A DNA stretch of 64,000 nt from Streptacidiphilus sp. P02-A3a (GTDB lineage Bacteria; Actinomycetota; Actinomycetes; Streptomycetales; Streptomycetaceae). Within the stretch, counting starts at the first letter, position 1. Each line of letters opens with the position of its first letter. Shown here piece after piece: positions 1 through 64,000 of the stretch. The notes beneath the pieces are model-generated. The model was not told the origin of the DNA. It saw only the letters and a list, made by a program, of their open reading frames with translations, and did not search any database. The position numbers and the translations under genes were made by a program. The stretch spans positions 5,217,922-5,281,921 of the forward strand of contig NZ_CP048289.1 of NCBI RefSeq assembly GCF_014084105.1. The letters are read 5' to 3'.

Positions 1-27000
<27,000 letters not shown>

Positions 27001-27012
27001 GCGGAAGAGGTA

Positions 27013-27068
27013 CCGGAAACGCCGAGTCCGGCCGGGGCAGCGCCCCTGGCCGGACTCGGCGTTTCCGG
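27013..27068 (+). terminator. Strong hairpin terminator after the NRPS operon
   Basis: A perfect 21-bp inverted repeat (27013-27033 with 27048-27068) encloses a second short GGGGC/GCCCC stem. It starts 13 bases after the thioesterase stop. There is no T-tract, as is usual for actinomycete hairpin terminators. It separates the NRPS transcript from the convergent TetR gene. Confidence 0.9.
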
Positions 27069-27115
27069 GTGCGGTGGCCGGGCCGGTGCCCCAGCCGGTC
27101 ATGACGGGCGGGTCG

Positions 27116-27682
27116 TCACGCGCCTGCGGTCACGGCCTTGAACTCGGCGAACGAATCGCGCATGACGTGCAGCATGTCGGGTTCGCCGGTTCCGTAGACC
27201 CAGCGGCCGAAGGCGACCTTGAACACGGCGATCCCCGCCTCGGCGGCCAGACTCGCGGCCGGATCGGCCACGCCGCGCTGACGCAGTGCTTCGGCCAGTG
27301 CCGCGGCCATCGAGGCCAGTTTGATCAGCTCGCGTTCCTGCAACTCCGCGTTGGCGGCTATGACGCTCTGACGCTGGCTGGAGTGTTCGTGGCGACCGTC
27401 GAAGACCGCGCCGAGGGCGTCCAGGCCCACACCGACCGCGTCGATCGGTGTCGCTGACTCGGGCGCGGCGACGACGGCGCTGGTCATCAGCTCCTGGAGC
27501 GAGGTCGCGCCGCCGAACAGCACCTCGCGCTTGTCGGCGAAGTACCGGAAGAACGTCCGCTCGGTGAGCCGGGCCCGCTTGGCGATCTCGGTGACGGTGG
27601 TCTGCTCGAAGCCGCGCTCGCGGTAGAGCTCCAGTGCCGCCTGCTCCAGCCGGCCTCGCGCGTTCGGCTCCCATCTACCCAT
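27116..27682 (-). CDS. TetR/AcrR-family transcriptional repressor
   Basis: 188 aa. The N-terminal helix-turn-helix reads LYRERGFEQTTVTEIAKRA followed by LTERTFFRYFADKREVLF, a textbook TetR DNA-binding domain. The C-terminal ligand domain is not diagnostic. The gene is divergent from the SDR oxidoreductase at 27815, with two palindromes between them, so it most likely represses itself and that gene. It runs toward the NRPS but is separated from it by a terminator. The inducer cannot be predicted. Confidence 0.92.
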   Translation of the reverse strand: MGRWEPNARGRLEQAALELYRERGFEQTTVTEIAKRARLTERTFFRYFADKREVLFGGATSLQELMTSAVVAAPESATPIDAVGVGLDALGAVFDGRHEHSSQRQSVIAANAELQERELIKLASMAAALAEALRQRGVADPAASLAAEAGIAVFKVAFGRWVYGTGEPDMLHVMRDSFAEFKAVTAGA

Positions 27683-27708
27683 GCCGCCGATTCTAGCCGC
27701 AGCTCGTC

Positions 27709-27761
27709 GTGATGACAGTCGCTGACATCAGAGGTAGGCTGATGACAGTTGCTGACATCAG
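27709..27761. promoter_or_regulatory. Two tandem 23-bp palindromic operators
   Basis: Two copies (27709-27731 and 27739-27761, 30 bp centre to centre) share arms CTGATGnCAG and CTGnCATCAG around a 3-base centre. The first copy has G instead of the first C. They sit between the divergent TetR and SDR starts, where binding would block both promoters. The 30-bp spacing puts both sites on about the same helix face. Confidence 0.85.
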
Positions 27762-27814
27762 CCGCCGCCACACCCCCCATGGCGCAGGCGGTCGGCTTAC
27801 TCAGGAGGTTTCCC

Positions 27815-28750
27815 ATGCGCGTCTTCGTCACCGGTGCGTCCGGCTGGATCGGATCGGCCGTCGTACCCGAGCTCATTGACGCAGGGCATCAGGTGGTCGG
27901 ACTGGCCCGCTCGGACGCCTCGGCCGCCGCCCTCACCCGGGCCGGGGCCGAGGTGCGGCGCGGCACCTTGGACGACCTCGACGTGCTGCGCGGCGCCGCC
28001 GCCGCCTCGGACGGCGTGATCCACCTCGCGTTCAAGCACGACATCGCCTTCACCGGCGACTTCCAGGGCGCCGTCGAGGCGGACCGTCGGGCGATCGACG
28101 TCTTCGCTGACACGCTCGCGGGATCCCACCGGCCGTTCCTGATCGCGTCCGGGATCCTCGGGCTCGCGCCCGGACGGGTCGCCACCGAGCGGGACGGCCA
28201 GCCTGCCGCGGACTCGGCAGAGGCCGTGATCAGCGGCGTGGAGGGCCGACAGGCCAACGCGCACGTGACCATCGCCCTCGCGTCCCGTGACATCCGCTCC
28301 TCGGTCGTCCGGCTTCCCCCGACCGTGCACGGCGACGGCGACAACGGTTTCATGGCGATGCTGGTCGCCACCGCCCGCGCCAAGGGCGTCTCGGCCTACA
28401 TCGGCGACGGCGCCAACCGCTGGCCCGCGACGCACAGGCTCGATGTCGCGCGCCTGTTCCGACTGGCCCTGGACCAGGCCCCGGCCGGATCGACCTTGCA
28501 CCCGATCGCCGAGGAGGGCGTGCCGATCCGCGCCGTCGCCGAGGCGATCGGCCGACAGCTCGACCTGCCCGCGGTCTCCATCTCCCCCGAGCAGGCGGGC
28601 GAGCACTTCGGTTGGCTCGGACGCCCGCTGGGAGCCGACAGTCCGGCTTCGAGCACGCTGACCCGCGAACTGCTCGGATGGCAGCCGACCCACCCCGGAC
28701 TTGTCGAGGATCTCAACAAGGGCCACTACGTCCGCACGGCGTCCGCCTGA
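27815..28750 (+). CDS. NAD(P)-dependent epimerase/dehydratase-type SDR
   Basis: 311 aa, an extended short-chain dehydrogenase/reductase. The N terminus MRVFVTGASGWIGSAVV carries the Rossmann GxxGxxG nucleotide motif. The sequence continues with a typical substrate domain (LPPTVHGDGD, then WPATHRLDVARLF). ATG 27815 is chosen over the upstream in-frame start at 27749 because AGGAGG at 27803-27808 precedes it and because the upstream extension would run through an operator. It is probably repressed by the divergent TetR. Such TetR/SDR pairs often handle electrophilic or xenobiotic substrates, but the substrate is unknown here. Confidence 0.9.
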   Translation: MRVFVTGASGWIGSAVVPELIDAGHQVVGLARSDASAAALTRAGAEVRRGTLDDLDVLRGAAAASDGVIHLAFKHDIAFTGDFQGAVEADRRAIDVFADTLAGSHRPFLIASGILGLAPGRVATERDGQPAADSAEAVISGVEGRQANAHVTIALASRDIRSSVVRLPPTVHGDGDNGFMAMLVATARAKGVSAYIGDGANRWPATHRLDVARLFRLALDQAPAGSTLHPIAEEGVPIRAVAEAIGRQLDLPAVSISPEQAGEHFGWLGRPLGADSPASSTLTRELLGWQPTHPGLVEDLNKGHYVRTASA

Positions 28751-28799
28751 ATCTGAAACAGGCTGACACCCGGCAGATCTGACGTACGGGCAGATGCCA

Positions 28800-28843
28800 A
28801 CTCGGCCCGCCGACTCATTGGGAGATGAGCCGACGGGCCGAGT
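28800..28843 (-). terminator. Hairpin terminator of the thiopeptide precursor gene
   Basis: A 19-bp stem (28800-28818 with 28825-28843) and a 6-base loop lie 54 bases past the precursor stop. In the plus-strand transcript two positions are A/C mismatches. In the minus-strand transcript the same two become G-U wobble pairs, so the hairpin is fully paired only when read from the precursor side. It may also slow transcripts from the SDR gene. Confidence 0.75.
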
Positions 28844-28897
28844 GTCAGGTCAGCCGGAGCAATCCGGGCGGGTTCGCTCCGACCGACCTATGTCCAC

Positions 28898-29086
28898 TCA
28901 GGAACAGCTGCAGTTACAGCAGTTCGGCGGCGGGGCGCAGCAGAACGAGGCACTGGCCTCGGTCATGCCGTGACCCGCTGTGAGCGACTGGCTCTGCTCG
29001 TCACCGGCCAGCGAGGCCAGGTCAAGCTCCAATGCCAGATCGGCGACCGCAGCCGCCAGCGAGGCAGAACCCTGCTTGAACTCCAT
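28898..29086 (-). CDS. Thiopeptide precursor peptide
   Basis: 62 aa. ATG at 29086 is preceded by GGAGGG; an upstream in-frame start would add 34 aa with no ribosome site. Residues 1-46 form an acidic, Leu/Ala-rich leader (LALELDLASLAGDE) ending MTEASA, like thiopeptide leaders. The predicted core is SFCCAPPPNCCNCSCS, with six Cys (3, 4, 10, 11, 13, 15) available as thiazoles and Ser 1, 14 and 16 available as dehydroalanines. The C-terminal NCSCS resembles the CSCSS end of nosiheptide and thiostrepton cores. Unlike most thiopeptides, position 2 is Phe, and a Pro-Pro-Pro run lies in the ring. It is divergent from the modification operon. The leader/core boundary is inferred from related cores. 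Confidence 0.9.
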   Translation of the reverse strand: MEFKQGSASLAAAVADLALELDLASLAGDEQSQSLTAGHGMTEASASFCCAPPPNCCNCSCS

Positions 29087-29304
29087 CAGAACCCTCCAAT
29101 CAGAAATGTAATGCCGTGTCAAAACCTGGTCGCCACTTCGGCGTCCGGGATTGACAGTACTGGAGAGAGTGGTTCGTGTGAAGGGCATGGACTAGACCAG
29201 TCCACTCCGCTAGTGTCGGCCGTCGAGAGGCCGTGAGTGGAGCTTTGTCCGGCGCTCCCGCAGGGGCGGGAGCACAATCCCGCTCAGTCCTAATGGGGGT
29301 GGCG
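29087..29304. promoter_or_regulatory. Divergent promoter region of the thiopeptide locus
   Basis: 218 non-coding bases with lower GC than the flanks lie between the precursor and the modification operon. A TTGACA hexamer at 29151-29156 could be a -35 box for the rightward operon, though no good -10 follows. A small inverted repeat, TGGACT-5-AGTCCA at 29188-29204, may be an operator. No regulator gene lies inside the locus, so control is probably from elsewhere. Confidence 0.5.
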
Positions 29305-30309
29305 ATGAGGCCGAGACTGCTTCCCGACACGCATCTACTGCCCTCTGATCAGGGCGTGGTGATCCGTGGCCCACGGCGCACCGCCGCGTTCCCCGCACCC
29401 GGGATGTACCCCTGGTTGGAACGCATCCGGCCCTTCCTCGACGGGGGCACCCGGCTGGACCAACTCGTCGCGGATCTGCCGCCGCAGGCGGCCCAGCACG
29501 TGCGCACGCTGGTAGAACTACTGGTGCGGGAAGGTTTCGTGCGCGACGCGGAGGGGGACCTACCGCACGGGCTCTCCCCCGAGGTCCGCGCCCGCCACTG
29601 CGCCCTGATCGACTTCATCGCACTGCGGGCCGACTCCCCGGAGCACCGCTTCGAGCGGTACCGCAATTGCGCGCCGGTCGTTGTCGGCTCGGGCAGCATG
29701 GGGAGTGCGCTCGTCCTCGCTTTGCTCTCGTCCGGAGTGGCGCACGTTCGCTTCCGAGTCGTCGAAGCGAAGCGGGGCGGGAGTCGCACGGATTTGCCGC
29801 GACTGGAAGAGTGCGTCGAACTAATCCGTGGCGATGGCAGATCCTTTAGGTACGAAGCAATCAGTGGCGAGCTGTCGGAACTCCCCGACGACGCGGGCGC
29901 GGCGCTACTTGTTACCGATGAGTTCGATGCGGAACTGACAATGCGTGTCCATACCCTCGCGCTGCGGAGCGGCCTCGTCTACGGCCACGCGGTCGCCGAC
30001 GGACGGCACGCGCACATCCGTACCCTGTCGCCAAACGGTGACGCTCAGTCACTTGGCGGCATCGGCAAGGAAGTCGGCCAGGGCACCGACGCGAGGACGG
30101 CGGAACCCGCCGACCGCTACCTGGGCGGTCCGGTCGCGGCGCTCGCAGCCAACCAGCTCTGCCTTCAACTCCTGCGAAAAGTAGCCCAGTTGGAGGAGGG
30201 CGGAGCCGAGGAACCGGGCACGGCGCTACTTGATCTGGCGACTGGACGCTTCCTCCCGACGCAACCTGCGCAACCTGCGCAACCCACGCGGACAGCGCAG
30301 ACGACATGA
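29305..30309 (+). CDS. RiPP leader-binding F protein (RRE plus degenerate E1-like domain), short form
   Basis: 334 aa. ATG 29305 follows a G-rich ribosome site; upstream in-frame starts at 29233 and 29293 have poorer sites. Residues 1-95 (LLPDTHLLPSDQGVV, FLDGGTRLDQLVADL, ELLVREGFVRD) look like a RiPP recognition element, the winged-helix fold that binds leader peptides. Residues 120-230 resemble an E1/ThiF nucleotide fold (VVVGSGSMGSALV) without visible zinc-binding cysteines. The C terminus is a QPAQPAQP-type tail. By family knowledge it would present the precursor to the cyclodehydratase. It is the first gene of the operon and overlaps the next (ATGA). A second, longer F protein lies at 37768, so the division of labour is unclear. 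Confidence 0.8.
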   Translation: MRPRLLPDTHLLPSDQGVVIRGPRRTAAFPAPGMYPWLERIRPFLDGGTRLDQLVADLPPQAAQHVRTLVELLVREGFVRDAEGDLPHGLSPEVRARHCALIDFIALRADSPEHRFERYRNCAPVVVGSGSMGSALVLALLSSGVAHVRFRVVEAKRGGSRTDLPRLEECVELIRGDGRSFRYEAISGELSELPDDAGAALLVTDEFDAELTMRVHTLALRSGLVYGHAVADGRHAHIRTLSPNGDAQSLGGIGKEVGQGTDARTAEPADRYLGGPVAALAANQLCLQLLRKVAQLEEGGAEEPGTALLDLATGRFLPTQPAQPAQPTRTAQTT

Positions 30310-31598
30310 GCACCGTCTCCGAGCACCCGTTCCCGCTGGACCTGTGGTCCGAGGCGGTCTACTCCCGCCGGTCGATCCCCGTCACCCTCGCGACCGGCGG
30401 GTACGCCGCCGAGCCCGAGCCGCCGGAGCCCGACGCGCACCCCGCCGGTACGGGGTACCCGCTGCCACCGCCTCCACTGCGCCTGGCTCCGGTCCCGCCA
30501 CCGGCCGACGCCGGGCTGGCGGACCCGTCCGTCCTGGCCGCGCTGCTCCACTACTCCTTCGGGCTGTTCCAGCACGACCTCACCCCGGGCGGCTGGCCAC
30601 TGCACCGGGCGGTGGCCTCGGCCCGCTGCCTCTACCCGAGCGAGCTCTACCTGGTCTCGCCCGATCCGCGCGGCGGCCCGGCCGAGGTCCAGCGGTACGA
30701 CCCGCTGCACCATCGGCTCGACCCGGTGCGGGGCTCCCGTGGCGTCGGGAGCCCGGGCAGGTCCCGGTTTCTGGTGATCACCAGCCGCTTCGCCCGGACA
30801 GCACGGCTGTACGGCGGGTACGCGCCCCGGCTGTGCGCCCAGGAGGCGGGGATGCTCCTCGGCTCGGTGCACCTGGTCGCCGCCGCGCTCGGGCTGCGGG
30901 CGCGGCCCGGCCTCGACCGGGAGGCGTTGCTGGGCCTGTGCGACGGCTGGCTGACGCCCGGTGCCGAGCACCCGATGGGGTACCTGGAGGTCGGACCGGA
31001 CGCCGACGCCCCACTCCCGTGGGTGCCCGAGGACCTGGCCGGGGCGCTGCGCGCGCGGCACTCCGGCGCGGCGATCTTCGACCCGGCGCCGGTGGCGGCC
31101 CCGAAGGCGATGCTCGACGAGCTCGGCAGCGCCCTGGCCGGCGCCCCCTTCAGCGACGTCAGCTGCCACCTCTACCTGCGGCGGGTCGATGACCTGCCAC
31201 CCGGCCGCTACGGCTACACCGGCGACCAGCCGCACCTGCTGCACGCGGAGGACCCGGTCCCGGCGCTGGAGCAGATCGGCCGGACCGAGGGGCGGGTGTC
31301 GTTGAACTTCCGTGCCGTGGCCGTCACCGCCTACCTGTCCGTGGCCCGTGGCCCGGCCGTGGCCCGGCACGGCGCGGACGCGTTCCGACGACTGCACCTG
31401 ATCGCCGGGGCCGTGGCGCACCTGCTCTGCGTGGTGGCGGCCCGCCACGGACAGAGCGCCCGGGTGCACAACGGCTACGACGCCGCCGCCGCCGGACGCC
31501 TGCTCGGGCTGACCGGGACGGACGAGACGGTGCTGTTCCAGATCGCGGTGGGCGCGGCGAAGCCCGCCCCCGGTTTCCGGCTGCCGGTGGTGTTCTGA
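30306..31598 (+). CDS. SagB-type azoline dehydrogenase (nitroreductase fold), copy 1
   Basis: 430 aa. Two nitroreductase-like halves are visible: LSVLAALLHYSFGLFQ-type spacing with RAVASARCLYPSELYLV in the first, and NFRAVAVTAYLSVA, HLIAGAVAHLLCVVAARHG and DETVLFQIAVGAA in the second. This family uses FMN to oxidise thiazolines and oxazolines to thiazoles and oxazoles. It overlaps both neighbours (ATGA upstream, TGATG downstream), so translation is coupled. A second paralogous dehydrogenase lies at 36461. One may be the true azoline oxidase and the other may have another target or be an inactive partner. This cannot be decided by eye. Confidence 0.82.
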   Translation: MSTVSEHPFPLDLWSEAVYSRRSIPVTLATGGYAAEPEPPEPDAHPAGTGYPLPPPPLRLAPVPPPADAGLADPSVLAALLHYSFGLFQHDLTPGGWPLHRAVASARCLYPSELYLVSPDPRGGPAEVQRYDPLHHRLDPVRGSRGVGSPGRSRFLVITSRFARTARLYGGYAPRLCAQEAGMLLGSVHLVAAALGLRARPGLDREALLGLCDGWLTPGAEHPMGYLEVGPDADAPLPWVPEDLAGALRARHSGAAIFDPAPVAAPKAMLDELGSALAGAPFSDVSCHLYLRRVDDLPPGRYGYTGDQPHLLHAEDPVPALEQIGRTEGRVSLNFRAVAVTAYLSVARGPAVARHGADAFRRLHLIAGAVAHLLCVVAARHGQSARVHNGYDAAAAGRLLGLTGTDETVLFQIAVGAAKPAPGFRLPVVF

Positions 31599-34333
31599 TG
31601 CCGGAACCGTCGAGCACAGCGTCAACCGCGCCGTGGGCCGAGCCGGTCGGGGTCCGCATCGCCGGGCTGCCCGCCGATGCCCTCGACCGCTCCCGGATCC
31701 CGCTCAGTACCGGGCTCGCGCTGCGGATCGTAGCCCTGGACCAGGAGTCGCACGCGGACGCCGAGCAGATCAGCGCGGAGTTGTACGCGCTCGTCGCCAC
31801 CGAGCAGGCGCGGCCCTTCAAGGCGCGCCTGGTCGGCCTGCGCCGCGCGGTGCACCGGGGCCTCCCGGTCGCCGCCCTGCTCGACCGGGCGGCGCCGCCG
31901 GAGGTGGTCGGTGCCGCGCTCACTGCCCGGATCCGCCGCCACGCCGCGCTGCGCCAGGTCCGGGCGGACGAGTTCGAACTGCTGGAGCGGACGCTGCTGT
32001 CGGAGGTCCGGTCCGCGGCGTCCGCGCTGGCGCAGCTCGCCGAGGACCCGCGGTTCGGCCTCGGCCTCGGCTACGCCAGCCCGGACCTGTACGACGACGT
32101 CCGCCGCTGGACCGAGCGCGAGCGGGTCGAGCCCGGTCGGCGGCCACTGGACCGGGCAGCGGTGCGGCTGGCGAAGTACGCGGCCCGGGCCGTGGCCAAG
32201 CCCAGCCCGCTGACCACCTTCGCCGCCAGTGGCCTGGCCCGCTGGTCGGCGCACCAGGACGCCGCTGCCCGGCTGACCGGCGCGCTCCCGGCCGACCTGG
32301 TGGAGGCCGGGCTGCTGCCGCTCTCCCGGATCGCCGCCACCCTCGCCCACCTGCCGGAACTGGACCGGGCGGCCCGGCTCCGGGTCAACCCGTTCGCCAC
32401 GCTGGTGCCGTCCGCCGAGGGCGACCGCTGGCTGTTCACCGCCCCGGGACCGTCCGGCGAGGTCCGCTCGCTCCCGGCCACCGCCGCGCTCGCCGCGATC
32501 CTGAAGGCGGCGCGGGAGGTCGGCACCCGCTCCGGTCTGCGCGCGCTGCTCGGCGCGCCGGCCGACCTCGACGATCCGGCGGCGGCCGGTCGCGCGGACG
32601 CCGTCATCGCCCAACTGCTCCGGCTCGGCCTGCTGGAGACCCAGCTCGGCCTCCCGGACCAGGCCCTCGACGCGGACACGCTGAGCGGCTGGCTGGCCGC
32701 CCACGCGCCCGACGGCGACCCCGGTGACCGGCTCGCGCTCGTCCTGGACGACCTGCGGGTGATCCGCGACCAGGTCGACGCCGCCCGCCGGGCGGCCCCG
32801 GCGGCGCACCGGGGCATCGCGGCCGGCCTGCGCTCCGGCACCACCGACGCCGCGCGGCGGCTCGGGTTGCTCGGCGCGGCGGAGAGCCTGGACCTGAGCA
32901 CCCCGTACTTCCACAACACCGTCGTCCCGGGCGACGCCGCCACCCTGGACCCGGACTCCTGGCGGCCGGTGCTCGCCGAGCTGGCGCTGGTGCCCTGCCT
33001 GCTCGCCCCGTTCGACACCCTCGCGCCGCGCCGGGACGCGCTGCTGCGCCAGGCCGTGAGCGGGTACGGCGAGGGCTTCCGCCGACCGTTCACGCTCTTC
33101 CTCCGGGACTTCGGAGCCTGGTGGGCGCGCGCCGACGCGGCCACCCCGGTCGCGCGCGACGCCCAGCGGCAGGCGGAGCTGCGCGCGCTGCTCGCGGCCA
33201 CCCCCGAGGACGCCGACGGCACGGTCCGGCTCGCCCCGGACGCCGTACGCGAGCTGTGCGGCCACTGGATCGACCGGTACGCGGCGGACGACCGCTACAC
33301 CTGCTACGTCCAGCCGCTGCCCGCCACCGCGGCCGGACTCGGGGTCGTGCTCAACACGGTGACCTGCGGCCACGGAACGGGCCGCAGCCGCACCGCCCGG
33401 ATGATCGACGCCGCGGTCGGCGCCCCGACCAGCCCCGCGCTCCACGCCGAGCGCCCCGACCGCCCTGACCGCCCTGACCGCGCCCACTACGCCGAGTTCG
33501 ACGCGTCCTTCGGCAGCAGCCTCAACCAGCGGGCAGCGGTGACCCGTTACGCGATCGACCTGGACGGCTGCTGCTCCGCGAGGCCGTCGTCCGACCTGAT
33601 CCGCCCGGCTGACCTGGACGTGGTGCACGATCCGGACGAGCGGCGGCTGCGCCTCGAATGGCGCGGGACCGGCCGGACCGTCCGCCCGCTGCACCTGGGC
33701 CTGCTGGCCACCCCGCTGCTCCCGCTCCCGGCCGGACTGCTGGTGGAGGCCTTCGGTCAGAGCTCCTACTCCTTCTGGTCGGACTGGCCGCAGCTGTGGC
33801 GCACGGCGGCGGACGTCCCCGGCGCGCCACGCCGGGTGGCGCGGATCGCGCTCGGCTCCGTGGTGCTGCGCCGGGCCTGCTGGTTCGTCGACGGCGGCGA
33901 CGCCCCCGCGCGCGCCCCCGGCGAGCCGGACAGCCGCTACCTGGTCCGGGTGCACGCCTGGCGCGAGGCGCACGGCCTGCCGCTGCGCTGCTACCTGCGG
34001 ACGCTCACCCCGAGGCCCGCCGATGGCTACGCCGGTCCCGCGCTGCACGACAAGGACCGCAAACCGGTGTACCTGGACTTCGGCCATCCGCATCTACTGC
34101 GGATCTTCGAACAGGCGGCGGCCTCGGGACGCCCACTGCTGCTCAGCGAGCCGCTGCCGGAGCTCCAGGACGCTCCGGCCCGCCCGGACGGGCAGCGCCA
34201 CACGGCCGAGTTCCTGATCGAGCTCGCCGCAGCGAAGCCGACGGCAGCGAACCCGACGGCAGCGAGCCCGACGACGGCAGCGAACCCGACGGCGCAGTTG
34301 CCCCCGACGAGAGAACGGCCAGCCGCGTGCTAG
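31598..34333 (+). CDS. LanB-type dehydratase, glutamylation subunit (TbtB-like)
   Basis: 911 aa, the length expected for the N-terminal (glutamyl-transfer) half of a split LanB. The LanB signature KPSPLTTFAASGLARW begins at Lys201, followed by RVNPFATLVPS. Further LanB-type blocks include STPYFHNTVV, RPFTLFLRDF, NTVTCGHGTGRSR and YAEFDASFGSS. The family moves glutamate from Glu-tRNA to Ser/Thr side chains of the precursor. The C terminus is a low-complexity TAANPTAASPT tail from a short DNA repeat, and another short repeat (RPDRPDRPDR) lies near residue 620. It overlaps the downstream gene by 7 bases. It corresponds in position and size to thiomuracin tbtB. Confidence 0.9.
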   Translation: MPEPSSTASTAPWAEPVGVRIAGLPADALDRSRIPLSTGLALRIVALDQESHADAEQISAELYALVATEQARPFKARLVGLRRAVHRGLPVAALLDRAAPPEVVGAALTARIRRHAALRQVRADEFELLERTLLSEVRSAASALAQLAEDPRFGLGLGYASPDLYDDVRRWTERERVEPGRRPLDRAAVRLAKYAARAVAKPSPLTTFAASGLARWSAHQDAAARLTGALPADLVEAGLLPLSRIAATLAHLPELDRAARLRVNPFATLVPSAEGDRWLFTAPGPSGEVRSLPATAALAAILKAAREVGTRSGLRALLGAPADLDDPAAAGRADAVIAQLLRLGLLETQLGLPDQALDADTLSGWLAAHAPDGDPGDRLALVLDDLRVIRDQVDAARRAAPAAHRGIAAGLRSGTTDAARRLGLLGAAESLDLSTPYFHNTVVPGDAATLDPDSWRPVLAELALVPCLLAPFDTLAPRRDALLRQAVSGYGEGFRRPFTLFLRDFGAWWARADAATPVARDAQRQAELRALLAATPEDADGTVRLAPDAVRELCGHWIDRYAADDRYTCYVQPLPATAAGLGVVLNTVTCGHGTGRSRTARMIDAAVGAPTSPALHAERPDRPDRPDRAHYAEFDASFGSSLNQRAAVTRYAIDLDGCCSARPSSDLIRPADLDVVHDPDERRLRLEWRGTGRTVRPLHLGLLATPLLPLPAGLLVEAFGQSSYSFWSDWPQLWRTAADVPGAPRRVARIALGSVVLRRACWFVDGGDAPARAPGEPDSRYLVRVHAWREAHGLPLRCYLRTLTPRPADGYAGPALHDKDRKPVYLDFGHPHLLRIFEQAAASGRPLLLSEPLPELQDAPARPDGQRHTAEFLIELAAAKPTAANPTAASPTTAANPTAQLPPTRERPAAC

Positions 34334-35223
34334 ACCAGCAACCGGCCCAACACTGGGTCAGCGCGCACGTGTTCACCGCGCACCCGCTCGACCTGGTGGT
34401 CGGTCGGCTGCTGCCCGACGTCCTCGCCGGGCTGCGCGAAAGCGAGTTGGCCGATCGGGCCTTCTTCATCCGGCACTGGCAGTCCGGTCCGCACCTGCGG
34501 CTGCGGATCCGGCTCACCACGCCGGACGCAGCACCGCTGGTACGCGAGGCAGTTGCGGACCACACCGCGGCCTTCTTCGAACCACTGACACCAGCAACAC
34601 CCATGACGGCTGATCAGTACCACGAACTGGCAAGCCGGTTCGCCGCGCTGGAGCCCGGCTCGCAGGTCGGGTCGCTGGCCCCCAACGACAGCCTCGCCTT
34701 CGTCGACTACCGGCCCGAGCACGCCAAGTACGGCCGGGGCGCGGCCCTGCGGGCGGTGGAGGAGTGCTTCGCCGTGTGCAGCGAAATCTCGATGGCCGCC
34801 GTCGTCGCGGGCTGGGACCAACCCCGACGGCTGGCGCACTGCTTCGCGCTCCTCGCTGGAGCCCTCGACCCGTCCGGTGGACGGGCAACTGAGCAGCACA
34901 GCAAGGTGGTTGGGCAGTACCAGCGCAGTCGGGCCAGCTGGCTCCCGGTGGCCCGCGCCGCCCGCACCGCATGCGACGCGTCCGCGACCGGCGGCACGTC
35001 GCCCGACACCGACCCGCTCGTCCGCTGGTTCGCCGCCTTCCGGCGGGCCCGCCGACTCGCCGCCGATCCGCAGCGCCTGCCCGGCCACCTGACCCACCTG
35101 GCCTGCAACCGGTTGGGCGTCCGACTGGACCAGGAGGCGGCCCTGCGCGGCCTGGCCGCGCTGGCCGTGGACGAACTCACCTCACCCGAAGGGGTGTTGG
35201 ACGAGGCGGCGGGACGATCGTGA
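34327..35223 (+). CDS. Thiopeptide-type LanB C-terminal protein, glutamate-elimination subunit (TbtC-like)
   Basis: 298 aa from GTG 34327, which overlaps the LanB stop as GTGCTAG; longer upstream extensions lie inside LanB. The diagnostic block FFIRHWQSGPHLRLRIR (SpaB C-terminal family) begins about residue 45. The protein ends with an alpha-helical region (YQRSRASWLPVARAAR). Split LanB systems use this small subunit to eliminate glutamate and form dehydroalanine. Here it would act on Ser 1, 14 and/or 16 of the core. Its size is as expected for TbtC-type proteins and it is followed by the pyridine-synthase-like paralogue. The two could be swapped in function, but order and length favour this reading. 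Confidence 0.82.
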   Translation: MLDQQPAQHWVSAHVFTAHPLDLVVGRLLPDVLAGLRESELADRAFFIRHWQSGPHLRLRIRLTTPDAAPLVREAVADHTAAFFEPLTPATPMTADQYHELASRFAALEPGSQVGSLAPNDSLAFVDYRPEHAKYGRGAALRAVEECFAVCSEISMAAVVAGWDQPRRLAHCFALLAGALDPSGGRATEQHSKVVGQYQRSRASWLPVARAARTACDASATGGTSPDTDPLVRWFAAFRRARRLAADPQRLPGHLTHLACNRLGVRLDQEAALRGLAALAVDELTSPEGVLDEAAGRS

Positions 35224-35249
35224 CCACTGAGAAGAACGAGGGACTTGCC

Positions 35250-36464
35250 ATGGCACAGACACCGCTGCCGACGGAGACGGCACAGTGGCGCGCGGCCCAC
35301 ATCGCGTACTTCGGCGACGGCACCGACCAGTTGCTGCTGGACGCGGTCCGACCGGTCATCGAGCGCTGCGCCGGTCAGGTGCGGTCGAGCTACGTGCTGC
35401 GGCACTGGCGCCGGGGCCCGCACCTGCGGCTGGTGTTCCAGGCCGAACCGGCGGTCTTCACCGAGTTGGTGGAGCCCGCCGTGGCCGAGATCATCGGCGG
35501 GTACCTGCGGGAGCACCCGTCCACCGGCCCGGCGCCGGACGAGACCGCCCTGCTGCCGATGCACCGCCGTCTCGCCGAGGCCGAGCGCGAGCCGGGGCCG
35601 CTCTCCCCGTTCTACCCGGACAACTCGATCACCTGGGCCGAGCACGACCGCCGGATCGAGGTGCTCGGCTGCCCGGTCGGCGCGGACGAACTCGCGCTGT
35701 TCTACGACCGCACCAACGGGCTGCTCTTCCAGCAGCTGGAGGCGGTCGCCGCCGGGGTACCGCGCGAGACGCTGGCGCTGCGGCTGATGCTCGCCACCGC
35801 GCACATGCTCTGCCGCCATCCGGAGGACGCCTCGATCCGGCGCGGCTTCGTCTCCTTCCGCTCCCACGCCGAGGGCTACCTGAGCACCGTCGGGCCGCAG
35901 GTCCGGCAGGCCTTCGACCAGCGCTACACGGCCAACAGCGCGGTACTCACCGCACAGGTCCGCGCGGTCGTGGCGGCGTTCGACCACCCCGCCGCCGACA
36001 CCGCCCCCGAGCCGGGCGGCGCGCAGGGCGCGGACGACGCGGCGCTGCGCCGCTGGGTCGCGGCGATCGACCCGCTCGGCGGGCGCTGGACCGAGCTGTA
36101 CCTGGCCGGGGAGATCCCCGAGGCGGAGATCCCGGACGACGTGGAGAACGGCATCGGCGATCTGCTCGCCAACAGCCCGATGCACGAGGCGATCGCCGGA
36201 AACGTGGCGTACAAGCAGATGATGTACCGCGATCCGCGTTTCCTGCGGTACCGGCTGATGCTCAACTACACCTACCTCCACCTGTCCCGCCTCGGTATCC
36301 CGGGCCTCACCCGCTACCTGCTCTGCCACCTCGCCGCGAGCGCGGTGGAGGAGGTGTACGGCGTGAGCGCCCTGGAACTGGTCCTGGCCACCGTCTCGGC
36401 CTCGCCGAACGAACCGGTCCCGGCCGCCCCCGAGCCGCTGGAGCCGCTGGGGCCGCGCGGATGA
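35250..36464 (+). CDS. Putative [4+2] pyridine synthase (TbtD-like)
   Basis: 404 aa from ATG 35250, preceded by GAGGGA. A GTG at 35220 overlapping the upstream stop is a possible start 10 codons earlier. It carries the same SpaB C-terminal signature as its neighbour (YVLRHWRRGPHLRLVFQ) but is about 100 residues longer. It contains FYPDNSITWAEHDRR and a C-terminal NVAYKQMMYRDPRFLRYRLMLNYTYLHL. In thiopeptide loci the third LanB-type protein couples two dehydroalanines into the central six-membered ring and expels the leader. Position between elimination subunit and dehydrogenase matches tbtD. The function is inferred from order and family. Confidence 0.8.
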   Translation: MAQTPLPTETAQWRAAHIAYFGDGTDQLLLDAVRPVIERCAGQVRSSYVLRHWRRGPHLRLVFQAEPAVFTELVEPAVAEIIGGYLREHPSTGPAPDETALLPMHRRLAEAEREPGPLSPFYPDNSITWAEHDRRIEVLGCPVGADELALFYDRTNGLLFQQLEAVAAGVPRETLALRLMLATAHMLCRHPEDASIRRGFVSFRSHAEGYLSTVGPQVRQAFDQRYTANSAVLTAQVRAVVAAFDHPAADTAPEPGGAQGADDAALRRWVAAIDPLGGRWTELYLAGEIPEAEIPDDVENGIGDLLANSPMHEAIAGNVAYKQMMYRDPRFLRYRLMLNYTYLHLSRLGIPGLTRYLLCHLAASAVEEVYGVSALELVLATVSASPNEPVPAAPEPLEPLGPRG

Positions 36465-37771
36465 ACTCGGAAGCACCGGAGCCGGACCCGGCCGAGTACC
36501 TGGGCCCCACCGAGACCGGCGGGGCCGCCGCCCGCCGCTACCACGCCCGGTACGGCAGCGTGCTGCCCGCGATCGACCTGGCCGCGGGCAACACCGCGCC
36601 CAGGCACCACCCCGGGGCTCCGCTGGTCCGGCTGCCGTTTCCCCCCTTCGCGTCGGCCCCGACGGCCGGGCCCGAGAGCCTCGGTCGGCTGCTGGCGCTG
36701 CTGTACGGGGTGACCAGGATCGACTGGTCTCTCGCGGGCGTCGCCGGCAACCGGCCGGTGCCCTCCGGCGGGGGCGCCTACCCCGGCGAGGTCTACCTGG
36801 CGACGGCCGCCGGTCTGCACCACTACCTGCCGACCACCCACGCCCTGGAGCGCCTCTCCGGCGCGGACCTGCGCCCGGAACTGACCGGCTGCCTCGCCGA
36901 ACCCCCGTCCCAGCAGCCGGAGTTGATACTGCTGATCACCGCCCGCCAGGACGCCAACCTGGCCCGGTACGGCCCCTTCGGCCACCGCTTGCAGGCCCTC
37001 GACACCGGTGTGCTGGCCGGTCAGGCACTGACCCTGCTGGACTCGGCGGGGGCGGCACCGGCGGCGCACACCCACTTCGCGGACCAGCCGCTGAACCGGC
37101 TGCTCGGCCTCGACCCCACGGCCGAGAGCGTGCACGTGGTCGTCACCTCCGGCTCGGCGGCCGACCTGGCGCCCACCCGCGCGGTCCTGGACCGCCGCTC
37201 CGCCCGGTCCGGCTTCGAGCCGACCGCCGTCCCCTCGGCGCAGCTGGCCGAGCTGCTGGACCGGGCCGCCCTCCCGGTGCCGCTGGACCACCCCGGCGGC
37301 CCCGGTGCCCACGGCGCCGCCGCCGAGCTGTACTGCGTGGCGGGCCGGGTGTCCGGGCTGGATCCCGGCTGCCACCGCCGGGATCCGGGCTCGGGCGAGC
37401 TCCGGCTGACGGCCCCGGGTACGACGCCCCGCGACCTGTACCCGCCCGGCGGGCCCGGCGAGCTGGCCGGGTTCGAGGCCGCGTGCGCGGTGCTGGTCGT
37501 CGGCGACTACGAGCAGGGGTATCCGCTGTACGGCGACCGCTGGTACCGGATGCTCAACATCCGCGCCGGGATCGTCGGCCAGCGCGTCGGCCTGGCCGCC
37601 GCCCGGGCGGGCCTCGGCGCGGGGCTGCGCTGCGACTTCGTCACCGAGCGGACGGACGCCGCGCTCGGCGCCCCGCCCGGCCGCACCGCGCTGCTCAGCG
37701 TGCTCGTCGGCCGCGAACGCGGCCACGGAGCACCGTCGGACCCGTTGATCCTCGTCGGAGGCCATCCTTGA
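36461..37771 (+). CDS. SagB-type azoline dehydrogenase (nitroreductase fold), copy 2 (TbtE-like)
   Basis: 436 aa from ATG 36461, overlapping the upstream stop (ATGA). The first half has VTRIDWSLAGVAGNRPVPSG and GGAYPGEVYLATAAGLHHY. The second half has ACAVLVVGDYEQGYPLYGDR and NIRAGIVGQRVGLAAARAGL, typical of tandem nitroreductase-like dehydrogenases in azole-containing RiPP loci. It is only distantly similar to copy 1. Its place right after the pyridine synthase and before the F protein and YcaO matches tbtE, so this is the better candidate for the standard thiazoline oxidase. Confidence 0.82.
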   Translation: MNSEAPEPDPAEYLGPTETGGAAARRYHARYGSVLPAIDLAAGNTAPRHHPGAPLVRLPFPPFASAPTAGPESLGRLLALLYGVTRIDWSLAGVAGNRPVPSGGGAYPGEVYLATAAGLHHYLPTTHALERLSGADLRPELTGCLAEPPSQQPELILLITARQDANLARYGPFGHRLQALDTGVLAGQALTLLDSAGAAPAAHTHFADQPLNRLLGLDPTAESVHVVVTSGSAADLAPTRAVLDRRSARSGFEPTAVPSAQLAELLDRAALPVPLDHPGGPGAHGAAAELYCVAGRVSGLDPGCHRRDPGSGELRLTAPGTTPRDLYPPGGPGELAGFEAACAVLVVGDYEQGYPLYGDRWYRMLNIRAGIVGQRVGLAAARAGLGAGLRCDFVTERTDAALGAPPGRTALLSVLVGRERGHGAPSDPLILVGGHP

Positions 37772-39228
37772 TCCCGCTCGACCACGCTCCTCGGCTGCGC
37801 CCCGACGTGTTCCTGGTACCCAGTGGACGCGGCACCGGCTACGTCCGTTCCAGTCACGGGACGGACCTGATCGCCGCGCCGGGGATCGCCGCCTGGCTCG
37901 ACCGACTCGCCCCGTTCCTGGACGGCACCCGGACGGTGGCGCAGCTGCTCGACGGCCTGGACGACGCCCGCCGCCCGGTGGTGCACGGCGTCCTGGACCG
38001 CCTCGACGCGCACGGCCTGCTGGAGGACGCCGCGGATCCGGGTCCGGCCGGGCGGGCCTCGGCGTACACGGCGCTGCGGGTGCTGCTGCTCGCGGCCCCG
38101 TCCGTCGGCCCGCTGCTCGCCGACGCGCTGCGGCTGACCGGCGTCGGCGAGGTCACCGTGGTCACCGACCAGGACCGGGCCGAGGCCGCGGCGGGCAGCG
38201 GGCAGTACGACGCGCTGCTGCTGCTCACGGCCGCCGCCGACCCCGACCGGGTCTCCCGGCTCGACGAGCTGTGCCGCCGTCACCGGCTGTGGTTCGCCCC
38301 GGCCGTCGGTGACGCCGACGCCTGGTGGATCGGGCCGATGCTCGCCCCCGGCCCGGGCCGCCCCGAGGGCGGCTGGCTCGGTGCCTGGCTGCGCCTGCAC
38401 GGCAGCGCCGCACCCGCGTGCGCGCCGCAGGGCTTCGATCCCGCCGGGAGCGTCGAGGTGGCCGCGTCCCTGCTCGTGCACGGGTTCCAGCACGCCCTGA
38501 CCGCCGATGCCCGCGCCGCCGAACCCGACCGCCTGGTCCGGCTGGATCCGGCCGCGCTGACCACCGGTCGGCACCACTACCGGCCGCATCCGGCGGCGCT
38601 GGCGGCGGCCCCGGAGGGTGAGGCGGAGTTCCGCGCGAAGATCGAGGCCCTGCGCACCGGACCGGTCCTTGACCCGGAGGAGTTCTCGCGGCGCGCCGCC
38701 GACTGCGTCGACCCGCGGGCCGGGCTGATCGCGGCGCTGGACGAGGAGGGCCTGCCGCAGTTCCCCCGGCGCGCCTGCACCGCGCTCGTCCGCGACCCGG
38801 CCGCCGGTGGGACCGAGCACCGCGTCTACGGCACCGGCGCGGACTTCACCTCGGCGCGGGTCGGTGCCGCCCGGCGGGCGCTGGCGGTCTACGGCCAGTC
38901 GGCGGCGGATCCCCGCCGGTACACCCCGACGCCCGCCGGTCCGGCGGTGTGGGGCTGGTGCCCGGAGACCGGTGCGGTCCAGCTGGTCCCGGCGGCGGCG
39001 GTCTACGGACGCGGTCGGCGCGCGCCGCGCGGCCTCGGCTCCGGCGGCACCCTGGCCGAGGCGGTCGCGGCGGCCCGCCGCGACCTGCGCGGCAGCGCCA
39101 CGCGTGGCCCCGGGACCATCCCCACCCTGATCGTCCCGCTCGATCACGACCCGGCCGCCACCCGGGTCCTGCCCTACCTGGTGCGGGCCGTCCCGCAAGC
39201 CGTGAAAGCCGTGAACGCCGATGCCTGA
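37768..39228 (+). CDS. RiPP leader-binding F protein (ocin-ThiF-like, TbtF-like), long form
   Basis: 486 aa from TTG 37768. That start overlaps the previous stop (TTGA) and has GGAGG at 37757-37761, 6 bases upstream, so the rare TTG is well supported. Residues 1-90 (RLRPDVFLVPSGRG, FLDGTRTVAQLLDGL, LDRLDAHGLLED) form a likely RRE. Residues 100-230 form a degenerate E1-like fold (TALRVLLLAAPSVGPLLADAL, VTVVTDQDRA). A C-terminal domain follows with DCVDPRAGLIAALDEE and GTGADFTSARVGAARRAL. F proteins deliver the leader to a fused E1-YcaO cyclodehydratase, which is the next gene, overlapping by 8 bases. Confidence 0.82.
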   Translation: MIPLDHAPRLRPDVFLVPSGRGTGYVRSSHGTDLIAAPGIAAWLDRLAPFLDGTRTVAQLLDGLDDARRPVVHGVLDRLDAHGLLEDAADPGPAGRASAYTALRVLLLAAPSVGPLLADALRLTGVGEVTVVTDQDRAEAAAGSGQYDALLLLTAAADPDRVSRLDELCRRHRLWFAPAVGDADAWWIGPMLAPGPGRPEGGWLGAWLRLHGSAAPACAPQGFDPAGSVEVAASLLVHGFQHALTADARAAEPDRLVRLDPAALTTGRHHYRPHPAALAAAPEGEAEFRAKIEALRTGPVLDPEEFSRRAADCVDPRAGLIAALDEEGLPQFPRRACTALVRDPAAGGTEHRVYGTGADFTSARVGAARRALAVYGQSAADPRRYTPTPAGPAVWGWCPETGAVQLVPAAAVYGRGRRAPRGLGSGGTLAEAVAAARRDLRGSATRGPGTIPTLIVPLDHDPAATRVLPYLVRAVPQAVKAVNADA

Positions 39229-41305
39229 GACCGCCCTGCTCCCCGATGTCCGCCTGCGCCACGACGGCGGCCTGCTCGGCCTGGCCCTGGCCCAACGGCT
39301 GGCGGCCGCGCCGCCGTTGCCGGGCTTGTCGGCCCCGGTGCGGTTGCTCGCGGCCGACACCGCCGACGCCGGGGCGGCCCTCGCCGACACCCTGCGCGCC
39401 GAAGCGACCGAAGCACCCAGAGCATTCAGAGCACCTGAAGCACCAGAAGCACCCGAAGCACCAGAAGTGACCGAAGTGACCGGAGCGACCGGAGCGACCT
39501 GGGCCACCGGAGCGCCCGGCGCCCCCGGGGCCTGGCTGCCGGTGGTCGCGGAGCTCGACCGGATCGTCATCGGTCCGCTGGTCCGCCCCGGGCTGCCCGG
39601 CTGCGACCGCTGCCTCGCCGCCCGCCGCGCCGGGGCGCGCGCGGACGCGGCCGAGGACGCGGCGCTCCGCGCGGCCTACGGGGACCGGCTCTCCGGCCGG
39701 GTCTCGCCGCTGCTGACCCCGCTGGCCGCCGCGCTCGCCGCCACCCTGACGCTGCGGGCGGTCTCCGACGGAGCACCGGCCACGGCCACGATGATCCGGT
39801 TGAGCGACCACCGGATCAGCCGTCACCCGTTCCTGCCCGATCCGCACTGCCCCCACTGCGGCGGCCTGCCCGAGGACTCCCCGGCGCTGGCCACCGTCGC
39901 CCGGGCCGCCCGGGTCAAGCCCGACCCCGCCGTGCTGCGCGTCCGCGACCTCCGCACCGAGGCAGCCGCGCTGGAGGCCCGCTACGTCGACGACGAGACC
40001 GGCGTGATCAAGGGCCTCCAGCCGCGCGGCCTGCACGCGGTGCCCTTCGCCGAGGCGAAGGTGGGGCCGCCGGAGTCGGTCGACGGCGGCTACGGCCGGG
40101 CGCTGGACTTCCGCAGCGCCCGGGTCACCGCCGTCGCCGAGGCGCTGGAACGGCTCGGCGGTGGTCGCCCGGGCGGCAGGCGCACCCACGTGCGGGCCTG
40201 CCACCGCGAGCTCGCCGCCCGGGACCCGGAGGGCGTGCTCGACCCGGCCAGCGTCGGCGGCCATGATCCGGACCGGTACCGGCAGTCCGGTTTCCCCCTC
40301 CAGCGCTACCACCCCGACCTGGTCATGCCCTGGGTCTGGGGCTACTCGCTCACCCGCGAGCGGCCGGTCCTGGTGCCCGAGAGCCTGGCCTACTACCGGG
40401 TCGGCAGGCACACCCCGCAGGACCGCGCCTTCGTCTCCGAGATCTCCAACGGCTGCGCGCTCGGCGGCTGCCTGGAGGAGGCGGCGCTGTACGGGCTGCT
40501 GGAACTCGCCGAGCGTGACGCCTTCCTGGTCACCTGGTACGCCCGGATGCCCGCGCCCGCCGTCGACCTGCACAGCGCCCGTGACCGCAGGCTCGGCCTG
40601 CTCGCCGACCACATCCGCGAGCGCACCGGCTACCGGGTCGAGGTGTTCGACGTGACCGGCGCGGAGGGCATCCCCAGCTTCTGGGCCGCCGCCAGGAACA
40701 CCGGGCCGGACAGCGTGGACCGCCCCAGCGTGCTCTGCGCGGGCGGCTCCGGCCTTGACCCGGAACGCGGCATCTTCGGCGCGCTGCACGAGCTGATCAC
40801 CGCGATCGAGGCCTATCAGATCATCTATCCGCAGCGCCACGCGGACGCCGCGCGGATGCGCGAGGACCCGGAACTGGTCCGGCTGATGGACGACCACGCG
40901 CTGCTGTACTGCGACCCGCTGGCCGCGCGCCGCCTCGACTTCCTGCTCGACCCGGACGGCCGGGGCCCGGAGGCCCGCCCGCGCCGGGACCTCCGCGAGC
41001 TCACCGAGCAGTACGCCTGGCCCCGCCACACCGACCTGCGCGCGGACCTGGACGAGCTGGTCGGCCGCTTCGCCGCGAACGGCCTGGAAGCGATCATCGT
41101 CGACCAGACCACCCCGGTCCACGCCGAGTCCGGCCTCTCCTGCGTCAAGGCGCTGGTCCCCGGCCTGCTGCCGATGACCTTCGGCCACCACCTGCGCCGG
41201 ATCGACGGACTCGACCGGGTGCTCACCCTCCCCCGCACGCTCGGCCGGACCGACCGGCCGCTGACCCCGGACGAGGTCAATCCGCACCCCCACCCGTTCC
41301 CCTGA
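39221..41305 (+). CDS. Fused E1-like/YcaO cyclodehydratase (TbtG-like)
   Basis: 694 aa. Residues 1-230 are a degenerate E1-like region with two zinc-type pairs, Cys128/Cys131 (CDRC) and Cys210/Cys213 (CPHC). Residues 250-694 are the YcaO ATP-dependent domain (EARYVDDETGVIKGLQ, ARVTAVAEALERLGG, NGCALGGCLEEAALYGLLELAERD, AGGSGLDPERGIFGALHELI), ending in the proline-rich PHPHPFP tail typical of active YcaO enzymes. It phosphorylates the backbone amide oxygen so that Cys side chains close to thiazolines. A low-complexity linker of short DNA repeats lies at about 39405-39530 (EAPEAPEAP, then TGATGAT). It is the last gene of the locus and converges on the ROK gene with 19 bases between. Confidence 0.93.
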   Translation: MPETALLPDVRLRHDGGLLGLALAQRLAAAPPLPGLSAPVRLLAADTADAGAALADTLRAEATEAPRAFRAPEAPEAPEAPEVTEVTGATGATWATGAPGAPGAWLPVVAELDRIVIGPLVRPGLPGCDRCLAARRAGARADAAEDAALRAAYGDRLSGRVSPLLTPLAAALAATLTLRAVSDGAPATATMIRLSDHRISRHPFLPDPHCPHCGGLPEDSPALATVARAARVKPDPAVLRVRDLRTEAAALEARYVDDETGVIKGLQPRGLHAVPFAEAKVGPPESVDGGYGRALDFRSARVTAVAEALERLGGGRPGGRRTHVRACHRELAARDPEGVLDPASVGGHDPDRYRQSGFPLQRYHPDLVMPWVWGYSLTRERPVLVPESLAYYRVGRHTPQDRAFVSEISNGCALGGCLEEAALYGLLELAERDAFLVTWYARMPAPAVDLHSARDRRLGLLADHIRERTGYRVEVFDVTGAEGIPSFWAAARNTGPDSVDRPSVLCAGGSGLDPERGIFGALHELITAIEAYQIIYPQRHADAARMREDPELVRLMDDHALLYCDPLAARRLDFLLDPDGRGPEARPRRDLRELTEQYAWPRHTDLRADLDELVGRFAANGLEAIIVDQTTPVHAESGLSCVKALVPGLLPMTFGHHLRRIDGLDRVLTLPRTLGRTDRPLTPDEVNPHPHPFP

Positions 41306-41324
41306 CCACCGCCCGCCGGGGGCG

Positions 41325-42410
41325 TCAGTCCAGCACCGCGCCCAGCACCGCCCCCAGCGCCTCGCCCGCGCCGAACCACGGACCGAGGACCAGCCCGGCC
41401 GCGCCCAGCGCGACCGCGCGCTCACCCGCCCGGGCCACCGTCACCTCGACCGCCTGCCAGTCCGGGTCCGGCGTCCGCGCGCGCAGCGCCGCCGCGACCC
41501 GGGCCCGCCAACGCTCCGGATCGGCCAGTACCGCCCGGCCGCCGAGCACCACCTGGTCCACGTCCAGCAGCCGGAGCAGGTTCGCCACGCCCACGCCGAG
41601 CAGGTCCGCGGCCAGGTCCGGGCGGTCCGCGTCGAGCGCGGCCCGGCACAGGGCCTCCAGGCAGCCCCGGCTGCCGCAGGCGCAGCGCGGCCCGGCCGGG
41701 TCGAGCACCTGGTGGCCGAACTCCCCGGCGTTGGTGCGGGCCCCGCGCTGTACCCGGCCGCCGAGGACGAGGCCCGCGCCGAGCCCGTCGTCCAGGTAGA
41801 CGAAGGCCCGGTCGGCGGATCCCGGCTGGCTGAGCACGCCCGCCGTGGTGTCCTTGTCGACGGCGACCGGCAGGTCGAGCCTGGCGGCGAGTTCGTCGCC
41901 GAGGGCGACGCCGTCCCAACCGGGCAGGCCGGTGGCCTGGTGCAGCACACCGGTGCGCTGGTCCAGCGGTCCGGGGCAGGCCACGCCGACGCCGAGCACC
42001 CGCTCGCGCGGCACCTGCGCGAGCACCGCCTCGATCCGCGCCGCCAGCAGGTCCATCACCTCGGACGGGGTCCAGCCGCGCTCGATCGGGGCCGAGGCCG
42101 CGGCGGCGACCCGGCCGCCGAGGTCGACCAGCAGCACGGTCAGCGCGGTGCGTCCGAGTTGCGCGCCGACCGCCCAGCGGGCCTGCGGTACCAGGCTGAG
42201 CAGGGTGCGCGGCTTGCCGCCGGTCGGTCGGCCGCGCCCGGACGGGGTGACCAGTCCCTCCTCGGTGAGCCGCCGGACGATCTTGCTGATCGCCTGCGCG
42301 GTGAGCCCGGTCGCCTCGGCCAGCTCCAGCTGGCTGGTCTCCCGCGCCGCCCGGATCCGCCGGAGGACGGCGGCGGTGTTGTGGTCGCGGAGGGCGGTGA
42401 GGTTGGCCAT
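41325..42410 (-). CDS. ROK-family transcriptional regulator
   Basis: 361 aa. An N-terminal MarR-like winged helix (SQLELAEATGLTAQAISKIVRRL) is followed by a ROK sugar-kinase-like domain with the zinc motif CACGSRGCLE. It probably senses a sugar or sugar phosphate. It is divergent from the Gfo/Idh oxidoreductase at 42466 (55 bases apart), its most likely target. The spacer holds a small GTT-4-AAC inverted repeat near 42449. It is not part of the thiopeptide locus, which it meets tail to tail. Confidence 0.9.
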   Translation of the reverse strand: MANLTALRDHNTAAVLRRIRAARETSQLELAEATGLTAQAISKIVRRLTEEGLVTPSGRGRPTGGKPRTLLSLVPQARWAVGAQLGRTALTVLLVDLGGRVAAAASAPIERGWTPSEVMDLLAARIEAVLAQVPRERVLGVGVACPGPLDQRTGVLHQATGLPGWDGVALGDELAARLDLPVAVDKDTTAGVLSQPGSADRAFVYLDDGLGAGLVLGGRVQRGARTNAGEFGHQVLDPAGPRCACGSRGCLEALCRAALDADRPDLAADLLGVGVANLLRLLDVDQVVLGGRAVLADPERWRARVAAALRARTPDPDWQAVEVTVARAGERAVALGAAGLVLGPWFGAGEALGAVLGAVLD

Positions 42411-42465
42411 GCTCCCAGTATGGGCCCGCTTGCGGCTTTATCCACACTGTTGTTTAACTGGGGGC

Positions 42466-43515
42466 ATGGACACTCCCCTGCACCGCGTCGGGCTGGTCGG
42501 CTACGGGCTGGCCGGTTCGGCCTTCCACGCCCCGCTGATCGCCACCACCCCCGGCCTGTCCCTGGCCGCCGTCGTCACCCGCGAAACCGAACGCGCGGCA
42601 CAGGCCCGCGCCGGGTATCCGGGGGTCGAGGTGGTCGACGCCATCGAACAGCTGTGGCCGCTGAACCTGGACCTGGTGGTGGTCGCCTCACCCAACCGGC
42701 TGCACGTCGCCCACGCGACCGCCGCGCTGGAGGCGGGCGTGGCGGTGGTCGTCGACAAGCCGCTGGCGGCGACCGCCGACCAGGCCCGGGCCCTGGCGGA
42801 CCGGGCGGAGGCGCTGGGGCTGCCGCTGAGCGTCTTCCAGAACCGGCGCTGGGACGGCGACTTCCTCACCGTCGCCGAGCTGGTGCGCGGCGGCAGGCTG
42901 GGCACGGTGCACCGGTTCGAGTCGCGCTTCGAGCGCTGGCGTCCGCAGCTCAAGGGCGGCTGGCGGGAGCTGGGCGACCCGGCCGAGGCGGGCGGGCTGC
43001 TGTACGACCTGGGCAGCCACCTGGTCGACCAGGCGCTGACCCTGTTCGGCCCGGCCACCGAGGTCTACGCCGAGCTGGACTGCCGCCGTCCGGGCGCGCT
43101 GACCGACGACGACGCGTTCGTGGCGCTGCGGCACGCCAACGGCACCCGCTCGCACCTGTGGATGAGCGCCGTCGCGGGCGATCTCGGGCCGCGCTTCCGG
43201 GTCCTGGGCAGTGACCGCGCCTACGTCGTCCACGGTCTGGACGGGCAGGAGGCGGCGCTGCGCGCGGGCCGGACCCCGGCCGATCCGGACTGGGGGGTGA
43301 CGCCCCCGGCGGAGTACGGCCTGCTCGGCGCGGGTGCGGACACCGCCGCGCAGCCGACCCTCGCGGGCGCCTACCAGCGCTACTACGCGGGCATGGCCGA
43401 GGCCCTGCACGGCAGGGCGCCGGTACCGGTGGACGCGCGGGACGCGGTCGCCTCGCTGACCGTCCTGGAGGCGGCCCGGCGGTCCGCCGCCGAGCAGCGG
43501 GTGGTGACCCTGTGA
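42466..43515 (+). CDS. Gfo/Idh/MocA-family oxidoreductase
   Basis: 349 aa. The N terminus HRVGLVGYGLAGSAFHAPLI is an NAD(P)-binding Rossmann fold. VVVDKPLAAT holds the EKP-type catalytic lysine motif (DKP here). GGLLYDLGSHLVDQAL is the conserved active-site GSHxxD segment. Such enzymes oxidise or reduce sugars and inositols. Its GTGA overlap with the next gene shows co-translation, and divergence from a ROK regulator fits a carbohydrate role. The substrate cannot be told. Confidence 0.92.
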   Translation: MDTPLHRVGLVGYGLAGSAFHAPLIATTPGLSLAAVVTRETERAAQARAGYPGVEVVDAIEQLWPLNLDLVVVASPNRLHVAHATAALEAGVAVVVDKPLAATADQARALADRAEALGLPLSVFQNRRWDGDFLTVAELVRGGRLGTVHRFESRFERWRPQLKGGWRELGDPAEAGGLLYDLGSHLVDQALTLFGPATEVYAELDCRRPGALTDDDAFVALRHANGTRSHLWMSAVAGDLGPRFRVLGSDRAYVVHGLDGQEAALRAGRTPADPDWGVTPPAEYGLLGAGADTAAQPTLAGAYQRYYAGMAEALHGRAPVPVDARDAVASLTVLEAARRSAAEQRVVTL

Positions 43516-44006
43516 CCGCGCGACCGGCGCCGACCACCCCGGAACTGGAGGAGCAGGAGCGGCGGTTGCGGCTGTCGCGGTTCGACAACGACGACGCCTG
43601 GCGGCTGGGCTGCCTGCTGGTCGGCCTGGCCCGCGAGCGCGGCCACGCCGTCACCGTGGACGTCCGGCGCGGCGAGCAGCAGCTGTTCCACTGCGCGCTG
43701 CCCGGCACCAGCGCCGACAACGACGCCTGGATCGACCGCAAGACCCGGGTGGTCCGCCGCTACGGCGCGAGTTCGTACCTGGTCGGGCAGCGGTTCCGGG
43801 ACGGCGGCAGCAGCTTCGAGGAGAAGTCGCGGCTCGACCCCGACCGCTTCGCCGCGCACGGCGGCGCCTTCCCGCTGCACGTCGCGGGCGTCGGCGTGGT
43901 GGGGACGGTCGCCGTCTCCGGTCTCCCGCAGCTGGACGACCACCTGCTGGTGGTCGAGGGCCTGGAGCGCTTCCTGGCCGACCCCGAGGCACGGCAAGCG
44001 GGATAG
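43512..44006 (+). CDS. UPF0303/HbpS-GlcG-like (heme-degrading domain) protein
   Basis: 164 aa from GTG 43512, overlapping the previous stop. The sequence SRFDNDDAWRLGCLLVGLARERGHAV, with IDRKTRVVRRYGASSY and PDRFAAHGGAFPLHVAGVGVVGTVAVSGLPQLDDH, matches the small GlcG/HbpS-like fold. Some members bind or degrade heme, and many sit beside sugar or organic-acid genes. Coupling to the Gfo/Idh gene suggests a shared, probably metabolic, role. No signal peptide is seen. Confidence 0.85.
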   Translation: MTARPAPTTPELEEQERRLRLSRFDNDDAWRLGCLLVGLARERGHAVTVDVRRGEQQLFHCALPGTSADNDAWIDRKTRVVRRYGASSYLVGQRFRDGGSSFEEKSRLDPDRFAAHGGAFPLHVAGVGVVGTVAVSGLPQLDDHLLVVEGLERFLADPEARQAG

Positions 44007-44047
44007 CCCGGGCCGCGGCGGCGGATCCGGCTCCGGTCGGCCGTCGG

Positions 44048-44617
44048 TCAGGGCAGCGCCCCGGCGACGACCGATTCCACCACCGTGCGCACCGCGCCGT
44101 CCGGCGGCGGGCTGCCCTCGGTCCCGGCGAAGAGCAGGTGGCCGCTGCCGATCAGGGTGAGCGCCAGCGTGTCGACATCGGCTTCCGCCGCGATCCGGCC
44201 GCGTTCGCGCTCCGCGCCGAGGTAGTCGGCGATCATCACCGCGGCCTGCGCCAGGACCGGGATGCCGGTCAGCCCGGCCTGGCGCAGCCGGGCCCGCAGG
44301 CCGTCCCGGGAGATGACCAGGCCGACGACGGCCACCGCGACCGACTCGAACAGCCCGGTCAGCGCGGCGGTCAGGTTGCCGACCACGCTGCCGCTCCCGG
44401 CGGCCTCGCGCAGCGCGGCGGACTGCGCGCCGACCCGGGCGACCCGGGCGAGCACCAGCTCCGCCAGGAAGGCGTCGAAGTCGGCGAAGTGCCGGTGCAG
44501 CACGCCCTTGGCGCAGCCCGCCTCGGTGGTGACCGCCCTGCTGGTCAGCGCGTTCGGGCCGTCCCGGAGCAGCACCCGCTCGGCGGCGTCGAACAGCTGC
44601 TCGCGCGGATCGCGCAT
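44048..44617 (-). CDS. TetR/AcrR-family transcriptional repressor
   Basis: 189 aa from ATG 44617, which has GGAG upstream and begins MRDPREQLFDAAERVLL, where TetR domains normally start. In-frame starts at 44635 and 44713 are possible, but the latter lies inside an operator. The helix-turn-helix is NALTSRAVTTEAGCAKGVLHRHF. It is divergent from the methyltransferase at 44706, with tandem palindromes over the shared promoter, so it probably represses both genes. Confidence 0.9.
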   Translation of the reverse strand: MRDPREQLFDAAERVLLRDGPNALTSRAVTTEAGCAKGVLHRHFADFDAFLAELVLARVARVGAQSAALREAAGSGSVVGNLTAALTGLFESVAVAVVGLVISRDGLRARLRQAGLTGIPVLAQAAVMIADYLGAERERGRIAAEADVDTLALTLIGSGHLLFAGTEGSPPPDGAVRTVVESVVAGALP

Positions 44618-44677
44618 GGCCACTCCGGTCGGCATTCCGCCCGTCCCCTCGCTCGCGCCGATCCGTCCCGTTGACGA

Positions 44678-44713
44678 GTGGGCGCTTGCCCACCATAGTG
44701 GGCGCATGCCCAC
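44678..44713. promoter_or_regulatory. Tandem 16-bp palindromes overlapping the methyltransferase start
   Basis: Two copies, GTGGGC-GCTT-GCCCAC (44678-44693) and GTGGGC-GCAT-GCCCAC (44698-44713), lie 20 bp apart. The ATG of the methyltransferase (44706-44708) is the centre of the second copy. Repressor binding would sit directly on the initiation region. Sites and divergent TetR gene together make an autoregulatory switch very likely. Confidence 0.88.
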
Positions 44714-45527
44714 TCTATCGCCCGAGCCGACCCCGCGGCCCCGCCTGGAACCCCATCAGCACCGGCAGATGGCGGAGTCCTTCGGCGCCGACGCGGAGCG
44801 CTACGACCGGACCCGCCCCCGCTACCCCGAGGCCGTGGTGCGCCGGATCGCCGCCGCCGCGCCGGGCCCCGGCCTGCTGGACGTCGGCTGCGGCACCGGG
44901 ATCCTCGCCCGGCAGTTCCGGGCGGCCGGCTGCCGCGCCCTGGGGGTCGAGCCCGACCAGCGGATGGCGGAGCTGGCGCGGCGGCTCGGGGTCGACGTCG
45001 AGGTGGCCGGCTTCGAGGCCTGGGACCCGGCCGGACGGCGGTTCGACGCGGTCGTCGCGGGCCAGGCCTGGCACTGGATCGACCCGGTGGCCGGGGCGGC
45101 CAAGGCCGCGCTGGCGCTGCGCCCCGGCGGTCGGCTGGCGGCCCTGTGGAACGCGTTCCAGCTCCCGACCGAGGTGGCGCAGGCGATCGCGGACGCCTGC
45201 CGCCGGGTCATGCCCGAGGCGCCGTTCGACTTCCAGGCGATGGTCCGGCCGCCCCTGGACCCGTACCAGGGCCTGCTCGCCAAGGCCGCCGACGGGATCC
45301 GGGAGGCGGGCGGGTTCAGCGAACCGGAGCAGTGGCGGCTCGCCTGGCAGTGGCAGTACACCCGGGAGGCCTGGCTCGACCAGATGCCCACCCAGGGCCT
45401 GTTCACCCGGCTGCCGCCGGACCGGCTGGCGGAGCTGCTGGTGGCGGTCGGGGCGGCGATCGACGCGATCGGCGGCGGCTTCACCGCCGAGTACACCACG
45501 GTGGTGGTGACCGCGGCCCGCGACTGA
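44706..45527 (+). CDS. Class I SAM-dependent methyltransferase
   Basis: 273 aa. The motif GLLDVGCGTGILARQF is the SAM-binding loop, followed by the acidic LGVEPDQRM and the later motif ALALRPGGRLAALW. GQAWHWIDP is a common block in UbiE/MenG-like small-molecule methyltransferases. The ATG at 44706 lies inside a palindrome with no ribosome site, so the gene may be leaderless or start at ATG 44769. It is most likely controlled by the divergent TetR. The substrate is unknown, and nothing ties it to the thiopeptide locus 3 kb away. Confidence 0.9.
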   Translation: MPTLSPEPTPRPRLEPHQHRQMAESFGADAERYDRTRPRYPEAVVRRIAAAAPGPGLLDVGCGTGILARQFRAAGCRALGVEPDQRMAELARRLGVDVEVAGFEAWDPAGRRFDAVVAGQAWHWIDPVAGAAKAALALRPGGRLAALWNAFQLPTEVAQAIADACRRVMPEAPFDFQAMVRPPLDPYQGLLAKAADGIREAGGFSEPEQWRLAWQWQYTREAWLDQMPTQGLFTRLPPDRLAELLVAVGAAIDAIGGGFTAEYTTVVVTAARD

Positions 45528-45698
45528 CGCGGCCGGGAAGCGGTCCCGGCGCTCTGCGGTGATCGGGTGGCTTTCGCCGGGGGGAGGCGTGCCCGGCGGT
45601 CCGCTGCGGGATACCCGCAGAGTTCACCCGACCCCGCCCGCGCCGCCGCGCGGTGCGGCGTCCAGCGCGCCCGCAGGAAGGGACTGGGACCGACCGCC

Positions 45699-47345
45699 GT
45701 GACCGCCCTGCCGCCCGGCCCCGGAGCGAGGCCGCTGACCGGCCCGCCGGACGTGTTCCGCCCGCCGACGTCCTGGCTGCGGCAACCGGTCGTGGCCTCG
45801 GTGCTGCTGGCCGCGTCGCTGCAGACGCTCTGGGCGCTGCTGCTGGCCAACGGCGGCGGCGACATGGCCGCGCAGTACGCCTGGGCCCAGTACGCCTCCG
45901 CCCACCCCGGTTCGGCCTACGACCTGTCCTGGTACGGCGGCATGTACCCGGCCTCGTACAGCGTGCTCACCCCGTATCTGATGGCCTGGCTGGGGGTGCG
46001 CACCGCGGCGGTGGTCGCCGGGACGCTGTCCGCCGCGCTCTTCGCCCGGCTGCTGACCCGTTCCGGCATCGCCCGTCCGCTGCTGCCCGCGCTGTGCGGC
46101 GCGGCGGCGCTGTCGTACGACACCGCGTCCGGCCGGATCACCTTCGGCATCGGGGTGCCGCTGGCGCTCGCGGCCGTGCTGGTCGCGTACGAGGCCAGGG
46201 CCGAGCGGGCCGGGGCCACCGCCGCCGGGGCGCTGGGCCTGCTGGCCACCCTGGCCAGCCCGGTCGACGGCCTGTTCCTGCTGGTGGTGGCCCCGGCGCT
46301 GTTCCGCACCGGGCGCCGTCCGGCCGCCTTCGCGCTGGCCGCGGGCCCGCCGCTGGTGGTCGCGGCCACCACGCTGCTCTTCCCGTTCTACGGCGTCCAG
46401 CCGGACACCCTGGCCCAGGCGGCGCTGGTGGGCGCCACCGTGCTGCCGATCGCCCTGCTGGCGCCACCCGACTGGCGGGCGGTCCGCGTCGGAGCCTGGG
46501 TCTACCTGCTCGGCAACCTGCTGTCGCTGGCGGTCCCCTCCCCGGTCGGCAGCAACGTCTCACGGCTGTCGCTGCTGTTCTCGGCCGCCCTGCTGCTGGC
46601 GGCGGCCATGGCCGCGCGCGGGCGGCGGGCGGCGGCGCTGTGGCTCGCGTTCGCGTTCGCCCTGGGCTGGCAGAGCTACCAGCCGGTGGGCACCGCCCTG
46701 GACACCGCCTCCGCGACCGGCTGGGCCCGGTACGTGAGGCCGCTGACCGCCGAGCTGACCCGGCTGGGCGCGGACCGGGACCGGGTCGAGGTGGTGGCCG
46801 CCAGCACGCACGTCGAGTCCTCGCTGCTGGCGCCGTACGTCGAGCTGGCACGGGGCTGGAACCGGCAGATCGACGTGGTGCGCAACCCGCTCTTCTACGA
46901 CGGCACGCTCGACCCGGCCGGCTACCGCGCCTGGCTGGACACCTGGGCGGTGGGCTACGTGGTGCTGCCCGACACGCCGCTGGACGCCGCCTCCCGGGCC
47001 GAGGGCCGGATCGTCGCCGCCGACCAGCCGTGGCTGCGGCGGGTCTGGCGGGACGCGCACTGGCAGGTCTACCGGGTCGAGGACGCGGTACCGCTGGTGT
47101 CCCGGCCGTCCACGGTGCTGCTCGCGGGCGAGGGCGAGCTGACGGTACGCGTGCCCGCCGCCGGGCCGGTGCTGCTGCGGGTGATCTGGTCGCCCTGGCT
47201 CGGGCTGCTCGACGGCCGCCACGGCTGCCTGGAGCAGTCCGCGCAGTGGACGCTGCTGCGGGCCGACGCCCCGGGCACCTTCCGGATCGGCGCGCGCTAC
47301 GCGCTCCCGCGCGGCACTCCCTGCCCGGTGCCCGGCGGCGGCTGA
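45699..47345 (+). CDS. Polytopic membrane protein of unknown function
   Basis: 548 aa from GTG 45699 (an earlier in-frame start would add 44 residues of low-quality sequence). About nine hydrophobic segments fill residues 30-350 (VVASVLLAASLQTLWALLL, then AAVVAGTLSAALFARLL, TAAGALGLLATLA, LLFSAALLLAAAMAA). A soluble C-terminal third follows (DRVEVVAASTHVESSLLAPYV, then GCLEQSAQWTLLRADAPG). The layout resembles GT-C-type or 6-TM glycosyl-transfer membrane proteins of actinomycetes, but no catalytic motif is recognised and the assignment is tentative. It stands alone and converges on the DUF1801 gene. Confidence 0.7.
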   Translation: MTALPPGPGARPLTGPPDVFRPPTSWLRQPVVASVLLAASLQTLWALLLANGGGDMAAQYAWAQYASAHPGSAYDLSWYGGMYPASYSVLTPYLMAWLGVRTAAVVAGTLSAALFARLLTRSGIARPLLPALCGAAALSYDTASGRITFGIGVPLALAAVLVAYEARAERAGATAAGALGLLATLASPVDGLFLLVVAPALFRTGRRPAAFALAAGPPLVVAATTLLFPFYGVQPDTLAQAALVGATVLPIALLAPPDWRAVRVGAWVYLLGNLLSLAVPSPVGSNVSRLSLLFSAALLLAAAMAARGRRAAALWLAFAFALGWQSYQPVGTALDTASATGWARYVRPLTAELTRLGADRDRVEVVAASTHVESSLLAPYVELARGWNRQIDVVRNPLFYDGTLDPAGYRAWLDTWAVGYVVLPDTPLDAASRAEGRIVAADQPWLRRVWRDAHWQVYRVEDAVPLVSRPSTVLLAGEGELTVRVPAAGPVLLRVIWSPWLGLLDGRHGCLEQSAQWTLLRADAPGTFRIGARYALPRGTPCPVPGGG

Positions 47346-47357
47346 CCCCGGTCCCGG

Positions 47358-47699
47358 TCAGTCGTCCAGGGCCGCCCGCACCAGCTCCAGCAGCTCCTGG
47401 TCCGGGATCGCGGCGGCGTCCTGCGGGCGCAGCCGGATCGTGCCCCGGCCGCTGGTCAGCGCCGGATGCCGGGCGGCGAAACCGCTGTCCCGGCCCTGCC
47501 CCCAGCCGTACAGCGACGCGCCGTGCCTCCACATGCCGACGTGCAGCCGGTGACGGCCGACCCGGTAGGTCGGGATCCCGTACGAGAGGCTCGTCGCCGC
47601 CTCGGGGTGGGCCTCCAGGACCAGCCGGTGCAGCCGGTCGAACAGCGGCCGGTGCTCCGGAGTGATCGCTTCGACGTAGTCCCGCAGCTCCTGCTCCAT
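47358..47699 (-). CDS. DUF1801-family protein
   Basis: 113 aa from ATG 47699, preceded by GGAGGG; longer upstream starts are rejected. ELRDYVEAITPEHRPLFDRLHRLVLEAHPEA, ATSLSYGIPTYRV and the C-terminal RGTIRLRPQD match the small DUF1801 fold, also called YdhG/iron-chaperone-like. Its role is not established. It is not coupled to either neighbour. Confidence 0.85.
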   Translation of the reverse strand: MEQELRDYVEAITPEHRPLFDRLHRLVLEAHPEAATSLSYGIPTYRVGRHRLHVGMWRHGASLYGWGQGRDSGFAARHPALTSGRGTIRLRPQDAAAIPDQELLELVRAALDD

Positions 47700-47866
47700 C
47701 CCTCCAGTGTGCTGCGCCGCCCGGAGCGCGCCACCGCGCGCGGGCGCGGAAATTCGCTTGCCCGGCCACGCCCGGCCGGGCAGCATCCCGGCTGTGATCC
47801 CCCACCTCTGCCACCGCCGCCCGCAGACCGCCGCCACCCGCGCAGAGGATCACCGGAGGCGGGCGG

Positions 47867-48667
47867 TCAGCCCTGGAACTGGCCCGGGGTCACCCCGGTG
47901 TACCGCTTGAAGACCCGGGTCAGATGGGCCTGGTCGTAGAAGCCGACCCGGGGCGCCACCTCGACCGGGGGCAGGCCGTCCGCCAGCAGCGATCGCGCCC
48001 GCCAGACCCGCAACTGGGTCTGGTAGGCGTGCGGCGGCATGCCCAGGGCCGCCGTGAACGAGCGGATCAGGTGGTGGACGCCGACCCCGCAGACGGCGGC
48101 CAGCTGCTCCAGCGGCACCTCCCGCTCCGGCTGCGCCCGCAGGTAGTCCCGGGCCAGCCGGACCGCGCCGGTCGGCGGGCCGCCCCGGGCCGGTGCGGTC
48201 ACCTGCCCGCCGGGCAGCGCGGCCAGCGACGCGCCCACCGCGTGCAGCGCCGAGTCCCGGGCGAGCGCCGCGACCTGGCCGGTCAGTGCGGCGTGCGTGC
48301 GGGACAGCGCCCGCAGCAGGGCCGGGTCGCGGACCACCCCGCTGCCCAGCCGGGCCGCCGGGAGCGTCCCGTCGAGCAGCCGGTCCAGGGTCGCCGGGGC
48401 CAGGTACAGCACCCGGTACCGGTAGCCCGCCGCGTCGGCGGCCCGGCCGGTGTGGGTCTCACCGGGGCGGATCAGGAACGCGGTACCGGCCGGGGCCCGG
48501 TGGTCCCGGCCGCCGCACTCGAACGCGGCCACGCCCCGGTCCACCAGCGCCAGCGTCATCCCCTCGTGGGCGTGCCTGGCGTAGACATGTCGACGGAAGT
48601 ACGCGTGCAGCAGCTCGACCCCCGCGACCGGCGGGCGCCAGAAGACCGAGCGGTCCTCGGCCGTCAC
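47867..48667 (-). CDS. AraC-family transcriptional regulator
   Basis: 266 aa from GTG 48667, which overlaps the DUF2000 stop (GTGA) and so fixes the start. An N-terminal cupin-like ligand domain (YARHAHEGMTLALVDRG, LIRPGETHTG) is followed by two helix-turn-helix motifs (VPLEQLAAVCGVGVHHLIRSF, PPVEVAPRVGFYDQAHLTRVFKR) ending GVTPGQFQ. It is translated with the DUF2000 gene and probably regulates its own operon. The ligand is unknown. Confidence 0.92.
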   Translation of the reverse strand: MTAEDRSVFWRPPVAGVELLHAYFRRHVYARHAHEGMTLALVDRGVAAFECGGRDHRAPAGTAFLIRPGETHTGRAADAAGYRYRVLYLAPATLDRLLDGTLPAARLGSGVVRDPALLRALSRTHAALTGQVAALARDSALHAVGASLAALPGGQVTAPARGGPPTGAVRLARDYLRAQPEREVPLEQLAAVCGVGVHHLIRSFTAALGMPPHAYQTQLRVWRARSLLADGLPPVEVAPRVGFYDQAHLTRVFKRYTGVTPGQFQG

Positions 48668-49107
48668 GCGTGCATCGTGGCGCCGCGCACCACCCGGTCC
48701 ACCTCGCGGCGGTCGCCGCGCACCGCGATCCCGGCCAGGCGCAGTTCGCCCGCCGGGACCCCGGCGATGGTGGCGCGGTTGTCCGCGTCGTTGTCGGTCT
48801 TGAAGATCGCCTCGGGGTAGACCGCCAGCGAGACCTCCCGCTGCAACGCCCGCTGGTGGATGGTCCGCATCCGCTCCGGGGTGGTGCTGAAGACCAGCAC
48901 CGGCTGCCGGAACATCGGCAGGTACGCGTTCCCGTCGCCGTCCGTGTAGGGCTCGCCGACGACGCCGTCCACGGTCGCGGCGATGCCGCTGACGGTGAAG
49001 GCGGTGACATTGAGCCGCTGCCAGCCCGCCAGGTCGTCCCGCAGCACGACTGCGATCTTGGTGTCCCAGCCGAACCGGGTCGGCCGGCTCGTGCTCGGCG
49101 TACTCAT
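48664..49107 (-). CDS. DUF2000-family protein
   Basis: 147 aa from ATG 49107, preceded by GGGGAG. The sequence TRFGWDTKIAVVLRDDLAGWQRLNVTAF, FRQPVLVFSTTPE and REVSLAVYPEAIFKTDNDADNR matches DUF2000, a small alpha/beta fold often found beside AraC regulators. No catalytic role is known to me. It is the first gene of a two-gene operon with the AraC regulator. Confidence 0.85.
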   Translation of the reverse strand: MSTPSTSRPTRFGWDTKIAVVLRDDLAGWQRLNVTAFTVSGIAATVDGVVGEPYTDGDGNAYLPMFRQPVLVFSTTPERMRTIHQRALQREVSLAVYPEAIFKTDNDADNRATIAGVPAGELRLAGIAVRGDRREVDRVVRGATMHA

Positions 49108-49215
49108 GGGGGCTCCCCTGCGGTGCTCGGTGTCGATCCCGGGGCCCGCGCCCCGGACGTCCATCCTGCATCCGGTTCCGCCGAGCTGTCTTGTACGGAA
49201 TTGACCCGGCGGGGG

Positions 49216-49758
49216 TCAGCGGGCGGCGACCACGTCCCGGGCGGCGACCACGTCCAGGGTGAGGGTCAGCCGCCGCCCGGCCATGCCCTTCGCCTTGGTC
49301 AGGCCGAAGCCGACCCGGTCGACCACGGTGGTGGCGGTCGCGGTCAGCCGTTCCCCGTCCGCCGACACGGAGGTGACGGTCAGTACCGTCGGCAGGGTGA
49401 CGCCGTGCACGGTCAGTGTCCCGTTGACGGTGGCGCCACCGGCGGAACGAACGGCGCGGTCGCTGTGGAAGACGATCTCCGGGTGGGCGGCGGCCTCCAG
49501 GAAGTCCGCCGACCGGATGTGCTCGTCGCGCTTCCGGTTGCCGCTGTCGAAGCTGTCCGCGCGGACGGTCACGTCCACGGTGGAACGGGAGGCGTCGGCG
49601 TCGACCGTGACGCGGCCCTCGGCGATGGCGAAGGTCCCCCGGACCGGGACCAGCCCGAACATCGCCCGGGTCACGAACCGGATGGTCGAGGCCGCGGCGT
49701 CGATCCGGTACACACCGGGCTCGGGCTCGTTCAGCTGACTGGCGCTGGGACTGGTCAT
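49216..49758 (-). CDS. YceI-family lipid-binding lipocalin-like protein
   Basis: 180 aa from ATG 49758. PGVYRIDAAASTIRFVTRAMFGLVPVRGTF is the YceI start, and SFDSGNRKRDEHIRSADFLEAAAHPEIVFHS is its central signature. The fold is an extended beta barrel that binds polyisoprenoid or similar amphipathic lipids. No signal peptide is seen, so a cytoplasmic form is likely, as is common in actinomycetes. The 218 bases upstream (49759-49976) hold no recognisable gene. Confidence 0.93.
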   Translation of the reverse strand: MTSPSASQLNEPEPGVYRIDAAASTIRFVTRAMFGLVPVRGTFAIAEGRVTVDADASRSTVDVTVRADSFDSGNRKRDEHIRSADFLEAAAHPEIVFHSDRAVRSAGGATVNGTLTVHGVTLPTVLTVTSVSADGERLTATATTVVDRVGFGLTKAKGMAGRRLTLTLDVVAARDVVAAR

Positions 49759-49976
49759 CGGCTCACCTTCGGCTACGAGGGGTGTACGCTCCGGCCTTTC
49801 GCACCGCACGCCGACGGCGTCGGAGGCGTGTCGTCGAGCGGATGCCGGGCGGGGCCCGGGCGTACTCCGTGCGGAGCGCCGACCGGGTCCACCCATAAGA
49901 CGAAACAGCGAGCGCGAATGTGACACGAGCGCCGACCGCCGCGCTCCCCCGGCCCCGCCGCACCGGTGGTACCCGG

Positions 49977-51443
49977 TCAGAGCAGCGAGAAGTCCGCCAC
50001 CGGCGGCACCGAGCCGGCCTCGGCCGCGGTCCGGGCCGCGGCCAGGCGGCGGACCGCCTCCCGGAGCACCTCCGGCGGCTGGGCGTAGGGGAGCCGGACG
50101 AAACGCTCCAGCACCCCGTCGACGCCGAAGCGCGGGCCCGAGCCGATCCAGACGCCGAAGTCCTGCGCGGCCGCCGCCAGCGCGCTGCCGCCCACGCCGC
50201 CCTCCTCGGTGCGCACCCACAGCGAAAGCCCGCCCTGCGGCAGCCGGAAGCTCCAGTCGGGCAGCCGCTGCCGCAGCGCCTCGGTCAGCGCGTCGCGCTG
50301 GGCGCGGATCCGGTCGCGCTGGAACTCCAGCACCTCCGGCATCGCGTCGGTGAGCAGCTGGCGGACCGCCAGCTGCTCCACCACCGGCGAGCAGACGTCC
50401 AGGCTGGCCCGGTCGGCGGCGATCCGCCGGATCAGCTCCGGTGCGGCCCGGATCCAGCCGATCCGCAGGCCGCCCCAGAAGGTCTTGCCCGCCGAACCGA
50501 TGGTGATCACGCTGCCGGTACGGTCGAACGCGGCCAGCGGCGGCGGCAGTTCGGCGGCCAGTTCGCGGTCCAGCGCCAGCTCGGCCATGGTCTCGTCGAC
50601 GATCAGCCGGGTCCCGGCGGCCCGGGCCAGGGCCACCAGCTCGGCGCGCTGCCGAGCGGGCATCAGCAGCCCGGTGGGGTTGTGGAAGTCGGGGATGACG
50701 TACGCCACCGAGGGCGCCGCCGCGCGCAGGGTGCCCGCCCAGCCGTCCAGCGCCCAGCCGTCCTCGTCCAGCGGCACCGGCACCGGCCGGGCGCCGTGGT
50801 GCTGGATCGCCCGCAGCGCGTTGGCGTAGCTGGGCGACTCCACCGCGATCCGGTCCGCCGGGCCGACCAGGGCCCGCAGCAGCAGGTTCAGCGCCACCGC
50901 CGCGCCGTTGGTGACCATGATCTGCTCGGGTCCGGTCGGCAGCCCGCGCTCCGCGTAGCGCCGCGCGATCGCCTCACGCAGCACCTGCAGTCCGCTCGGG
51001 AAGTCGCCGTGGGTGCGGGTGTAGCCGGGCAGCTCGGCCACCGCCACCGCCATCGCCGCCGAGATCCACGGTTCCGGGGCGGAGAGCGCGGCCACACCCA
51101 GGTCGATCACCCCGCCCCGGCCGGTGGGGTACGGCGAGAGCCCGGCCACCGGCATCGGACGGCCCTCCGGCAGCGCGGTCCAGCTGCCGGAGCCCCGGCG
51201 GCTGGCCAGGAAGCCCTCGTCGCGCAGCAGTTCGTACGCCGCGGCGACGGTGGTCCGGCTCACCCCGAGTACGCCCGACAGCTCGCGCTCGGCGGGCAGC
51301 CGGGTCTCCACCGGCACCCGCCCGTCCAGCACCAGCGTCCGCAGCGACCCGGCCAGCGCCCGGTAGGCGGCGTCCCGGCCCTGCTGCCAGTCGCCCAGGA
51401 CGCGCTCCAGTTGGGCCGCGCCGATCGAGGTACGTGCAGCCAC
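49977..51443 (-). CDS. MocR-family regulator (GntR winged helix fused to aminotransferase fold)
   Basis: 488 aa. The N-terminal GntR domain reads RLPAERELSGVLGVSRTTVAAAYELL. The rest is a class I aminotransferase fold with the PLP-lysine motif ITIGSAGKTFWGGLRIGW and the upstream VIPDFHNPTG. It is divergent from the YczE-like membrane gene at 51541. MocR/YczR regulators beside yczE-type genes are a known pairing, so this gene probably controls that one in response to a PLP or amino-acid signal. The 97-base spacer holds an ATTGG-15-CCAAT inverted pair near 51464. Confidence 0.92.
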   Translation of the reverse strand: MAARTSIGAAQLERVLGDWQQGRDAAYRALAGSLRTLVLDGRVPVETRLPAERELSGVLGVSRTTVAAAYELLRDEGFLASRRGSGSWTALPEGRPMPVAGLSPYPTGRGGVIDLGVAALSAPEPWISAAMAVAVAELPGYTRTHGDFPSGLQVLREAIARRYAERGLPTGPEQIMVTNGAAVALNLLLRALVGPADRIAVESPSYANALRAIQHHGARPVPVPLDEDGWALDGWAGTLRAAAPSVAYVIPDFHNPTGLLMPARQRAELVALARAAGTRLIVDETMAELALDRELAAELPPPLAAFDRTGSVITIGSAGKTFWGGLRIGWIRAAPELIRRIAADRASLDVCSPVVEQLAVRQLLTDAMPEVLEFQRDRIRAQRDALTEALRQRLPDWSFRLPQGGLSLWVRTEEGGVGGSALAAAAQDFGVWIGSGPRFGVDGVLERFVRLPYAQPPEVLREAVRRLAAARTAAEAGSVPPVADFSLL

Positions 51444-51540
51444 GGCAGTCCACCTGTTCTCAATTGGCTATGTATCTGCGGTCCAATCCTAGCCAGACTG
51501 GCCGCTGTAGCACGGAGAACCACCGAAAGGACGTGGACGA

Positions 51541-52209
51541 GTGAATCTGACCCGCCGCCTGACCCAGCTGTACGCCGGCCTCGTCCTGTACGGGGCCAGC
51601 ATGGCCCTGCAGATCCGGGCGGCGCTGGGGCTGGATCCGTGGGACGTCTTCCACCAGGGCCTGGCCCGGCACACCGGCCTGTCCTTCGGCACCGTCACGA
51701 TGGTCGTCGGCGCAGCGGTGCTGCTGCTGTGGATACCGCTGCGGCAGTGGCCCGGGCTCGGCACCGTCAGCAACGTGTTCGTGATCGGCCTGTCCGTGAA
51801 CGCGGCGCTGTCACTGCTGCCCGCCCCGCACGGCCTGCCGCTGCGGCTGGCGGTACTGGCGTCCGCGATCGTGCTGAACGGCCTCGCCGGCGGCCTCTAC
51901 ATCGGTGCCAGGTTCGGCCCCGGCCCCCGGGACGGGCTGATGACCGGCCTGTGCCGGCGCACCGGGCGCTCGGTGCGGCTGGTGCGCGCCTCCATCGAGC
52001 TGACCGTACTCGGCGCGGGGCTGCTGCTGGGCGGCTCGGTGGGCATCGGCACGGTCGCCTACGCCCTGGGCATCGGCCCGCTGGTGCAGTTCTTCCTGCC
52101 CCTCCTCACCGTCCCCGGGCCGGTCGCCGTCCCCGGGCCGGTCGCCGCGCCGGAAGCCGACACCCCGGCCGCGCCGGTCCTGGCATCCGCCCTGGTGGAC
52201 TGCCCATGA
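51541..52209 (+). CDS. YczE/YitT-like integral membrane protein
   Basis: 222 aa from GTG 51541 with AAAGGA upstream. Five or six hydrophobic helices are visible (LYAGLVLYGASMALQIRAAL, VTMVVGAAVLLLWIP, FVIGLSVNAALSLL, AVLASAIVLNGLAGGLY). The family block GARFGPGPRDGLMTGLCRRTG occurs near residue 125. The C terminus carries a short duplicated VPGPVA from an 18-bp DNA repeat. The transport substrate is unknown. It pairs with the divergent MocR regulator. Confidence 0.88.
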   Translation: MNLTRRLTQLYAGLVLYGASMALQIRAALGLDPWDVFHQGLARHTGLSFGTVTMVVGAAVLLLWIPLRQWPGLGTVSNVFVIGLSVNAALSLLPAPHGLPLRLAVLASAIVLNGLAGGLYIGARFGPGPRDGLMTGLCRRTGRSVRLVRASIELTVLGAGLLLGGSVGIGTVAYALGIGPLVQFFLPLLTVPGPVAVPGPVAAPEADTPAAPVLASALVDCP

Positions 52210-52276
52210 TGGGGTGACCGGTCCCCGGGCCGAGATCCACCGGCCGACGGAGCAGTGTCATGGACGGAGCGCCACG

Positions 52277-52579
52277 ATGAACGAGTACCTGGTCGAGCTC
52301 ACCACCCGGATCCCCGAGGGGACCGATCCGGCCGAGGTGGACCGGCGGCGCGCCGCCGAGGCGGTCCGGGCCCGGGAGCTGGCGGCGACCGGCCACCTGG
52401 GCCGACTGTGGCGCCCGGTCGGGGAGTTGCGCAGCATCGGCCTGTGGCGGGCCGACGACGAGGCCGAGTTGCACGAGAAGGTGCTGGGCACGCTGCCGCT
52501 GCGGCCGTGGATGACGCTGGTGGTCACCCCGCTCGAACCCCACCCGAACGACCCGGGCAGGGCTGACGCGAAGGCCTGA
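52277..52579 (+). CDS. Muconolactone delta-isomerase-like protein
   Basis: 100 aa from ATG 52277 with GGAG upstream. MNEYLVELTTRIPEGTDPAEVDRRRAAEAVRARELAATGHLGRLWRP is the ferredoxin-like fold of the MDI family, and SIGLWRADDEAELHEKVLGTLPLRPW is its second half. True MDI acts in catechol breakdown. With no catechol genes around, this is more likely a homologue of unknown substrate. Confidence 0.85.
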   Translation: MNEYLVELTTRIPEGTDPAEVDRRRAAEAVRARELAATGHLGRLWRPVGELRSIGLWRADDEAELHEKVLGTLPLRPWMTLVVTPLEPHPNDPGRADAKA

Positions 52580-52837
52580 CCGCCCGGTCCGCTGACCGAC
52601 AGCGCTGGCTGCCAACGGTGACCGGTGGCTCCGGACAGGCGAGTTGACCACGACGTCGCTGGAATCGTGGTCGGACCGATATCTAGCCGCATAGATGATA
52701 TGAGTACGATCGTGGCCATCTGGTCGACTTGTGTCAACCCTACTAGATGGACCTGTGATGGATGCGTTCGATTGTCCAGTGCAGTAGATTCGGTACGTGC
52801 GCTGACGTTTGCACAACTGAAGGGGTGGTGCGGGTAG
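52580..52837. other. Intergenic promoter region before the XRE operon
   Basis: This stretch has clearly lower GC than its surroundings and no convincing ORF. It contains a loose inverted repeat around 52678-52701 (ATATCT and AGATgATAT) and the motif ATCGTGG twice. It probably holds the promoter and operator of the downstream XRE operon. No boxes could be assigned with confidence. Confidence 0.5.
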
Positions 52838-53560
52838 ATGGGTGAGGTCGCGCCCTCCGACCGGGGGACGATAGCCCAGCGGCTGGACGGGCTCATCCGG
52901 GCCCGGCACCCGGACGGACACGGTCCCTCCAGCTACGAGGACATCGCCCGGGCGAGCCGCGAGTACGCCCAGCGCCACGGCGGCCCGACGATCAGTCACC
53001 AGAGCGTGTGCAACATCCGCTCCGGCAAGGTCACCAACCCCGGGGTCGACAGCCTGCAGGCGCTGGCCAACGTGTACGGCGTCGACATCACCTACTTCTT
53101 CCACCGGGCCGAGCCCGCGGTGGCGGACGCCGCCACGCGGACCGGACGGCTGCCCTCGGCGGCCACCCTGGCGGCCCGGCTGAACGAGCTGTTCTCGGTC
53201 TCCCAACCGAACGGGCGTCCGGAGTACAGCGCCGCCGAGGTGGCCGCGGCGGTCACCGCCACCGGCGCCGAGATCACCGCCGGGCAGGTCGAAGCGCTCC
53301 GCGCCGGGGCCAGGAGCAGCCCGACCCCCGCCCAACTCCGTTCCCTGGCAGACTTCTTCGGGGTGCCGTCGGCCTACTTCACCGACGACGACGTCGCCGC
53401 CCGGGTCTCCGAGGACCTGGCCATCCTGCGCGCGTTCAAGGACGTCGGCGCCCGCCAGATCGCCCTGCGCGCGGTGGTCGAACTCGACGACGAGGCGCTC
53501 AGCGCGCTCGCCCCGATGATCGAGCATCTGGGCAAGGCCAGCCGGAGACAACGGATGTGA
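52838..53560 (+). CDS. XRE-family regulator with two helix-turn-helix domains
   Basis: 240 aa. The first HTH (SSYEDIARASREY, TISHQSVCNIRSGKVTNPGVDSLQALANVYGVDITYFF) spans residues 28-88. A second, degenerate XRE unit (YSAAEVAAAVTATGAEITAGQ, TPAQLRSLADFFGVPSAYFTDDD) spans about 127-185. The C-terminal helix may mediate oligomerisation. It begins a run of same-strand genes: ImmA-like protease, membrane protein, P450. By analogy with ImmR/ImmA pairs, the protease may act on this or another regulator. Confidence 0.9.
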   Translation: MGEVAPSDRGTIAQRLDGLIRARHPDGHGPSSYEDIARASREYAQRHGGPTISHQSVCNIRSGKVTNPGVDSLQALANVYGVDITYFFHRAEPAVADAATRTGRLPSAATLAARLNELFSVSQPNGRPEYSAAEVAAAVTATGAEITAGQVEALRAGARSSPTPAQLRSLADFFGVPSAYFTDDDVAARVSEDLAILRAFKDVGARQIALRAVVELDDEALSALAPMIEHLGKASRRQRM

Positions 53561-53643
53561 CTGCCGTTCAGTAACGTGAGGGACGACGGGACACGGCTTG
53601 ACTCGTCGGCACTGGTCGGCCGCCGGAGCGCGGGGAGGGGACG

Positions 53644-54186
53644 ATGGACGACAGGGAGCTCCGACGCTACTGCGCCGAGGTGGTCGGTCGGCTCGACGTC
53701 CCGGCGCCGTTCAACGTGAACGACCTGTGCGACCGCCTGGAGGAGGACCGGGGGCGGGCGATCTCACTGGTCCCGATGTCGCTGCCGGTCCGTCAGGGCA
53801 CCCCGTGCGGACTGTGGGTGGCCACCGCCGAGGTCGACTACATCCTGTTCGAGAAGGACACCAGCCGGACGCACCAGGAGCACATCGTCTCCCATGAGAT
53901 CGGGCACCTGCTGCTCGGGCACGACTCCTCCCCCGCGCACCAGGACGAGGTCGCCCGGCTGCTGATGCCGACGCTCGACCCGGCGCTGGTGCGCAGCGTG
54001 CTCGGGCGGACCGTGTACACCAGCCACGAGGAGCGGGCCGCCGAGCTGGTAGCCTCGCTGCTGCCGCTGCGGGCGAGCCGCGGCAAGGGCCGGGGACGCC
54101 GGGAGCGGACCGAAGTGTCCCCCGGGATGGCCAACCTGGTCGACCACCTGGAGCGCTCGCTGGAGCGCCACGCGCGGAGGATATGA
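53644..54186 (+). CDS. ImmA/IrrE-type zinc metalloprotease (toxin-like)
   Basis: 180 aa. The HExxH motif is SHEIGH at His84-Glu85-His88, with a likely third ligand Glu in EERAAELVAS (about residue 134), as in ImmA and IrrE. There is no signal peptide, so it is cytosolic. Such proteases cleave XRE-type repressors to switch on genes. The start lies 83 bases after the XRE gene and it is followed after 3 bases by the membrane-protein gene, so it probably belongs to one operon. Confidence 0.88.
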   Translation: MDDRELRRYCAEVVGRLDVPAPFNVNDLCDRLEEDRGRAISLVPMSLPVRQGTPCGLWVATAEVDYILFEKDTSRTHQEHIVSHEIGHLLLGHDSSPAHQDEVARLLMPTLDPALVRSVLGRTVYTSHEERAAELVASLLPLRASRGKGRGRRERTEVSPGMANLVDHLERSLERHARRI

Positions 54187-54189
54187 CGC

Positions 54190-55536
54190 GTGCTCCTCTT
54201 CACCGTCGTCTACGGAATCCTCGCCGTGATCACCTGGAGTGCGTTCGCGTACAAGGTCAGGGACCTGCTCCGGGACCCGCACAACCGCGAGCTGCAACTC
54301 CTCTGCCTGGCGATCTCCACCTTCGCCACGCCGTTCGTACTGGCCTCACCCGAGGTCTACATGGGCATCGACCGGGTCCTGGGCATCCCCAACTTCGCCA
54401 CCCTGCTCGTCTACACCTCGGTCGCGGTCTGCCTCACCAGCTTCGTGGCGCTGCTGGTCAGGTGGTCGTCGGTGGCCGAGAACAAGCTCCGGCCGCACCA
54501 CTGGCTGCTGGTGGCGTACTCGGTGGCCACCATCGCGCTGATGGCGGTCTGCTTCTTCCTCGGGAACGTTAGCGGCGCGGAACACCCGATGGACTTCGAC
54601 GTGCACTTCGAGCACGTCCGCTACATCTCGGTGTTCCTGCTGTCGTACCAGCTGCTGTTCACCGTGAGCATGGCCGGGCTGATCCGGCTCTGCTGGCGCT
54701 ACGCCCGGGCGGTGGAGGGCCCCTGGCTGGCCCGGGGCCTGCGGCTGGTGACCGTGGGCGCGGTCTTCGGCCTGGGCTACTCGGTGCCCAAGGTCGTCAA
54801 CATGCTCTGGGACTTCCTCGGCCGCTCCCCGCTGCACTACGTCAGCAGCGTGGTCGCGCCGATGTCGGCCAGCGTGTCGGCGGCGCTGTTCGCGGTCGGC
54901 TTCACCATGCCCGCCTGGGGCGCAGGAGCGGGCCGGGTCCGCGACTTCGCCGTCGCCTTCCGCTCCTACCGGCGGCTCTACCCGCTGTGGCAGGCCATCG
55001 CCCAGCAGTTCCCGGACGTGGTGCTGTTCCCGCCGGTGCCGCGGACCGCCCGGTGGCGGGTGACCGACCTCCGGCGGCTCACCGGACGGCAGGTCATCGA
55101 GGTCCGCGCGGGACGGCTCGCGCTGCGCCCGCACGACGACCCCGAAGTCGACCACACCGCCCAGGACATGGAGCTGCTGCTGACCCGGCAGGTGGTGGAG
55201 ATCCGGGACGGCCAGCTGGCGCTGCGGCCCCACTACGACCCGGCTGTCGCCCGGGCCGCCCGCGAGCTCGCCGGGGCGCGCGGCCTGACCGGCGACCGGG
55301 CGGAGGCGGTGGTCACGGCGGCGCAGATCGCGGGCGCGCTGCGGGCGAAGGCCGCCGGGCGGGAACTGCCGGGACGCCAGGACGTGGCGCTGCACGATCC
55401 GGCGGACGGGGACCTTCAGCGGGAGGTCGCCTGGCTGGTCCGGGTCTCCGACGCCTACCGCCGCTCGCCCATCGTCCCGGCCGCGCTCGCCCGCTCCGAC
55501 GGGGCGGCCGCGCCCGAACCGGCGGTGGAGGCATGA
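54190..55536 (+). CDS. MAB_1171c-type membrane protein with duplicated cytoplasmic motif
   Basis: 448 aa from GTG 54190, 3 bases after the ImmA stop. Seven hydrophobic helices occupy residues 1-245. The soluble C-terminal part contains a tandem repeat: RQVIEVRAGRLALRPHDDP (300-318) and RQVVEIRDGQLALRPHYDP (333-351). Single copies of this block are the usual family pattern to my knowledge, so the duplication is notable. The role of the family is not established. Linkage to XRE and ImmA genes suggests a signal-receiving or transport part of a regulatory set. Its stop overlaps the P450 start (ATGA). Confidence 0.82.
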   Translation: MLLFTVVYGILAVITWSAFAYKVRDLLRDPHNRELQLLCLAISTFATPFVLASPEVYMGIDRVLGIPNFATLLVYTSVAVCLTSFVALLVRWSSVAENKLRPHHWLLVAYSVATIALMAVCFFLGNVSGAEHPMDFDVHFEHVRYISVFLLSYQLLFTVSMAGLIRLCWRYARAVEGPWLARGLRLVTVGAVFGLGYSVPKVVNMLWDFLGRSPLHYVSSVVAPMSASVSAALFAVGFTMPAWGAGAGRVRDFAVAFRSYRRLYPLWQAIAQQFPDVVLFPPVPRTARWRVTDLRRLTGRQVIEVRAGRLALRPHDDPEVDHTAQDMELLLTRQVVEIRDGQLALRPHYDPAVARAARELAGARGLTGDRAEAVVTAAQIAGALRAKAAGRELPGRQDVALHDPADGDLQREVAWLVRVSDAYRRSPIVPAALARSDGAAAPEPAVEA

Positions 55537-56714
55537 CCGGGAGCGTCCCCGCACACTTCGACGGCGACCTGCTGGCCGACCCGCACGGCGGCTACGCCCG
55601 GCTGCGGCAGGCCGGCCCGGTCCACCGGACCACCACCCCGGACGGCGCCCCGGTGTGGCTGGTGACCCGCTACCCGGACGTCCGCGCCGCACTGGCGGAT
55701 CCGCGGCTGTCGCTGGACAAGCGCAGCGCCCGCAGCGGCGGCGAGCACGGCGCGTCCATGCCGCCGGAGCTGGACGCCCACCTGCTCAACCTGGACCCGC
55801 CGGACCACACCCGGTTGCGCCGTCTGGTCGCCAAGGCGTTCACCCCGCGCGGCATCGACCGGCTGCGGCCGCTGGTCCAGGCCCGGACCGACGCGCTGCT
55901 GGACCGCCTCACCGGCCCGGCGGACCTGATGTCCGCCCTGGCCACGCCGCTGACCATGGCGGTGATCTGCGACCTGCTCGGCATCGCCGAGGCGGAACGC
56001 CGGGACTTCCAGCGGTGGACCGACACCCTGCGCTCCCCGGCGGCGGACGCGGCCACGGCCTCACGCGCCGCGCTGGGGCAGATGCACCGGTTCCTGACCG
56101 GCCTGATCGCCGAGAAGCGGGCCCGCCCCGGCGACGACCTGCTGACCCGGATGATCGCCGCGCGCGACCAGCAGGACCGGCTGAGCGAGCCCGAACTCGT
56201 CGCGCTGACCTTCCTCATCCTCTTCGCCGGATACGACAACTCGGCGAACCTGATCGGCTCCGCGCTGCTGGCGCTGCTCACCCACCCCGAGGCGCTGCGG
56301 GAGCTCCGCGCCGGAGCACTGCGGATGGACCAGCTGCTGGACGAGACGCTGCGCTGGAACTCGCCGTCCATGCTGGCCTCGCGCCGGTTCACCCGGGAGG
56401 AGGTCGAGATCGGCGGGGTCCGGATCCCGGCCGGGGAGCGGATCTGGCTGTCCCTGGTCTCCGCCAACCGTGACGAGCGGCAGTTCGCCGACCCGGCGGC
56501 GTTCCGGCCCACCCGCGACGGCGCGCACCTGGGCCTGGGCCACGGCATCCACTACTGCCTGGGCGCCGCCCTGGCCCGGTTGGAGGCGGAGGTCGCGATC
56601 GGCGCCGTGGTCCGGCGGTTCCCCCGGCTGCGGCTCGCCCGGCCCGCGTCCGAGCTGGGCTGGGACGCGTCCTTCCGCAACCGGGCGCTGCGGGAGCTGC
56701 CGGTCACCTGGTGA
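55533..56714 (+). CDS. Cytochrome P450
   Basis: 393 aa, a soluble bacterial class I P450. The heme loop GLGHGIHYCLGAALARLE has Cys342. The ExxR pair is Glu271/Arg274 (DETLRW). The I-helix reads FAGYDNSANL (231-240), so the usual oxygen-activating Thr is replaced by Asn236. Similar replacements occur in P450s that use a substrate hydroxyl, such as EryF. No ferredoxin gene adjoins it. Translation is coupled to the membrane-protein gene. It is not close to either biosynthetic locus and may have its own small-molecule substrate. Confidence 0.94.
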   Translation: MTGSVPAHFDGDLLADPHGGYARLRQAGPVHRTTTPDGAPVWLVTRYPDVRAALADPRLSLDKRSARSGGEHGASMPPELDAHLLNLDPPDHTRLRRLVAKAFTPRGIDRLRPLVQARTDALLDRLTGPADLMSALATPLTMAVICDLLGIAEAERRDFQRWTDTLRSPAADAATASRAALGQMHRFLTGLIAEKRARPGDDLLTRMIAARDQQDRLSEPELVALTFLILFAGYDNSANLIGSALLALLTHPEALRELRAGALRMDQLLDETLRWNSPSMLASRRFTREEVEIGGVRIPAGERIWLSLVSANRDERQFADPAAFRPTRDGAHLGLGHGIHYCLGAALARLEAEVAIGAVVRRFPRLRLARPASELGWDASFRNRALRELPVTW

Positions 56715-56717
56715 CCG
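56701..56717. repeat. 17-bp palindrome across the P450 stop codon
   Basis: CGGTCACC-T-GGTGACCG includes the TGA stop (56712-56714). It may be a weak terminator or a chance product of the Val-Thr-Trp codons. Confidence 0.6.
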
Positions 56718-56739
56718 ACAGGCCCACGGCCGGTCCGGC

Positions 56740-56771
56740 CACCCGATCACCCGGTCACCCGGTCACCCGGT
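56740..56771 (+). repeat. 8-bp tandem repeat, four units
   Basis: CACCCGAT is followed by three CACCCGGT units in the 198-bp gap between the P450 and HAD genes. No function can be assigned; slipped-strand variation is possible. Confidence 0.75.
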
Positions 56772-56912
56772 CGGGAACCGGCAAGCCCACGCCCCACCTC
56801 CCACGTCCCGTGCGTCATCGCCCGCGTCGGCGGAGATGCGGTCCGCGTCACTTCCCCCCTTGGAGATCGATTCCGTCGCGGCCGGGACCGCAGGGCCGAT
56901 AGGGTCCCGCCC

Positions 56913-57620
56913 ATGTCCTTCTCCGCTGTGATCTTCGACTTCTTCGGCACACTCACTCCGAGCACCGCTACCGGGATCTGGGACGAGCACGCGGCCCGCA
57001 GCGCCGCCCTGCTCGGGATTCCGACGCGGCAATGGCGCCGGGCGCTGGACGAGTCCTTCCCGGAGCGGGCCACCGGAGCCCTGGGCGACCTGCCTCAGAC
57101 GATCCGCACACTGGCCCAGCGCTGCGGGTCCGACCCGGACGACGGCGCGCTGGCCGCGGCGACAGCAGCCAGGCTCGCCTCCCAGCGAGAGCTGTTCGTC
57201 TTCCGCGACGACGCACTCGACGCCTTGGACCAGCTCCGCAACCGCGGCCTTCGGATCGGGGTCCTGAGCGACTGCACGATCGAACTCGCCCAGACCTGGC
57301 CAACGCTGGCCATCGCCCCCCTGGTCGATACGGTCGTCCTGTCCTGCCGGGAAGGCCGCAGGAAGCCGGATCCGGAGCTGTTCCGCCAAGTCGCCAGGGA
57401 ACTGGACACGCCGACCGGCGACTGCCTCTACGTCGGTGACGGCGGAGGCGACGAACTGAGCGGCGCAACCGCTCAAGGAATGACCGCGGTCATGCTGCGG
57501 GCGAGCGACTGGGCGGACAACGACGCGCACGCCCGCGAGGACAGCTGGCCGGGACCCTTCCTCCCGACCCTGTCCAGCATCGTCTCCGCCGTCGACGACC
57601 CGTCCCTGATCACCGCCTGA
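56913..57620 (+). CDS. HAD-superfamily hydrolase
   Basis: 235 aa. Motif I is VIFDFFGTLTP (nucleophile Asp; the second Asp of the phosphatase DxD is Phe, as in dehalogenase-like members). Motif II is VLSDCT, motif III the Lys in GRRKPDPELF, and motif IV YVGDGGGDEL. A helical cap lies between residues 15 and 85. It could be a phosphatase or a dehalogenase-like enzyme with a small-molecule substrate. A short TGAACG-5-CGTTCA inverted repeat covers the stop. It converges on the SARP gene. Confidence 0.9.
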   Translation: MSFSAVIFDFFGTLTPSTATGIWDEHAARSAALLGIPTRQWRRALDESFPERATGALGDLPQTIRTLAQRCGSDPDDGALAAATAARLASQRELFVFRDDALDALDQLRNRGLRIGVLSDCTIELAQTWPTLAIAPLVDTVVLSCREGRRKPDPELFRQVARELDTPTGDCLYVGDGGGDELSGATAQGMTAVMLRASDWADNDAHAREDSWPGPFLPTLSSIVSAVDDPSLITA

Positions 57621-57707
57621 ACGCCCGACGTTCACGGCGTCCCTCCTGCGGGCGGCGGAAAACCGTGCGCCCGGGCTCTGGTCGCGGTGCGGACCGCGCC
57701 AGTGGAA

Positions 57708-59135
57708 TCAGCACAGGGCGATCAGTTCGCGCGGCGCCGAGTGGTCTGCGGGGATCCGGTCGGGACCGGTGACACGACGAACCACGGTGACCGCGTTGGG
57801 CTCCGGAAGGATGTCGAACGTCACGGTGTGGGCGTCGTCCAGGCCCGCGAGGCGCTCGCGGCTGGTGACGATGACCAGGCAGCCCGAGGTGCCGGGCAGC
57901 AGCGGGCGGACCTGAGCAGCGCTCGTGGCGTTGTCCAGGATGATCAGGGTTCTGGTTCCGGCCAGGCGGTGCCGGTAGAGCATCACCTGCCCGTCGACGG
58001 TCGCCGGGACGAGCTGCGGTGGAATGCCCAGTGAACGCAGTAGCCAGTTGAGGGCGTCCCGGGTCGACAGCGGATCGGGTCCGGAGGTGTGCGCCTGCAG
58101 GTCGATGTACAGCTGGCCGTCGGGGAACCGGTTCCGCAGACGGTGGCCCATGTGCACGGCCGGTGCCGTCCTGCCGACGCCGCCCATCCCGTTGATCGCC
58201 GAAATCGTCACCACACCCGTCGGAACCCCATCGTCCGGGCTGTCCCCGGCGACGCTGAGCAGCGTCGCCATTTCGTTGCCTCGGCCAACGAATGCGCGTA
58301 CGTCGGTGGGTAATTGGCCGATTACCCGGCCGGCGCCGATATCCGCGCGGCCAGCTGGCGCCGTGGTCCCACCGGTCGCCGCGCGGACAGTCTCGCGCTT
58401 GAGGATCTGCTGATGCAGGGTCTGGGTCTCCGGCGAGGGCTCGACGCCGAACTCTTCCACCAGCTCGTTCCGCAGTCGTCGATAGGCTTCCAGAGACTCT
58501 ACTTGACGTCCTGTCATATGAAGGACCGTCATGAGCTGTCGATGGAAGGCCTCGCGCGTCGGATACTCGCTGGTTAGAGCCAGTAGCTCGCCGATCACCT
58601 CGCCGGGCCGTCCGAGTTGCACGGTGGCCTCGAACCGTCCCTCCAGCGCTTGCAGCCTGGTCTCGCGAAGTTGTTCCAGTCGGCCGTCGGGTGTGCCCGA
58701 GCCCGGAAGGTCGCTCAATGGGTCGCCGCGCCACAGTGCGAGGGCAGCCGTCAGCGTCTCGTGCGCGGCAGTCCAACGTCCTTCTCCCGCAGCCGTTCGG
58801 CCCTCGTCGCACAGATCGAGGAATTCGGGCAGGTCGAGCTCACCGGATCCGACGCGGATCAGGTAGCCTCCGGCCGAGCTCTGTATTCGTGAGCCCTCGC
58901 CCAGCATGGACCGCAGCCGCATCACGTGGTTGTACAGCGCTGAGGACGCCGTTGCGGGTGGCTTGTCCCCCCAGAGAACCTCGATCAGGCGGTCGCTGGA
59001 CACCCTTGTATTGGCGTTCAGCAGCAGGACCGCCAAGAGCGTCCGAGGCAGGGAACCCCGGATCTTTCTCTCATGCCCGCACAGGACAGTAGTAAGTGGA
59101 CCGAGTACTGCAAATCGCACGGAATCCCCCACCAT
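57708..59135 (-). CDS. SARP/AfsR-type regulator, truncated in the NB-ARC domain
   Basis: 475 aa. Residues 1-95 are an OmpR-like winged helix (VRFAVLGPL, LLAVLLLNANTRVSSDRLIEVLWGDKPP). Residues 100-245 are the BTAD (DLPEFLDLCDEG, TREAFHRQLMTVLHMTGRQVESLEAYRRL, LVEEFGVEPSPETQTLHQQIL). An NB-ARC part follows with a P-loop GMGGVGRTA in which the lysine is Arg322. The protein stops at RELIALC, just where relatives continue GGLPLALR. A neighbouring frame reads LIPLAR, suggesting a frameshift or small deletion there. The SARP DNA-binding and BTAD parts are intact, so it may still work as a small SARP. It is divergent from the propeller gene. Confidence 0.85.
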   Translation of the reverse strand: MVGDSVRFAVLGPLTTVLCGHERKIRGSLPRTLLAVLLLNANTRVSSDRLIEVLWGDKPPATASSALYNHVMRLRSMLGEGSRIQSSAGGYLIRVGSGELDLPEFLDLCDEGRTAAGEGRWTAAHETLTAALALWRGDPLSDLPGSGTPDGRLEQLRETRLQALEGRFEATVQLGRPGEVIGELLALTSEYPTREAFHRQLMTVLHMTGRQVESLEAYRRLRNELVEEFGVEPSPETQTLHQQILKRETVRAATGGTTAPAGRADIGAGRVIGQLPTDVRAFVGRGNEMATLLSVAGDSPDDGVPTGVVTISAINGMGGVGRTAPAVHMGHRLRNRFPDGQLYIDLQAHTSGPDPLSTRDALNWLLRSLGIPPQLVPATVDGQVMLYRHRLAGTRTLIILDNATSAAQVRPLLPGTSGCLVIVTSRERLAGLDDAHTVTFDILPEPNAVTVVRRVTGPDRIPADHSAPRELIALC

Positions 59136-59154
59136 TCGGCCGTCACCGATCAGG

Positions 59155-59199
59155 CGATCTTACCTCGCTGTGAGGCCGATCTTGGATCGCCCGGATAAC
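59155..59199 (+). promoter_or_regulatory. Candidate SARP binding site: CGATCTT direct repeat spaced 22 bp, upstream of the propeller gene
   Basis: CGATCTT occurs at 59155-59161 (its last base falls in the next block) and again at 59177-59183, exactly two helical turns apart. A GATAAC sequence at 59194-59199, 10 bp further, could be a -10 box. SARPs bind heptamer direct repeats at 11 or 22 bp spacing just upstream of the -10. The site lies between the SARP gene and the propeller gene. Inference only. Confidence 0.45.
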
Positions 59200-59296
59200 T
59201 TTAGGCCTTGGAGCCGCTTCGCCCAGGAACGGATCCCGGGAACCATCGTTTTCTGTATTCCCGTCCGGCGCATAGACAGTGAGACGAAAGGACGAA

Positions 59297-60208
59297 ATGA
59301 ACCTGTCCAGCAAGCTCCACAAGGCCATCTTCGCGACTGGGGCGCTCGTGTTCAGCGGTGTTCTGGCGGCCACGCCGGCCAGCGCAGCAAGTCCCACGGC
59401 GGCCAAGGCCGCCATCGTGCCGGCGACACCGGCTCCGGCGGGGGCACCGGCGTTGGGGCTCTTCTCCATCTCGGCCAGTGGCCAGTCCGTCAACGAGTGG
59501 ACGGGCAACCAGAACTGGACCCAGATCGGCGGCGCCTCGGCGGGCATAGCCGTCGGACCGACAGGCGTGGTCTCGATCGCCCCCGGCTCCAACAACGTCT
59601 ACCTGAACAACGGCAGCGGCTGGACCCAGATCGGCGGCGCCGCCAAACAGGTCGTCCAGGACAGTTCAGGAAACATCTTCTCCATCTCGGCCAGCGGCCA
59701 GTCCGTCAACGAGTGGACGGGCAACCAGAACTGGACCCAGATCGGCGGCGCCTCGGCGGGCATAGCCGTCGGACCGACAGGCGTGGTCTCGATCGCCCCC
59801 GGCTCCAACAACGTCTACCTGAACAACGGCACTGGCTGGACCCAGATCGGCGGCGCCGCCAAACAGGTCGTCCAGGACAGTTCAGGAAACATCTTCTCCA
59901 TCTCGGCCAGCGGCCAGTCCGTCAACGAGTGGACGGGCAACCAGAGCTGGACCCAGATCGGCGGCCCGTCCGAGTCGCTGACCGCCGGTGGGCCCGGTCT
60001 GATCTCGATCGCCCCCAGCTCCCTGAACGTCTTCGCATACACAGGCAGTGGCTGGACCCAGATCGGCGGCGCCGCCAAGGAGGTCGCCCAGGACAGTTCA
60101 GGAGACATCTTCTCCATCTCGGCCAGCGGCCAGTCCGTCAATGAGTGGACGGGCGGTCAGAGCTGGACCCAGATCGGCGGCCCGGCCGAGCACCTCGCCG
60201 CCTACTGA
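59297..60208 (+). CDS. Secreted tectonin/tachylectin-like beta-propeller protein
   Basis: 303 aa from ATG 59297 with AAAGGA upstream. A signal peptide (HKAIFATGALVFSGVLAATPASA) is cleaved near residue 31. After a Pro/Ala-rich linker the mature part holds seven WTQIGG motifs, alternating QNWTQIGGAS and SGWTQIGGAA, at about 36-residue spacing. That is seven tectonin-type blades, a lectin-like propeller. Repeats come as 72-residue pairs. It lacks an anchor, so it is exported. The likely role is carbohydrate or cell-surface binding, inferred from the fold. It may be controlled by the divergent SARP. Confidence 0.85.
   Translation: MNLSSKLHKAIFATGALVFSGVLAATPASAASPTAAKAAIVPATPAPAGAPALGLFSISASGQSVNEWTGNQNWTQIGGASAGIAVGPTGVVSIAPGSNNVYLNNGSGWTQIGGAAKQVVQDSSGNIFSISASGQSVNEWTGNQNWTQIGGASAGIAVGPTGVVSIAPGSNNVYLNNGTGWTQIGGAAKQVVQDSSGNIFSISASGQSVNEWTGNQSWTQIGGPSESLTAGGPGLISIAPSSLNVFAYTGSGWTQIGGAAKEVAQDSSGDIFSISASGQSVNEWTGGQSWTQIGGPAEHLAAY
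59461..60200 (+). repeat. 216-bp tandem DNA repeats in the propeller gene
   Basis: The segment starting CTTCTCCATCTCGG recurs at 59461, 59677, 59893 and 60109, each 216 bp apart. The first two units are almost identical at DNA level; the third and fourth have diverged. Each unit encodes two propeller blades, and the array ends after a half unit, giving seven blades. Confidence 0.93.
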
Positions 60209-60221
60209 CCGCACATCGCCC

Positions 60222-60259
60222 GCTGAGGGTCGCCTCCGTTTCTGGAGGCGACCCTCAGC
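60222..60259 (+). terminator. Hairpin terminator of the propeller gene
   Basis: A perfect 16-bp stem (60222-60237 with 60244-60259) with a 6-base loop begins 13 bases after the stop codon. Confidence 0.92.
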
Positions 60260-60628
60260 CGATTGCAGCGAAAGGCGGCCATCACCGCCAGAGTTCGTAG
60301 ACAGCCGTACACATTGCCCCGGTAGTGAATTGCGGCCTGGACCAGGTTATCGCATTCTTGCGATTTCGTGGGATTCGAGGAGGATCGGCCGATATCGGCA
60401 AGTTCAGCCTCGACCTTTCGTGACGGTCCTTCGGTTTGCCCGGCGGCCCGTTTCGGCCTGTTTGGGCAATGGTGGGCAGGCCGGTGGCCCGACTGCTTCG
60501 AGGTTATCCCCATCAGTGTCGGCGGGGCGCGGCGCACCTGATGCGACGCCCTCGCATTCGTCACCCTGCTTCTGCTCGGAGCGCTACCGCTCGGCTGGAG
60601 TGGTAGCCCTCCGAGCAGGAGGCGGCGG
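60260..60628. other. Intergenic spacer between convergent genes
   Basis: About 370 bases between two terminators. No ORF with a ribosome site, tRNA or repeat is seen. The short frames here have no recognisable coding character. Confidence 0.6.
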
Positions 60629-60670
60629 AGGTCCGGCTGGGGAGGAGAATGCTCCTCCCCAGCCGGACCT
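60629..60670 (-). terminator. Hairpin terminator of the large LamG/FG-GAP gene
   Basis: A perfect 19-bp stem (60629-60647 with 60652-60670) with an AATG loop lies 7 bases past the minus-strand stop at 60678. Confidence 0.92.
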
Positions 60671-60677
60671 GGGACGG

Positions 60678-63600
60678 TCAGTCGCCGGTTGCGCTGACCT
60701 GGAGTGCGGTGCCGTTGCTGGTGCCTCCGGTGACGTAGGTGGTGGCGTTGCCGGCGGTGCCCCAGGTGCTGTCGGTGTTGCGGATGCGGTGGGTGATGGT
60801 GCCGCTGGAGTCGAGGTAGACGACCATCATGACGTTGTTGGGGCCGGTGCCGACGCTGGCCATGGCGATGCTGACGATGTTGGGGGTGGCGCTGGCTTCG
60901 CCGAAGACGGTCCATTCGCCGGTGGAGTCGGTGCGGATGGCGTGCCACAGGGAGGTGCTGGTGGAGACCATGACTTGGAGGTTGCCTTGGACGCCGGCGG
61001 CGGAGACGTGGGTGACGGTGCCGGGGTTGTTGCCGGTGGCGGTTTCCACGTTGCCCCAGGTGGTCCAGCTGCCGCCTGCGGTGGAGCGCAGGGAGTGCCA
61101 GGGCTTGCCGCCGGCCACGGCGACGACTTGGAGGTCACCGCCGGTGGTGGTGGCCGCGGCCACGTCGGTGATCGCACCGATGCTGCCGCCAATGCTGCTG
61201 GACAGGTTGGTCCAGTTGCTCCAGACGCCGTTGGGCTGGCGGACGATGTCCCACAGATTGCCGGAGGCGTCCAGGCCCAGGAGTTCGAAGTTGCCGTCGA
61301 CGATGGCGGAGGCGTTGACGCTGACGACGGGGACGGCCGCGCCGTTGAGGGGGTCGTTGACCGAGGTGGGGGAGACCCACTGGGTGGAGTCGAAGGGACG
61401 TTCGAGGAATTCCAGTACTCCGGGGCCGTAGGCGGCGAGGTAGGTGGTGCCCTGGAACTCGGCGGTGGTGACCGAGTTGACGCCGCTGGGGTTGTAGAAC
61501 ATGTCGGCTGGCTGGTCCGGGGTGCTCCAGACGCCTGCGGAGTTGCGGGTGGAGTGGGTGAGGTAGTCGTTGGGGCCCAGCAGTGCGGTGACCTGCATCT
61601 CGCTGGGGGCAGGTGCGAGGTTGGCCATGGCGCCGATCTGGGCGGTGGTCAGATACCTGGTCCAGGACTGGACTCGGGCGACCTGGCCGGTGAAGTAGCT
61701 GGTGCTGGCGCCGTTGGCCTGGTAGGCGCCGACGGTGAACGGGCCCTTGGTGGCGAAGGCGACGGGTGTGTGGGTGGCGGTTCCGGCCAGGATGCCGTCG
61801 ACGTAGAGCGACATGGTTTTGCTGCTGGCCTGGTAGGTGGCGGTCAGGTGGGTCCAGATGCCGGTCTGGGCAGGGATGCTGCCCGAGGTGACGACGTTCT
61901 CGGTGGGAGTGGCGACGTCGGTGGTCGGCATCTCGAAGCGCCAGGTCTTGCTGGCGGCGTCGGAGTAGAGGGTGAAGCTGCTGGACTTGGAGGCGTCCTG
62001 GCCCAGGACGTAGCCGCCCAGGGTGGTGGGTTCGACCCAGGCGGAGACGCTGAAGTCGGTGCTCGGGTCGACCACGTAGCCGGTGGTGGCGAGTTGGCCG
62101 GTGCCGGCCAGGTTCGCGTCGGGGGAGAACATGTCGCCGGTGTTCCAGGTGCCGGCGGTGGTGGTGGCGGTGAGGGGCTTGCTGCCGGTGGAGTCGGCGG
62201 CGGTGGTGATGGCGGTGTCAGGGGCGGGGGGTGTGCCGCCAGGGGTGTTGCCGTCCAGGGCCCAGTTGTCAGTGGCGGTCAGCAGGGTGTCGGTCACGGT
62301 GCCGGTGGAGCCGCCGGTGCCGGTGGTGCCGCTGCTGGGCAGGACAGTGGTGACCAGTGCGGTGACCACACCGCCGTTGCCGACGGCCCACAGGTCGGGG
62401 ATGCCGTCGCCGTTGATGTCGCTGGCCTGGAGGGTTTCGGCCTGGTTGGTCAGGAAGCCGCTCGCCTGGATCTGGTAGGGGGTGTAGCTGAACAGCCCGG
62501 TGGTGGGGCTGACTGCCAGGTTCTCCCACAGGTCGACCGCGCCGGTGGTCTTGTTCCACAGGTACATGTCGGTGCTGGTGCCGTTGCCGTCGGGCATCTG
62601 GCAGGTGGCGATGGTCCAGTCGTTCCAGTCCTGGGTGCCGTCGGGGGTGGGCACGTTGCCCACGGTGCCGCCTGCCAGGGTGGTCTGGAGGGTGGTGTTG
62701 GTGTTCCAGGTGCCGACGCCCTGCATGGCCGGGTACAGGTTCAGTACGTATCCGTTGGTGGCGTCGCCGGAGGTCCCGATGATGTCGGGGTAGCCGCTGC
62801 CGTCGCCGGAGGTGTTGCCGGCGTTGGCGATCTGGAGGGCGTTGTCGCCGGTGTTGATGTCCTGGAAGAACGTGTCGTCGGCGTTGATGGTGGCTTCGTT
62901 GCCGCTGAGTTGCGAGCTCAGTACCGAGCCGTCGCCGTTGCCGTAGAGGATGGAGCCGCCGCCGGCGTTGGCGCCGCTGGGGTAGTAGACCAGGACGTCC
63001 TGGAGGCCGGGGCCGTCGAACTGGCCGGTGACGGCCTGGGCTCCGTTGAAGTCGGCGGGGGAATCGTCACCGGTGTAGCCGTTGCCGTTGGCCCCGATGT
63101 CCACCGCGGAGGGGACGAGGTAGGCGGGCTGGCTGCCCTGGCCTGTGGCCTGCCACAGTCCGGAGGGGATGCCGTTTTGGCCACCGACGGTGACCAGGTC
63201 CGGGACTCCGTCGCCGCTGAGGTCACTGTCGGCGGCCGGGGCGGCGGCGTTGGCGATGAACGGGACGCTGGATCCCTCGTAGCCGAAGTTGCCCGCAGGC
63301 GACTGACTCATGGCTGTCAGCACGTTGGTGCGCCGGGTCGGCGCGAAGGTGATGGTCGCGACACCGTTGGTGGCGGTGACGGTGTTGGGCGGGCCGCCGT
63401 TGAGTTGCCACTGGTAGGTGGCAGGGGTGTTGCTCGTGGTGCAGGAGTTGTCGGAGGCGCAAGCCGGAGTGATGGTCGCGGTGGTCTGGGCGGCGACGGT
63501 GCTGGCTTTGTCGGCCGGCGGGGTGATCGTGGGCGCGCTGGGCCGGGTCGAGTCGAAGGTGAAGCTGCACACGCTCGTCGGTTTGCTGGAGACGTTGAAG

Positions 63601-64000
63601 TCGGTTGCGGTGACTGTCCAGTCGACTTTCAGGAGCTTGCCGGCGGCGAGTTTTTCGAGGGTCGCCTTGGGCAGTTTCAGCGGGAGGGCTCCCCCGGACT
63701 GGCCGTTGAGGCTCTGCGGGTTGGTGTCGGGGACCACCAGGGTGCTGGTGCCGTCCACGTAGACGTGGAAGGTGGCGCCGACAGGGCCGTTGTCGGGGTC
63801 GGTCAGCGTCGAGTACAGCCACACATCGCCGTCGCCCACGTAGCTGGCTCCGCTGCAGGTGCTGGCCGGGGAGGTGTGCAGGTTGCTGGGCACGTCCGGG
63901 GTGTGGTCGTAAGTGATGGACAGAGACGCCGTGTCGTGGTCGAACTCCTTGTAGGCGTTCTCGTCGGTCTCGTCGGTGACCAGGCCCAGGACTACCGACT
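60678..64000 (-). CDS. Large secreted Ig-like/FG-GAP/LamG multidomain protein, N terminus outside the window
   Basis: The frame is open through the right edge, so the true start is outside; a GTG near 63893 is internal. From the visible N end: a domain starting VTDETDENAYKEFDHDTASL, perhaps the end of a DNRLRE/jelly-roll unit; Ig-like repeats (RPSAPTITPPADKAS); FG-GAP-type calcium loops (DLSGDGVPDLVTVGG, DINGDGIPDLWAVGNGG); a LamG/concanavalin-like domain (DFSVSAWVEPTTLGGYVLG, GIWTHLTATYQASSKTMSLYVDG, RVQSWTRYLTTAQIGAMAN); and a C-terminal tectonin/PLL-like propeller with repeated LWHAIR-type and HRIRNTD segments. It is probably an exported adhesin or carbohydrate-binding protein, typical of large streptomycete surface proteins. 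Confidence 0.88.
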   Translation of the reverse strand, partial: SVVLGLVTDETDENAYKEFDHDTASLSITYDHTPDVPSNLHTSPASTCSGASYVGDGDVWLYSTLTDPDNGPVGATFHVYVDGTSTLVVPDTNPQSLNGQSGGALPLKLPKATLEKLAAGKLLKVDWTVTATDFNVSSKPTSVCSFTFDSTRPSAPTITPPADKASTVAAQTTATITPACASDNSCTTSNTPATYQWQLNGGPPNTVTATNGVATITFAPTRRTNVLTAMSQSPAGNFGYEGSSVPFIANAAAPAADSDLSGDGVPDLVTVGGQNGIPSGLWQATGQGSQPAYLVPSAVDIGANGNGYTGDDSPADFNGAQAVTGQFDGPGLQDVLVYYPSGANAGGGSILYGNGDGSVLSSQLSGNEATINADDTFFQDINTGDNALQIANAGNTSGDGSGYPDIIGTSGDATNGYVLNLYPAMQGVGTWNTNTTLQTTLAGGTVGNVPTPDGTQDWNDWTIATCQMPDGNGTSTDMYLWNKTTGAVDLWENLAVSPTTGLFSYTPYQIQASGFLTNQAETLQASDINGDGIPDLWAVGNGGVVTALVTTVLPSSGTTGTGGSTGTVTDTLLTATDNWALDGNTPGGTPPAPDTAITTAADSTGSKPLTATTTAGTWNTGDMFSPDANLAGTGQLATTGYVVDPSTDFSVSAWVEPTTLGGYVLGQDASKSSSFTLYSDAASKTWRFEMPTTDVATPTENVVTSGSIPAQTGIWTHLTATYQASSKTMSLYVDGILAGTATHTPVAFATKGPFTVGAYQANGASTSYFTGQVARVQSWTRYLTTAQIGAMANLAPAPSEMQVTALLGPNDYLTHSTRNSAGVWSTPDQPADMFYNPSGVNSVTTAEFQGTTYLAAYGPGVLEFLERPFDSTQWVSPTSVNDPLNGAAVPVVSVNASAIVDGNFELLGLDASGNLWDIVRQPNGVWSNWTNLSSSIGGSIGAITDVAAATTTGGDLQVVAVAGGKPWHSLRSTAGGSWTTWGNVETATGNNPGTVTHVSAAGVQGNLQVMVSTSTSLWHAIRTDSTGEWTVFGEASATPNIVSIAMASVGTGPNNVMMVVYLDSSGTITHRIRNTDSTWGTAGNATTYVTGGTSNGTALQVSATGD

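Follow-up and report, generated by a model that had tools for sequence, protein, structure and literature searches.

A conserved nine-gene thiopeptide locus in Streptacidiphilus with a predicted 38-membered macrocycle

The window analysed here, a stretch of 64,000 nucleotides from Streptacidiphilus sp. P02-A3a (contig NZ_CP048289.1), contains what is, judging from the sequence, a complete thiopeptide gene set, namely a self-contained pathway of nine genes for the precursor and eight enzymes. This pathway probably makes a 38-membered macrocycle closed between Ser1 and Ser14 of the core peptide. The locus belongs to a conserved and apparently uncharacterised subfamily in which the RRE and SagB genes are doubled.

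Gene content of the locus

The precursor gene adjoins eight divergent enzyme genes at 29233-41305:

28898..29086, minus strand: gene for the precursor peptide of 62 aa, with residues 1-46 as leader and residues 47-62 as core (SFCCAPPPNCCNCSCS); 39.3 bits against NCBIfam NF033399, the thiomuracin/GE37468 thiazolyl peptide model (cut-off 29)
29087..29232, no strand: divergent intergenic region, 146 bases, between the precursor and the enzyme operon
29233..30309, plus strand: ThiF1, RRE-containing Ocin-ThiF-like protein, 358 aa; TIGR03693, E 2.7e-22 (alignment over profile positions 15-180 of 637); PbtF chain 8t19, E 1.4e-8
30306..31598, plus strand: SagB1, SagB-type (FMN dehydrogenase-like) protein, 430 aa, L-Y; TIGR03605, 73 bits, under the cut-off of 78.4
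31598..34333, plus strand: LanB-type, TbtB-like protein for Ser glutamylation, 911 aa; PDB 6ec7 ('Lantibiotic dehydratase domain protein'), E 4.8e-63; Pfam and NCBIfam without a hit at E 0.001
34330..35223, plus strand: TbtC-like protein for glutamate elimination, 297 aa, start chosen from the overlap with the upstream stop; PF14028, 103.9 bits; TIGR03891, 72.9 (cut-off 48.45)
35250..36464, plus strand: pyridine synthase (TbtD/PbtD class), 404 aa; NF045556, 435.3 bits (cut-off 325); PDB entries of PbtD, 3.8e-56, and TbtD, 3.5e-55
36461..37771, plus strand: SagB2, SagB-type dehydrogenase, 436 aa, R-Y motif; TIGR03605, 111.8 (cut-off 78.4); PDB 3eo7, 1.5e-23; McbC, 9.6e-5
37768..39228, plus strand: ThiF2, RRE-containing Ocin-ThiF-like partner of YcaO, 486 aa, TTG start chosen from the overlap with the upstream stop; TIGR03693, 3.4e-13; PbtF chain 8t19, 3.2e-9
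39221..41305, plus strand: YcaO cyclodehydratase, 694 aa, whose N-terminal domain is of the TOMM leader-binding type (cyclo_dehyd_2); TIGR03604, 348.3 (cut-off 219.25); TIGR03882, 119.1 (cut-off 36.9); PF02624, 268.3 bits

The original prediction of a thiopeptide locus is borne out by the precursor family model and by the enzyme set next to the precursor, and the originally stated end at 41305 coincides with that of the last gene, YcaO. The features expected of a thiopeptide pathway are present, including a leader followed by a Cys/Ser-rich core, a YcaO with an RRE/Ocin-ThiF partner, SagB and a split LanB, and the [4+2] pyridine synthase is recognized by homology only. Both promoters presumably sit in the 146-base intergenic region, although a sigma-70 consensus scan found none there; the terminator scan was empty as well.

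The core sequence originally read from this DNA recurs letter for letter in the precursor ORF, in which GGAGG lies shortly 5' of the ATG. A single leader pattern, written after the 18 tabulated precursors had been seen and itself fixing the spacing, fits all 18 of them, with Ser1 nine residues past its first letter. This spacing identifies Ser47 of the precursor as Ser1 of the core, and a core start at Ser45 of ASAS was rejected on the same grounds. A chance ORF was rejected as well, because the core recurs beside the same enzyme genes in 11 other genomes.

When positions 15000-56000 of the window were compared with the other loci (stop-to-stop ORFs of at least 80 aa, E 1e-15), no gene beyond the nine was found in common. 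Among the matches listed, all window ORFs with counterparts overlap the nine genes, within 28828-41796, and for this reason the idea that the locus and the adjacent NRPS act in one pathway was rejected.

Conservation in other genomes

The same layout is present in 11 other genomes, among them Streptomyces, Streptacidiphilus and Catenulispora; the compared stretch reaches YcaO in 7 of these 12 genomes and stops before it in the other 5. The core is not peculiar to this genome and is kept in all 12, being identical over its 16 residues in 10 and carrying Tyr2 in the two Catenulispora. It was rightly called unusual, with Phe or Tyr at residue 2, the only position that varies across the family; ThiF1 and SagB1 drop to 49% identity. 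Relative to the window, the core codons show 1-4 synonymous differences of 16, so that the core is also conserved at the DNA level and the argument for selection is modest.

The pyridine synthases of the 12 genomes form one clade (support 100/100), with 210 of 442 alignment columns invariant in 12 rows. Over aligned stretches only, their identity to the window protein is 69-84% across 11 relatives, the highest of the eight enzymes, and that of YcaO is 67-77% across 5 relatives. An extra copy of the core, one residue off the Tyr2 form, with Gly at position 14 and Ser16 kept, lies in L056 on a contig that lacks all the pathway enzymes and is an apparent relic. The pyridine synthase was not found in the L056 genome at E 1e-15, a weak negative given that the search matched no control genome either; the same family search did match in other genomes. 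With the filters used, no precursor was found at L040, L043, L044, L047, L082, L083, L087 and L088.

Given that 12 genomes carry the pathway, a producer may have been screened, and the product could be an already isolated thiazolyl peptide of unsolved structure or without an assigned gene, for example, a saramycetin-like compound. The accessible part of a 2014 review (PMC3917276) mentions an incompletely characterised antifungal thiazolyl peptide and lists saramycetin as not fully characterised; no other paper in the literature searched turned up for saramycetin. We consider such an identity unlikely: the core strings were not found in the literature searched, although an unsolved compound would not be named there anyway.

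Ring closure and the predicted product

The candidate partners of Ser1 are Ser14 and Ser16, and only Ser14 is directly followed by Cys, for which reason we prefer it. The original assignment of a 38-membered ring between Ser1 and Ser14 (3n-4 = 38) is thus upheld as the best prediction from the core sequence. The analogy to nosiheptide on which it drew leads to the same residue but is insufficient by itself. Cyclothiazomycin-type cores likewise carry Cys13-Ser14-Cys15, and cyclothiazomycin closes at Ser11, so that context alone cannot pick the closure residue; deducing closure from C-S-C by itself was rejected on this counter-example. In line with Ser14, C-S-C at positions 13-15 also occurs in two different Sphaerisporangium precursors (L061).

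Ser16 is a possible partner as well. Closure there would give a 44-membered ring in which Ser14 stays as Ser or Dha, and would attach the carboxylate straight to the pyridine. Ser16 follows Cys15 and does not vary among the 12 genomes, and, in the available text of PMC9247985 and PMC7210931, large rings are tolerated by this enzyme class. The apparent relic in L056, however, lost Ser14 and retained Ser16, and together with the sequence context it favours Ser14. Moreover, every characterised thiopeptide known to us has a residue after the pyridine, and in the thiomuracin-type loci L060 and L062, Ser11, the established closure residue, is flanked by Cys on both sides. Closure at Ser16 therefore appears distinctly improbable.

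Natural thiopeptide rings had 26 to 35 members as of 2020 according to the accessible part of PMC7210931, in agreement with the range originally quoted, and the predicted 38-membered ring exceeds those reported in the literature covered. Still larger natural rings may exist, because two uncharacterised loci, L034 and L081, would yield 41-membered rings if read like lactazole. The pyritide (mro) and lactazole (laz) systems, with related pyridine synthases, take engineered substrates in vitro to rings of 14-68 (PMC9247985) and 14-62 members (PMC7210931), respectively, in the portions of these papers at hand. The '38-membered' compound of PMC12339860 was rejected as a thiopeptide precedent, being a macrolide in the text available.

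For Ser1-Ser14 closure, we infer the following order of steps. The RRE proteins (ThiF1, ThiF2 and the YcaO N-terminal domain) would hold the leader while YcaO converts up to six Cys into thiazolines, which SagB2, perhaps paired with SagB1, would oxidize to thiazoles; the original estimate of up to six thiazoles is supported. LanB would glutamylate Ser1, Ser14 and perhaps Ser16, the elimination protein would produce the dehydroalanines, and the pyridine synthase would join Dha1 and Dha14 in a formal [4+2] reaction, expelling the leader as an amide. The product would be the macrocycle Py-CO-Phe-Thz-Thz-Ala-Pro-Pro-Pro-Asn-Thz-Thz-Asn-Thz-(Py), ending in a short acid tail of Thz-Ser/Dha, with predicted formulas of C62H61N17O13S6 ([M+H]+ 1444.303) for intact Ser16 and C62H59N17O12S6 ([M+H]+ 1426.293) for Dha16. 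For the Tyr2 core of Catenulispora, the corresponding [M+H]+ values would be 1460.298 and 1442.288.

The azole genes are doubled, with two ThiF/RRE proteins and two SagB-type proteins, a feature absent from the original prediction. In all 12 family members, the residue before Tyr is Leu in SagB1 and Arg in SagB2. SagB1 lacks the basic motif residue and scores under the TIGR03605 cut-off, so that full oxidation of six thiazolines is an assumption. A recent duplication was rejected, because the SagB tree (built after removal of L061, L063a and L063b, whose rows were short or partial) parts SagB1, on the cyclothiazomycin SagB side, from SagB2, on the L034 side, the latter join possibly being a long-branch effect. 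L049 also has two SagBs, with a core that could close at 26, so doubling does not strictly follow ring size. That one of the two SagBs lacks the basic residue could suggest an azole/Dha peptide that stays linear or is modified only in part, with a pyridine synthase inactive in this family, but this enzyme is more highly conserved than the other seven and reaches 435 bits against the TbtD/PbtD equivalog, which makes such a product very improbable.

Relationship to characterized thiopeptides and implications

The thiomuracin, GE2270 and GE37468 systems (tbt, pbt, get) share with the window the leader end SLTAGHGMTE..AS, the precursor family model, a TbtD/PbtD-class pyridine synthase over cut-off, a split LanB and a YcaO with an RRE partner, and six Cys also occur in the thiomuracin-type cores at L060 and L062. 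Those systems make 29-membered rings from cores with Cys2 and Asn3 (S-C-N-C..., closing at Ser11), whereas the window core has Phe2 (Tyr2 in relatives), Cys3, Ala-Pro-Pro-Pro and no Ser11, with a predicted ring of 38. The window also differs in having two SagB and two ThiF genes, with tailoring genes not found, and its pyridine synthases form their own clade (100/100).

Cyclothiazomycin (clt), originally named as the nearest precedent for residue 2, shares an unmodified residue there (Asn), Cys13-Ser14-Cys15 and a SagB on the SagB1 side. Its pyridine synthase is 35-38% identical to that of the window, the clt loci seen have one F-protein ORF and one SagB ORF rather than two of each, and the subclass core SN(C)TS.GTPASCCSCCCC does not match the window core; cyclothiazomycin also carries a thioether bridge. 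Lactazole is closer, because its Trp2 is unmodified and aromatic like Phe or Tyr.

In the accessible part of PMC7210931, lactazole Trp2 is described as unusual and important. Lactazole (laz) likewise comes from a small pathway, its non-azole aromatic residue 2 implies that the pyridine would carry an amide on that side, and its ring, at 32, also exceeds 29. Closure is expected at position 14 in the window and at 12 in lactazole, the window core has six Cys whereas lactazole A is poor in Cys, Ser and Thr, and elimination protein and dehydrogenases are separate ORFs (34330-35223; 30306-31598 and 36461-37771) rather than fused as in LazF. Berninamycin and geninthiocin B, with the largest characterised rings in the literature covered (35-membered), resemble the window in an irregular azole set and two dehydrogenase components, judging from the available text of PMC6306032. 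There, YcaO is split, an E1-like protein and a dehydrogenase form one fusion protein, and 10 of the 15 core residues of geninthiocin B are Ser; in the window, YcaO is whole, both RRE and both SagB proteins are separate and the core is Cys-rich.

No thiostrepton-resistance methylase turned up in the genome (the control matched in 1 of 14), and of the 8 matches for EF-Tu one exceeds the cut-off, which gives no hint of self-resistance. Ring size and target are linked in thiopeptides. In the parts of the papers available, 26-membered rings are assigned to the ribosome/L11 and 29-membered rings to EF-Tu, with the target of 35-membered rings given as unknown in 2014 (PMC3917276); the berninamycin target is 23S/L11 (PMC6306032), and the function of the 32-membered lactazole is given as unknown (PMC7210931). 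We put at about even the chance that this two-RRE, two-SagB locus, with one SagB as a non-catalytic partner, makes a widespread natural 38-membered ring, stiffened by two bithiazoles and Pro-Pro-Pro and larger than any characterised, whose strongly conserved core would have to meet a single specific target beyond the L11 and EF-Tu pharmacophores.

If true, a native 38-membered ring that is conserved would give the thiopeptides a further size class and would imply that the ring-size freedom of pyridine synthases observed in vitro is used in nature. With nine genes, one core and three Ser, the locus would be a clean system in which to ask how the closure residue is picked and for what reason both RREs and both SagBs persist.

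The thiopeptide gene set and its carriers

The genes of the predicted pathway lie on opposite strands:

28898-29086, minus strand: precursor ORF of 62 aa, preceded by GGAGG and ending in the core SFCCAPPPNCCNCSCS
to 41305, divergent from the precursor: eight overlapping or closely spaced genes, in the order ThiF1 (RRE/Ocin-ThiF protein), SagB1 (SagB-type), LanB (Ser glutamylation), elimination protein, pyridine synthase, SagB2, ThiF2 and YcaO

The core named in the original prediction is indeed the C-terminal end of this ORF, which scores 39.3 bits against the NCBIfam thiomuracin/GE37468 precursor model (cut-off 29) and is the sole match to that model in the 9.33 Mb genome (E 0.001). The pyridine synthase scores 435 bits against the TbtD/PbtD equivalog model (cut-off 325), and its nearest solved relatives are PbtD and TbtD. 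LanB has no match in Pfam or NCBIfam at E 0.001 and matches the solved lantibiotic-dehydratase-domain protein 6ec7 (E 4.8e-63); SagB1, at 73, falls below its model cut-off of 78.4.

In a sample of 391 genomes of the order, 15 encode a pyridine synthase over the cut-off, and seven of these carry the window core or its Tyr2 form (the window, G208, G385, G164, G189, G005 and G011). Run against the GTDB contig collection, the precursor alignment matched 13 loci: eight window-type clusters, one apparent relic (L056) and four other thiopeptides. One further carrier is a plasmid of Streptomyces NBC_01471. In all, the core or its Tyr2 form lies beside the same enzymes in 11 further genomes, 12 with the window. 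YcaO is in view in seven of the 12, the compared stretch ending inside ThiF2 in the other five, and LanB of the L052 locus is seen as several pieces. The class sample (394 genomes) yielded no carrier of the window core besides the window itself; its loci L079 and L080 match the precursor alignment, but with different cores.

Carriers of the cluster
Streptomyces: NBC_01471, NBC_00083, NBC_01306, DvalAA-14, CB01201, S. xanthochromogenes JCM 4612
Others: Streptacidiphilus 4-A2, Catenulispora pinistramenti, C. pinisilvae, G385, G189, the window

The pyridine synthases of the 12 carriers form a single clade (support 100/100) in a tree of 36 rows. Ten carriers have exactly the window core, and the two Catenulispora differ from it by Tyr2. 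Setting aside the duplicate loci L055, L036 and L041 and the relic L056, 1-4 of the 16 core codons differ synonymously from the window and none non-synonymously except for Tyr2; the last 30 leader codons show 6-11 synonymous and 0-11 non-synonymous differences. Over the aligned stretches, identity to the window goes down to 49% for ThiF1 and SagB1, to 52-55% for ThiF2, the elimination protein, LanB and SagB2, to 67% for YcaO (five relatives) and to 69% for the pyridine synthase.

All window ORFs matched in other loci overlap the nine genes, and these are therefore the unit held in common with the window. No transporter, protease, regulator or tailoring enzyme common with the window was found in the flanks compared, about 2-10 kb on the precursor side and, beyond YcaO, six other genomes only. 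Among the matches listed, some flanking ORFs are common to Streptomyces loci, for example, G385 and NBC_00083. Directly upstream of the thiopeptide genes, two giant NRPS ORFs (32-27000, plus strand; 4531 and 4673 aa) encode five and four AMP-binding domains, the second ending in a thioesterase. They have no match in relatives of the cluster (window compared from 15000), which suggests that they probably belong to a pathway apart. A MAB_1171c-family putative transporter (54190-55536, plus strand; 254 bits, cut-off 100) shows no link to the thiopeptide genes.

Existing annotation already recognises this class of gene, since the NBC_01471 homologue is labelled 'thiomuracin/GE37468 family thiazolyl RiPP peptide'. 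A literature search that left most subscription papers outside its coverage found no paper with the exact core, with CCAPPPNCC or with CCAPPPN, and none on a '38-membered' thiopeptide, the one match being a macrolide. Window-type precursors may be listed by Schwalen et al. 2018, reportedly a bioinformatic survey of thiopeptides.

Closure residue and predicted ring size

Counting backbone atoms, closure between Ser1 and Ser n gives a ring of 3n-4 members, that is, 26 (n=10), 29 (11), 32 (12) and 35 (13), in agreement with published sizes. The only candidate closure residues in the window core are Ser14 (38 members) and Ser16 (44 members). Ser14 closure is preferred, as in the original prediction, because only Ser14 precedes a residue, Cys15, able to become the azole on the pyridine. 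The analogy from the NCSCS end, used in that prediction, does not suffice by itself: the cyclothiazomycin-type cores L042 and L045 also have Cys13-Ser14-Cys15 and presumably close at Ser11, so context alone does not fix the closure residue.

Two other loci support Ser14. L056 (Streptomyces niphimycinicus, 7692-7874, plus strand; core SYCCAPPPNCCNCGCS), an apparent relic precursor with Gly at residue 14, lies on a 10.6 kb contig where no cluster enzymes were found; the start of its leader fails to align, and a search of its genome for a pyridine synthase at E 1e-15 gave no match, a weak negative. L061 (Sphaerisporangium corydalis) encodes two divergent precursors, at 9773 (plus; SCPTCAGGAVCICSCFSL) and 9800 (minus; STVSPPCYCSQCCSCCVTL), whose cores, quite unlike each other, both place Cys-Ser-Cys at 13-15. 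This arrangement occurs in six of 18 tabulated precursors (window, C. pinisilvae, two cyclothiazomycin-type and the two in L061).

The range of 26 to 35 members assumed for known rings agrees with that given, as of 2020, in a passage of PMC7210931, which also describes 14-62-membered products of the laz enzymes; for the mro enzymes, part of PMC9247985 gives 14-68. The uncharacterised precursors L034 (near 14610, minus; SSYSSYCSSYLNATSCWATETVEEA) and L081 (near 5672, plus; SSAAGYCSSYLSATSCWAPEA) stand beside top-scoring pyridine synthases. On a lactazole-like reading of their Thr14-Ser15-Cys16, Ser15 closure would give 41 members, so that 38 need not be the largest natural ring.

Other cores were seen beside pyridine synthases. 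The short cores SSPSCGCSCSSLP and SSPSCGSSCSSLP, at L085 and L035/L091, adjoin enzymes over the cut-off; closure at their Ser8, which precedes a Cys, would yield a ring of only 20 members. L090 encodes two adjoining near-identical precursors (1-384 and from 751, plus) next to a TbtD-class pyridine synthase; their cores, SGGGECCSCCSCCPCCCCS and a variant of it, are very rich in Cys.

The doubled azole machinery

At their N-termini, ThiF1 (E 1.4e-8) and ThiF2 (E 3.2e-9) match a PbtF fragment of solved structure, 8t19, which is taken to be the RRE of PbtF. Compared with six single-chain F proteins from other loci, ThiF1 spans about the N-terminal 340 residues of three (two cyclothiazomycin-type, L075) and at most the RRE and a short extension of the other three; ThiF2 spans the RRE, middle and C-terminal end of all six. 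ThiF1 might act as an additional leader-binding subunit and SagB1 as a structural partner of SagB2.

All 12 SagB1 proteins have Leu-Tyr where all 12 SagB2 proteins have Arg-Tyr. The basic residue is not universal: nine other aligned SagB proteins have Lys or Arg in six, His in L049a, Ala in L063a and Thr in L061, so that inactivity of SagB1 is only a hypothesis. In the SagB tree, SagB1 falls on the cyclothiazomycin side and SagB2 on the L034 side (100/97), joining L034 at 93/88 with a long-branch warning.

Two dehydrogenase components, comparable to the two SagB proteins here, accompany the irregular azole set of berninamycin and geninthiocin B, of the 35-membered group, and a passage of PMC6306032 suggests that this set is related to the large ring. 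The thiopeptide locus L049 (4038-5945 and 9221-11884, plus; core SCCCSTSSCSCST) also encodes two SagB proteins, on opposite sides of the tree. Its ring could be one of only 26 members, which is an argument against strict coupling of doubled SagB to ring size.

Predicted product, target and residue 2

With six thiazoles, the predicted product is C62H61N17O13S6 (Ser16 intact) or C62H59N17O12S6 (Dha16); the same script reproduces the formula of micrococcin P1. The window genome has one EF-Tu over the cut-off, and no thiostrepton-resistance methylase was found in it. EF-Tu-binding thiopeptides have a conserved Asn, according to part of PMC3917276; the thiomuracin-type cores recovered here have it at position 3, whereas the window core has Asn at 9 and 12 and none at 3.

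All 12 carriers have Phe or Tyr as residue 2, where an azole is therefore impossible, and the predicted lack of a thiazole at this position extends to the whole group. Lactazole likewise has an aromatic residue 2, an unmodified Trp described in a portion of PMC7210931 as important for processing. The shared aromatic residue suggests a common requirement, set either by the pyridine synthase or by the product.
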